Shown in pieces: positions 1 to 64,000 of a stretch of DNA of 64,000 bases. A program made the position numbers and the translations under genes. The first letter of the stretch is position 1; each line of letters opens with the position of its first letter. The notes beneath the pieces were generated by a model. That model did not search any database. It was not told the origin of the DNA and saw nothing but the letters and a program-made list of their open reading frames with translations. The DNA is taken from contig JAQYUZ010000032.1 in the NCBI GenBank assembly GCA_033819885.1, positions 62,001-126,000 of the forward strand. The letters run 5' to 3'. This DNA is from Microbotryomycetes sp. JL201 (taxonomy: Eukaryota; Basidiomycota; Microbotryomycetes).

Positions 1-20
1 GTTCTGCCAGCAGAAGCAAG

Positions 21-28
21 TCACGTGA
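21..28. promoter_or_regulatory. TCACGTGA palindrome upstream of the ABHD11-like gene
   Basis: An 8-bp perfect palindrome with a CACGTG E-box core, about 84 bp before the start codon at 112. Cbf1-type bHLH factors are known to bind this core in fungi. Function here is inferred from position only. The same octamer recurs upstream of crtI and of the second GDSL gene. Confidence 0.3.
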
Positions 29-111
29 CCGGATCGTGCCGTCGGAAGGTCCAGTGAGACTTGAATTGGACGCGATTCGCCTCTGAGACGATCTCCAAAA
101 AGCGCAAAAGC

Positions 112-1466
112 ATGCTCGTCCGACCTCGGCTCTCAGCCAACTTGCTCAAGTCATCATCGGCAGGATGCAGTTCCCGCCTGCTGTCGTCTACAGCCGCGCT
201 GTCGGCACCGGTCGAGTTGGCTGCTGATGAGTACTCGCCGTCATCGAGTTCTAGTGATGACCTAGCAAGGCAGAATAGTCCACTTGTCATACTGCACGGC
301 TTGTATGGCAGCAAGTCCAACTGGCGAAGCATGGCAAGGGGCATGGCTCAACAGCTCAACAGACACGTTCACGCGCTGGTGAGGATTTACCCTCCTGTGA
401 CCCTCGACATAACTGTAACGCAGTTGTACAACTCTGTCACACTGCATCTAGGACCTGCGCAACCATGGTGTGAGCCCGCACGCTCCTGAAGTCGCTTACA
501 CGGATCTGGCCGGCGATGTTGGTCACTACATTGACAAGAATGGATTGAAAGACGTCACACTTCTCGGCCACTCTATGTAAGTGTGACTGCTCTTGTGTTT
601 CACGAGCTTGTTTCTGACTTTGGCGGGTCCACGGGTTCGACAAGGGGTGGCAAGGTGGCAATGGCGCTCGCTCTCGCGCCGCACAACGAGATTCAAAGAC
701 TCGTGGGCGCGTCAATGAGCACCGAGAGACTTGGTTCTTCACTCTGACGACCTTTCAACTGCAGTTGTCGATATTGCCCCTGGATCGGGCAAGATATCTC
801 CCGAGTTTCGAACATATCTAGACACGATGAAGCAGGTTCAAGACGCCAAAGTCAAATCAAGGAAAGAAGCTGACGAGATTTTGCAAAAAGTCGAACCTGT
901 GAGTTTTCTAGCAAACGCCCTTGCAAAGCTGTTCACCGCATGAATTGTCAACGATGAACGAGCTTGGGGCCCGACTGACGTTCGGCTCTCCGATATGCCA
1001 GGACTTTGGAGTTCGTGCTTTCTTGCTCACAAATCTTGAGCACAAGGCCGAATCGGACGAATGGAGGTTTAGATTGCCATTGGACTATCTCGTGAATGCC
1101 ATTGACGAAATTGGCAAGTTTCCTTACGAGCAAGGAACGCGAACGTACGAGAAACCCACATTGTTCATCAAAGGTCAGTCCGAATCCTTTGTCATTTATC
1201 CAGAAAGTAAATATCAAGGTGTCTTGTGCCAAACGAACAGGCGAAAAATCGAAATACATCAACCGGAAAAACATTCCCATTATCAAGGAATATTTTCCGA
1301 ATTCTGAAGTCAAAACGTTGCCGACAGGACATTGGGGTAAGTTAAAAGGTTCGAAAGTGCCGGCGTTTGCGCTTGACTGAGCACCTTTTATGGCTCAAAA
1401 GTACATGCGGAGAAGCCCAAAGAATTCATTGCAGAGCTCGATAGCTTTCTGAAGCAGCACTCGTGA
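112..1466 (+). CDS. Mitochondrial alpha/beta hydrolase, ABHD11/Imo32-like
   Basis: Serine hydrolase of the ABHD11/Imo32 family (esterase or acyltransferase type in relatives, mitochondrial). The N-terminus from the ATG at 112 is rich in Arg, Ser and Leu with almost no acidic residues, fitting a mitochondrial presequence. The spliced protein shows LHGLYGSKSNW (oxyanion-hole HG), DLRNHG, and the nucleophile elbow GHSMGG formed across the second intron. The late block LPTGHW carries the probable catalytic His. Introns at 379-451 and 577-644 are clear GT-AG. The intron at 707-764 keeps frame (LVVVDIAPG) only with a GC donor. The last exon ends KPKEFIAELDSFLKQHS. The TTG upstream at 61 is in frame but the first ATG is preferred. 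The exact substrate is unknown. Confidence 0.8.
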
Positions 1467-1711
1467 GGAGCAGACGCGGGGGGCAGCGCGCGGGCCTCGG
1501 CGTCGAAATGCCCTCGATGAATTTCATCGACCCAGATGCATCGTGCTTCCACGCAAAACAAATGTTGCAACAACGATAGTCATAGTCAAGTGATTCAAGG
1601 AATAAAAAAAATCGGAGAGCTCGTCGCGTAGATGTGTGTGTGAGCGCGTCATTTTTCTGAAACACATTCAATTCAGATCGTTTGAATGATACGGAAGAGA
1701 CTTTTGCAAAA

Positions 1712-2912
1712 TCACTTACTGCCGGATTTCCCAATTTTGAGCCACGAAGGCGTGACTTTTCCGGCCGAACCTCCGAACGGTAGCTTCTTGGTCCCTGTGT
1801 TCGATCTGGCTGACTGGTCGGGTGCGGCTGCAGCAGTATCCAATGGGTTGACCACGGGGAGATCGCTGGCAGCGTCGAGAATATCCTTCGTGAGTGGTGG
1901 ACGGGAACCGGAGGCTGCAGAAACCGAATCTCAGGTCAGTCTGCTCGTCTGCTTCGTCCCGGAGGAGACGTAGATCGCTTGCCATTGAGAGCGTCTTCAG
2001 AGAATTTGATGTAGAACACTGATGACGGCGTCAACTGCAAATCCATGAGCGACTTGCCCTTGAACTCTGGAGCGCCTCTGACAAACTCTCTCCTTGGCGG
2101 CGATTGGTCTGCGAAGCAGATGATATCAGCTTCTGCAGGGCGTGCTGTGGCATTGGCGAGGAGCGTACAGAGAACGAAAGGATGATCTCGATGTCGCTCA
2201 TCTACAGCAAGCCTGACGAATTCGTAAACGTGCACTAGTTTGTCCGTGCTTGGAAAGACACCTTCGAGCTGGCTGCGGTCGGCAAATTTGATTCGTATGC
2301 GTGTCTGTGCACGATAGACAAAAATGTGTCGTCAGCCGCCTTTCTCTGCGCCTGCCGCGTCACCCAGGTGGCGACTCACGTGAGGCCACCGCCTAGCTTT
2401 TTCACGATGACTGGTAGCCTCTTCTCTCTCCCTTAGCTTGCTCGTCAACAGTGGTGCGTCCGTCAACTGTTCTCGTTTCCTGACTTGACCTGCGAATGCT
2501 TGTTGCAATTCGCTCGCCGTCGGCTGAAAGTACGACTCTGGCAGATCCAACATTTCCCTGAGAGGTTGGTCGTGCAAAACAGGTCGAAAATACTTGGCAT
2601 GAAACTCTCTCGAGCGCTGTCCGTCACTCGACACGCTCTTGAGGGTGACGATTGGCTGCTCGCCGGTTGCGCGCGCCGAGGTTGTTGGCGGTGCACTCGA
2701 AGTGGATGGAACTGGAGCTTGCTGAGCCTATGAAAGCAAGCATGGGTGTCAGGATCTGCCATTTACGGTGGCTGAACGCGCTAGCGGACGAGACTCGCCT
2801 CGGCGTCCTGCTCGTGCTCGTCCGACATGGCGTCACCTGGAAGCCTGCCCTTGAATTTGATCTGTGTGCCATCGACTGACGGCGGCGCGGAGTTCGCTAG
2901 CTCGTCGGACAT
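1712..2912 (-). CDS. UBX-domain protein, ASPL/TUG-like (Cdc48/p97 cofactor)
   Basis: Likely Cdc48/p97 adaptor. The start at 2912 gives MSDELANSAPP, followed by a Ser/Thr/Pro-rich stretch and a block (REFHAKYFRPVL through EREEATSHREKARRWPH) that resembles the region before the UBX domain in ASPSCR1/TUG proteins. The UBX fold follows as TRIRIKFADRSQLEGVF, the Leu/Val-rich helix LVHVYEFVRLAV and the strand VFYIKF. The C-terminus ends VTPSWLKIGKSGSK, close to the short WLKL-type tail of ASPL proteins. Two of the three introns keep frame best with GC donors: 2728-2798 (GAG|GCGAGT) and 1915-1982 (AATG|GCAAGC). It is divergent from the SDR gene with only 62 bp between start codons. A plain UBX protein outside the ASPL group is possible. 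Confidence 0.72.
1915..1982 (-). other. GC-AG intron 3 of the UBX gene
   Basis: 68-nt intron, donor AATG|GCAAGC, acceptor TTTCTGCAG, phase 1. It joins EDALN to ASGSRPPLTKD and leads to the recognisable WLKI tail. No GT donor in range keeps this frame. Confidence 0.65.
2728..2798 (-). other. Probable GC-AG intron 1 of the UBX gene
   Basis: 71-nt intron, donor GCCGAG|GCGAGT, acceptor TTTCATAG, phase 0. A GT alternative (CTC|GTCCGC) also keeps frame but fits the donor consensus poorly. Confidence 0.5.
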
Positions 2913-2974
2913 GGCTCTCGATCGAGTCGCCCGAAAGATGTGGGGGAAAAACAATCTGTACTCTTCCACCCGAT

Positions 2975-4175
2975 ATGTCACGCACACTCGTCTGCACCGG
3001 ATGCTCTTCCGGACTTGGCTTTGAAGCGCTCAGACAATTCCTGACGACGTCGAATCAGTCATCCCCGCCATGGCGAGTGCTTGTCGGATGCAGACCTCGA
3101 CGCGTTCAAGCCGTTCAACTACAATTTCAACACATACTCCAGGCCACACAAACCCCAACATCAACAGTCAAAGTCCTCGACTTGGACCTGAGCAGTCGAG
3201 CAAGCGTCAAAACGTTCGCACATGCCGTCAAATCCGAGCTCGGACCTTCGGGCACGATCGACGCCATTTTGCTGTCGGCGGCCGTGTTCAAACATGACTT
3301 GACAACTAATTCTGATTGGACAGGGTATACAGAAGAAGCTGCAGTCAACTCGTTCGGTCAGCAGCTCTCTTTTGCTCTTCGTCATCGTCTCAACGCACGA
3401 ATCTGACGTGTGGCGGCGTTGTTCTTTTCGCAGCGCAACATTACCTTCTACACCTCCTTGAGCCAACAATACCAAAGGACGACAAGACGCGAGCGCGCGT
3501 CGTCTTTGTCTCGTCTTCGAAGCAACAATCAATTGAAACCATTGCGGCTGTCCATGCAAGTTTAACCATCTCTGTCAACGGTACAAACGCATCAAAGCCG
3601 ATGGACAGGTACAGCGCTTCAAAGCTCGTTCAAATGCTTACCGCCCAAGCGTGGAAACATACGCTCAAAGGCAGGGCAGACGTCGTTGCCGTTTCTCCAG
3701 GTGCGGCCCAAAAAAAAGTTTTGAGCAGGCGAGCCAACGAGATACAGAGCTGATACATAGGTAAATAATCAGGGTTCGTACCTACTTCAGGATTGAACAG
3801 AGAGTCACCTTGGTACCTCAAGTTGTTCATGACATACGTTCTTGCGAGGGCACCGTTCGCTACGACACTCGAAAAGGGTATTTGATCACGAGATGACTGG
3901 ATCAATCAGTCAGCTGACACTTCAAACCAGGCGCATCCATCATCAGACTGGCGATCGATCCCGACGTTGACGACTCTCAGCTCAAACTCGAGCTCACAAA
4001 GTCGGAAGATTCCAGAAAAGTCGTCTACATTGGCATCGGACCTGAAGAGAGCGGAACCGGCGGCTGGAAAATATACGAACCTAGCCCGCTCGTAGATCAA
4101 TTGTACTTTGAGGAGCAAGAGGTCTGGGCTCCAAGCTTGCAGAGCATCGAGAGCGGTGACGCAAAGGCGAAGTGA
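2975..4175 (+). CDS. Short-chain dehydrogenase/reductase
   Basis: NAD(P)-dependent oxidoreductase of the SDR superfamily. The ATG at 2975 starts MSRTLVCTGCSSGLG, the Rossmann TGxxxGxG cofactor loop. It is followed by VKVLDLDLSS (adenine-side Asp), DAILLSAAVF (NNAG-like), VVFVSSS (catalytic Ser strand) and the active-site YSASK. The chain after the third or fourth intron reads VVAVSPG, then a C-terminal part ending LQSIESGDAKAK with several acidic residues. The intron inside the region 3372-3430 joins AVNSF to AQHYLLHLLEP. Substrate cannot be told; the long C-terminal tail recalls fungal 3-ketosteroid reductase- or protochlorophyllide-reductase-like SDRs. It faces the bZIP gene tail-to-tail with 47 bp between. 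Confidence 0.78.
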
Positions 4176-4222
4176 AATCAATGTGGTTTACAACAACAAC
4201 AAAGCAAATTTGCTTCCTCAAA

Positions 4223-6282
4223 CTATGTCAAAGGTTCATTCTTGATTTTGACTTGACTCGGCGGAGCGCAACATTTTCTTTTGCCTTGAGCATCCGTTCC
4301 TGGACCAGTCCATCCGAACGGAGTCGAGCCGCTTCCACAGATCGTTTTCACGTCTTCCCAGCCTCTCCTCAGATGATTGACCGCTTCCGTACGAATGACG
4401 AGTCCGTATCTCGGGACCACTTTGACGTTGCGCGAAACTCGTAACGGGAGAACAGGTGAATCGGCTTTCAGTTGCCCCGTCGATTCATGCGGTCGCTCCT
4501 TTTCATAGTCGAGAATCATGTTGGCGAGCGAGCTGGCAGACAAACCCATCGGTTCATCAACAAGATTCGAGGACATGGCGAACATTAAAGACGGCGAGTG
4601 AGCCAATGGTCCCATCGAAGCACCGTCTAAATATGCGGAGGGTTCTGCAGACGTAGGTGAAGCAACATTGATGACTCCAGAAACTGTTCGTTGCCGATGC
4701 TGGTTCAGTTCGGCGATGGGTGAGCTTGTTGATCCTGCTCCGTAACAAGCTTCTTTCAACACGGTCCACGCTTGGTCGACAGGCATCCATTCCGCTTCGA
4801 GGACGGCTGTTGAATCATCAAAACTTGCCAGACTCGAGTCGATACCGGACACTTGATCAAAGAGAGGACCGCTGCAGTCTACGAGCCCGCCGCAACATTC
4901 AAACAACTGTTGCTCTTCGTCGGGAGTGTACGACAAACGCTGCAAAGGACCTTTGCCAGTGACCTCCAGTCCGCCGAGCAGTTGGATCAAAAATTTGACG
5001 TAGACTGCGGATGCGGCGTCCGTCCGAGCGGCAGCTAACGTTGAGGGCGGAACAAAGCAATACTCTTGCAGGAGGCGCGATGTGGTCGTAGGCGACGGCG
5101 GTGGCGCTCGCGCCGGCAGAACTCGCAGCGGTCGACTGATTGGTGAGACAGTTGTCGCCGACTCTATTGGAGATGCCGCAACCGAGACGTGATGCGGTAT
5201 CTGCAATGTCAAGCTGTTAGATGCGCTGCCGGACGTGGCGGCAATCACAGAATTGACGGAGGAAGGCGGAGTCGGGTGAGTGGCTACCGGACAGCAGCTG
5301 GATGTCGGATTGCACGGCATGACATCCAAGGGCCGACGCGGCCATGCGGAGGGCACTTTGGCGTGCTCATGGACGGGCGAGGGATTGTAAGAGGTTGGCG
5401 CCGGTGATGGCGTCTGCAACGGTGGTTGCGATGCTACTTGCTGTTGATTGGGAAATGTTGCCGGGGCTGATTCGAGTTGAGGGGTGTGTTGGTACATTGG
5501 CGCTAGCTGTACAGGATAGGAATAGCTGAGGGTTGCTGGAGTGGGGCCTGTCTGCGCTGAAGACATCGGCCAGCCCTGTGCTTGAAGAGAAGAAAGCGAC
5601 GGCAGGGCGCCTACAGATCCGCTCGTCGGCGCAGGCTGATATCTTGATTGCGGGGCATGCTCATTACGGTGCGCCAAAATCGGGAGCTGCGGCTGTGCCT
5701 GCGGCTGCGATGCGGACCAAGCTTCGGACGCTGGCGGTGGCGTTTGGTGTTCCACCAAAGCAGACTTTTTGTCATAGTCTAGCGGTGATGGACTCTGCGT
5801 GATCTGCTGCAGACGGGCGTTTGGAGACGCCACCACGTGGGGTTCGCTGTCTGCCCCTGTCGTCTCATCGTTATTTGTAGCTGCCTCTGCAAGCGGATCT
5901 CCACCGTCCAAGACTTGTTCGGGCGTATGTTCCGGGGTAGGCGGTCTCGGTGGCATACCGAGTTTATTGCGCAAATCGTTGTTCTCGCGCTCGAGCCGCT
6001 CGACGCGCGCCTCGAGGTTGGCTAAGTGTGCCGCCCGACGTGCACGGAACGCCCTTTGCATGTCCCGAGAGCGCTGCGTGGATGCACAAATGTCATGGTC
6101 AGCGCGCGTGATCGATTTCAGCGAGGACCGGGCCTCGCTCGATCCGGCCAAGGTCCGCAACACGGCACACTCACGCTCGGCGGCAGCGTCGGGTCTTCTT
6201 TACGTCCTCGCCGACCCTTTGACGCCTTGTTGGCGCCCTTGCATGCCGCTGTAGGCATTGTGGGGCTGTTTGCGGCGGCCAT
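4223..6282 (-). CDS. Fungal bZIP transcription factor
   Basis: Nuclear DNA-binding regulator. A short first exon encodes KASKGRRGRKEDPTLPPS. After one intron the basic region follows, RSRDMQRAFRARR, with the conserved Q-R-A-F-R-x-R-R spacing of fungal AP-1-like factors. A leucine-zipper heptad run comes next (LANLEARVERLERENNDLRNKL). The rest of the single long exon is Pro/Gln/Ser-rich low-complexity sequence, probably activation or disordered regions, with conserved-looking islands near LLQEYCFVPPSTL and VVPRYGLVIRTEAV. The start at 6282 (MAAANSP) was chosen as the ATG nearest the basic region; an in-frame start lies further out near 6345. It is divergent from the SRS2-like helicase. Target genes are unknown. 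Confidence 0.82.
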
Positions 6283-6680
6283 CGCCGGCGGACCGAATTC
6301 TTGCACGCAGACGGCAATGAGCAGGACCTTGCAGCGCACTAGCACGCGCTTCAGACAGAGTCACTGTCTTTGTGTTTGGTGCTCGGTCAACTCGTCGAAT
6401 CCGGGTTTCTGGCAGACCAGCGAATTGGGGTCTATATTTGGAGTGTAGGGTTCAGTACACCCAGTTGAATAGTAAAGCTTGGAAGATCCAGTCAATTTTG
6501 AAATATCTGGAAATGTCCCTGCCAAATCCGTACCACATGCTTATATGATCGTGCTTGAGAGCGACACTCGAGTGTATTGTCCAGCAGCCCGAAGCACAAG
6601 TCACGTGCGGAGCTGTTGAACGCCGGGTTGTGCACCGATCACGCAGGCTGCGACCACTACGAGCGGGGCCCTCGCCTCTG
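6283..6680. promoter_or_regulatory. Divergent promoter between bZIP and helicase genes
   Basis: 398 bp separating two genes transcribed outward. I see AT-rich patches around 6470-6550 and a CACGTG core near 6602, but no coding sequence or repeats. Use as a shared promoter is inferred from orientation. Confidence 0.4.
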
Positions 6681-9600
6681 ATGAGCAATGGGGTTGCCGT
6701 TGCTGGCTCGTCGGTGTCCGGTCCTGCTGCTCTGAAGCAGACTGCGCTCGGTTTTGACCAAGTGCAACCGGCCGCGTACATCGCCACGCTCAACGATGCA
6801 CAGCGCAAAGCTGTCACCGCACCACGCGACGGATGCTTTCAGATCTTGGCCGGACCAGGCAGTGGTGCGTAGCGTCTGCTCCAGAGGCGACGACAAGCCG
6901 CGCAGCTTGGCCTGCTCGTACAACCTCGTGCTCGAGCGCTGACGACAAAGCGCGTGACGGTGCAGGCAAGACAAAGGTGTTGACATCGCGCGTGGCATAC
7001 TTGCTGCAGCACTACCAGGTAGACCCGGCCGACATGATGTGAGATGACCGCACCGGCGCCACTCGATTCTGTACTGACACCGCCCGTCCCGACTACTCAT
7101 CATCAGCGTCGTCACATTCACAAACAAGGTGGGCGCTTGCTTGAAAGCGTGGTCGGACCGCGAAAGCTCAACCTCACACTGTTGCAAGGCTGCAAACGAG
7201 ATGAGGCTCCGACTTACTCACTTGGTCGGCGCCAAACTCGTCGACAAACTCATGATGGGCACATTGTGAGACTAGGCTGAACGGAACGCATAGTCTAGTG
7301 GTCGCTCTGACAGGTTGACTAACAGTCATAGCGTCTGTGTGCGATGTCAGTCTCCATGCCGCCATCGTCGATGCCAACATCTCTGCTGATTGCCCGAGTA
7401 ACAGACCTGCGCAAGTACGGCAAACTCATGGGGCTTTCGAACAATTTTGTCATTGCCGACCGCGAAGACTGGCAAGCCAGCTCACTCACTGTGCATGTGA
7501 CCCTCGCCTCTGACCTGCCGTCATCTCAGTCTCAACATGATCAAAAGAGCCGTCACAGCCACTGACATGACGCCGGAACTCAAAGCCAAACTCAAACCAA
7601 ACAAACTGTCCGATATCATTTCACAGTGCAAATCCAAGCAAGTTTCGCCGGAAATGTACCGAGCTCAAGCCGCCATTATGGACACGCGAGAGTCTGCAGA
7701 GAGCATGGAAGCAATCCATCGCGTCTATGTGTGCGTCGTACCTTGATAACGCGCTTCAACACTGCGATTGACAGGCTCTTTTCAGCGAGTATCAACAGGA
7801 ACTCGAACGCAATAACGCATTAGATTTCGACGACTTGCTTCTTCAGGGGTGAGATAGCACGCTTACAGCTCGCAACCCTCATTTGACAAACCCATACGTG
7901 GATCTTGTCAGACTGGAACTTTTTGAACGCTTTCCGAAGATCGTCAGCAAAATCCGTTGCGTCTTGATCGATGAAGTCAGTGTGCTGTAGACGGAGACTC
8001 GAAATGGAGGCTCAAAGCATATGTCGTAGTTCCAGGATACTAATTCGACGCAGTACACCTTGGTCAAACTGATGGCCCGAGCCAACAAAGCCTTGACTAT
8101 CGTCGGAGACCCAGACCAATCAAGTAAGCCCGAATGTTGTTTCCAGTGTTTTGACACTGAGCGACGGTCGCAGTATATGGGTGGAGAAATGCAGATATCG
8201 AAAATCTAGTCAAGATGAGCCAAGGTTAATCGGAATTGTTCTGCGGTCGCTGCTCGGATTTCAAACTAATCCTTTGGCTCAAAGACTTCAAACCAGTGCA
8301 ACAGATATATCTTGAACAAAATTACCGGTCGACCGCCGCGATTTTGGGCGCGGCTTTGGCTGTTGTGCGGCAAGGTAAGCAGCGACTGATGCAGGAAAAA
8401 GAAACTCTGCAGCTCATTGATTCACGCCAGACGCGAAGCGAGTGAACAAAGGTCTCAAAGCGACACATACGTCTGGCTCTTCAGTTGTTGTTCACCATGC
8501 GCCGTCAGCATTTGACGAAGCCCAGTTCATCGCCGCGCAGATCAAACAAATCACCGCACACGCCGGAGGCTTGATTGACTTTGGCGACATTGCCGTCTTG
8601 CTGCGATATGGAGCTTTGTCACGAAACATTGAAGTCGCCTTTCAGAAGGAGAGTATACCGCATCGCGTCGTTGGCGGTCACAAGTTTTTCGACCGGGTCG
8701 AGTGAGTCGTGTTTGTTCGGTCGAAGCTTGACTGAGCTAGGGTTGCCATGAACAGAGTCAAAGATATGATATCTTACCTTCAACTCGCGGACAATCCGAC
8801 CTATTCGGCGGCCTTCCATCGTGTCGTTAACTCACCCAAGCGAGGTTTTGGCGAAAAGACTGTCAAGGACATTGAACAAGCGGCTCGAACTCGAAAGTTG
8901 TCGTTGCTCGATATTTGCGTCAAGCTTGCCGCCGGCCAATCATTCATTCCTCTGACATCGTTGCAACGCAACAATTTGAAGCAATTCGTCCAAGTGGTTT
9001 TAGATGTCCAGAAACTGGCTGAGGATGGCACAAACGTGCCAGAATTGATTTCAAAAGTTGTCGAGCTGACGTTGTACGAAGCGTATCTCGAAAGAACATA
9101 CGGTCCGGACGCGAAAGAGCGGATGCTCAACATCGAAGAGCTAAAGGTGGGCTCTGATTAGGCTGTCCTTGGTCGCAACTGAATCAATGCCATGTTCAAG
9201 TCTTTTGCCGAGATTGTCGGGGAGGAGCGCGCCGAAGGACTTGCGGATGACGCAGAGCTCGAAGCGATGATGGAGCCGGTCGACGTGGCCGCAGTCGATT
9301 CGGCAAACAGAAGCTTGCGTCCGGTGGTCTACGGCACGCGCGTGGTTACCGCCGGTGCAGATCAAGACAATGAGTTGCCGTCAGTCCTGTTCTCGCATCT
9401 CAAATAGCCGACACTGATAGGGGTCGGTCGAACAGTGACCTGTTTCCGGCCTCTCAGTCCACCGAAAACCCTTTACGGACATTTCTGGCAATGTCGATGC
9501 TTGCTACGGACACGACTTCAGATTCCGCGAATGTCAACGACGCTGCAAAGAGCAAAGTCACTATCACGACGGTTCATGCCGCCAAAGGCCTGGAATGGCC

Positions 9601-11167
9601 TGTCGTTTTTGTTCCGGCTTGCGAGAGTGGTGCGCGATATTTGGGCCATTGTAGCGCGTACGCTCGTTGACATGGCTTGTCAGGCGTCTTTCCTTTCTAT
9701 CGGGCAGAAAAATCGGACCAAGTGGACGAAGAGAGGTGCGCACACCTTTTAAAGAAGCTGCGAGGAACGCACACGTGACATCATGCGCGAGCAGGCGGCT
9801 TCTATACGTCGCAATCACCCGGGCCAAAGTTTTGTGCACGCTGACACACAGTGCTACTCGGATGGCTGGAGGTGAGCGGCGCTAGAGCTTTCGAAACGAC
9901 CGTGTACTCAGGGCCACCGCATTCCTGCAGCCAAAACCTCATCGCGAGAGGTCTCCCCGTTCATCAAACCTGTCGCAGAAAAGTATCCGACGCTCTTCGT
10001 AAAACGACTTCAAAAGATTGGCCCGAAGCAGAGGAAAGAATTTGCACGCGTGTTGGACAGACCAGCACCTGACGAGCAAGTGGCCGCACGTATGATTGCG
10101 GATTAGTACGTGTGACGGCTACGAAAAAGCATCGGCTCGGAAGCTGATATGCTTGACACAGCGAGTCTTCACTTCCCGAGAATCCACCAACTTACGAATA
10201 CGACCCCAAAGCCGGCACGCAATCGCCGACACATACGTACGACAGCTCGGGAGGCTTTCAGCAGAACCGGTACGGCCGGCCTAGTGCCGGACCTCGAGCT
10301 ATTCCTCAAGGCGCAAAAGGGTTTTCGTCAGCTCTGTCCAGGTTTCGCGAAGCTGGCTCTGGCGGAAACTCTTTTGGGTCTGCGACAGCTTTCCGACCTG
10401 TCGCATCAAAAGCATTTGCCTCGAGCCCGTCGTTCAGCAACGCTGGCTTTGGCTCAAAACAGCTTTCTGGCCCAAGCCCGCCACACGCTGGACATTTCAG
10501 CGGAAGTAGCATTCCGCTCGCGCCATCCCACTCTGCACACTCCCAAGGCGCGATCGACGACTTGCCTGCGCCTCCGCCCCGTCAACCTTTCCCACCAATG
10601 AGAGCGAACGCCCGCAATCAAAACCGAGCATTCAGACCGCCGCGGATGGGAGGCACGGCGACGACGAGACCGAGCGCGCCCCTCGGCACTCCAATCGAAC
10701 TCGACTCGACTACACAAGTCGATGACGAAGAAGAATCTGATGCCCAACAAACTGCAGTAGACATGACCGCCCGGATAACGGCAGGTCAAACCATTCTGCA
10801 GCCGCCAACTGTCACTCGGCAACAATCACAATCTCCACAACGTCATCAACCGAAATCACCAACCGTTTCATTACCGAAACTTGACCCGCAAGGTTTGCCG
10901 AACGTGCCTGAAACGAGATCGTCTCGAATCGCAGATGCTGTACTCGTCAACCCTCGAGGTGATTTCGAAGGTGTGCCTTCAGATTTACTTGAAAGGTGGA
11001 CCAAAGGTGAAAAGAAGCGATTTCTGGACGCTTTTCAAGGTGTTTCTGGTATCAGCAGCAAGACTGATGACAATCAGGCACAAGAAGAAGAGATGCCGAG
11101 TAGTGACTCTGTCATTGTTGTTGAACAAGTTCCATCTTTGCGCCACAAACGTGGTAAACTCGGCTAA
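6681..11167 (+). CDS. SRS2: UvrD/SRS2-like superfamily I 3'-5' DNA helicase
   Basis: DNA helicase related to yeast Srs2, which strips Rad51 filaments. The ATG at 6681 gives a short leader, then LNDAQRKAV (Q motif) and the Walker A region GPGSGKT split by an intron. Next come VVTFTNKAANEMR (Ia), LIDEFQDTNSTQY (II, split by an intron whose acceptor is at the TAG before TTC CAG), VGDPDQSIYGWR (III), EQNYRS (IV), ITTVHAAKGLEW (V) and RRLLYVAITRAK (VI). After the motor domain comes a long Ser/Gly/Pro-rich tail (from about 10200) ending DAFQGVSG and an acidic segment, like the regulatory C-terminus of Srs2. The first 3 kb hold many tiny exons while the last 0.9 kb is one open exon. Orthology to SRS2 rather than another fungal UvrD paralogue is inferred from this tail and the motif set. 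Confidence 0.85.
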
Positions 11168-11285
11168 GTAGGAAGCCAAGGTTCACTCGTTGCGTTCATA
11201 GTGAAATGTATGTTGTGCAATTAATTATATTCACAGTGCTCTGTGACGTTTTACTGTTTGGTGTGTTCAAGAGCGATCTAGTTGT

Positions 11286-14200
11286 TTACGTCAGGTTGTC
11301 GTCAACGTCCAATTTGATGTTTAATCCCGCATGTTCTCGTCCGAATTTGAGCTGAATGTCCAAGAGATGCTGCAACCTATTTTGCTCGATAAACTGTCGA
11401 CATTTGACCAAACTAATGTCGGGCGGCTTGACGATACGTAACGAGTTGAGCAAGACGTTGACATCTTTCAAAGTTGGATTGGTCATGTCGACGGACCATA
11501 AAGTCGCTCCTGTCAGGGTAGCAGTGCGACTATCGACGTCCATCGCAGCCAAATCCGACGTGCCCATCAACTTGGCAGAAGAAGAGCTCGAAGAGGACAT
11601 TGACACGCGCACGTTGCACTCGTCGAAACGAGGGTCCCTCGATATCGTATCGAGTTGCTTTTCGACAGCGACGAGCTTTGTCGAAACTTGTAAATGAGCA
11701 GAGTCAACGTACGCCTCTTTGGCAGATCGAGCAAACAAGACGTCCAATCCTTCAAACACGCCGTCAAAACCACCTCTCAAATCGACTTGACCGACTTCAC
11801 GCTGTATGGCCTTGATTTTCGACTTGAAGACGTACACGCCTCCGATTGGTCCACGGATCTCGAGACCTGAAGCAAGTTTCGGTTTGCCCAATTCTCTGTC
11901 GCTCGTCGACAACGACCCGACTCTTCTGTAGACGTTCAAGCTAAACTCGTTGAAAGCCTCACCGACTACCGAGTCTGGCTGAATCCTAAGGTGATTCGTC
12001 ATTTTGCCAAACAAATGAATCGACCAAGACGTTTCGACAATCTGTTTGAGCTCGTCCAAAGCGTGTTGGCGACCATTCGTCATGCTCTTGACCAACTCGT
12101 GACTCGTGATCCAATTTTTAGGGTACAAGACATGACTTGGTACAATCGTAAAACCGTTCAATTCAAGTTGTCGTCGCCTTTGTTTGACGCCTGTCGTGAT
12201 CGCTCTAGGACCGACGCAATTGAAACAATCTGGTTTATAGGTTGACGAGAACGCTTGCTCCATAATGTCTTTGAACAAAGTCCAACCTTTGCGGAATCGC
12301 ATGACGCCTGGTGCGAGGTACGTCCCGTCTTCGTCCAACGTCCAATCGAGGTCAGGGCCGTATGTAGACTGGTCCGCACCGATGAATTCGAGATTTGAAT
12401 CCGGAGGCGCACGTACCCACGGCGCATCCATGTCCAAGTCTACAAACACCGACTCGTCAGAAACTGTCGGTCTCTTGTCTCCGAAATCCTCAGGCGCTCA
12501 CAAGTACCGCCAAACTTGAACAAGAACAGATAGCGCAAATAGTCGGTCAGGTGCGAGTAGCTATTAAGCATCGCCAAGCAAGTCAGCTTCACTCGCGCCC
12601 GTCTCGACCCTGGTAACTGACAAGAATTGGCCCTTGGACCACTGATCCCATTCTGTCAACCACCGTTGACTGTTCGGACCCAAATACCATCCATTGTATA
12701 ACAATTCCGGACCCCCAATTCTGACGACGTGTACAGCGAACCCGTGCTTGGTGTAGTCTTTGAAAAAATCGAGCGGCAACGTTGTCGACATCATAAAGAT
12801 GATCGCTCTTGGTTCGTGAGCCCAGATCGATTCCAAAGCTTGATAGTGTCGTTCCTGGAATGTGTCTTGAGAAGTTGTCCAACACATCATGTGCAATAAA
12901 TGCCAGTCATCGGTCTGTGAGAACGTTGAAGTGTGTCGAGATAGCAATCCTGGAACGACCCAAGGGTCGTCCGCTGATCCAATCACGAAGGGTGAAGGAG
13001 GCGTCTTGACCGGTGCCTCAAGCGTAGCCTGGTGCGAGCTCGGCTTGCTGGACAATGTCGCACCTTTGATCTCGTCGCAAGCAAAGCCCCAGTCGCGCCA
13101 ATGATTGTCTCTCGATCGACAAGAAGGATAACAGACGCCGCACCACTTCTGAAGAGCTCCTTGACAGGGTTTGCGACCACTGACGATGTTTTCGTACATG
13201 TCTCGCATGCCGAATCCGTTCGGCTCTTTGTACTGACCACCAAAGTGCTTGGCAATCATGTCATTCTCGCACACTTGAGCCTGCTGGATCCGATGGTCGT
13301 GAATCGGTCGGATGCCAGTAGGGTACAACCATAATCCGAGATTTTGGTCTTCGTTCATGACAAACAGCCTCGATGCGTCGGGTGGTGCGATCAATGACAC
13401 GAGGTCGCGAGACAAAATGTGCAACGCGCCGGCCGTGTATGGCGGAAATGACGACAGCTCGTACGCAAAATCGGCGTTCTTGTTGGAAGCATCTTTAATT
13501 GCCGGAATTTCCCTGTGTCCGGTCCAAAAAGGTCAATTCCGGCTCGGGCTTGTGCCTCATTGGTCATTCGTCTCACCAGTAGGCAAACCCTCTCCAATAC
13601 TCTCTCCTCCTTCCTAGCGCGACAAATTCTTTCGACAACACGTCCATCCTCAACAATATGTCGTCGTCCGTTTTGAGCACGTAATCGACATCGAGTTGAC
13701 CGGCCCATTTCCAACCCTCGTATATTTTCCGACTCAAATCAGCGTATCCGTCATGAGCGGGCACGATCAACATGTCGTGAAACTCGTCCGTCTCTTTTTG
13801 AATCTCTGGACCCATCTTGCTCGCCGTCTGCGGAGACGGCGCCGAGCCCAACAAGAACCGGTACGTGATCGAGATTGATTTGGTCGACTGTGGTATGAGC
13901 AGCACGCTCGATTCACGGAACGCTCGCCTGTTCGACATTGATCTGTTTGTCCAGGAAGAGGTGACGAGTATGACGACACGGACGTTGGCCTCTCTGTCCA
14001 AATCTGTCAAACTCAGACCGTTGATGCCACCGACTCCGACGATCGTGTCCAGTTTGGGTCCACCAAGCGAGACTCCCCCTCCACCATGATACCTCGCACT
14101 GAATTGTTGCCACAACAACAATATCGTCGTGATCCATCCGAGCAAGGCGAATGGCGCGACTGTGCCCCAAACGACGCGTTTCCAACTGAGAGCTCTTTCA

Positions 14201-15682
14201 CCTTTGCGATACTTTTCAGTACGAACACCTGGTCCAACAACGACCGACAAAAAATTGGAGATGAACGGGTATTGCTGGTGACCTTTGCGATCTTTTTTCT
14301 CTACAATGTTGCTCGTGACCCAGATCTGGATCACGTTCTGCGACAGAGATCCAAGCAATTAGCGTTGAGCCATCTGGGCTAGACATGCAGCTATTGAAAG
14401 GGACTGACCGAAAATGCCGCTGTCGTTGCGCACACGAACCAGGCCGCAACCGGCTGGTCCCACGAGAAGAAGCGATGTGTCGTCAACGTCAGAGGCCAGC
14501 AGATCGCTTGCAGACTGAGAGCCCTGATGATTGTCGGTAGCCTCGAATAGTACACGAGCCACCTTCTGAGAAGACCCTTCGCCAGCTGGTGACTAAAGTA
14601 GGCGCACGCCAAGGCCCACATGCCTGCAATGAACCAATCGAGCTTGGTGCTCCTAGCCTGGGCTACTCCGACCGCTTTTCCGCCGTCTGTCCAGGTTTTG
14701 GACGTGTCGAGCAACAGAGTTGAAGGTGAATGAAACCTAAAAGCGGCGTAGGCGAATCCGAGTAACGATGGCATGACTGACAACGATTGTAGCAAGAATA
14801 GGATCGCGCTCGAGCGCTTGGAGCGGGGAAATGCAGAGTTCGACGGTTTTGTAGCCGTCGCAGTGGTCGGCAAGCTTGGCTGCAGGAAGGGAAGAAGAGT
14901 CAATGCCGAATCATCAGCACTCGCCGGTCAGCACGGACTGCGGATGGATGACCGTCTTCAGCGTCTCGAGTGCTAGTCCTAGATCTAGCCATTTTGTGCT
15001 CCGAGCCAGTCGTTGAGCGCCGATACACGTTTGAGGTTGTGAGGATCGGAGGCGATATGGGCTCCAAAGGGACGATCCCCTGCGGGTTTCTCCGCCTCCG
15101 TCTGATTTCCAAGGGTGTATCGTCGGCGTCGAGGCCACTCGCTTCTCTTTGTGTCGTCGTATTAGGCTCTCCAGTGGGCGATTCAAAGTCGTCCCAGGCG
15201 GCGACGTCCGGCGGCAAGTCGGCTTGACCTAACGTCGATGCGACCGCCAATGGAAGTGAGCTTGACGATGAGCGAGAGTGAATGCGAGGTCGAAGCTCAT
15301 GCTCTGTTGGCCATTGCGATTGCAGTGCAGGAGGAAATTGGCGCGAGGCGTACTCGAATGTTTGCGAATACGATGGTTGATGCGACGGTTGGGACTGCCG
15401 AAAAGGAAGAGAAGACGATGCCAAGGTTGATCTTGATGCGACAGACGGAAGGGCCGTGCTCGTGAACGAGAGATTAGGCAAATGAGGCACAGAATGCGAT
15501 CTGGGTGGCGAGAAGGGCGCTGTGTAGGACGAACTTGCGTAGCTCGGGGGCGGGGCGTGCAGGTCTACAAAAGATAGTGCCGGTGATGTGTTGGCAGACG
15601 GTGCCCGAGGCGGTGGCCCTTGCGCAGACTCGTCAATGCTCGCCCGGGACGATCGCCGCTTGACGGTCCGAACTGGCGCCAC
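11286..15682 (-). CDS. EOS1-like membrane domain fused to GT31 and GT32 glycosyltransferase domains
   Basis: Large predicted ER/Golgi membrane glycosyltransferase. The order is: disordered Ser/Pro-rich N-terminus (15682-14900); a multi-pass domain resembling fungal EOS1 (VMPSLLGFAY, LLRRWLVYYS, IIRALSLQAI, then IQIWVTSNIV after an intron); a transmembrane helix near 14130; a GT31 (beta-1,3-galactosyltransferase-type) domain with ESSVLLIPQ, YADLSRKIYEGWKWA and the DXD motif KTDDD; and a GT32 (Gly_transf_sug) domain with HLTDYLRYLFLFKFGGTYLDMD, which spans introns. Two exons prove the joins: 14358-13573 carries both the EOS1 end and the GT31 start, and 13424-12564 carries both the GT31 end and the GT32 start. 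The reading frame opens after a TAG without an ATG, so a short first exon probably lies at about 15700-15850. Acceptor substrate is unknown. Confidence 0.78.
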
Positions 15683-16259
15683 GATGCTCGGATCCTAGCT
15701 GAGTAGATAGATGTCACTCCCTGAATGCCAAAAAAAAGCTGCGACGAAATGTCAGCACTGTTGCAACGCGCTGGTCGCTGGCCGCTAGTTGAACATTTCG
15801 AGGCCAGTCACGTCCATGCATTCTCGTTCAGGCGGTGAATGAGGCTCGGATGGGTCACTTAGCAGCAATCAAGCCACTTGCGCTTGCCTATGACCTCGTG
15901 CGAACCGTGCGTGTCCGTCGAACGCGAGCGAGTCGCAACGCGTCAAAGACGCCGCCGCTGTTCCCGAGTCGTGCTGAGGCAAGCATGGTTGACGACTGGT
16001 GCGCTGCACCTCTCAAACCAGTCGCTAGCGGCTCAAGGACTCACGCAAGGCTAGAAGGAGCTCGTGCTCGCCAGAACGGCAGCCGGCTAAATTCGCGAGC
16101 GCTCGCAGGGATATCATGCTCGTCGGCATTCTGGACATTCCGAGTATTTTTTTGAAGATGTTCTGTTTGGTCTCGGGTATAACTTTCATACATGAAATGG
16201 CGATTGCCCCCAATATCCCACTTCCTTTCTACAAATGCGAGTCTCCTCGTACCCAGTCC
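15683..16259. other. Intergenic, with probable 5' exon and promoter of the EOS1-GT gene
   Basis: 577 bp between the open frame of the EOS1-GT31-GT32 gene and the stop of the VanZ-like gene, both on the minus strand. A plausible 3' splice site (ACTCAGCTAG) sits just upstream of the open frame at about 15695, and minus-strand ATGs occur at about 15810, but I cannot fix the first exon. No other gene is recognised. Confidence 0.4.
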
Positions 16260-17367
16260 CTACACTGTTCGTGTCGGCGATTCTTGCCCCTCGTCTGCGC
16301 CGCCAATGTCGAATATTGGATCATCGTCCGCATCGTCCCACACATTCTCTTCTATCCGTGCCGTTCTTCTACTTGAGGCGACATTTGCACCGACTCCAGC
16401 AATCTGAGCTTCTGTTCGTCTCCTGCCTTGCTCCATGCGAGTCAAACTTGGGCTGGCGTCCTCCCTTTCGTCTCCGTGTTCGTCATCGTCGTCAAGACCG
16501 AGGTCGCGGTACGCGCCCGTCGTCTCGAGACTGTTGTCGTTGATGTCAAGAGGCTGGTACAGCCTCCTCAGCTCTGCAGCTCTTCTCGAGTTGAGCGTCA
16601 CGCGCCTTGCAAACCAGATGCCAAGGACAGTCCCGAGCAGATTTGCCTTGCGCGCAAGCACAAAAACGAACTTGGGGTGTCAGTTTGCGACAAACTCAAC
16701 TCTGGAATAGACAGGCTATGCGCTCACGATGACGTCACCCCATTGAAACTGTCGTGTAAGGAGTTGATTGAGCAAGTCAGTCAGTCAGTCAACGATTCCG
16801 ATGCAATCGCGGTCGGTTCTTTACAGACAGTTTTGTAAGGCAAAAGCGACTGAACAAACTCGCTTCCGATGCTTCCGACTGTCCAAGAGCATTCGGTGCA
16901 TCAATGTGTCAGTGTCAGTCACGATTCAGATTTGCTGCTCGAGACAGGATCGACCTACAGAGGCCGCAGACGACGGAGGAGAGGATCTCGTTGAAATAGC
17001 GCCATTGTGGTCCTCCTGTGCGTCTTGCATTGTGTTCGACGAGCCATATGGCGTAAAACAAGCTCGATGCCAGCGTAAAGCCGACAAAGTGCAGCACCTT
17101 GTCCCACAAGGGTACTTTCGGCGGTGTGAGCTTGTTGGCCAAGGTCGGGTGGAATCCAAGCGCGCCCAAGAGCACGAGCGTCAATGCGCACAAGATGATG
17201 AACGCAGGCCTGACGCGCAATGGCACTCCGTCTACGGGGTACGACTTGACAATGACGCGCACGAGCGGCGTCTGCCTGTGCCATGCCAACGCGATCGTTT
17301 CCCTGAATGGATGCAGGATGTGCTGGGCACCCTGACCGCCTAGCCGTATTCGCCCTGACGGAGCCAT
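16260..17367 (-). CDS. VanZ-like small multi-pass membrane protein
   Basis: Predicted integral membrane protein of the VanZ-like family. The start at 17367 (MAPSGRIRLGG) precedes a basic stretch and a hydrophobic helix (RPAFIILCALTLVLLGALGF). The VanZ signature DKVLHFVGFTLAS follows. After an intron come LTRQFQWGDVI and, after another, ANLLGTVLGIWFARR, matching the family pattern of membrane-embedded D, K, H and GD/N residues. The last exon ends in an acidic cytosolic tail (LGLDDDDEHGDE) with Arg-rich segments. An in-frame TTG at 17472 lies upstream but is not needed. Biochemical role is unknown in fungi. Confidence 0.68.
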
Positions 17368-18053
17368 CAGTGGGCGCGCGAGGTTGCGAGGCGGCGTCGA
17401 CTGGTGCGGTGCAAGGTGCGCCGAGGGGCCTGAGCGCACGCGCGTGTGCGTGTGCTGCGCAAAGGAACCCAACGACCCCGCTTCTCAACCTCTTGCCCCT
17501 CGTCACCCCGTCTCGGTGAGTGCGAGCGCACTGCACCTTGCTCCGTCGAGGAAGCCGGCAACTACTCGTGCGGTCGGCCTGCTCACACACGCGCACGACG
17601 GAGGCGGCGGCAAGCCGTGTGTCCGTCGAGCATCGCACGTTGAGCACTCGGCAGCCAGCGCAATCCCGTCAGGCAACCCGTTGCGCTCCAAATCGCCTGC
17701 ATATGTGCTGCTTGCGGCGTCGTGTGCCCGTCGACTGGACGCACACTGCTCGCAGTCCCGGACACTTTTCGAGCCGAACGCGCGCGTGCGTGCGCTGCCC
17801 GGTTTACGTCGTATAGGCCTCGCGATGCATCCAGCGGACACTTCGTCAGTATACGACTCGTGTCTCGGCTGTGCAGCTCACCACCCGCTGGCCTTGCGAC
17901 GCAACAAAGCTCCGCCGCCAATGACCGAAACTCGCGCAGACGCTGACCGATTTACGTGGCTTTCAGTCAAGCACAGGCACCTCTCCCATCAGCCGAATCT
18001 GGCCACTTGATCATCCGCTCGTCTTTTCATTGTCCCCTCTCGACTGAGACAAT
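17368..18053. promoter_or_regulatory. GC-rich divergent promoter region, VanZ-like/TAM41
   Basis: 686 bp separating outward-facing genes. It is GC-rich with open frames in several registers, none with a recognisable domain or splice-linked continuation; these look like chance frames. No repeats or RNA genes seen. Confidence 0.35.
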
Positions 18054-19978
18054 ATGCTGTCGCGAACGGCGACCGGGGCGTTGCTTGCGGGACATGCGCC
18101 TCGGCGCCTAGTCAGCAGCATTCACCGCACCGCCTGGGCCGCAGCGCAGCGGCATGATCACCTCGGCTACAGCTGCATACACTCTTCGTCCTGGCGGCTG
18201 CTCGACACGGAGCGCCAAACCTCGTCACAGCAACAGCCACCTCTGCCACTGAATGGCCCGCAGCAGCAGTCGAGAAGGCGAACGCCAACAGGTGCGACTT
18301 CAAGTTTCGCAGCAACTGAGAGGACGGCGTATCCACATGGCTCAACGGCACAAAACCCATTAAGCCCGCCACCACTCGACGCGCGCTTGCCAAAGAAGAA
18401 AATAACAAGCGTCGCAGATTTACCATCGAGGTTTGGCAAGAATCAAATCATCGCCGTGCCTGAACAAGTTCAACGCGACCTCGAAGACGTCCTCACCCAA
18501 TTCAAGGCCCCGATCCGATTCGCGTTTGCTTACGGTAGTGGAGTCTTTAGACAAAAGGGGTACACGGCAGAAGTGAGCCTGTATTCGGGAACCCGAGGAC
18601 GCCACTGTTTCACGATTCGTTGACAATCGTCCAATGGTCAGGACAAGCCGCTTCTTGACTTTGTGTTTGCAGTCTCGCACCCGTCTCACTGGCACGCAGT
18701 CAACATGCAACAACACCCGGATCACTACTCAATGCCTATGAGGCTACTAGGAAGTGACGCCGTCGCATGGATGCAAGAGCGCGGACTCGGAGCTGGGGTC
18801 TGGTTCAACGTTGAAGTCGAAGTCAACGGCAAGGTATGTCATTAATTTCAAGCGACGTCAATTGGAATACGTAGCGCTCATCATGCGCTTTCTGCTGACG
18901 CACCGTTAGACTATCAAATACGGTGTCATTTCGATCGATGCGCTCTGTCGGGACATGCTCGACTGGGAGACGCTGTACATCAGCGGACGAACACAAAAAC
19001 CGGTGCGTCGCCTTCTTTGACGCAGATTTTTTCATGTTGCTGCTGTCAGACTTACTCAGAGTCTCTGCTTGGCAGGTTCGCATCCTTGTCGATGATGCTC
19101 GCGTCCGCCTCGCCAACCAAGTCAACCTCGCCAGCGCCTTGCGCACGGCTCTTCTTTTGTTGCCAGAGTCGTTCAACGAAGTTGAATTATTCGAAACGAT
19201 AGCCGGATTGTCTTACACCGGAGACTTCCGAATGGCGGTGGGTGAGAATCCTCGCAAAGTTCGCAACATTGTCGACGCCCAATTGGAAGCGTTTAGGAGT
19301 CTGTATGGGGGATTGCTTAAGAGTTTCTGGAAGAGCGTCTATGTCATCGGCGAACAACCTTTGTCTTCTGTCAGTTTGATGGCACCGACGACGAACGAGT
19401 CTCAGGGCAATGGTGCTGCACAACAGGAGCGGACGGTGAGGCAGTTGAGGCAAGACACGAGCGTCAGCCAACGTGCTTCAATTGCCAAGAAGCTGCCAAA
19501 TGGACTGAAGAAGCGGATCATGGGATTTTACGAACGCAAGTGGAATCTCAAAGCGGCTCTCGCGGCCAACAGCAATGTCGCTACACCAGACAATAGTGAC
19601 GCAACGCCGGCGCAAAACTTTGCCAAAGAATTGGACGAGCAGCAATTGTGGGAAAAGATTGTTCAGGACGAAGAGTTCCGAAGAGTACTGCAAGACGGTC
19701 AGTTTTGCCTGGGTCTCGCGCGCGCGGGCGTGCGCCGTAAAATTGCACTGACGAAGGGTTATTTGACATTTGTGCATTGACTAGGCATCGGGGCGATCGT
19801 ACGACGACCTACCTTCAATCAATCACTCAAAGGCATCTTGTCTGCCGGTCCCATGAAGAGTCTCAGGTACATTGGACCTAAGCTGCGCAAAAAGTGGGGT
19901 GCAAGGAAGCAGCAACAAGCTGTATCTGCGCCGACCCAAAACACTCCTGCCGCTCCAAACGCCGGCAAGCAAGCGTGA
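18054..19978 (+). CDS. TAM41: Mitochondrial CDP-diacylglycerol synthase TAM41
   Basis: Matrix-side inner-membrane enzyme converting phosphatidic acid and CTP to CDP-diacylglycerol, the first step towards cardiolipin. The N-terminus MLSRTATGALLAGHAPRRL is a typical presequence. The family core follows: FAFAYGSGVF (nucleotidyltransferase GSG), DFVFAVSHPSHWHAVNMQQH (Asp and His of the active site), WFNVEV, KYGVISIDALCRDMLDW, LPESFNEVELFETIAGLSYTGD and NPRKVRNIV. Small introns fall between these blocks. The C-terminus, FNQSLKGILSAGPMKS then a basic tail, is the usual end of the family with an added Lys/Arg- and Ala-rich extension. Start and stop are supported by frame and family length. Confidence 0.9.
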
Positions 19979-20418
19979 TTCTGTTTTCGCATCATCATCA
20001 TTGTCCGTTTTCGACATTCGCTTTGTGCACCTGCGTGCGACTGTCTCGCCAAAAGGTGCCCGCATTCCTTTTTTTTGTTTCCCTTGCATTTGGTACTTGC
20101 ACAGTGTTGTAAAGCAAGCTCGACTTATACTCGACTGTTTGCACTCACCTGCACGTCGCAGAGGCCTGAGCGCGGCCTGTGCGCAATAACGGTCAACGAA
20201 CGCGCGCGCGTGCGCGCTGTGGCCCTTTGTGTGTCTTGCGCATCGCTCATTTGCCCCTCGCCGGAATTGGATCTCGTCAAAGTGACAACCTCTGACGAAA
20301 GACGTCTACATCTGCGTCTGTCGCCGTCTCAGCCTCGTACAAGCTTGCGCCGCGCACGCGCCTCGACGCGCTCACTAGCGCGCCAAAGGCATCCTGCACA
20401 CAGACGGGCATTCAAGAG
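19979..20418. other. Intergenic, promoter of the O-fucosyltransferase-like gene
   Basis: 440 bp between TAM41 and the next plus-strand gene. It contains a short alternating CG/GC tract (CGCGCGCG type, near 20202) and pyrimidine-rich stretches; no gene or RNA is recognised. Confidence 0.3.
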
Positions 20419-23201
20419 ATGAAGGGTTTGACGCTCAACACGTCACTCGTATCGTCTGTGGGCAGCAGCAGCTACAGCTATGGTCAGGGCGGTGGTTCAT
20501 CCGCCGCTTCGTCGAGATCAAATTCACCATCGTCAGCTAGTGGACCACTGCTTGAACAGCATGTTTCAACTGCACCGATTTCAATGACCTCGATGATGGC
20601 GAATTACGGTTCACCTTCACGTCAAGGCGGTTCCTCTTACACTCGACTTGATGCGAACGACAATGACCATTTGAACATGGGTCCAGCATGGAATGATCAC
20701 GCTCAGAGCCATCACAATCGAAAGAAGAGTACGATATCATTGCTGCCTTGGTCAACGCGTTCTAAACAGGCACCTTTTACCCGTTCCCCGTGGAATTGTG
20801 GCGTTGGAGCAGCAGCGACGAGTTCTCTTCACGGCTCAAAGCGTAACAAATTAGTATGGGTCACAGGCGCGACTATGTTTATATTCATTGTTTTGCTCGT
20901 TTACTCGGGTCATTCAACTGTCACTCGCGGCGATGTGACATTAACGGGGGATCAGTTTGTTGGTGATCCTCTGGCCGACCAGACAAACTCGCCTCTGACG
21001 ACAACTGGGACATCTATATCTTCATCTTCATCTTCATCGAGATTGGAAGCGATCAAACAATACTGGAACGAGTGGTGGAAAGCCAGTCAGACAGTAAAAG
21101 AGGTAGAGGAAGAGACGTACGGACGAGAAGCGCCGGGAGAAGCAGAGAGCGTCGAAGATGTTCTGACACAAGCAGCTGAAGACGACGTTGATGAACAAAG
21201 CGAAAGTGGTCAAAATACCGCTCAAGAACAAGGAGTTTCAGAAGGCAACGCAGATCAAGACGCAGTGGATGCCGACGACCACGATGTGGACGAGGTCGTA
21301 GAAGCGCAAGTGCCAGGCTCGGGTGCTGCCGCGGTACCAGCCCAAGTAGACGGGAATGAAAATGGCAGAATCGACAGTCCGGTCTCAACCGGAGCTGAAT
21401 CAAGTCAGAAGGAAAGCAATCCGCTTAACATACGACCGACTTTGCGATTGCCACCTACCGACCCGGCAAAAGCCAGTCAAATGCGCTACGTCGCTTACGA
21501 AAGCCACTCTGGGTTTCACAATCGTACGTTTCCGAGCATTTGAGACTTGATTGAACAGCTCACAAATCCACGTCTCGTGTACACGGACAGAACGCAAGGC
21601 GCTCGTCAATGCTCTGCTTGTATCTCGCATGCTCAACCGGACTCTGCTCTTACCGCCTGTTCGACTAGGTCATGCCATCTCTTGGGATCCTCACCTCGAC
21701 CAGCTCGTCCCATTGCACGAACGGTGCAAAGCCGATGCCGCGCTGAGACTAGCGTCTGACGAATGCGCCAACGTTCCTGGGCCAAATAAATGGACTTATG
21801 TCGACTGGTCTTATATCATGCCTAAGTCGTTGTTCAACGAGTACTCGATTGTGGATCGGTGGAACGATTCTACGGCTTGGTGGACGAGCGAACCGTCTCA
21901 AGGCGGCCTCGGCTTGCAAGATTACGACGAACAAGTATTCCACTTTCAAGACGATGACAGGTACTCTTACCAATTCTACGACAGTATTCAAACGAAAACG
22001 AGTTTGGGAAGGTTTCATCAGCGATTGAACGTCGACACGTTGTTGCACGACAACCGGTTCAAAGACAAGAGAGTCTTACATTTCGGAAGCTTGTTTGGAG
22101 GTGACAGAGTCAAAGCCGGTTTATCCGACACTTTGCAAGAGTGGCAGAGGATCAATGAGGCGATGGTCTTTGAGATCAAAGGAATCGACGAGATGAGCGA
22201 ACAGGTCAAAAACAGACTGGGTTCGTACGTTGGTGTACATTGCCGCGTTGGAGACATGTTTTTCAAAGTCAGTCGGCCTGTGTCTACGAACAAGAGTGTG
22301 CCATGTGTGCTGAAAAAGCTCTCTGGTTTGCAGAACAAGGCCAAGCCAAATATGCAAGCCGTGTTTCGCAAACTGTCAAAGACGGTTTTTGGTCTCAAGC
22401 AAAAACGTATCATGCAACTTTTGGAGCAGACTGAAGCAAGCTTGAAGCAACAGCGAAAGGGCGGTCGACATCGGCGGTGGACCAGGCGACTGAGGGCGAA
22501 ACTGGCTTGGACGTACCATGATGACGTTCAAGACGAAGCCGACGATGTATATACTGTTCGTTCTCTGCCAGTCTTGCTCAAACGCGCCACGAGCTCAAGC
22601 AACTCGCTCAACGTCGAGAGACCCATGTCTTCGAGCCTTTCGTGTCGCAAACCTCTTCACACCGACCCAGAACTCTTGCCGCTCAACAAACCCTTGTACA
22701 TGGCAACAGACTCTCGAGACGCAATCAGGGATCCAAACCTGAAGCCGTTCTTTGATCACTTTCCTTGCATTTTCTTGTTGGACGACTTTGCTACGGAATC
22801 GACCGTTAATAAAGAACCTGTTGTCGAGTTGGCCGAATTGATGAAAGGCAATGGGTGGACGAGCGATTGGGACGGTCAATCGTGAGTCTCGTCATTTCTC
22901 GTCTCTGGGATAATCTCACCCATCTGTGGGATTGATTGAGTGGTGCCGAGAGTTGACCTGAGACTTTCGGACAGGTTATCAACATACATATTGCCTTTTC
23001 TTGAAGCAGAAATTGCGGCAAAAGCGGATGCCGCAGTCGGAAGTGAGTATGTTTGAGCTTATCACGTGGAATGTCGCACTGATCCAAGCGCCGATGAAAA
23101 ACTCGTTTCCAGCTGTCGGATCAACGTTCTCGGGCTACGCGACGGTCACGCTTCATGAAGCATATCACAAATCGGGCAAGACGGCCAGCGCTGCCGAATA
23201 A
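20419..23201 (+). CDS. O-fucosyltransferase-like type II membrane protein
   Basis: Predicted Golgi or ER glycosyltransferase related to GDP-fucose protein O-fucosyltransferases. A cytosolic Ser-rich N-terminus (about 145 residues) is followed by one membrane anchor (LVWVTGATMFIFIVLLVYSG), then an acidic, Gln/Glu-rich stem. The catalytic region begins YVAYESHSGFHN, continues after an intron with RKALVNALLVSRMLNRTLLLPP, and holds YVGVHCRVGD (the HxRxGD-type motif with the conserved Arg) and LYMATDSRDA (TDS motif). The last exon ends with VGSTFSGYATVTLHEAYH, the family's usual C-terminal block. A basic insertion (KGGRHRRWTRRLRAK) interrupts the domain. Donor sugar is inferred from family only; related basidiomycete proteins are often labelled proteophosphoglycan-like. 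Confidence 0.75.
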
Positions 23202-23559
23202 AGAACTGTGCCTTTGTGATTCTCACACCTTTTTGGGGGGGGGTCTTCGTCTCTCGATGGACTTTCGATTGTTGTAGTTATCTCTCCTTTAGCATGTCAT
23301 GAATGTCGTTCGCACTGTTCGTTCTGTGTCATTCACACGTTGTACGTGTTTCTCCCTTTCTGTTCGTCTGATGAGCGTTGCAAAACGAGAGTCGCGTTTC
23401 TACAACCAATGGATAACGAGGATGGCAACCGGCGTTTCAGATCCTGACGCTTGAATTTGCGCTCTTGAGCAGCAATTGTATGTCTTGTTCGCTGCAAACA
23501 AAGGAAGAGTATTGCGTTGATGAGCAGTTTATTGGGTCGACTTCAAGCGCTACTCGGAC
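23202..23559. other. Convergent intergenic region
   Basis: 358 bp between two genes facing each other. It is T- and C-rich with a run of nine G near 23237 and is probably the 3' UTRs of both neighbours. No gene seen. Confidence 0.3.
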
Positions 23560-24269
23560 TTACATGGCCCAGACTCTGGCTCTGAGTTCTACGTGGTCCA
23601 AATGCTCACTTTCGTGTAAGCTTTTAAACTCTCTTCTCAACGCATCAACATCTCGTTTCAAGCTCGAGTCCTTGACGAGTTGTTTCGTTTGTTGTTCGAG
23701 CGTGGCGATTCGTTCTTGTTCCGAATTTATCCGTTGAATCGAAGCTCTTAGTGAAGAGATTGATTGTGATAGTTCGGCAGAATGTTTCGTGTACGTGTCT
23801 AGTAACTGAGTGTAACCGATGAGGCCGACAATAGTTGAGCCAAGCAGGAATCCAATTAGGCTGTGTGGAGCGCACAGGCGCGCGTGTACGCACGTGTGTC
23901 CAGTGTCAGTGATCGTGTCCAAGTCGTCTTCAGAGAATGCTGGCAAGAAGTCTCTCTAGCTCACCCTCCTCTGAATGCGCCGACCGGTCGACGGACTCGA
24001 GCTGCCGGAGCCGTATACGCCTGTTCTGGCTCGGGAGGAGGAGGTAGTGGGCTGACTAACGGACTCGCCAACGTCGAGTCGGCCTGTGCGACGCTTATTG
24101 ATGGCACAGGCGAGTCTGAGCTGGCGCGCGGCGCTGCCGCAGTCGCCAGTAACCGTCGTCGTTGCTCAACAACGCAACGGACAAGTGCTTGTCGTGCGTT
24201 GTTCTTGGTCAATCCTTGTGGAACGCGCGTTGCTGTTCTGTAGACGAGTTGCGGAGGCATGGACGCCAT
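23560..24269 (-). CDS. Small fungal mitochondrial membrane protein with coiled coil
   Basis: Two-exon gene. Exon 1 (from MASMPPQLVYRTATRV) has a basic, Arg/Ala-rich presequence-like start and a Pro-rich linker. The splice joins FRGG to LIGFLLGSTIVGLIGY, giving one transmembrane helix with the RGGLxGFLLG motif seen in a fungal family of inner-membrane proteins (I recall YIL077C/Rci37-like proteins, not verified). Then LLDTYTKHSAELSQSISSL and a heptad-like region (RIATLEQQTKQLV, VDALRREFKSL) suggest a coiled coil facing the matrix or intermembrane space. The function is unknown. Confidence 0.7.
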
Positions 24270-24482
24270 AATGAACGAATGTGGTCCGAGCTCAAAACAG
24301 CAATTCAATTCTGCCCCACGCCTCATTCTCGGTCTCCCGCCTGTGTGTGAGCACTGTACTCTATGGGCAGACAACCTCGAGTGTACGCTTGAACGGTTCA
24401 CCGCTGTCGCACTCATTCCGTCCGACCCTTTTGCGCGCATCGCAACCTGCGCCCTCTCCACCACAGCAAGGCCAAGTCAAGC

Positions 24483-27400
24483 ATGAACGACCCAGCAAAC
24501 AAACGTCAACATGCGCAGCAATCACTCGTGGATGCAGGTCAGCAACAGCAGCTCTCTGGCGGACAACGCAAGCGCCAGCGGGTCAAAGAACAGCGCACAA
24601 TTGCAGTACAGCACACAACAGCATCGACAAGCACCGCAACGGAAGCAACACGTCAGCAGAGCATCAATCGTGCTCAACCGAGATCCGCACAGCGAGGTAA
24701 GGCAAACGCCCCTCAGCTTGCGCAAAAGTCACGTGCAACCAACTGATGACGACGAGGGTCCGCGAGCAGGTCAAACAGGGTTGCCAGCAATCATAGAGGT
24801 CGACAAATTCGTAGAGGTACGCACGCGAGACGACTGATTTTGCGCCCTGCTAGTGATTGACGCACTTTGCCACATTGGCCGTTTGCTTCTCGTCCATTGT
24901 ATAGGCTCGCAATTTTGAAATTGCGGCAATGGTCAAAGCCATGAAATCTTCAAAGTATGTCATCGCACCCATCTCGGCTGCTGTTGCTCCTACACACCGG
25001 GTTCACTACTTCGCACCTTTCCAGGGAGGCGCTCACGCAGCGTGCATTTCAATCTTTGCCGCGACACCTGAGACGTCGCGCTGCGAGCCACAATGTCAGA
25101 AAGCTGCCCATGCGCCTCAGAGTCAGAGCCAAGCAAGAAGTACCGCCAGACTCTGCCAAACCGAAACGCAAAACTCGAAAGATGCTCGGCAAAAAACGTA
25201 TTTTCAAATTTATCAATCGGGCAGACGTACTCAAGAGACGGCAGCGTAAGTCAGACGCCTTGATAATCAGCAAAGCCCTCAATGCGCCTATTTGACCATG
25301 CCTCTGTGAAATGCAGGCTTCAAGATTTGGCTTGAAACTCACATGTGGCACGCCAAGCGCATGCACATGGTCGAAATTTGGGGTCACCGTCTTGTCAGTC
25401 TGGTTGGGCTCATCCGAACCGTATCAAAATGCTTACTGTCGGTGGTCGGCTCGTAGGCCACGAGACCAACAATGAAGGCTTTCAGGTCGTCCTACCGCGC
25501 TTCAAAGCATGGATCTCTCATTCACGACGCTAGTTATTTTCAATACATGACACTAAGTGGCTCGTACGACAAGCTGAGAACCGTATTGGATCTCGTGTGT
25601 GACCCGTTCGGCCCACGGCCAGCTTCAAAGCGGTTCGTCTTACAGACATTCTGTCATGGGCTGGAGACGTAGCCTTTGCTGATAGCCGTTCCATCTGTCA
25701 GCTTTGCTCAAGGTCAACGTGAATACTCGACTGTACTGTACCATCCCAATCAAAAGCCGGCAAGGCAAATTGGACCTATCGCTTTGATTTGGAATACGTC
25801 GGCTGCCGAGGGTCATGTTTATCGCCAAGTCATCCTGAGATTTCATCCTTCCATGGCTCAGGAAGCAAAGACTGCGATTGATCAAGCTGCTCGGGCAAAT
25901 GTCGTCAGCCAGCAAAACTCGGCCGTAACGGTCACCGCTCACGAGAGAGAGTTTCTGACGTTTGAAGTAACGGGAAAACGAGCGAATGAAGTAGTCAAAG
26001 GCGTTCTCAAGCCAACTTTGTCCAATAATGAAGCCACCAAAGCGGTAAGTGCTTGAAACAAGATGGGTGTGATGTTCGCCTTGCTGAGGAAGAGCGTGGG
26101 ATTCAGGCTTGGAACGCGCTTGACGTACACACGGGTCCGGGATCTGTACCCACAGGAACCGTTATTGGATTGGAAGTATATGATCCGCGCCTGAGGTGTG
26201 TTTTGCTCTTCTGAAGCAGTCTCTAAGCGTTCGTTCACTCACGCAGTTCGGGGCGCTAGCTTTCCACCGCAGCTTGTTCGGCAAGAACCGTCCTCGAGCG
26301 CTGAACCTGTGCGACCGTCAGCAGACCTCGCCAGCTTAGAGTCCTTTTGGTCGACACAGGTACGACGAAACTTGCGCAAACCGACATTCAAGAAGCGCGA
26401 ACTGGACGAAAGAAGATCGCAGGTCCGTCACTGTATGCGGTATACAATACGATTCTGCTATCTAATCCTCCAAAGATGACGTTGCAGAACCTCGTTCCCG
26501 GCACGCGTCTCGCCGCGACAGTCCAAGACGATCGCATTCCAGTCTTGCTCGTCCAAAGAACTCTCAGATCCGCCTCGTCGTCGTCACAGTCCGGAGATTC
26601 AGCGAAAAACACTGATATATACGATATGCATGGATGGACATTGATGGTCCCTGCAGGCTGGGGCATGCCATTCTGGAACAGTCTCGTCTTTACAAATTCC
26701 AAAGTCGGGGGTCTGGATCAACGCCAACAACAGTCTTTTGAAAGCGGATCTCTACACTTTCCAAACGATTTTGTGTGCTCTAAGAAAGCTTTCGGCCGTC
26801 ACGAGCTTGCAAGGATGGTTGACGAACGGGGGTTTTGGGAGAGAAAACCCAAGGCAAAAAGAGTTAATTACGATAAGCTCGGGACGGACAAGCCTTGGAC
26901 AATTGACGTCGTGGGAGTCGTTGAGAGTATGTGGAGTCGATTGTCATATCTTCGAATCGAGTCGTCCAGTGCAGAACCTTTCGCTGTCAACGCCAAACTT
27001 GCTCAACGTTGCGTCGAGTTCGTTCGGGCCGAGCAATCAGATTCAAGTGCCGGTGAAGATGTGACAGGGCTAGATGCCTTTGCTCGAGAATTAAGCGTTG
27101 CGTTCAAACTTGCGACTGGATCAACAAGGAACGATTCCGCGCTTGGTCTCCCGAAGGAACCTCTCCGGGCATTGCGTTCGGCCGTCGTCCATGTCAGAAT
27201 TGACCCAGTCGGACGGGGCAAGCTCGAAGATTATGCCATGCTGTACTGGCTGGACGGCGATCGCAAGCGACAAGTTATGAGCAGGCTGGAACAGGGTAAA
27301 GGACGTGGCGGAGCTGGCAAGCCGTTCGAGGACGAGCCAGACCTGGAGGTCAGTGTTTGAGCTCGTATTTGGGCTTTTCAGACTGTCGGACTAACAGTGT

Positions 27401-27639
27401 CGTCCATGCTGTCCTCGCAGCTCTGCGATGCGCCGATGCGAGCCGATGTTTGTGGAAGAGTCACTACCGGAGGATTCTCGTTGTCTCGAGGACGCGGGTT
27501 TGGGATTGGGTTCATGCCGCTTATCGTTTACCTCTGTCTATGCGCCTATGAGCAAGACGATAGCGCGAGGCTTGTGCTCGTCAAAAATCCAGCCGGCCAA
27601 GTGTACAGAGCTGCAAACGTAGCGCTAGTCTCATCTTGA
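24483..27639 (+). CDS. POP1: Ribonuclease P/MRP protein subunit POP1
   Basis: Largest protein subunit of RNase P and RNase MRP, acting in tRNA 5' maturation and rRNA processing in the nucleus. After a Gln/Thr-rich leader the family start appears: [24 protein letters not shown]. Next are [21 protein letters not shown] (the basic POP1 signature), [46 protein letters not shown], the POPLD domain ([20 protein letters not shown]) and a C-terminal exon with [15 protein letters not shown] and [17 protein letters not shown]. About ten small introns. Stop at 27637-27639. The start shares a 213-bp divergent region with the mitochondrial membrane protein gene. Confidence 0.92.
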
Positions 27640-27767
27640 ACTGAAATGCCATAGCTCTCACTACTGCTGATCATGGAGGATTACTTTCGCAAACTTCCGG
27701 CGCGGGTGCTCGATTTGTTTTGACTGTTTGATCAGGCAAACAAGCCTCGAAGCGTCACTCAAATCAC

Positions 27768-28461
27768 ATGCACTCTGACGCCACCGTTCCCTGCAACACT
27801 GAAGCTGAGCGTGCCGACCGAGCCACGCATTCGTCCACTCTCGCCTCCAAGACCGTTCCTCCCGTTCATCGAGCTCGGTCGACCAAGACACAAAGTCCAA
27901 TCAGACTTGCACCTCCAATGCACAATTTGGACGACACTTGGGACAAAGAAGCTGACGTGCAGGTGACTCGTTTCCTCTCAAATTTTTTGTCCAGCCTTTT
28001 ACATGCGTTTTCCCATCTCGGCCATTTCTGAAACAGCTCGGTCAAAAGCTCACACTGTCTCTTTCTATACGTTTCAATAGACATGTGTACCTCGTGTGCG
28101 AGCTTGGCGACGTGTCAAACGTCGTGAACATTCAAACCCATCCAAAACGTTCTCAAAGACAAAGACCACCAAAATACGACATGCGACGAGACAGACCTTG
28201 TTGTGGATCAGTGCATTCATCCTGCCTCCTTTGGCCGCGTTTTTCGTCTTTGGATTCGGTTGTGAGTCGCTTTTGCTTCTCTATCGTGGATAGGAAGATT
28301 CAATGAAATGTCTTGTTGCAGGGCAAATTTTGATGGCGACGTTTCTATGCTTGTTTGGATGGATTCCTGGAGTCATGTTTGCGCTTCTCTGCATTGCTTT
28401 CGAACGCTCTCAAACGCGCCATTCGAGAATTGCGCCCTCGTCGCGATACTTGTCAGGCTGA
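27768..28461 (+). CDS. Pmp3/UPF0057 family small membrane proteolipid with N-terminal extension
   Basis: Two-helix membrane protein of the Pmp3 (stress-induced plasma-membrane proteolipid) family. Spliced exons join at GFG|WQILM: helix 1 is LLWISAFILPPLAAFFVFGFG with the family's ILPP motif, and helix 2 is ILMATFLCLFGWIPGVMFALLCIAF with the G-(Y/W)-IPG motif. The usual family member has about 55 residues; this one has an extra Ser/Thr/Arg-rich leader (MHSDATVPC through TWDKEADVQ and KTFSKTKTTKIRHATRQ) and a short basic tail. The start at 27768 is the first ATG in frame. The leader is the least certain part. Confidence 0.75.
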
Positions 28462-28545
28462 TGACGGACATGCCGTCTCAAAAACAAAAATTGCATCGAC
28501 ACAAGAAAGAAAAAGTAGAAAAAGTCGATTCCTCTATCGTCAAAA

Positions 28546-31243
28546 TTATAGTTTACGACTCTTGACAACTTGCTTGCCAATACCCGTCTTTTCACCTTCG
28601 TACGAACCAGTCGACAAACCACCTTTGTAAACACTCTTGACCGAACCCAGCTTCTTTTTCGCTTTCTCGTACTGCAAACGTTTCTTGACTCGGGCGTTGC
28701 GATTCTCTTTCTTGCGTCGAGGCGTCAATCCCTTGTTGGCCAAGATTTGTCGAGTTGCGCCACGTGGTCCGTCAGGCATTGAAGCAGCCAAATCAAGCAA
28801 CTCGTTCTTTTCTTGCAACCTCGACTCGTCATACGATTGCTTCTTGGCAAGCTTGGCAACGTCTTTTTGTCTCTTGAGCTCCGAAACAATATCGTGTCCA
28901 TCGTCGTCATCTCCGTCATCCTCGTACGACACTCCCTTGACTCGTTTGGCTGCTCTCAGATCCTCTTCATCGTAGTCTTGATCATCCAAAGCAGATCCAC
29001 CGGCAGAAGCACCATGTTGTTGACGTTTCAACACTTCTCTTCTGGCATTCTCTTTGCTCCTTCGAGGCACGTCATCGTCTCCTCCAAACGCGCGCGTCAT
29101 GTTCTGCCTCTTTTGAGCTTTCTGATTGACTTGACTGACGTGGAAGCGAAGAGAATGGCGGGCCGAGCGCTTGTCGGCTTCATCGGCCAACGACAGTGAA
29201 GTCGGTTCGACGTAGTCGTCCACGCTTGCCGCCGACGACGTAGGTTTGCCAGAAGTCGACTTTGGTCGCTTCGAGATGGGCGCAAGCTCGGGCACGACAA
29301 GTTGCTTTGCAGCGCGCTTGCGTTCCTTCTTTGCAGCCTTCTTAGAGAGGACAGGCTGTTGGTCGTCGTCAGAAAAGTCGTCCATCCGAGTGTCGTCAGA
29401 CACGTCTGGATTCGCTTGTTTCTGTGCCTGCTTGAGAGCGACCCGGCGGAGGAACTCTTCCGCTCCAGCATTCTTGGGCAGGCTGGTCATGATTTGTTCG
29501 AGCTCGGCGTCCGACATGCCATGAAGCAAAGAATCTCCGTCTGCATCGTCGTCACCGTCCTCTTCCTCATCTTGGCTGTGCTCCTCGTCACTTTGCGCTT
29601 CATTGTCGTGGTCAATTTCTTCCGCTGTTTCTTCGTCCGACCACACTTGTGCGGCTCCTCCAGCATCCCAGACGTCCGATGCAAGCATGCCACTCTCATC
29701 TCCCTCGTCTTCGTCTTCTTCGTCCTCGTCCTCATCTTCCAAATCTTCTTGTTGCTCATACTTTTCTGACGTCAAGTCGAGCTCTTCCATCGTTGCCAAA
29801 GCCTGTCTCAAACTCGACAACCTCAACAAAACCTTGTCGACGAGATCTTTTGGAGGTTTGGCGGTCAACAAGATTGAAAAGTAGAACCCGAGCGTGTGCA
29901 AGTACGTCGTAATAGCCTCTGCGCACAATGAAGCAACAAGTATTAGCGACGAGGTCGGTCAGGCAGATTGTTCCGGCGCGAGAATGACTGACGGTGTTCA
30001 AGTTCCATAATGCCGAGCGCAGGATGTTCCTTGCCATCGATGCCTTGCCTCACTTGAACCAAGTTGATTTCTACCTGCTTGACACGTTCAGCCGCGGCCG
30101 TAAAATCGTCGAGCAAAGCGAGCGTCTCTGGATTGTGCTTCAACAAGTAGGCGACGGCCTCTTCTTTCGACATGTTCTGCGTTTGCAAATCTGTTCCGTC
30201 TTTACCTGTGTTGGTTGCATCGACACTGTCGTCTTGCTCGTCTTCGATCCTCCGCGTTCTGCTCTTGAGTACGTCTGCCGCGTCACGCTTGTCATCTTGC
30301 CTTTCATCTTGCTCGATGCCGTAATCTTCGGCAGCAAGCATAGTCTTGTGCTTGCGTTGCAACCTTCTTGCTTCTTCAGCTTCGAGTTCGAGAGCTTCAT
30401 CGTCTTCAGAGTCTGCTTCGCCTGGTGCACGCCTTGACACACGGTACTGATGCGCTGACCACCTCTCTTCATCTTCATCGTCCTCGTCGTCTTCAATTTG
30501 CTCGCGTTCGTCGTCATCATCATCGTCAACATCGCTGTGTGACGCCGCTCGGACCTGAGCCTGTCCTGCGATCGATTCCACTTCGTCACTGTCATCGTCC
30601 TCTTGTTCATCTTCGGACCCTTGTTGCAGCTGTTTTGCAAATCTTCCTCTGTTGTCGTCTTGCTGTTTTCGTTTGTACTGCTTCTTTCGTCCGACGGGCG
30701 CCTCTTCTAGGTCTTTGTTTGCTGGCTCGTCTTGATCAGATTGATCTTGCTGTGGCAAGTCGAGGCCGTATACCTCGTCTGGCACGTCCAGATCGCTTAT
30801 TCCTGCACAGGAAGGGAGAAAAGCGTGCCATGTCAGCCGACTTTCATGTCATGTGGCGCTGGCGCAAGGTTGGCCCGCTGCCTCGGCTCGCTCCCGAAAA
30901 CCAGAAAGAGGTTGACGGGTGCCGAATACAGGTCAAGCAGGAAGGGGATGAACTGACCATCGTCGTCCTGAACATTGTCGTCTTGGTCTGCGAACCCGAT
31001 CGAGTCTCGCTGCCTGTGGACTGTTGATGCGCGCGGCGGGGTAAGCTACGTGTACGAGACTGTGTGATCGGCGAAAAGGAGCTTGCACTCGTCCTCGTCA
31101 CCTCCAAACGCATCCTGCAGGGTGTGCAAGCTGTTGATCGTCGATTGGCGTTTGTCGAACGCGCGTTCAGGCTCGGCCGCCAGCAAGCGAGTACGTTGTC
31201 GAGCCGGCTTTGACGACGACGATGACTGTTTGCGTTTCGCCAT
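28546..31243 (-). CDS. SAS10: U3 snoRNP/SSU processome protein SAS10 (UTP3)
   Basis: Nucleolar factor of the small-subunit processome. Exon 1 starts MAKRKQSSSSSKPARQ at 31243. Splicing then gives HRQRDSIGFADQDDNVQDDDG joined to ISDLDVPDEVYGLDLP. This is followed by long Asp/Glu-rich tracts and the Sas10/Utp3/C1D domain (MSKEEAVAYLLKHNPETLALLDDF). After one more intron come the coiled region LHTLGFYFSILLTAK and the basic C-terminal Sas10 domain (ANKGLTPRRKKENRNARVKKR, KKKLGSVKSVYKGG, YEGEKTGIGKQVVKSRKL). The last block is nearly invariant in the family. It is divergent from FCF2 across 119 bp, so two processome genes may be co-regulated. Confidence 0.92.
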
Positions 31244-31362
31244 CCTGCCGCGGGTCAAGTAGTCGACAGAGGCGGACAAACCAGAACCGAGCGCCGCGCG
31301 ACTTTTTTGGGCGAAACTTTTTTTTGAATCTCCCTCCATCAAACGACCGTCTTTGATCGGAT
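31244..31362. promoter_or_regulatory. Compact bidirectional promoter SAS10/FCF2
   Basis: Only 119 bp lie between the start codons of two outward-facing ribosome-biogenesis genes, so both 5' UTRs and the promoter must fit here. A run of eight T occurs at 31318-31325. Shared regulation is inferred. Confidence 0.5.
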
Positions 31363-32764
31363 ATGCCGGTGACAACAAGACACAATCGACAAGCTCGGGC
31401 AGACGCTGCAAGCTTGACGGCGAAGGGACCGTCTGCCAGCATGGCCGCCCTCGACAAGACGCACATCGAACGGCGACTGCAGGGCAGTAGCGACGACAAT
31501 CACATTGGCGGCGGCGACAGTGTCAGCTCGACTTTGAAAGAAGGCAGCACGACCAGTCTCGATGACGATGACGACGACAGCGCGGACAGCAGCAGCCAAG
31601 ACGAGGACGACGATGATGATGACAGTGACAGTGACAGCGACAGCGACAGCGACAGCGACAGCGAGACTAGACAAAGACTGCAATCTCTACTACTCAAAGC
31701 AAAAGAGAGTGCCAGACTAAAGTCCCAACGGCAAGACTCCTCGACGGCGGCGAGCACACAGCCCGCCACCGCCACTGGCGACAGTCTGGCAGACAACCAA
31801 GAACTAGTTCTGTTTGGCCAAGATGACGACAGTGACGACGCTGTTGACGACGACGAGGAAGACGATGATGAACGCGACCAGTCTCGGTGAGAATGCCTTT
31901 TCGCAACCGACAAGACTCGTGGCACGCACGCGGCACCATATGCTGATCCTTCTGTTGTACCTTTTACAGCACGCCAGAGGCATCCACATCAGCGACACCA
32001 GTCCCTCGACAACTGGCACAACCTTTGCGCCTGTCGGATACGAGACCGCAAGCTACGAACGACTCAAAGGGCAAGGCCAAGGCCAAGGCTACGGCATCCG
32101 CTGTCACCTTGGCTCAATCTCTTGGCGGCGGAGGCATTGTGCTCGAAGGAACAAAGACGGGCGACAGATGGGGTCGAGCGCCGATACAAACGGTGTCGAA
32201 AAAACAGTTTAAAGCAGTCAGTCGACATGCGGCGTGTTCTAGCAATCACCTTGGTTTACTTTCGGCTGACATTCCCACATTTGTTCCTTCACGCGTTGCT
32301 TGCTCATTCGACAGAGACAACCTCGCACGGCAGGTCCTCAATGGTTCGACATGCCAGCGACTGAAATCACTCTAGAAGTGAAACGAGAGATTCAAGCCAT
32401 GAGGATGCGCAACGCGCTCGATCCGAAACGATTCTACAAAGGCTCGTCAAAGCAAGACAAAAAGATGCCAGAGTTTTTCCAGGTAAGCACACTTCTCTTT
32501 GTCCTGCGAGCGAGCTTGTCAAAAAGCTCAACGTCATGTTCTTGTTTCCGGGATCAGATGGGACACGTTATCGAATCAAACCAGTCGGCTTCTACAGCAA
32601 TTCCATCTATTCAACGCAAACGGACGTTTGTCGAAGAACTCGTCGACGACGAACAATCGAAAGCTTATGCGAAACGAAAAACGTCGGAAATCATGGCAAA
32701 GCACATGTCGGGAAGAAAGGGTGCAAACAGACGAGGAGCAAACAAAAAGGCAAAGAGGCGGTAA
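31363..32764 (+). CDS. FCF2: rRNA-processing protein FCF2
   Basis: Nucleolar factor needed for early 18S pre-rRNA cleavages in yeast. Exon 1 (MPVTTRHNRQARADA) is acidic and contains a Ser-Asp repeat tract. After splicing at SR|TPEASTSATP comes a low-complexity segment. The Fcf2 domain follows: GPQWFDMPATEITLEVKREIQAMRMRNALDPKRFYKGS, then KMPEFFQ joined across an intron to MGHVIE, and RKRTFVEELVDDEQSKAYAKRKTSEIM. The C-terminus is basic (GRKGANRRGANKKAKRR). All conserved positions I recognise for the family are present. The acidic extension is longer than usual. Confidence 0.9.
31622..31672 (+). repeat. GACAGC/GACAGT microsatellite coding for a Ser-Asp repeat
   Basis: A hexanucleotide-like tandem array inside FCF2 exon 1 that reads as alternating Asp-Ser codons. 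In-frame length change would add or remove acidic dipeptides. Such tracts are common in nucleolar proteins. Confidence 0.8.
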
Positions 32765-32903
32765 TCGAAGCGCGTATGTGTTGCAGAACGGGATTCTTGC
32801 AATTCATTCGGGAAAAACTTGTTCCTGTCCTGTCCATGTCGAGCCAACACTACGCAGATTTCAAGACGTGGCACAAGTGACCTGGATTACTGTGAAAAGT
32901 TAT

Positions 32904-34190
32904 TCACCGCTTGTTGGTTGCCGGTTGCGCCAACACGCTCTTGATCCATTCATTGTACTCTTCCGGTATCTGAGCAGGCAAAGCGTGCCCGGCACCTTTG
33001 ACGACCTTTAACGTCGATCCTGGCAAATCCTTGTGCAAGTCCCTACTTCGCTCAGGGTTGACCAAATTGTCTTGATCACCCGTGATGATTCCAATCCTCG
33101 GAACCGTTTCTGCAATCTCGAGCAGACGGTCTTGCGAGACGTGATGTTTAAACACGGCAGCGAGTTGACCTAGTCGACCGGTCATCGTTTGTCTTCTCGT
33201 GAGTTTGTAACGACGCAAGAAATCTTGCTCGTGGACTTGTCGCCGTGTGCGTTTCTCTGGGTCAGTCGGATGGATTTGATCGAGGTATTCCTGATGTTAA
33301 TACAAAGTCAGCATTCATGAAACGTTGACAACATTGCTTCAAAGGGACGCCTTAAAACGCACTTTTGGAAACAGCATATCGGTGATCAATGCAACGCCAG
33401 CTTCAGGTGACCATACCGTGCCAGTCAAGATGCGTCCAAATGTGTACGTGACTTTCCAGGTCGGCAAGTCACCCTTTGTACCAGATTTTGTTGAAGTCAA
33501 CATGAGGGCGTTGATGTGGTCTGGTACCAATGTCGCCTGAGAACAAACAAAAGTGTCAATGCCCGGGTCGCATTCGACCCGTGAGAGCGAGAGCGAATGA
33601 CAACAATACTGACCAGCTCTAATGCACACATGCCACCCATTGACACTCCGACGACGTTCAACTTTTGTCTGTCACCTTGTTTGTTGTTCTTGTCGATCCA
33701 ACCCACCTGTTCCAACAATTCAACAACGTCCTTTGCCATCTCTCTTACTTGGTACAATCCCTTTGGCGAGTCAGAGCTGCCAACGCCTCTGTTGTCAAAC
33801 ACCAAACATTGATGTCTCGGCAAAGAAGCGAAATGTTGAACTTGAAGGTTCCAACCAAAGCACGAATTCGATAAACCCATGATCCACACGAACCGTTGAG
33901 AGTCGGGCGAACGGTCACCGTGAATCTCTGTGGTAATGGCCAAATGTGATGTGTCAGGATCATCTCTTCTCCCAAGGTTGCGTCATTCAAACGAGCTGGG
34001 CGTCAACGTGCAGCTCACCATAGTACATCCTGTGTTTAGGCACATCTCTGACCTCGTCCAACAAGTCGTCCTCGTCGTTTGAGCGAGTCGTTGCTACCAT
34101 CTTGAAGCCTCTTTCAAGTCGAGTGTGTTCGTCAAAGATGCTCACTGGCAAATCGTCGCTCTCGCGCGTCGTCACATGCTCTGGATCCAT
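32904..34190 (-). CDS. Alpha/beta hydrolase (esterase/lipase type)
   Basis: Alpha/beta hydrolase with complete motif set. The start at 34190 gives MDPEHVTTRESDD, an acidic leader without a signal peptide. The fold starts at RFVWIMGLSNSCFGWNLQ, then LVFDNRGVGSSDSP (typical DNRGxGxS), LNVVGVSMGGMCALEL (nucleophile GVSMGG), GIITGDQDNLVNPERS (catalytic Asp strand) and VKGAGHALPAQIPEEYN (catalytic His). Family members include fungal aclacinomycin-methylesterase- and epoxide-hydrolase-like proteins; the precise reaction cannot be assigned. Four or so introns. Confidence 0.8.
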
Positions 34191-34628
34191 CCTTGTCGTT
34201 GATGCTTGTTAATGATATGCGTTGCTATGCGATAAAGCCGTCAATAGGACGCAAGACGAAAGGAGATTCGGCGTGAATTCGGGCAACAGTCGCCGGCCGC
34301 TGCCACGTGACTTCATCAACACTATTTGCGCGCATTTGTCAACCGCAACGAATCTTTTAAGCGTTACAGTTGTCCCCAGCATTCACAATGACACCGCCAA
34401 AGACGACGGGTCAGAGTCTTTGATGTGAATTGACAAGCCCGCATCAAGTGCTCGTGCCGTTGCAGAGACACTCTGTGACCTTGACAGACATCCATATCAA
34501 AGGGGCAGACAGTCACATTGCAATGATAAGAACATGATAACGTGTGGGAATGAAAGAAAGCTCGCGCAGGCAGACACAAAAAAAAAGAGAGGGAAAACAG
34601 AAACGAAAAAGTGTCCACGCTACATTAC
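34191..34628. other. Intergenic, hydrolase promoter and kinase 3' end
   Basis: 438 bp upstream of the hydrolase (minus strand) and downstream of the kinase stop. It contains an A/G-rich stretch near 34550-34610; no gene seen. Confidence 0.3.
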
Positions 34629-36558
34629 TCAACCGCAACGACAAGTCAAAAGCTTGCCCAACGAGAATCCTCTCCGTTCTTGATCTTCATCTTGGGCACG
34701 ATGCTTGACTTCCTGCTGCATAGCCGCGGCCGCAGCGGCCGACGTCTTGCCGTCCGCTTTTGAAAAGTGTCCAGGAGGTTGTTGGGCTCGGACTCTGCCT
34801 AGCATCTCGACTGCCGCGGCAGTATTAGCTTGCGATGCCCTATACTCCTCAGCCGTCAGATTGCCGGCATGGCTGCCTGTCGGAGCCGCTAATGCGCCAT
34901 TGCTTGCCGAAGCATAAGGGTGGACCGAACCGGGTTGCACGACCTGAGACGCGGATTGACGCGAATTGCGTCGGCTTTGGTTGGCCTGTTGCTCCATGGT
35001 CAAGTTTTTGACCGCAACGGCACTGGCATCGATCCGTTGAGTCGATAGTCGGCCAGCATTGGACGCCTTCGAGTCTCTCACACCAGCAGGAGTCGAAGTC
35101 CCAGTGCCGGCTTCTTTCGCCAATGCAGCCTCTTTCGCCGCCGCACGAGCGGCGTGCCGTTCTGCGCGTTCGCGCTCCCGATCCCGATCACGAGGTTGCC
35201 GCCTAGGTCTCTCGTGACCTCTCGAGGCCTGTGCCAACAAGCTCGAACTCAATTTACCGGCCTCCCATCCTTTACCTCCGTTCAACAGCATCCAATCATA
35301 AACCTCGTCCTCGACCTCGCCCGCGTTCGCCAACGCCTTTGTAAACAACTCTCTCAAAAAGTCATAGTCTGGTGTCTCCTCGAAGCCTAGTTTCCGAACA
35401 TAGTTGAGGTAAATGGCAAACTCTGGTGGATGACCCTCTGAGAGGTCTTTGACGGGTGTGCTCTGCTTTTTCTCGCCAATCTTTTCGTACTTTTGCTTGT
35501 TGGTTGCCGCCTTGAGTCCTTGCCACGGCAGGGATCCACGCAAAAAGTACATGAAAACGTGACCAAGAGATTCGAGGTCGTCTCGTCGTGATTGTTCTAT
35601 TGGCGCAAAACTGTTCAGCCCTGACGCGTTCTTACCCGTCAACACCCATCAGATCTCACCTCGTCCGAGATGCATATTGATCGACATGTATCGCGCCGTT
35701 CCCGACAAACTCTTACGTTCTCGGTAAGGAATGTGTTGCTTGCTCTTTGGGTCGCGGTACTGTTTTGCCATTCCAAAGTCGATTGCGTGAATCAAGTTTG
35801 CCGTCTTTGTTCCTGGTCGACCGATCAAAAAGTTGTCGGGTTTGATGTCGCGGTAAATGAGACTGCGAGAGTGTACCGTCTCGATTCGAGTGATCTGCAC
35901 AACCCCAAACCGGTCAGCCTCGTCAACCAGGTGGCTGTTTTCGTAGTCAATCGCTACAACTCGCCATTTGCTTTGCGACCATGGCAGTCGTTTTCATGCT
36001 AAACTTTCTTCCGCACATGTCAAACAAATCTTCCAAGCTCGGTCCGAGCAAGTCAATGACGAGAATGTTGTGCAGACCCTCTTGACCAAAGTAGTACGCC
36101 TGAGGGATACCAACGCATCCTGCGAGCACCTTGTAAGACCTGTACTCGTCCCTTAGTTGAGGCGCATCCGTCTTGCGAGGTTCAAACTTGATGGCAACGA
36201 CTTGGTTCGTCACGAGGTTGACTCCTGCGCGAACAAAGGCGAGTGAGCGCATGCTCAGGACCGGCATGTGAAGCCGTTATCTCTCACCCTCAAAGCACAC
36301 TCCGAAACTTCCTTCTCCTATTTTTCTGCCGACCTTGAAGCTTCCGCCGACAATGTTTGATGAACTTGTCGATGTCGAATGCGACGCGGCCGCCTGTGTC
36401 GACGAACCCTGGCCTGGAGCGTGGTGAGCGGCAGGAGCCTGCGTAGATGATTGACCTGGCTGCGCGTGCGACTGCTGCTGAGCTGCAGCGAGAGCGGCGA
36501 CGTGTTGCTGGGCAGCGGCGGGTGCGCTCGATGTCGAGATGATCTGATGCGATGCCAT
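34629..36558 (-). CDS. Casein kinase I, YCK/Cki1-like
   Basis: Ser/Thr kinase of the CK1 family, yeast Yck1/2 or fission-yeast Cki1 group. An Ala/Gln/Ser-rich leader from [10 protein letters not shown] precedes the glycine loop [13 protein letters not shown]. Then VVAIKFEPR (ATP-binding Lys), [14 protein letters not shown] (catalytic loop), [14 protein letters not shown] (DFG), the CK1 hallmark [15 protein letters not shown], and after a splice at [29 protein letters not shown]. The domain ends [13 protein letters not shown]. The C-terminal half is Arg/Ala-rich then Gln/Ala-rich, and ends GKLLTCRCG. Cys near the C-terminus recalls the palmitoylated Cys pair that anchors Yck proteins to the plasma membrane, here spaced C-R-C-G. 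Confident family; subgroup inferred. Confidence 0.93.
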
Positions 36559-37100
36559 GGCGAGCCTCGATGCTTGCCTAGCAAGCTGGCGTGCTTGTTA
36601 TCTGGCCTCAAAGGAGTGGCCACTGGACGTTGGCGTCGTGGCCTGTGTGAGGCTGAGACTGGCGCGTGTCCGTTGCCGCGGAACGTGATGCGTTGTCGAC
36701 CAGAGCTGCCCAAAGAACGAATTGACTGCCCCTTGCGTATCCAACAGTGCTTGCTGCCGCTTGTCGCCGTGCAGCGTGAGCTCGTTGGCTTGCGATCGAG
36801 TGGTTTGTTGGCGTGCGCGCACCGGTCGGGCCGGGCGTTGACAAAGGGCGCTTTCAGAGGATGCGCACACACGGCAAGAGCACCGACAAGCTCGTCGCAC
36901 ACAATGCCAACCCGTGACAGTCTCGCACAGGCGGCAGCGCCGACAAAGTAGCGTCGGGCGGATCAAACCACGCTCTTGACACCTCGCGCGCATCTCAAAC
37001 AGCTCTGCCCAAAAGGGAAAACGAGACAGGCGTCAATGCAATGCAGTACTGTCACACAAATCATAGTGGCACATGTTCCCCCAAAAAGCCCTGTAATTTA
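36559..37100. other. Promoter of the casein kinase gene and 3' end of the next gene
   Basis: 542 bp without a recognisable gene. Open frames on both strands here are Arg- and Thr-rich with no domain and appear by chance in GC-rich sequence. Confidence 0.3.
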
Positions 37101-39499
37101 CTATGGAAAATCCTCCGCCTCTTGACTGCAGTCGACAGAGAAAATCTGGGCCTGCAAGCCAGCAAGCTCGACAATCTGCATGTCGCCCTCGGTCCCATCT
37201 TCTGATGCGTAGTCGTCCGCAGGCATCTCCTTTTGACCCGACCCTTCATTCTCGGTTGCTGTCTCCGTCTCGTCCCTGTCGTCCGCCTCGGCTTTCTCCA
37301 CATCTCTTTTTCCGATTCGGCTCCTTTTTCGATCGTCGAACGCGTCCTTTATTCCTCCCATCAAGGGCCGCTTGCCGCTACCGACTGCCGCACCAGATCC
37401 GGTAAACTTGCGAAACCCTTGCGCACCTTGTGAACCATTTTGACTCGCTCGACGAACGTCCTCCTTGTTCAATACAAACGCTGACAGGAATTGACCAGCG
37501 ACGCAAGCAGAGTCCAATCCGATCGAGAAAGGTTTGACAGTCAAACCTTTTCCAGCCCAATGACCGTACAAAACATTGACAGTCTGACAGGTAGATTCGG
37601 CAGCACATTGAGACATGACAGTGTTCCACTCGTTGAACCAAGCAGTTCCCTTTTTGTGTCGAGAAGGAACATATGATTGGGCTCCCGTGGCGGATTCGTA
37701 CTTTGAGGAAGATTTCATCTTGACGGTACGCATATTCATCAGAGTAAACGGGTCCGTGTTGGATGGAACCAACAACAGTTGACCAGCGGCGGAAGACGAC
37801 AAGACGGTCTCGGATCCTGCCGACGGTTGAAATTCAGCCGCAGAGACAGACTCGATTTTGTCAGGGCGATCTTCGTCAGAGGCCAACTTGGCCGAATTGG
37901 TTTGTTGAGCGGTATCGGTCCAGGGCACTGTTGTGTCGCGCGAACAACAAATGGTCAATGCTTACTACTCGTCAAGAGAGAGAGAGAGTGAGACAAGCCT
38001 TGCTCACCGAGGCCTGCATGTACGACATATGTATCAATCTCCTGGATGAACAGCGTCAAAGGCAAGCTGGCCAAATACTCGAAATCATCGGCCGGCAAAG
38101 TTCTTGCAATCTGGAACCATTCGCCGCCCCATCGCCAGCCGACAGGGAGGACGATATCCATGTCTGCAAGCTCTGCTTCTTCCTTGTCAAGCCACTCGTA
38201 ACCAGCGCCAAACAGTGAGCCGTCTTTCGTCTCTTGAGCGAATGTAGCGAGCGGACTGTCGAGAGGCGTCTTTGCAGACGCTGGAGCGTTCGTGGCACTC
38301 TCGCTGGGATTCTCGCCGTCGTCAGTGGCTTGAGCCCGCCTCAATCTCGCAAATCGAAGACGATCTGAAACTGTCGCAGCCGTAGCCGATTCTCCTTCTC
38401 TTGTAAAGTCGCTTTCAGAGTCGTCGAATTTTGCAACGGCAGAAGAAGTTTTTCGTCCGTGCGCTTCCATCCATCTGCGCCAAGAAATAACGCCTTGGTC
38501 GTTGTTGCCCCGAACTCCGACGGCATTGGATTCTCTCAAGAGCTTGACAGCCTTGAGCGAAGACTCGACTGAAGACTTGGCGACAAGGTCACCGACGACG
38601 ACGAGCGTGTCTTCAGTTCGAGAAAACTTGAGCTCTTGAAGCAGGGTTGATAGAGACTTGACCATGCCGTGCACGTCACCGACAACGATCAGACGACCAC
38701 GCGTAGAGTCTGTCCAACCTTTTAATGTGTGATGCCATTTGTAGTCGTTGATGGCACCGCTGTCAAGCATCTCTGCGACCGTGTTTGACGTCGAGGCTTG
38801 TGCCGCTGTTGTTGTCGATGTCTGAGCGTCTTCTTCTAGTTCGGCAGACTCGGACATTTCCTCGCTATCTTCATCAGGGTCGCCGCTCATGTCTGTGGAC
38901 GTTTTCCCGAACGAATCCGTCTCTTGCTCATCTACGGGTGAGCCTCTCCAAGGCACCCAATCGTAACTGAACCACCCTGTCCCAGCTTGCACCTCCTTGA
39001 CCTCTTGCGCCAAATCTGCCTGACCTCCATCCGAAGCGGGCGTGATGAAAGCTCTTGCAAAAACAACACCAAAGAACAAGACCATTACGACCGTTGCCGT
39101 CGTTCGCCACAGCGCTCTCGGATGACTAGGCTCGGGTACGAGTTGTTCAAGCAGTCCTTGCTTTTCTTCGTCGTCAGGAACAGCGGCGCTCGTGTGTCTG
39201 ATTTGTCCGCCGGACTTTGTGCCCAACATTTTGTCGAGCTTGGAATCCCGTCGGCGGTGCGTATGTTGTGTTGCCGCATGGGGAGCGGACGATCGTGTCG
39301 GACTGGTTTGGCCCGACAGCGCTCCTCCAAAGCTCGAGGTCGTCTTTGTTCTGTGTGGACCGATCGAATTGTCGTCATCGTCGCTCGACGACGGCGAGGT
39401 CGAATACGAGCTCGAACGGGCAATAGCAACATCGTTCAGATCTTCGGCAGAGAAGCTTGATCGTAGAGGACTGCGCTGGTATGGTCTGTCGGTTGACAT
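37101..39499 (-). CDS. Ppn2-like membrane metallophosphoesterase (endopolyphosphatase type)
   Basis: Calcineurin-like phosphoesterase with one membrane anchor, most like vacuolar endopolyphosphatase Ppn2. The start at 39499 (MSTDRPYQRS) precedes a Ser-rich cytosolic tail and the anchor TATVVMVLFFGVVFARAF. After an acidic linker come the metal-binding motifs RLIVVGDVHG, LVVVGDLVAK and GVRGNND, then TYVVHAGLG. One intron separates the second part with PFTLMNMRTVK, GTAWFNEWN, VLYGHWAGKGL and GLDSACVAGQFLSAFVL, which match the C-terminal His-containing half of the family. A basic/acidic Lys-Arg-Glu tail follows. A TTG at 39589 is in frame but the ATG is preferred. The substrate, polyphosphate, is inferred. 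Confidence 0.8.
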
Positions 39500-39889
39500 G
39501 GCCCGCGGCCTTGAGCCTGTGCGAGGAACACAGACGCAGCGGGAAGGCCGAGCGAACAAAGGTCCGTGCGCGCGCAGCAGGAATGGCAAACGCCGTCAGC
39601 GATCATGGACAAAGTCAGTGTTCATTGCCACATAGAGCCAGACGGACCGATCGTCATGACCACCAGGAGCTCGTGTGCAGAGACGACGAGGAGAAAGCTG
39701 TGGGACCGGGACATCGCTTCCCGCAGGACTATCTTCGTCTCGCGCGGGACAAATTGCTATCATTATAGTGCGGCGGCCTACAGTCACAGCGAGAATGAAC
39801 GAAACCAAAAAAAAAAGTCATGAACAACAACAAGCGAAAAGCAACTTTACAAACCCGAGACACTCTCCCCGTCCTTCTGCGACGACAAA
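39500..39889. other. Intergenic, promoter of the Ppn2-like gene
   Basis: 390 bp containing a run of nine A near 39809 and an A-rich stretch to 39840, likely 3' UTR of the DUF2828 gene on one side and promoter on the other. No gene seen. Confidence 0.3.
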
Positions 39890-42245
39890 TCAATCAAACA
39901 CTTTCAGGCCTTGAAAACTCTCATGAGCCAAAGCCTTCTTCATGACGCCGACCGGATCAATCTTGGCCTTTGTGTCCGCAACTCGACTGTCTGTGCCGTC
40001 CTTTGCCACCTCGAGCCACTCCTCGTCGGCCGCGTCACCGACGTGTCCCTCGAGAAAGACTTTGATGAGAGCAGCAGAATAGCCCGACACGAGCGCAACA
40101 CCTTGATCATTCGAAGTTACGGGCTTGCTGTTTGTGTCTGGCCTGGCAGCCAAATTCCAGTACACGATCTGAGGCAACTCGTACCCCGCGTCTGCAAACT
40201 CTTGCTTGACAATCTCGTGATGAGTCGCGTACCCGTCGACTGTGCGTTGTTCGGCCTGCCACAGACCGAAAGAGAGTGAGCAGAGTCCCCAGGATAGAAG
40301 AAGAAGACACACGGCATCGAATTCCATGTCTGAAAACACGTAGACGAGTCGAGGCATGTCGTCTAGAGCCAACTTGGCATCAACAGCTCTTTGCAAGACT
40401 GTGCGCAACGTCTTGACAAAGTCAGTGTTCAAGCCCATTCCTTTCGTTTGAATCGCCTCAATATCGTCCTTGAGCGACGTCCTTGGCAGATCGATGAAGT
40501 GAGGGTTTCGACTGAACGAGATGACACTGTTTGACCAAGGTGCGCGCGTGACGCTCGCGACGAGAATCGTCAAACCCAAACTCGAATCAATCGGCGTCGT
40601 CCTGTCATGCAAGGTCGGTACCATCATCGATCCAGACACGTCAGCGACGGCAATGCAGGATGACAATGTGCCCATATCCTGAATGCTCGAGACGAGTGTT
40701 TTCCACTGCGCTTCGACAACTTCGAGCATCACATCGCTCTTGTCGAGCCTTGATGCCTGCTTGACCAGAATACCTGGAGCCAGAGTCGCTCCACTGATTG
40801 TCTTGGCACCCTTGCTGACTTCGGTCAAGTAGGCGAGGAAGCCATCGTGATCGTGCAGCGCGAACGCCTTCTTGTGCTGATTCATTGCAAGCGACGGCAC
40901 ACGGCTGTACTCGATCTCTTGCCATTCATTGCTCGACATGCGACGCTCGACGACCTCGAGGTGAGCACGTAGCGGCCCAAGGTACCGGATGCGGTACCGA
41001 GCAAGAGCTCGCGCAGTCGATTTTGCCGTATGCAAACCGTTCGAGGGCGGAGTCAAATATGCGGCCAGCGTGGCCGTGATGCCCGTATGTTGATCATGCG
41101 CGTTGTTCTCAGTTGGAGCCCACTTTGCAGCGAGCGAGATCTTGTTTGACATCTTGCGCGCCTCGTCGTACTTGCCTTCGGCCTTGAGTTTTCGGTGCTC
41201 GTCAAGGGCCCTCAAGTCATTACGCAACTGCTCGCCAAAGATGCGCACGATCGTTGCTTGGAGAGCCTGAACGAGAGGCCGTGCCTCTCTGTTGAACCCC
41301 ACTGGATCGGGCTTATCGAGCTCGGCGGCGATCGCATACGTCTTGGCCGTCTGCTTGCGGAAACGCTTGACGCGGTAAGGCGATTTTCTGTCGAATGCGA
41401 ACCCTGGCAAACGCGAAAAGTCTCCGTCTACATCAAACTCGGTTTGGCTGTCCGTCTTGGCCGTCTTGAGTGAGGCGAGCCACAAGAGGTTGAGCAGGTC
41501 GCGAAAGACGCCGTGCGAGCGAGCCGTAGAAGGGGTCAAAGTCTGCTCTTGCAAAGGTCGCATGTCTTCACTGTTCTCGACTTGAACTGTACCGTCATCC
41601 TCGTCGCCATCATCGACGTCTTGCGCCTTGCGCTTTTGAGGAATCTTGTCGACGGGCTTGACAATTTCGTCGAGGTTGCGTAAAAAGGTTTGCGGATGAG
41701 CCTGGCTCAACCAAGCCATTGCTCTGGTCCATGCTTCGCGTTCTCCCTTGCCACGCGGGATCGAGCGGCTGGCCCAAATGATCTGTGGTTGAGGGGAGAA
41801 GTCAGTACTCGGGCGCGCGCGAGACGACAAGCAGGACTCTTTCCACACTTGCCTTGAGGGTCAGCAGGCTGTCTTCTTGCCATGCATTCTCCAGCAATTT
41901 CTTTAAATTTGCCTTTTTGACTGAATCGAGCTCGTTGTACAGTTCAAGCGTAGGAGATAAAACGGTGAGGTTGGTCACTCCACAGTTGTCCGTGAGGGTC
42001 AAATTGCTCGTGTGCGCTGTGGCCGCCTTCGGTGGTGCGTGCACATTGAGCTCAGCGGGGCCTCGCAGCGCGTCATACAAAGGATTCGGTCCCGAGACTG
42101 GTAACGCAGCCGGAGCATCCGATGGACTCGTTTTACGCTCAATGGGCTTGAGAGAAGCCAGTAGCGAATTGTACTCGGCGTCAGACGTCAATCCGAGGTC
42201 GAACAAAACCGTGCGCGCGGCCGTGTGGGGCGCCGCCGGGGACAT
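39890..42245 (-). CDS. DUF2828 protein with von Willebrand A-type domain
   Basis: Cytosolic protein of unknown role with the DUF2828 architecture. The first exon runs from MSPAAPHTAARTVLFDLG to LENAWQEDSLLTLK. It splices to IIWASRSIPRGKGEREAWTRAMAWLSQAHPQTFL, the hallmark segment of the family (trypanosome-to-plant TROVE/VWA-like proteins). The C-terminal half holds CIAVADVSGSMMVP, an intact DxSGS metal-ion site, and VYVFSDMEFDA. A further exon carries the end, KKALAHESFQGLKVFD. An in-frame ATG at 42428 would add a 61-residue Arg/Ser-rich leader; I prefer 42245. Relation to RNA-binding Ro60-type proteins is only by fold. Confidence 0.8.
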
Positions 42246-42470
42246 TCTTGTGCTGACAGCAGCTCGAAACGACCTAAGAGAGAGAGGGCTTGTGGACTGA
42301 AATTGCTGGGTAGAGACAAACTCCCGTTGGCGACTGAAGACTCGCCGACGGAGAAACGCAAACGAGCGCGGTGCTTGAGCCGCTCGTGATCGGACGCGTG
42401 ACTCGACAACCCAAATATGCGCTGTCATGTGTTTCGCTATTGCACAACAAAGGAGGTGTCCGCGTGTACT

Positions 42471-43747
42471 CTACAACATGGTGTCATATCTTCTATGCCT
42501 CGAGTGCCACGCAAGACGGGAGGCGAGGTCACGTTTCCTGTGTGGCATGTCTGCAGCTCTTCGATGTAGATCCCAAGCTCTCCTTCGCAAAAGAGGCTTG
42601 TTGACCTGTTGCCCTTCAAAGTACTGCAGCGAGGTATCAGCCGGAGGCTCGTGCAGGGTTTCAAGCACAATCAAGACTCACATCCACAATAGATTCTGCC
42701 AAAATCTTGTGCACAGGCCACGTCGGATGCGCCGCATCTTTCCACACGTACTCGGCAAGCGCGTAAGGACAATGCTTGTCTGTCGCATCCTCGTGATCCG
42801 AGCCTTTGAGTCGATCATAAGCCCCGCAGAACCCACGGTTGTCTCTGAAGCCAAACTCTTCAAAGTGGTCGAGGACCATGGAGAAAGCCGCGTGAAAGTC
42901 CCAATCAACGACGTTTGCTTCAGGCACCTTTTCAGGCAAAGTCGCCACCATGTTTGAGTACTTTTCGTTCCATAGAGTTACTCGCGCTTTGAACTTGTCA
43001 TGCAAGTCGGGATTCAGCGCCTCGGGCGTACGCTCAAACGGGGCAATCGGCATCAACAAAAAATTGCGCGCGCCAAAGTTGTACAGGCGCAGAACCTGGT
43101 CTCGGTATCGAATGATGAGCTCGTCGACAATCGTATTGTAGTCCACGTTGGTTCGAATCGAGCTGACAATGTCGTTGATGCCGTACATGACCGCAAATAG
43201 ACTCGACGTGCCATTCCATCTTGCGCTATACTCTTCGTCCTTGACGAAATATCGCTCGAACGTGTCCACCTCATCCTCGAAACTTGGCTTGAACGGCTCG
43301 CCCGGATGTCCCTGAAAGAAATTCGGCTTGATTGTCGAGCCTCGAATCGCAAAGTCGTAAGTCTGATTCGATACTTTGATAGAGTCTGCCACATATTGCA
43401 GCCAGACTGCTCCTTCAGAGTCAGCTCCGGCGAGGCCCTCTCGTCAAGTCTAACTCACGTTTGCCACCTGACGACCCTCGGTCCCGTCTGTCCATGTTCA
43501 TCCCACCATCTCTTCCGTCTCCAATGGATGTATAAGAGTCGCCGAATGCAAACAAAGTCTTGATCTCGTCCGCCTGCAGGCGCTTTCGACCGCTTGCGCT
43601 CGAGCTTGACGAACCAACGTCGGCCACAGCAGACACGTCCGATACTTGCTTTTCAGTCACAGCGAATTCGGGACGAGGGTCGGCTGTGACGCTTGTCGAA
43701 AAAGTAAATGTGACAAACAAGAGGCTGGCGAGCCGAATGCCGATCAT
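42471..43747 (-). CDS. Secreted GDSL/SGNH esterase, copy 1
   Basis: Secreted lipase or acetylesterase of the SGNH superfamily. The start at 43747 gives a signal peptide, MIGIRLASLLFVTFTFSTSVTA. Block I is TLFAFGDSYTSIG (nucleophile Ser). The oxyanion Asn lies in FAVMYGINDIVSS, and the catalytic pair is in WKDAAHPTWPVHKILAESIVD. The frame can stop at 42661, but a strong donor (GTGAGT) follows SIVD and an acceptor before TACTTTGAAGG leads to a longer tail ending at 42471, so the C-terminus is uncertain. The first two exons join after GDSYTSIG. Plant cell-wall acetyl groups are a possible substrate. A related gene on the opposite strand lies at 61144. Confidence 0.75.
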
Positions 43748-44596
43748 TTCTCGCCTGGTCGTCCTGCTCGACAAGTAAGGATGAAGCCGGCGCGCGCTGA
43801 CAAGTGCCACCCGAGTCGAAACCAATCTGTCCTTTTGTCAAAACATGCAGATGATGTAACACGTCAAACGCCGGCAAGTTGGGCAGGTGAGCAAAGAGAT
43901 TCCGCGCCGTTTTGTGTCTTCCGGTCGCGCCGACTCTTCTCAGACAACCAACTGAGACATCGCCCGCTTCCGGAACACTCTCTCGAAACAGGCGACCTAG
44001 CTAGGCGTCTGACTGCTTAGGTTCATCTCATGATATGGTCATACAGGAAACGCCTGTCTCGCGTTTTGGAAAGTGAGGGCTCGCATTAGTAGTGCAGCCG
44101 GCCCCTTGAAGCCCAGCCTCCCGAGTCTGGGGGCGGTTTCACTCGCGGCTCTTTCCAGTTCTCTTTCGTTCTTTGCAAAGGTCTTGAACCCCTTTCTAGA
44201 GTGACAGAGTGCATTCAGAGTCAATTTCGCTTCAACTGCCGATTCCACCGAACTCGAGCGGCGTGACGTTGACGGGGCGACAGGAAATACAGCAAACCCA
44301 GACTTGGCTAACAGAAAAGCAATGAAATGGAACTCGAACAAAACAAAGTGGCAAAGAACAGCGAGCCAAGCAATGCTCACCGCGTTTCGCAGTGTTCGAT
44401 GTCGAGTTTGCCGTACTGCAACCAGTCAAGAAATCTCGACAAGTCAGCGCAAGGTCAATATCGATCACCGGAGCCGTACCGAGCTGTCAGGAGATTTCTT
44501 CACGCTCGAGGTGTCTTCGGGCGAAGTGGTGGAGTAGACATGTTCGCTATACGTCACCACATGAGCGAGCGTTTGGGGAGGGAAAGCGGGGGAAGC
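43748..44596. other. Intergenic, promoter of GDSL copy 1; unassigned hydrophobic frame
   Basis: 849 bp between the secreted esterase start and the stop of a membrane protein gene. A minus-strand open frame at 44039-44380 begins (via GTG) with a hydrophobic segment WLAVLCHFVLFEFHFIAFLLA, but it opens at what looks like a donor site and has no ATG or recognised domain. I do not call it a gene. Confidence 0.35.
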
Positions 44597-46345
44597 TCAC
44601 TGTTTGGTGACTGTGACCTGTCCAGCAATGCTTTGAACAGGGCGTGAACCGACTCTAGAAGCTGCCAGACGCAAGGTGTTGGCGTGGCTGCTTCGCATGG
44701 CGGCCAGCGTAGATCGAGAGTTGACTATCAAGGCAGAGCACGGTATCAGCGGAATCACAGCCTGTCGAATGCATGTCCGCCGCACGAGACACCAAAACAG
44801 AGTTAAAGTACTGCATGACAACGCAATCAGCATTGAATATCGGTATAGCTCGTTAAACTGACTAATTTAGCAAGGGCAAAGTTGGGGATCACATGCCATC
44901 CTTGATTCGAGTACTTCAGAAATAGTACAGCATCAATAATGGCGACGCTCATCGTCAGACCGTTAGTTTCTGCAAAATCAATATTCAAAGTGAGCGAGGC
45001 GCTCACTTGCTTGACCCCTCGACGCACCAATTGTGTTGCGTGAAATGCGATCAATGATTGTAGTCGTATGCCCGTGCTCCATGTCAACGGCTTTGCGAAG
45101 GTAGTAGACTCTGCTCGAAGGCGCAGAATAAGCCGAATTTCAATCACTATGAGCCATCACTCACAAACTAGCGGTGATAACCACATCGGCAGCCCTATCC
45201 GAAACGCCTAAGTAGTGGAGAAGCCAAAGAGACGCCGGTACGCACGCAGCTGTCAACAGCCAAGTGGCGACACTGGTATGTGAAAGGGTCACTTTGTAGT
45301 CAGAGAGGACAGTCACTGTCAAACTTGCCCAAAAATGAATTCGCTGAATCTAGAAAATTTGCTTTCGAGCAAACCTCCAATCACGCCAGTCGTCGCAACT
45401 GCGAATCCTGCAGTCGGCTGCGTCGTCAAATACTGGGGCAGAAAGCACTGAGCAGTTCAACTTTCCGAACGAGGTCAAGCTGAGTACGACGATGATAGCG
45501 GGAAGAATGATTTGGCGCTTCGAGACGATAAAGACCCGATAAGCAACTGAAAGAACATGTCAACACCATTCTGACGTAAGTGAAGGCCATTCAATACTGA
45601 CAAAATACTTGACAGGTCAGCGTCATGATCCCAGTGAGAGTCGGGTCAAGCAGCGTTGTCCATGGACATTTTGCAAGGTACGCCACGTTGCCAAAGTGTG
45701 TGACTGTCCAAAGATATATCGTGGCACAGCAGAGAGCTGTGTGAAAGTTGTCAAGCACGAAAAGACAGCCAACCATCCATTTCCAGGTGCGCTTTTCCTC
45801 GGGGTCGCTGCCGAAATTGAGCCAATCTGGGATTGCACAGAAGTTTGCGAGCTGCAATCGAGTTTCCCGATAGGTAAGGACGCACAGTTGGCGACTTGTA
45901 AGCTCGTAAAACCACCAAGGTACACTGCTATGAAGGTTGCAGTCACCTGCGTGCGACCATCGATCAGGGGGAGGGGGGGGGGGGGGGGGTTTAAGTGAGT
46001 TCAGGCCTCAAAGCTGAACAAGTGCGGTCCAACTCGGAGAACGGCCTCAATCACGCATATAGGTGACATACAAAGGGTGCAACAAGTGATTCAATGATTG
46101 TATGCATTTGAGGGCCAGTAACGAGTGCTGTGGAGCTTCCGAGCCTTGTCAATATCGTGTTCAATCGATTTCACGCGGAATGGGGATTCCTTGCGATGCA
46201 GAGTGTGAGAGGAGCTTGCAGTGACTGACGTTCCTGTGATCAGCTTTTTCAGAGCGATCTCCTGATTTCGTGGTGCAATGGAGGCCTGCGAGGATTCCGA
46301 GAGGGCAGTGGCGGGAGCACAAAACGCGAGCAGCGCAGCAGACAT
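44597..46345 (-). CDS. Multi-pass membrane protein, DUF6534-like, copy A
   Basis: Predicted seven-helix membrane protein of a basidiomycete-expanded family. The probable start at 46345 reads MSAALLAFCAPATALSE. After an intron with a polyC tract come VTATFIAVYLGGFTSL, then DWLNFGSDPEEKRTWKWM, LFVLDNFHTALCCATIYLWTVTHFG, AYRVFIVSKRQIILPAIIV and later ETNGLTMSVAIIDAVLFLKY, which matches the DUF6534 position in which two helices follow an Asn-Thr-Gly/Asn-Gly-Leu motif. The C-terminus is AGQVTVTKQ. About eight introns; exon edges between 44830 and 45560 are less sure. Clearly paralogous to copy B. Function unknown. Confidence 0.6.
45967..45989. repeat. Poly-G/poly-C homopolymer tract (G5-A-G17)
   Basis: Homopolymer on the plus strand; on the coding (minus) strand it is a polyC tract about 30 nt before the acceptor of copy A's first intron, so it may act as a polypyrimidine tract. 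Its true length is likely to vary and is prone to sequencing error. Confidence 0.85.
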
Positions 46346-46823
46346 CTCGCGACTGATCTTGCGAATGATGTCGCTGCGTCGCTGATATGCATGACAGCAA
46401 TAAAAAATTGACTTGTACACTCTGCGCCAGGTTCACGAGACAAAGTTTGCCGGCAGCCTTTGCAGGTAAATGGGAAACTCGATGAACAATGCATCGAGAT
46501 AGACAAGCAAAGCGAGCTACGTAAAAAGGAGCACAGGACATGACGCGATGAGAGCAAATCAGATGATGGCCTTGGAGTCGAGCAATCAACGCGTTTCGGT
46601 GAACTCGAACTCCGAATTGTCACACTGCGAAACAAGTCGGTGTCAGCTTTTCGTTGTTTCGTGCCAGGATCGGTCAGTCAACTAACCAGAGTGGCAGGAG
46701 ATCCGACATTCTTGTCGATACGAGTATTTGAGCAGTCTTCATTCGATGAAAGGTGCACTTGTTCACTGTGGACCGCCGTGCCAAGTGTCAAACGGCCAGC
46801 AGCGACATGCGTTCGTGCGCGGC
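46346..46823. other. Intergenic between the two DUF6534-like copies
   Basis: 478 bp; probable promoter of copy A and 3' end of copy B. No gene recognised. Confidence 0.3.
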
Positions 46824-48321
46824 TCACTGTTTGATGACAGAAATCTGCCCGGCCATGGTGCGTTGAGTGCGGCAGCCGCTTACGGACGTTGTCATCGGCA
46901 ACCCATGAGCGTCGACAGCGCGGTTGGCGGCAAATTCGGTTCGTGCGTTGACTAGAACGCAATCATGAGCTTATCCGCTGGGCAATTAGCATTGAGCTTA
47001 CGAGATACCAGAACAGAATTAAAGTACTATGAGAAGCGGAGCATTGTCACCTACTCAGTCCTGCAGCGCCAGAGCGGACCGAAGCTGACTAGTTTGGGCA
47101 ACGCAAAGTTGGGAATTACATGCCATCCCTCGTTGGGTTTCTTCAGGAACAGAACAGCGTCGATGATAGCGACAATCATGGTCAAACCGTTAGTCTCTGC
47201 AAGACACACCTAGAATGAGCATGCTTGTACAAGCTGTCCACTTTGAAACTCACCAATCGTATTGCGCAAGATGCGATCGATCAGCGTGTTGATGCGACAG
47301 TGATCGCTATCGACCGCTCGGCGTAGGTAGTAGACACTGGCAGACAAAAAATCTCAGCCCGCTCTCGAAGCCGATCGGCCCCGGGTTTGAACTCACAGCG
47401 ACGCCGTGATCAAGACGTCGGCGGCGCTATCGGATGGTCAGTTCCTTTTCCAGAAGCCTCAGACTTCAAAGGACTCACGCGGCAGTCAAGAGCCAGATAG
47501 CGACACTGAATGCCAGAGCTTTGTCAAGCCTCACTCCACAATTTTCCTAACCAGCGCTCAGGCTTACCCATAAGTCCACTGGCCGAATCGAGCGAACTCG
47601 CGATTGAGTACATAGATCATGGCAGTACCACCCACGGCGAAGCCTGCCGGACGTAGTTCGTCGCTGACATTAGCTTTGAAAGACTGAAAGTACAGCTCTT
47701 ACCAAATGACACCAAGCTGAGGGTGACAATGATCGCAGGGATCAGGAATTGACGTTTTGATACGATAAAGACACGGTAGGCAACTAGCTTGCCCGGGACG
47801 TCAGCGCACCAAAGGCTTGGACGATTTGCTTAGCGTGGGGCTTACAAAACATTTGGCACACGACTGTCACGATGCCAACGAGAGCCGGGTCGATGGCAAA
47901 CGACCAAGGAGCCTTCACCAAATACGACGGGTCCCCGTAATGAGTGACGGTCCAAAGATAGATCGTCACGCAGCAGATGATGGAGTGAAAGTTGTCAAGC
48001 ACGAAGAGGAATATGACCATCCACTTCCAAGTGCGTTTCTCTCCACGGTCGCGACCAAAATTGAGCCAGTCTGTGAAGCGGAGAACCGAGATCAGTCGCA
48101 ATGGGACATTCAGGCAACGACAGCTTACACAAAGCGGTCTGCAAACTAGTCAAGCCTCCCAAATAGACCGAGATAAACGTTGCAATCAGCTGGAGGCACG
48201 AAAAGACCCATGCCGTCAGCTGTCGCTTGTGGAGCTCGGCTGCAATTTCGCTTCTTGAGCGTTCTGCATTGCCTTGCAAGCTTACAAAGGCGCCCACGAG
48301 CGATTCGATAGGACCTGGCAT
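46824..48321 (-). CDS. Multi-pass membrane protein, DUF6534-like, copy B
   Basis: Tandem paralogue of the gene at 44597-46345. The start at 48321 (MPGPIESLVGAFVSL) precedes KRQLTAWVFSCLQLIATFISVYLGGLTSL. Then FTDWLNFGRDRGEKRTWKWMVIFLFVLDNFHSIICC, TIYLWTVTHYGDPSYLVKAPW, AYRVFIVSKRQFLIPAIIV and further short exons follow. The C-terminus is MAGQISVIKQ, matching AGQVTVTKQ of copy A. Over the KRTWKWM-to-CQMFC exon the two proteins are well over half identical by eye, so the duplication is clear but not very recent. No function can be assigned; the family is thought to be membrane receptors or sensors, unproven. Confidence 0.62.
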
Positions 48322-48653
48322 GTTTGTTCAAGCTAAAGCAGCCGGTATGAGCCCAAGTCTGATCAGAAGAGCTACACGAATTTTTGGGGAGGTCCGTGCG
48401 CAACATCGCACCAGAATGCGTCGCACAGAGGCTCGTACAGCCACTCACAGGCGCTCTGTAAGGAGTTCAATTGTTCAAGAGCTGGATTTGAGCGAGGTGC
48501 TGGGGTACGGGCACGGCGGGATGGCGGTGGCACGAGTTCAAGCTGAGGCGATCCGCGAATTGCGCAGCAACTTGCGCGACTGGTTTTCACGATTAGGTCC
48601 AAAACGCTGTCAAAACATCTATGCACACACTACGCAATGGGATCACGTGTCTC
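48322..48653. other. Intergenic between DUF6534-like copy B and crtI
   Basis: 332 bp with no gene recognised; upstream of copy B and downstream of crtI. Confidence 0.3.
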
Positions 48654-50834
48654 TCACGTCTTGACTGACATGGCAAACAGCCCGACGCACAAAGCTGTCA
48701 GCAGACTGAAAAGTTGCAGCAAGTCGCTCGTAGACCACGCGTGCCGCTTGATATCAAGCTGCTTCGTCTTCTGGCGCTGCTGCAAGCTCGCCCTTTCCAC
48801 GTCAGACCATGGTGCTGGCATCTTGAAATCGTCAAGAATTTGCTCAGATGTGATGCGACCTCCGGCGAGGCAGATAGGTACACTGAAGGTCAGAAAGTGT
48901 CGACGAGTCAGATTCAATAGAACTTGCTTTGCGAGCAAGAGGCGTACCCAGTACCAGGGTGCGTAGATGCGCCGACAAAGTAAGCCCGCGAAACAGATGG
49001 ATGCCTCGTTTTCGGCCTGAAAGCTAGCACATTACTGGAACAACCACGAGAGTCAGCCAAGAGAGCATCGTTCTCGGTCGATAGCTACTCACAAAAAACT
49101 GTGCGACAGACCGAGAATAGAACCCCTGTGCAAGTTGTACGTGTCTCGCCAGGTGATGGGCGTGTTGATCTGCTCATCGATAATGTGAGACTCAAAGTCT
49201 GGGAGATCGAGCTGCTTTGATATCCGGTCAATAACGAGTTGGCGTGCAGACTTGACGATCGCGTTCCAGTTGCTCGACGACGGCAGCTTGTCCGAAATGT
49301 CTGAGAGCAAAAGTTGCATCAGCAGTGTCACCACTCTAGCGCAGCTAATGCTCACGTCCAACAGGCACCAGCACTATAACGGCGTCTTTGCCTTCTGGTG
49401 CAGCCCTGCGGTGCATGGAAAGTGTTAGCCGGGTCACGCTTTTTTGAGTCGCAGACTTGCGTCGGATCGACATGTGTCGGCTTGTTGACGTAGAATGAAG
49501 GCTCTTTCGGAATCGAATGTTCTCTGAAGATTGAATCAAAAGATCTTCGACCCAGCTCGTCAGCTTGTACAACTGTTTCTGCCGGGCGAGACATGACTCA
49601 CTCGCGATACTCGTCGGCGAGAAAGATGGTATGGCTTCCCAGCTCTGGAACGATCCTAGCGGAAGAGTCAGTTGGTTGTTGCGCCAGCACGCGTAGGCCC
49701 TCACTTGTCCATCGACCAATAGAACGAGATAGACGAGCAGCTGACTGGTTTGTTGGCAAGTCTCTTGGCGTACGATGTTGGCTCAAACAAGTTGTTCAAA
49801 CTCCAAATCAAGTCGGCATTGATGACGACAATGTCGGCCGTGAGCTCTTCGCCGTTGCCAAGCACCACGCCTTTAGCTGTTTTGCCATCCTCCGACAGCA
49901 GTACACGTTGAACGGACGTCGACATGCGGAATTTTGCACCTTTGCGTTCTGCTACTTTGGCGAGAGCGGCGAGCACGGTCTGAAAGCCGCCGAGAGGGTA
50001 CCAGATGCCTTCTGCTAGCTCGGTGTATTGTAGCAACGAGTAGGTCGCGAGAGCGTCGAATGGCGACATTCCCTGCAACTTGCATGTCAGCGCGATTGGA
50101 TGACGTGGCCTGTTTCTGGAACAACTTGCCAAGTACATTGCCGCAAACGTAAACGCTCTTCGCAGGCGGTCTGTTTGGAAGTACCGAGACGCACGAGAAT
50201 ACTGTAGGTGGTTGAAGTAAGCGTGAAGCCATTTGCATGTGCAATTCGAGCCTACGATTGACTCGAACGGGTGCAGTGTCAACAAGTCTTTGAGCAGCAC
50301 CGGTCTGAGCATAGAGAGCAAGGACGTAAAGTTCTTGTGCAACACGTGCACGTAGCTCAGCTCGTAATGCACGTGAGCCTCTCTCAAGAACTCGAGGTAC
50401 CTGCAGACAGATCTCTTCAGCATTTTGTTATCGAAGCCCCCCGCGGATTGGCGTTTGGCGACGGACCTGGCAAAGCCTTGTTCACCCTCAAACCGCTCGA
50501 CTTCCTTCTTCATCGTAGCTAGATCAGAACTTAATTGAATGCGCTCCGAGTCGCCAAAGAAGACGTGGTAATTTGGGTCGCATCGAACGAGCTCGATTCC
50601 CTCGTCCTGCATCGACGTGCCCACGTCTGTGAACGCTTGTTCAAACAATCGAGGCAAGAGCAGCAGAGATGGGCCGACATCGAACCTGTAGCCCTTGTTG
50701 GTGTGCAAGAGCGAGCATCGACCGCCAACTTCAGCGTGCTGCTCGACGACAGTCACGTCAAACCCAGCGTGAGCGAGGCGACATGCTGCAGACACGCCAC
50801 CTGCACCTGCGCCGACAACGATCGCACTGGGCAT
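48654..50834 (-). CDS. crtI: Phytoene desaturase (CrtI type)
   Basis: FAD-dependent desaturase introducing double bonds into phytoene towards lycopene, membrane-associated. The start at 50834 reads MPSAIVVGAGAGGVSAACRLAHAGFDVTVVEQHAEVGGRC, the Rossmann dinucleotide fold. Exon 1 runs to SISFYWSMDK. Short exons then give IVPELGSHTIFLADEYR, SFDSIFREHSIPKEPSFYVNKPTHVDPT, AAPEGKDAVIVLVPVG, the long block ending INTPITWRDTYNLHRGSILGLSHSF, and LCFRPKTRHPSVSRAYFVGASTHPGTGVPLVL, the carotenoid-desaturase signature. The C-terminus has a hydrophobic helix (LLQLFSLLTALCVGLFAMSV). Fungal Al-1/CarB enzymes have this layout. A TCACGTGA octamer lies 77 bp upstream. Confidence 0.93.
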
Positions 50835-51160
50835 GACGGTCGACGGGCGCGAGACGCTCGAGGCCGAACTGAAACGTGAAAACCAAACGGCGATCGCGAT
50901 CGGCGCAGCGTCACGTGACTTTACCCCTTGGTAACATAACCTTGGAACAGACGTAAAATGGTGATGGATGCATTAACAGATTCATAGTGAGCGGAAAAGC
51001 TACAACTTGAAATCACTAAACGGGGGAAATTAAAGGGTTTTTTAAACGGCAAAACGTAGAGAAAGAGACAAGTCCCTTTTGCTGCACGGTCAAACAGACC
51101 TTCCAGGAAGACGGAGCCAGGTAAAAAGAGGGAGGATGTGGGTGCGTGAGAAAGGCGGGT
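50835..51160. promoter_or_regulatory. Promoter of crtI, 3' end of opsin gene
   Basis: 326 bp. A TCACGTGA palindrome is at 50911-50918 and GCGATCGCGATCG is just beside it. The first holds an E-box; GATC repeats recall light-responsive elements bound by White collar-type GATA factors, which is only inference. Confidence 0.4.
50911..50918. promoter_or_regulatory. TCACGTGA palindrome upstream of crtI
   Basis: Perfect octamer 77 bp before the crtI start (minus strand). E-box-type core; role inferred. Confidence 0.3.
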
Positions 51161-52493
51161 CTATGCGACTTGGCCGGCGACGGGCTTGCGGCTGCCGCTG
51201 GCGAGGTGGTTCTCGTGGTCGACGGCAGTCGCAGTCGATGCACGGGGCTCACTCGAGCCAGCCAAGTTGGACGACAAGGTGCCGACGGCAGTGTTGTTCC
51301 AGTACCTCTCATCAGCCGTTCGAACCTCGGAGTACTTGCCGGACGTGAAGCCGAAGCGAGCATAATCGAGCTTGTGAATGCTGAAGCAGTGGTAGAAGCA
51401 GAACACTGGCTTGGCGAGCAAGTCCAAAACACCGTAGAAGACCTGTTGAGGGGAGTTTCTGCTTCAGCACGCTGGATGGCCTCCTGAGAACGAAGACGCT
51501 CACCATCTCAGAAGTGGGCGTGATGACGTTGCCACCATCAGCAACACCCCAAGCGATAGGGTACAACAGCCAGAGGCCAGAGAGGATGACAGCAGACGTG
51601 ATGAACTCCTTGTGGTAGGCCGGGCCGAGGCGTGCGGCGGAGGCGCGAGCGGGGACGAGCAAAACCCACCAGATGTCTGCATCGGTTTAGATCAGCGAGT
51701 GCACCACAGCCTGATCATTGAGTTGGGCTTACAGAACTCGGCCGCGCAGCCGAAAGCGTAAAGACCCCACTTGTAGCGCGAAGCGACGAGCGAGCCGATC
51801 AAACCGGTAACAACTGGATAGCGGAAGCTACGTTAGTACATGTCAATATCATAGTACAGGCCCAATGGCTTTGACGGTGAGGTATGGAACCGTCATTGCC
51901 ACAAATGCAGCTGAAACTTACTCATGACCTGCAGGGAACCAAAGTCACGTTAGCGCTGCACTGTTTGTTGAACACCCTTTCAGACTCACCTCGTCCATGA
52001 ACAAAGTTTGGAAAATCTCGCTCAGCGGCAGGCCAGACGCCAAGAGCAACTCGAGAAGGAGCAAAGGAGTGGTGATGACCCAGTCGATGTCTGCAAGATG
52101 ATTGCATGTCAGTCAAGCTTTATCCATGTCATTTGCTTGAATGAGAGTCTTGCAGAAATTGGCCTTACATCGTGCATACCAAATTGAGCGAGTAGGATCG
52201 CGGACACCTTGATCGACCCAGTTTTGGCCGAGAGTGCCACCTCGGATGAATTCGACAGGAATGGCGGCAGCTCCGAGGTCAGAGGCCATGCAGTAGTAAG
52301 CGATGGAAGCCGTGAAACAGATGGCTGCAGCCAGATTGTGGAATGCGCGTTGACCGGCGGGACGGGTGAATCCAAGTGCCAAAAGACCGAATGCGGACAA
52401 GGCTAGGACGGAGAAGCACGCCCAAAGCCAGTATGTGGCATTGTCCGAGATGTCTATGTTTGCGACCGGGGGGTTGATGGTGAGTGACGACAT
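51161..52493 (-). CDS. Microbial-type (type I) rhodopsin
   Basis: Seven-helix retinal protein. The start at 52493 gives MSSLTINPP; ATYWLWACFSVLALSAF is helix A. The splice at YAR|Y restores RYIDWVITTPLLLLEL. By bacteriorhodopsin numbering this has R82, the acceptor D85, T89/T90-P91, and Glu in place of the donor D96. Helix G is VFYGVLDLLAKPVFCFYH with the Schiff-base Lys and the D212 partner four residues before. Upstream, PTSEMV supplies a Glu at the E204 position. The set matches outward proton pumps such as fungal CarO/UmRh1 types. The C-terminus is soluble (TAVGTLSSNLAGSSEP). Lies between crtI and crtYB in the retinal cluster, so its chromophore supply is local. Confidence 0.93.
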
Positions 52494-53228
52494 CTTGGTC
52501 CGCCTTCTAAAGACAGAACGAAAGTCGACATTATGCAATTTTCAGCGGAAGCAGGTGCCAAATAGAAAGATGAGCAATAGAAGATTGGGTAGGAGAAGAG
52601 TGGGCATATGCAAGATCGTTGAGGTGAATCGTGATTTGAGCGTGGGGGGGCGAGCGAGAGCGACGGCAACGAGAAGTTTGGAAACGGTAGCGCAGAGTCA
52701 GCGATTGATAATGGGTGCATTGTGGGCAGACGAGGCAAACTCACGCTCTCTGGAGTTGATCAAGTCGCCTGCTATCACGAAGATGTCACAAGGAGAAGAA
52801 AGAGCAGCGGGCTCGGGAGCTTGCTCGACTCTGGCAGAGGACGTCACTCTCGAGACTTGTCAAGATCTCTGTCGCGCCAGATCCCTGATGATCCAAAGCT
52901 TCGGTCCCGAACGAATGCACTAAATTTAGTGTACCAGGCCGAGAATCCAATGATGCTACTGAAATGCTTTGCAGGCTGTCGGCATCCGCCTTGTGGGGTC
53001 AGACGCAACGACGTCATCCTCAAGCTGGCAACGAAAAATCACCGCCATCGCAACCGAGATCGGACAGGTCAGCTGACTTGATCGCAGCAGGAGGTGATCG
53101 ACATGTAAACAGTTTGTGATCGGAGAATGCAGAATGCGTTGAACATTAATGAGAAAACTCGCCGCACATTGAAATGGGTGAGCGAAACCCTTTCTGGTAG
53201 ATCTATTGCATTACTGGTATCCGAATGA
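52494..53228. promoter_or_regulatory. Opsin promoter region
   Basis: 735 bp, the longest gap in the cluster, upstream of opsin and downstream of crtYB. CAACGACGTCA at 53006-53016 has a CRE-like GACGTCA core that is repeated in the crtYB/cco1 region. Open frames on the plus strand here have no recognised domain. Confidence 0.4.
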
Positions 53229-55301
53229 CTATGCAGCCATGGCCCTCCATACCGTCTTTACCCTGTCCCATGAACTGACACCTGCTCGGCCGGAAATGTC
53301 ATCGTTTGCCATGGCTCTGTCGACAGCGTCAGCAATCGACATGTACAAGTCTGTCGCACTCTTCATGCCGCCTTGAACGTCCCGAGGCAGCATATCAATA
53401 CCTCTTCTGCTACCGCTTGCCAAATGTCGGGCCATTCGGATCAATCTCTTCCGCTCTGCTGTGGCACATTCCAAACCGCTGTCCAAACGTGCAACACTAA
53501 GCGTTGGTAGGTACACTCGTCTTATGTCGTAATCCGATGGCACGTCTCGAGCAATGTTGGTTAATTGCAACGCCTGTCCCATCTTGCGCGCCGCTTCAAT
53601 GACCTCTTGTCGTTGTTGCGAAGACAATAAGCAACCGTAGTGATGCCAAACGAGCTGACAGCACAAGTCCGCGACAGAAGATGCCACGTTTGAAGCGTAC
53701 TTGAGCACGTCTTTATCCTCAGGGAACGCCACTGCATCTGGCGCGAGGTCCTCAAAGGCGGCATCGGTTTCGAAACCGTCGATGAGCTCGTCAAGAGGCC
53801 CTCTTGAGATGGGCAGTCCGGCCAAAAGGAAAAATGAGGATCGTTGCGCAGGCGGGACTTTGGGAAGCAGAGTTGAAATTTGTTTGCGATCGGGCCGGCT
53901 TTCGCGATCAAATACAAGATTGAGATACCGCCTCAGCAGCTTGATGGCGTCATTTGCATCACAGTCGTTGCTGGGCTCGTCAATCATGTCGTCAACCACT
54001 CGACACCATGCATAAAGTACGAGCAGGTCAAGCTTCAGACGTCCTTCAAATAAGATTGATCCGGCATAGAAGGATTTTGATTTGGCTTGAAGGAGATCAA
54101 CACATTGTGCCAGATCGCCGATTGTCTCGTGTGGCAAATCTCGAGGGTCCATGGTGACCGTTCTGGCCAGCGACGAAATCGTCGGCCTTGCAGCGTTCTC
54201 AGAGACATCATGCACTGCAAGACAGTAGTCGCTGCAGGTCGGATTTAGCATCAATTGGCTAGGACGAAAGCCCGAGACGAACCATGCGACCATGCCGAAC
54301 ACGACGAGCATATTTGTCAAGAGAAAGAAGACAGCCTCTCTGCCAATCAAGCGAATAAGCTGAAGCCGTGAGCGTTGACTCATACGGTTGCTACTTACTC
54401 AATCTCGAGGCCATACAGGGCCAGTCCGAGCTTGGTTCCCTGCTCGATGACCCAAGTACCTCTCCGAAGAGCACAACTGTCGCAAATCCACAGATATACA
54501 GTCGGGATTGCAACGCTGACAGACACGTGCTTCCACAGAGATAGAATATGACTCGATGCGACGGCCCTAAAGAGCGCTTGTCAGCAAGGACTCAATCCAC
54601 TCACATCAACCGCCTTACCAGAGCAAAGCCAAGAAAGGAAAAGACCAGGCGACAATCAAGCACATGTATGTCCACTTGCCGCCATGACTGATGGATTGGA
54701 AAGCATATGCGGCAATCGCAAGCAGCAGCGCTCCTCCAACTAGCCGTATTGTGACCGCTCGGGTTGCTTTTTTGCTGTTTCGAGGGAGATGCAAAGCATG
54801 AATGACTGGCTTTGTAGCGATTGTGTACAAATTTGCTGTGATATATGTCTGGATGAAGAAGAAGAATACTTCCTCCAGTGGGATGTCGAACAGTGTCGGT
54901 CCTATTGTTGAAGAGTCGGGATATGACCAGATCTGCACCGCATTTGGCGTTGGCTCGCGTCTCGACTGATTGGCTGTGTTTCCTCACCTTGTTGCGAATG
55001 AGATACGAGTCCCATGGAATAGTGGATGCAATGGCAATCTGCAAACACCAAAGTTCAACTGGCTTCGCGTCGCGACCAGTGGCATGTCATGCCTCTGCGA
55101 CGTACGACACACAACGCAAACGTCTTGTACACATCACGCCGTGTCCTGAAGCGCCTCCATCCGACCCACAAGCACAGCGCAGGCGGGATTGTCCACCTCA
55201 AGTGCCTGTGCACGTGATCAAGAGCGGGTTAGTGAATGATCAATGCACGTTGGCGTCCTCTCGAAGATAACTTGCACTTGAGCATAATCGGTGCCGCCCA
55301 T
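53229..55301 (-). CDS. crtYB: Bifunctional lycopene cyclase/phytoene synthase
   Basis: Fungal-type fusion making phytoene from geranylgeranyl diphosphate and cyclising lycopene to beta-carotene. The ATG at 55301 gives MGGTDYAQV, and a GC-AG intron (55206-55275) joins it to [13 protein letters not shown]. Cyclase-domain motifs follow: [26 protein letters not shown] (repeat 1), and [15 protein letters not shown] (repeat 2), each in membrane helices. The synthase half has [25 protein letters not shown] (first Asp-rich DxxxD), GYxxG-equivalent around [12 protein letters not shown], and [20 protein letters not shown] (second Asp-rich motif). The end is [12 protein letters not shown]. Both catalytic halves look intact. 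It shares a divergent promoter with the dioxygenase gene. Confidence 0.94.
55206..55275 (-). other. GC-AG intron of crtYB
   Basis: 70-nt intron. The exon before ends CAAGT and the intron starts GCAAGT, a good GC-type donor; the acceptor is GTGCACAG. This join yields YAQVHLRW, aligning with the conserved YYQ(I/V)HL start of fungal CrtYB. No GT donor keeps that frame. Confidence 0.75.
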
Positions 55302-55626
55302 GCAGCGCGCGCGTCGACCGGGTCTGTCTTGATGTTGAACTGCAAAAGTACAAAAGATTCGGAATTGCGGTGAAAATGCTGTGCGAAGATCACATAAGTG
55401 TGACTTCGATTCCGACCTTTTTACATTAATCTTTGTTGAAATACAGTACGGGCGGCGAAATAAGTGCGCGCCGTTGAATCTGTGATCGTCGCAGCGGTCA
55501 ACGACGTCACTGGCGTCAAACTCGAGTTCCGAGGCAAATTCAAGCTAAAATTAATGCGCGCCTGTTCTCCAGAAAGTGACCTTTGAGGATCTCGCACAAG
55601 TCCGAGCCGGCGCGCGCGCGCAAGCA
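55302..55626. promoter_or_regulatory. Divergent promoter crtYB/carotenoid dioxygenase
   Basis: 325 bp with outward-facing genes. CAACGACGTCA at 55499-55509 repeats the 11-mer found at 53006-53016. Two GATC cores lie at about 55386 and 55483. Co-expression of synthesis and cleavage genes through this region is inferred. Confidence 0.45.
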
Positions 55627-57906
55627 ATGACGACCTGCAGGCCGAACGATTCGGGCCCGAGCTCAGCAGCAGTCGACGACCAGTCACAGCTCACGTCTAC
55701 GCCTGTCGTCGACGTCCACGAACCAATACCACACACAGCATCAAATGGTGAAATGGTGAAAGCGAGACACCCGTACCGCACGGGCAACTATGCGCCGGTT
55801 TCGACGGAGCGTACTCTGACGCCATGCGTCTGCGAAGGATCTTTGCCGTCAGAACTCGCAGGAGGGTGAGTCTACATGGCGGCAGCACACCACAGAAGGA
55901 CGAGTGCTCACATGTTGCAACTCATGGAGTAGCATGTACGTCAGAAACGGCGCAAATCCGATTGCAAACGCAGACGATCGGCCGTATCACTGGGTACGCA
56001 CATGGAACGGCCGCCAAGTCCAGGTCTTGAAAACACTGACAGCGGCGTATTCACTCCTTCCAGTTCGATGGCGATGGGATGCTCCAGGGCGTCTACTTCG
56101 TAAAAGTCGGACAAACATGTCAACCGCTCTTTGTCAATCGGCACGTCCTGACAGATGTATTGCTGGCCACACCTCAAGACGCGTCTCTGCCCATCATCCC
56201 ATCAATTTCCACGTTGCTTGGACCGCTGCAGCAGCTTCCGGCCGTCGTGGCTGCAATCACTCGGGCGGTGGCGTTGTCAGCCTTGTCCTACGCATTCAAG
56301 ACGAGACAAGCCGTCCAACGAATATCCGTCGCCAACACTGCCGTCACTTTCCACGATGGAAGAGCTCTTGCGACTTGTGAAAGCGGGCCAATGGCCTGGT
56401 TTCGATTGCCCTCGCTCGAAACAGTTGGATGGTGGGACCTCGGAGACGAGAACGAGCCAGGGTTGAGGGACCGCAATGGACCGCTCGGCTTCATGAAGGA
56501 GTGGACTACCGCGCACGTGAGTAGATCGCCTCGTTCCCGCTTTGCAGCGTCTCACGAACACCTTATTACAGCCGAAACGAGATCCAGAAACGAACGAGCT
56601 CGTCTTGTACCATTCCTTAATGCTGCCACCATACCTAAGCTATTCTGTAGTGCCAGCCCGCGATGCCAAGTATCCGACAAAGCGCATCATCGGCGAGCCC
56701 GTGCCAATTCGTAAGTTTGCACACTCCTTGCTGTTGAGCGCGTCTGACCCAGAACATTGCCATCTCAGCTGGTCCGCGCATGATGCACGATTTTGCCGCT
56801 AGTCACACTCACACTGTCATCATCGATACTCCACTCTCTCTAGACCCTCTCAACCTTGCGCGAGGGATTCCGATCGTGTCGTTTTCTCCGGATGTGCCTG
56901 CCCGATTCGGTATCTTTCCGCGACACGATTCTGCTTCGGTACGCTGGTTCAATGCGCCCAGTTGTGTCATTTTCCATACAGCTTGCGCCTACAACTCGCC
57001 CAGCCAAGATTTCGAAGGTGAACAAGACGTCAACGTCATCTGTTGTCGGTTAAATTCGTCGCGACTCGTTTACGCCGCAGGCAACCTCGCGATGCCTTCA
57101 ACAGAATACAGCACAGACCAAGATACTTGCATGCTGTACTACTACCAGTTCGGTCTCGCTCGGTCAGCCAAATCTGAAGCAAGTCGATCGTTTGCGCTGT
57201 CGACGATCCCGTTCGAATTTCCGACAGTGTCGTTCAAGCATTCGATGAGCGGTCCACATTATGTATACGGCTGCTCAATGAAGCAAGGCTCGTTCAGCGC
57301 GGCTCTAGGGTCGGCAGCAAAGATTGACTGTCTCGTCAAAATCAACGTTGCCTCGCTCGTCAAGCAGGGACTCGCGCGAGGGCTTGGTCCTGAAGACGCC
57401 GTCGATACTCGAACGGTCATCGAGATTTTGGAGCAACAGTCTGACTTGAAGTCTTCGTCGGATGTTTTAGTGTTTCCTCTCCCGCACGGATGGTATGCGC
57501 AAGAGAGTTCGTTCGTGCCGAGGCGCGATGCGGCGTCCGAGGATGACGGGTGGCTGTTGACGTATGTGTTTGACGAGAGTCAGTTGGACGAGCAAGGAGA
57601 GGCTTTGCCGAACGCCAGATCCGAGTTGTGGGTCATTGATGCGAGGACGATGAATAAAGTGGTCGCGAAAGTCAAGTTGCCACAACGCGGTAAGTTTTAC
57701 GACGTGTCTGGAGCACGTTCGGCCTCTGACGCTTATTCGTAATGACAGTCCCGTACGGATTACATGGAAACTGGTTCACCGAAGCCGAGATCAACTCGCA
57801 GCGACCCGTGCCGGCTTCTGGCGTGCGGCGAAAGCCTGAAAAGTCGGACGCCAAATTGACTTGGACGGAGGAGGTTGCGGGATTTTTGATGAAGCTTATT
57901 GCATAA
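55627..57906 (+). CDS. Carotenoid cleavage dioxygenase (retinal-forming type)
   Basis: Fe(II) oxygenase of the RPE65/carotenoid oxygenase family, probably cleaving beta-carotene to retinal. From MTTCRPNDSG, exon 1 ends at LAGG and joins MYVRNGANPIANADDRPYHW, then FDGDGMLQGVYF, the family start. Iron-binding His occur in MMHDFAASHTHTVI, FHTACAYNSP, and GLHGNWFTEAE (last exon), with GPLGFMKEWTTAHPKRDP carrying the first. The protein is about 670 residues, close to Fusarium CarX and Ustilago Cco1. An insertion-like segment RSEASRSFALSTIP is present. Function by cluster context: an opsin and crtYB/crtI are adjacent, so a retinal product is likely, not proved. Confidence 0.9.
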
Positions 57907-57957
57907 TCTTTAGAGCATCAGCTGTGTGTGAATACCGTTTGAGGTCAACAATACGTT

Positions 57958-60318
57958 TTGAGCTCCTTCATTGCGCTGCCCACGCTGAGCGCCGACTTCT
58001 TTCAGCACTTGCGAGCTGCGGCTCAGCATGTTGATGAACCATGCGTGCTGCCTGTCCTTGACCGGTACACTGTACTCGAGCAGCAGCGCGAATTGATTGC
58101 CCGCGAACGCGCGCTCGACGATCAAGCACAAATAAGGACACGCAAAACTCTGGTTGGAGGTCCAGGCAAGCATTGGTCTGACAAGTCTCTCGACGAGCTC
58201 GTGCCCGTTACACTGTCTGAGCTCCGGTGCGACGAAGTCGGCAAAGGCAAGTCACCTGAATAGGGCACAAACGGCTTGTTGACGATACAGTCTCACAGGC
58301 AAAGTACTTTTATGTCGTGTCATTTCGAAATGTGTCAGAACGGCTGCAGTGCAATTCATCATCGAGAGCGCAGACGGACGAGTTGCGCCCGTCCATCTGC
58401 ATCGGTGGCGCATTGCACATAACGTCGATCTCAACGACGAATTCATGATTGACTCGATGTACGCCGTCAAAGAGCCTTCCGTTCGGTCTCTCGGTGACGG
58501 GTTCTGTATACGGATCGACTCGCCTTCAGACTTGTCTGCAATTTCGCTTTCGTCTCCTTTGCTCTCGAATATGGTATTCAAGCCGATGCGCTTGCCCATC
58601 GAGCACAAAAGCTCGACCCAATATAAGGACGATGGTAACAAATTTGTCGCTGCCCTTCGTTTCGCTGCTGCACGTCACAACTACACCCTAGGCATTGACG
58701 CGGCTGCAAGAGACGATCCTGCCTTGCCTGTCTTGCTTGTCAACCGAGCACTCTGTCATCTTCAACTGGGGCATCCTGGAAGGGCTGTCAGCGATTGCAA
58801 AATCGCGATCGCGCTAGATTTGCCGACTAGTCTCCGTGTCAAGTGTCTTTGGCGTCAGGCTCTCGGCGCATATCACATGGAGCAATATGATGACGCCGAA
58901 CGCTTGCTTGTCGAAGCGGCTAGTATCGAGCATCCGGTTTCTCCGTCCATCACGAATTTGCAACGAAAAGTCCAGGCGTGCATGGCACAGCAACGTGGTG
59001 GCACGTTCGATTGGCCAGCCTTGTGGCAGTCTGCTCAAAGGGGCGGTGACGGTCTTAGAGACATTTCAGAATACGTGGACTCCAGCGTTACGGTTCAGCA
59101 AGTCTCCGGAAAAGGAAGAGGTCTCGTCGCTGCCAACGCCATCAAGCGGGGAAATTTATTGCTCGTACAAAAACCATTGGCCCTCGGAACTCGGCAGGCA
59201 GATCGCAAAAATCTGATCGTGGGAGCAAACTTGAACACCGAATCGGTTGACGGCTACCCAAGCATCGATGCAATCTCGCAAGTCGCTTACCGCTGGGCGG
59301 ACGTCGACGTCGAGTTCAAAAAGAAAATTCTCGCATTAGCCAGTGAAAGAATACCGCCAGCAATGTATGCAGACGATGAAAAGTTGCCTACTGGCCTCGA
59401 CATGACTCGACTCGAAAGCGTCTTTGTACGAAACTCTTTTCACGTCGAATCTCTCGTCCGTCGGCCCGAATTTGATGGGGATGGCATCCATGCTTCAGTC
59501 GCGTTGTACTCGACAGCTTCTATGATGAACCATTCATGTGTCGGCAATGTCACGTATTCCTTCCTGCTCGGCTTGATGTTTGTCCGGGCCAGACGCGACA
59601 TTGACGTTGGAGAAGAATTGGTCGATTCGTATGTCCAGGCAGGAGCGAGTTTGGAAGAGCGCGAACAAGTCTTGTCCAAGCATGACTTTGCATGTCAGTG
59701 TCGATTGTGTCAGTGGGACAGACGACAATCTGCTGCAGATCGTCGAGCGCAACAAGACGCTCAGAATCGGATAGATGACATGTTGGACAGGGCATCGCAG
59801 CCCGGTCTGGATCAGCAGACTCTTTTTGTCCTCTTTGAAGAATCGGTATCCTTGCTGGGCGATATGGAGAGCTCGATTGTAGCGGACAGGCCCAAGACTT
59901 TGCGGCCCAGCCTCTACAGTGCTTTCAGGCTCTGCAGCAATCTTGCGCTCAAACTTGGCGATTTCAAATCCGTCATCAAGATGGAAATGGCTGCGCTCGA
60001 ATCGATCGGCTGCGTCGTCAACATCGAAGATCCTTGCAAGCCGCGAATGCTTCATCCGCCATTCTGTAAAGACGTCGACGCCGTCCATTCTTGTCTACTT
60101 ATAGCGAGCGTCAAGCGAGATCAGAACGAGACGGACACCTCGAAGTGAGTTTGGAGGGCGGACAACGAGGGCAGTAGTAATTCTGACTGCATCATTTCTT
60201 CAGACAATGGATCGAGCTCGCCAGGGATATTGAAAGAGGCCAAGCGGGACAAGAATTGTTTGAATCACGATATGCTGAGTTTGCGAGGTCGTATGGACTC
60301 GATCTCGCGCAGTCGTAG
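57958..60318 (+). CDS. TPR-SET domain protein (SMYD/SET5-like)
   Basis: Putative protein lysine methyltransferase with tetratricopeptide repeats. The N-terminal exon starts with TTG in frame (ssFIALPTLSADFFQHL) because no ATG is open, so a start codon in an upstream exon is suspected and the first base is approximate. Later: KDDGNKFVAALRFAAARHN and ALCHLQLGHPGRAVSDCKIAI (TPR), then VSGKGRGLVAANAIKRGNLLL (SET-N), ASMMNHSCVGNVTYSF with the invariant NHSCxxN knot, ARRDIDVGEELVDSY (GEEL motif) and HDFACQCRLCQW (post-SET Cys). The last exon ends YGLDLAQS. The target is unknown. Confidence 0.8.
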
Positions 60319-61143
60319 CACAGTCTGTTTCGGCTCGTGCACAAAATGCGCCGAGGAGTCTTTTCCAAAAGTCCGAGGGTTCGGAAAAGTTTACTTTGTC
60401 CCGAACCAACCGGCTTCGTGTTGATGAATATGGGCGTAGTGAGCGCACTTTTGAAGCCTTTCAAGCGTACGAATGAAGTGAGTAATCTTGCTGAGCTCTT
60501 GATCCGTTGGACTCAACCGCAAATCGTGACAGGCAACGCACCACGACACGATGGCGACATCAAGTATCATGACGTCGGCGACGGACGGATCGCGCACACT
60601 CGTCGATCCTTCCGTCACTGATACCTCGACACTGTGCGACCGGGACAATAAGCAAGAGACGAACGCCTTGGCACAAGCTTGTCGAGCCGGTGCGCGATCC
60701 GAGACAAACACGAACAAATACGAGTACGAGCATGTCAGATTTGGCGCCTCGAGCTCGAGTTATGCAGCTGCGTCTGCCATGTAGAGGTCGCGCACACCGC
60801 TCCGGCTGTAGCGCTATCCTCAGAAGTTGACAATCAAGTCTTGACGTTTTTCTGTAACTTTGTCGTGGCCGTTTCAGCTTGCGCTATTATACTGATTGCA
60901 GGAAGAAGCCAGTGCTGGTCACGTGACCCCTACACTGGTTGCATCTGAATACGCATCGTTCGACCATACTGGCTGACTCACAATTTCATGTGCGCATTGC
61001 GAGAATGTTTTGACGCTCTTATGCACGGCGGCGATGGGCGGTTTGGCCTTTTTGGGCAAGTCTTGAACGAAGCGCTGCGCGCCCGAATGCCCTCCCGCTT
61101 CAAGTCTTCCATTCGTCTCTTGCTGGCCTGGCGCCTTCAGCTC
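60319..61143. other. Intergenic, promoter of GDSL copy 2
   Basis: 825 bp between the SET gene stop and the secreted esterase start. A TCACGTGA palindrome is at 60919-60926. A minus-strand frame at 60391-60717 (beginning MFVFVSDRAPARQ in one register) looks somewhat protein-like, but it has no recognised domain and no consistent splice partner, so I do not call a gene. Confidence 0.35.
60919..60926. promoter_or_regulatory. TCACGTGA palindrome upstream of GDSL copy 2
   Basis: Same octamer as at 21-28 and 50911-50918, 218 bp before the ATG. Binding by a bHLH factor is inference. Confidence 0.25.
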
Positions 61144-62855
61144 ATGCGTGCATCTCTGGCACTGCCTCGAGCAGGCGCCATCGTCTTGTTCACAGCCCTG
61201 TGTGGCCTGCTAGCGGGAGCGCAGGCCGTTCAGAGCTCGGATGGCTCTGAGCAGTCGGCTTCCGTCATTGTCACAGACAGTCAAGCCGCACCAGAACAGT
61301 TGAAGGTGGAGGATGTTCCCCAACCAACGCCTATGAGAGCTCAGGACATTCAAACAATGTAAGCCGAGGTTGGACAACTGCTTTGCCGACTGCTTGGCTT
61401 GTCTCACTTTCGAGTCCTGCAGATTTGCTTTTGGCGACTCGTACACGTCAGTGCATTACAAAGTCAAGAACGGTTACGAGCCGCGAGGGCCGAAACAAGA
61501 CATCCGAGTCAGTTCCAGGGCGCTGAATTCTGTCCTGATGATCCTGCCCACTGACCTGAACGCATGCGACGACTGCAGACGACTTCTGGTGCAAAGAGTG
61601 AGATCAACAAGGTCGCACACCGTGCTCAGGGCTCAAACTGAAATCCTGTTGTGTATCAGACTGGATTCAATACCTGTCTGAGCATTTGCATGTCGAAGAC
61701 TCGCTTTACGACTTTGCCGTGTCTGGTTCTTCGATCGAGCCACTTGTCTTGCATGCAGGGGAGGCACCCAATCCATGCCTGATCAATCAGACGGACCTAT
61801 TCGAGCAATACTTTGTCGACAAAGACAACGTTGCTTGGGATCCTCGGACGACGTTGTTTGGTGCGTCTACCTTTTGACGTCGTTGAACGTTGTTTGAAGC
61901 TGATATCAGGATGCACATCAGTTGTGGCATCTGGCATCAACGACATTGCAAACTCGATCATGCTAGACATCAATTACGAAGCAAAGATCAACAATTTGGT
62001 CGACATTTACCGTGCACAATTGCAGAGGCTAGTCACAGGGGGCGGTGCGCATCGGTCACTCGCATAATCTCGCGACTGCTTGTGCTGACGCGCATCATGG
62101 TGCGCAGCTCGACATTTCCTTCTGATGCCGGTGCCGCCGTTTGACCGCACACCACTCGCCATGAACGGGGCGCACCACTCCAAATTCGTCGAATGGGTCC
62201 ATATGTGGAATTTTCGATTCTTCGACGTCGTGTCTACCTTTCAAACCGACAATCCAAAGCTCAATGTTCAAGTCTGGGACTGGCATTCCGTTCTAGACGA
62301 GATATTGGACAATGCCAAGAGCGCGTACGGATTCAAAGAGACGAGCACAAGCTGTTGGCCATATGCTCGTATAAATCATTACGCGCCGGCGGCAAAGGAC
62401 GACGAGTGCAGAGTTCCGGTCAGCTCCAACACCGTTTCATCTCAAGCTCCGACAAGGTCTGATGCTGACTGAACTTTCGCTACGTAGATGTCAGAGTATG
62501 TTTGGAAGGACTCGGCCCACCCAACTTGGAGGGTACACGAGTTGTTGTCTGAATCAGTCATCAAGGTTGGTCGCGGCGGGCTGTTTCTTTTTGGCCTGTG
62601 CTGGGTGCATGGAGGCTGACACTGTGATCCCCCGTTTTGCACAACTCGTAGCTGCTTTCTGAAGACTTGTCAGAGCAAGTCGTGCAGACCAAGCGAGAGC
62701 TCGGCAACTCGAACTCGTCCACGGCTTTCGAGCGACATCGCAGGCGAGGACTGAACAAGATGCACTTTGCCAAAAAGTCAACCAGTTCGAGTCGAGTCCA
62801 ATTGAACAGGAGGAGCGAGCCTCTGGTGGTGGAAGCAGGCTTTGACAGGCTGTAA
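61144..62855 (+). CDS. Secreted GDSL/SGNH esterase, copy 2
   Basis: Paralogue of the gene at 42471-43747. The ATG at 61144 gives a signal peptide (MRASLALPRAGAIVLFTALCGLLAGAQA); an ATG at 60988 would add a long leader. Block I is FAFGDSYTS. Next are EDSLYDFAVSGSSIEPLVL, VASGINDIANSI (oxyanion Asn), HFLLMPVPPFDRTP and YVWKDSAHPTWRVHELLSES (catalytic Asp and His). The frame after SVIK either stops at 62619 or, through an intron ending at CTCGTAG, continues as LLSEDLSEQVVQTKRELG to 62855; the second is chosen by analogy with copy 1. About seven introns. Confidence 0.7.
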
Positions 62856-63017
62856 ACGAGAGAATCATATGTACAGAACGTTGTCAAATCAATTGTTGTA
62901 ATTTTCTCGGATGCAACCAACATGCAACTAGAGCGGTAATCGGTTTTGGGCCTCCTGTGATCGGAGTTCGGCGTTTTGGCCGTAGGTTGGTATCCCCGCA
63001 TTTTGCTCGAGAAAGCG

Positions 63018-63912
63018 ATGGCAGCAGCAGACTCGAAGACGGCATTGCGGTTGAGGGAAGCAGAGTTGTCCGACTTGGCCGTGACGGTGAGCTGCATGGG
63101 CGGCGACGTTCGACCTTTGTTTTCACGTGACGCGATCGCACCGACGTCGACTTGCCCCACACGGAACTTGCAGGGAGAACGCGCTTGCTGACTTAGACTC
63201 GAACAGGCGGCTCTCAATGATCCAGCTCTCAACGCGAAAGGTTTCGAATCATCCAGGGCAAGTCGATACCCGACGGATAACTCGAGACGAGTTGGATTTG
63301 GCTGATTTCGCAGAAACAGGTGTTTGCCTTGATCTCACTGCTGTTGGCTAGTCCATCAGCTCCGACAAAACATTTGGTCAAGGTGATGAAGACGTGCTAT
63401 CGGTTCAACGTCAAGAACGAATCCGGCCAAGAAGTTTCGTGGTACGCAGACATGAAGGTGCGCAACCTCATCCGCGATGATAACACACCCTCGGACGGGC
63501 TACTAAATAATGACGACTCGTTCGCCGTGATTGTGCTTAGAAACGCGGCAAGGTGGCCAAGATCGGGCCGAAAGAGAGGCCACCAGTCAAGGCCGACGTG
63601 ACAATCTGGATCGACGACAAGGACCTTGTCGGGCTTGCGACAGGTAAACTGAACCCACAGAAAGCTTTTGCTGCCAAGCGCATCAAAGTTCGAGGTAATC
63701 TCGACAAGGCGTTGCAAGTCGAACGGTCAGTCGGGCTTGTCGTCAAACTTCTTCGTCTTGGCACTGACCGAAAGGTCTCCGAATTTCATAGTATACTGTC
63801 TCAGGAACGCGCGAAACTCGAGGGATTAGGAAACAGCGAGAGTGCTCCACGAAAAGTCGAAAGCGGCGGACGGTGGATCGCAATGAAGGAAAAGGTCAAG
63901 TCGAAACTGTGA
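63018..63912 (+). CDS. SCP2 sterol-carrier domain protein
   Basis: Small lipid-transfer protein of the SCP2 family, usually peroxisomal. The ATG at 63018 begins MAAADSKTALRLREAELSD. A short exon (LEQAALNDPALNAKGFESSR) joins through a GC-AG intron (63258-63319) to VFALISLLLASPSAPTKHLV. The SCP2 fold then follows: YRFNVKNESGQEVSWYADMK, KADVTIWIDDKDLVGLATGKLNPQKAFAAKRIKVRGNLDKAL, which contains the hallmark GKLNPQKAF and the final strand. A longer tail (GGRWIAMKEKVKSKL) ends at 63912; the usual SKL-type peroxisomal signal is present as the last three residues, SKL. That supports peroxisomal targeting. Ligand unknown. Confidence 0.88.
63258..63319 (+). other. GC-AG intron of the SCP2 gene
   Basis: 62-nt intron, donor CCAGG|GCAAGT, acceptor AGAAACAG. 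Both neighbouring exons keep phase 0 only with this GC donor; the nearby GT would shift the frame. Confidence 0.7.
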
Positions 63913-64000
63913 ACCATGCCGTGCGGAATTGATCCGGAGATACCGATATGGGAATATCTCCAACCCATGGCATTGTTCCGTTGCAGACCAAGTGGCCTGG

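Follow-up and report, generated by a model that had tools for sequence, protein, structure and literature searches.

To our knowledge, EOS1 is known from a deletion phenotype in yeast but no mechanism has been described for it, and we know of no glycosyltransferase (GT) domain in the yeast protein. The window analyzed here (64,000 nucleotides of contig JAQYUZ010000032.1 of Microbotryomycetes sp. JL201) contains a gene in which an EOS1 domain is joined to GT domains of the families GT31 and GT32. The question raised by this locus is what such a protein does, and whether its architecture offers a functional hint for EOS1. A preliminary description of the locus had proposed that it does, and the results reported below support that proposal.

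The gene was modelled with seven exons (Table 1). After modelled splicing the reading frame is continuous, and EOS1 and GT31 lie in one exon, in agreement with the single minus-strand gene proposed earlier. The six introns are 117, 41, 71, 64, 61 and 62 nt long, and all are of the GT-AG type. A YTRAY branch-type site is located 18-23 nt ahead of the 3' splice site in introns 2-6; none was found near the 3' end of intron 1 (117 nt). The start codon at 15817, which is reached via intron 1, is a guess, and the 5' end of the model, including start codon and first intron, is tentative. Intron 2 sits in low-complexity sequence and may be 59 nt long in place of 41 nt, which leaves the domains unaffected. 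For introns of 35-150 nt, searched within approximately 90-100 nt, introns 3, 4 and 5 have two, two and one in-frame GT-AG solutions, respectively, the modelled one being included each time. Codon usage was trained on the other exons and tested on five of the seven exons (exons 1 and 6 were omitted as too short); the assigned frame was the best of six in all five. The score of exon 2 was slightly negative even in its best frame, where support from codon usage is thus weak.

The closest downstream reading frame is on the plus strand and ends at 11167, 118 nt from the stop of the gene. If this frame is a gene, the two are arranged tail to tail, and extra 3' exons are unlikely. Scanning of 20 neighboring ORFs gave mostly housekeeping-type matches or no match. 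The G+C content is 53-54%.

Table 1. Features of the EOS1-GT31-GT32 gene (positions within the window; residues of the spliced protein)
Feature	Position	Strand	Residues (aa)	Remarks
Whole gene	11286-15817	-	1371 aa in total	7 exons, modelled splicing; exon 1 and start codon tentative
Exon 1	15817-15812	-		6 nt, tentative
Exon 2	15694-14921	-
Exon 3	14879-14409	-
Exon 4	14337-13577	-
Exon 5	13512-12622	-
Exon 6	12560-12502	-		59 nt
Exon 7	12439-11286	-
N-terminal region	14921-15694	-	3-260	low-complexity by eye, no Pfam match
Hydrophobic segment upstream of EOS1		-	285-303
Hydrophobic segments within EOS1		-	342-360, 374-392, 406-424, 474-492
EOS1 domain	14107-14642	-	340-494	Pfam PF12326, E 6.6e-40; split by intron 14408-14338
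GT31 (Galactosyl_T) domain	13296-13887	-	568-743	Pfam PF01762, E 4.5e-20; split by intron 13576-13513
Cys-rich stretch between the two GT domains	13077-13166	-	787-816	5 Cys
GT32-type domain	11925-12677	-	950-1159	PF04488, E 1.9e-6, and PF04572, E 1.4e-7
C-terminal region without assignment	11289-11912	-	1164-1371	no Pfam match

A Pfam search of the spliced protein recovered the domains in the order described earlier: EOS1, GT31 (Galactosyl_T) and then the GT32-type families, all above their cut-offs. EOS1 scored 137.2 bits (cut-off 23) and covered positions 2-163 of the 163 in the profile, and Galactosyl_T scored 72.7 bits (cut-off 23). On the GT32 side, Gly_transf_sug (PF04488) matched aa 950-997 with 28.9 bits (cut-off 23) when the final intron was taken as 62 nt, and Gb3_synth (PF04572) matched aa 1036-1159 with 32.2 bits (cut-off 22.3).

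Five of the seven exons were also scanned one by one; exon 1 (6 nt) and exon 6 (59 nt) were left out, and exon 7 was used in its 38-nt-intron form. Exon 4 alone matched positions 83-163 of the EOS1 profile (E 1.7e-7) and positions 15-102 of Galactosyl_T (E 1.6e-10), both above cut-off. Because this one unbroken exon holds both domains, the fusion of EOS1 with GT31 needs no splicing assumption. The same open exon contains IQIWVTSNIV and KTDDD (13674-13660), the motifs by which the fusion had originally been recognized. Their placement was correct; the exon bounds given with them (13573-14358) were those of the stop-to-stop ORF. A second exon, earlier placed at 12564-13424, had been credited with the end of GT31 and the start of GT32. 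That holds for the spliced protein, in which the Gly_transf_sug match starts within exon 5 (aa 950 = 12677). Exon 5 scanned alone against Pfam gave the C-terminal half of GT31 (E 1.5e-6) and no GT32 family. The last exon alone, in the 38-nt-intron form, matched Gb3_synth (E 2.7e-8).

In the GT31 domain, DDD occupies aa 641-643 and ED aa 725-726. Its best match in the PDB (phmmer) was B3GALT6 (9sp7, E 4.9e-14), and B3GALT5 (8zwp) was matched with E 1.8e-9; in these alignments DDD coincides with DDD in B3GALT6 and DSD in B3GALT5, and ED with ED in both. The GT32 domain contains the DXD-type motif GGTYLDMD at aa 985-992, GGxYxDxD being the usual GT32 form. This motif spans the intron 12501-12440 and depends on the choice of a 62-nt final intron, one of four in-frame solutions at this site. 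An intron of 38 nt was rejected because it reads GGTFSDES with a broken DXD (DES), leaves Gly_transf_sug below cut-off at 16.8 bits, and is without a YTRAY site. All three faults disappear with the 62-nt intron: GGTYLDMD is read, Gly_transf_sug gains 12 bits to pass the cut-off, and a CTGAC branch-type site is found 18 nt from the end. Its length also matches that of introns 3-5 (61-71 nt). The 62-nt form is therefore preferred, with the bias that it was chosen partly for the motif it produces. By sequence, the GT32 domain had no relative in the PDB: the 38-nt model gave no match and the 62-nt model only two antibody chains (E 0.3 and 0.9). Taken from the sequence, the evidence supports one protein, membrane-anchored as predicted below, that would carry two GT domains with their recognized motifs intact.

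Among the 17 hydrophobic windows listed (19 residues each), five show a Kyte-Doolittle mean above 1, and all five are ahead of GT31. The K+R counts of the flanking stretches are 5, 4 and 11 (in 25, 13 and 49 aa) on one side and 5, 1 and 2 (in 38, 13 and 25 aa) on the alternate side. These positive-inside counts favor an N-in, C-lumen orientation. Five membrane helices are thus predicted, with the N-terminus facing the cytosol and the two GT domains lying on the lumenal side, as a hydropathy estimate rather than the output of a dedicated predictor. Low complexity extends by eye over the N-terminal 280 aa or so, and the region of aa 3-260 is probably disordered and cytosolic. A stretch of 204 aa from the C-terminal region gave nothing significant against the PDB (best E 0.14), and the last 216 aa folded as a single sequence with a mean pLDDT of 30.9, which is uninformative.

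Relatives were searched with 829 aa of the 38-nt-intron model as the query. Pattern matches were obtained in viral contigs (7) and in prokaryote genome contigs (38), of which tblastn confirmed 0 in either set. This absence is as expected for a fungal gene.

A closer relative is probably found among the basidiomycetes. Cryptococcus neoformans has three GT31 proteins, Ggt1, Ggt2 and Ggt3, of which Ggt1 is reported to be widespread in Basidiomycota (PMC11150766). The same source, citing Wohlschlager et al., names Ggt1 as the GT31 enzyme that galactosylates the GIPC sphingolipids of basidiomycetes. Ggt1 is described there as being without a transmembrane domain apart from a DeepLoc-predicted region at 338-360, and as having a GT31 region similar to Ggt2 at 434-645 plus an unknown domain. 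By the published coordinates the layout here looks similar, with a long region ahead of the predicted membrane region, a GT31 domain, and an extra domain that may or may not correspond to the unknown one of Ggt1. The distance from the start of the (last) hydrophobic segment to the start of GT31 is 94 residues here (474 to 568) and 96 in Ggt1 (338 to 434), with the starts defined differently in the two cases. The two differ in that five hydrophobic segments are present here versus one predicted membrane region in Ggt1. Ggt2 and Ggt3 are type II proteins with membrane regions at 35-57 and 21-43 (PMC11150766), and such an N-terminal membrane region does not fit the protein here. The gene product is probably a relative of Ggt1, which it resembles more than it does Ggt2 or Ggt3. 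Orthology is proposed from this resemblance in layout to the published description of Ggt1. The main text of PMC11150766 contains neither EOS1 nor GT32 (0 occurrences each). The earlier statement that no characterized protein has all three domains is probably wrong, given the resemblance in layout to Ggt1.

The reading that we prefer, and to which we give about an even chance, is that of a Ggt1-type enzyme of the secretory pathway. Its EOS1 membrane module, with five helices if the segment ahead of the Pfam match is counted, would anchor two lumenal catalytic domains of the GT-A type. GT31 would add beta-galactose to the mannose of mannosyl-inositol-phosphoceramide (Man-IPC; beta-1,6-Gal for the Ggt1 family), and the GT32 domain, whose type includes Gb3 synthase, would then extend that galactose by an alpha-linked hexose. 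EOS1 would keep the enzyme, and perhaps the lipid acceptor too, at the membrane. Gb3 synthase adds an alpha-hexose to beta-galactose on a glycosphingolipid. Since this glycosphingolipid enzyme belongs to the same family as the GT32 domain, the latter is a natural candidate for the next sugar, and a lipid acceptor would be in keeping with it. Were this the case, the protein that carries the galactosyltransferase may also perform one more step of GIPC synthesis in basidiomycetes.

Other readings of the locus have to be weighed against this one. The view that at least two separate genes on the same strand were merged by the splice model draws on the fact that the gene model is known from genomic sequence alone, and is highly improbable: EOS1 and GT31 occupy one exon without a stop, another exon contains the last part of GT31 together with the first part of the GT32 match (the latter as seen after splicing), and the few in-frame solutions for introns 3, 4 and 5 (2, 2 and 1) always include the modelled one. 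A possible, though on balance unlikely, reading is that the protein is of the Ggt1 type with GT31 as the only working galactosyltransferase. The GT32-like part would then serve binding, folding or regulation, and another enzyme, e.g., Cgm2 (GT139), would add the next sugar. The GT32 enzymes listed for C. neoformans in PMC12493134 are Och1, Hoc1-3 and Csg1, without Ggt1, and a possible role in GIPC synthesis is suggested there for Cgm2, which is a beta-galactoside alpha-mannosyltransferase. In C. neoformans Ggt1, a GT32 domain may therefore be absent, unrecognized or otherwise employed. The Pfam scores on the GT32 side are also modest (28.9 and 32.2 bits); against this reading, both families pass their cut-offs and GGTYLDMD is present.

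The polymerase or capping enzyme proposed in the preliminary description corresponds to a two-site enzyme that would assemble some other glycan by adding sugars alternately or in sequence; the product would be an N-glycan, an O-glycan or an extracellular polysaccharide. Animal polymerases with two GT domains, one of them GT31, do exist, as in chondroitin synthase. The GT31 relative Ggt2 of C. neoformans works on a side chain of a polysaccharide (PMC11150766), and the title of a cited work ties yeast EOS1 to N-glycosylation. The layout nevertheless resembles that of the lipid-directed Ggt1 and not that of the type II proteins Ggt2 and Ggt3 (PMC11150766), and nothing seen points to iteration. 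We regard this reading as rather improbable; the polymerase idea found no specific support, and a non-iterative role on the lipid head group fits better. The preferred lipid-directed reading can be carried further, to a proposal that is speculative and itself unlikely in full: Ggt1-type enzymes would be GIPC head-group synthases with two functions, EOS1 being the part that faces the lipid and presents the acceptor to the two lumenal sites in turn, and yeast EOS1 would be a free-standing module that partners separate GT32 mannosyltransferases. Such a partnership, if true, would explain the N-glycosylation and stress phenotypes of yeast EOS1.

The Ggt1 family itself is already known; what is new here is the combination of domains, with its possible bearing on EOS1. 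Among the matches listed in the literature searched, no report was found of a protein combining EOS1 with either GT31 or GT32, which is weak evidence of absence since that literature omits most journals that require a subscription, and with them the primary Ggt1 paper. With EOS1 fused to two sugar transferases that probably glycosylate sphingolipids, the open function of EOS1 becomes a concrete question, namely whether EOS1 binds or presents glycolipid acceptors and whether its yeast form is the partner of a GT32 enzyme. The best use of the gene is as a testable lead to the function of EOS1.

Published surveys touch on this protein at several points. A table in PMC8304579 has an entry for an 'EOS1 domain-containing protein' of Rhizoctonia solani (AG1IA_06882). 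The statement in PMC13161914 that beta-1,3-galactosyltransferase 6 is absent from Dikarya sits awkwardly with the protein here, whose nearest solved relative is B3GALT6. Among the pathogens surveyed in PMC5872309, GT31 homologues are reported only in filamentous fungi, which is at odds with the three GT31 proteins of C. neoformans given in PMC11150766.

In comparison with known systems, the protein shares with S. cerevisiae EOS1 (YNL080C) nearly the whole PF12326 profile. With B3GALT6 and other animal GT31 beta-1,3-galactosyltransferases it shares GT31 homology over approximately 180 aa, with the DDD and ED columns aligned; those enzymes are type II single-pass proteins and are not known to carry EOS1 or GT32. 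The Gb3_synth and Gly_transf_sug profiles and GGTYLDMD are in common with Gb3 synthase (A4GALT) and the GT32 DXD enzymes, which are stand-alone enzymes. Two GT domains, one of them GT31, are likewise in common with the dual-domain chondroitin synthase of animals, a polymerizing enzyme in which GT31 is combined with a second GT of a different family and no EOS1 is known.

Two parts of the EOS1-GT31-GT32 protein outside its named domains are listed below together with the neighbouring ORFs. The Cys-rich stretch is flanked by GT31 on one side and GT32 on the other. The final 208 aa gave neither a Pfam match nor a significant PDB match and possibly form an extra domain.

Features of the EOS1-GT31-GT32 gene and its neighbours (window positions; E-values from Pfam scans)
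Feature	Position	Strand	E-value
ORF with UvrD-type helicase C-terminal domain	9374-9667	+	3.3e-10
Long ORF	10157-11167	+	
C-terminal end	11289-11912	-	
Cys-rich stretch (5 Cys/30 aa)	13077-13166	-	
ORF, GDP-fucose protein O-fucosyltransferase match (weak, under cut-off)	21551-22882	+	1.5e-4
Uninterrupted long ORF, DUF2828 + DUF7788	39893-41860	-	5.3e-77 (DUF2828), 1.5e-65 (DUF7788)
Amine-oxidase-type FAD protein	49704-50972	-	1.1e-18
Squalene/phytoene synthase	53232-54398	-	3.7e-40
Carotenoid-oxygenase-type protein (RPE65)	56738-57739	+	1.7e-57

The UvrD-type ORF is followed by a long ORF with no Pfam match; the two may belong to a single helicase gene (9374-11167), convergent with the EOS1-GT31-GT32 gene. 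The ORF with the weak O-fucosyltransferase match is located ~6 kb from the latter. The FAD protein (possibly a phytoene desaturase), squalene/phytoene synthase and RPE65-type ORFs all lie within ~8 kb (49704-57739) and likely constitute a carotenoid gene cluster.
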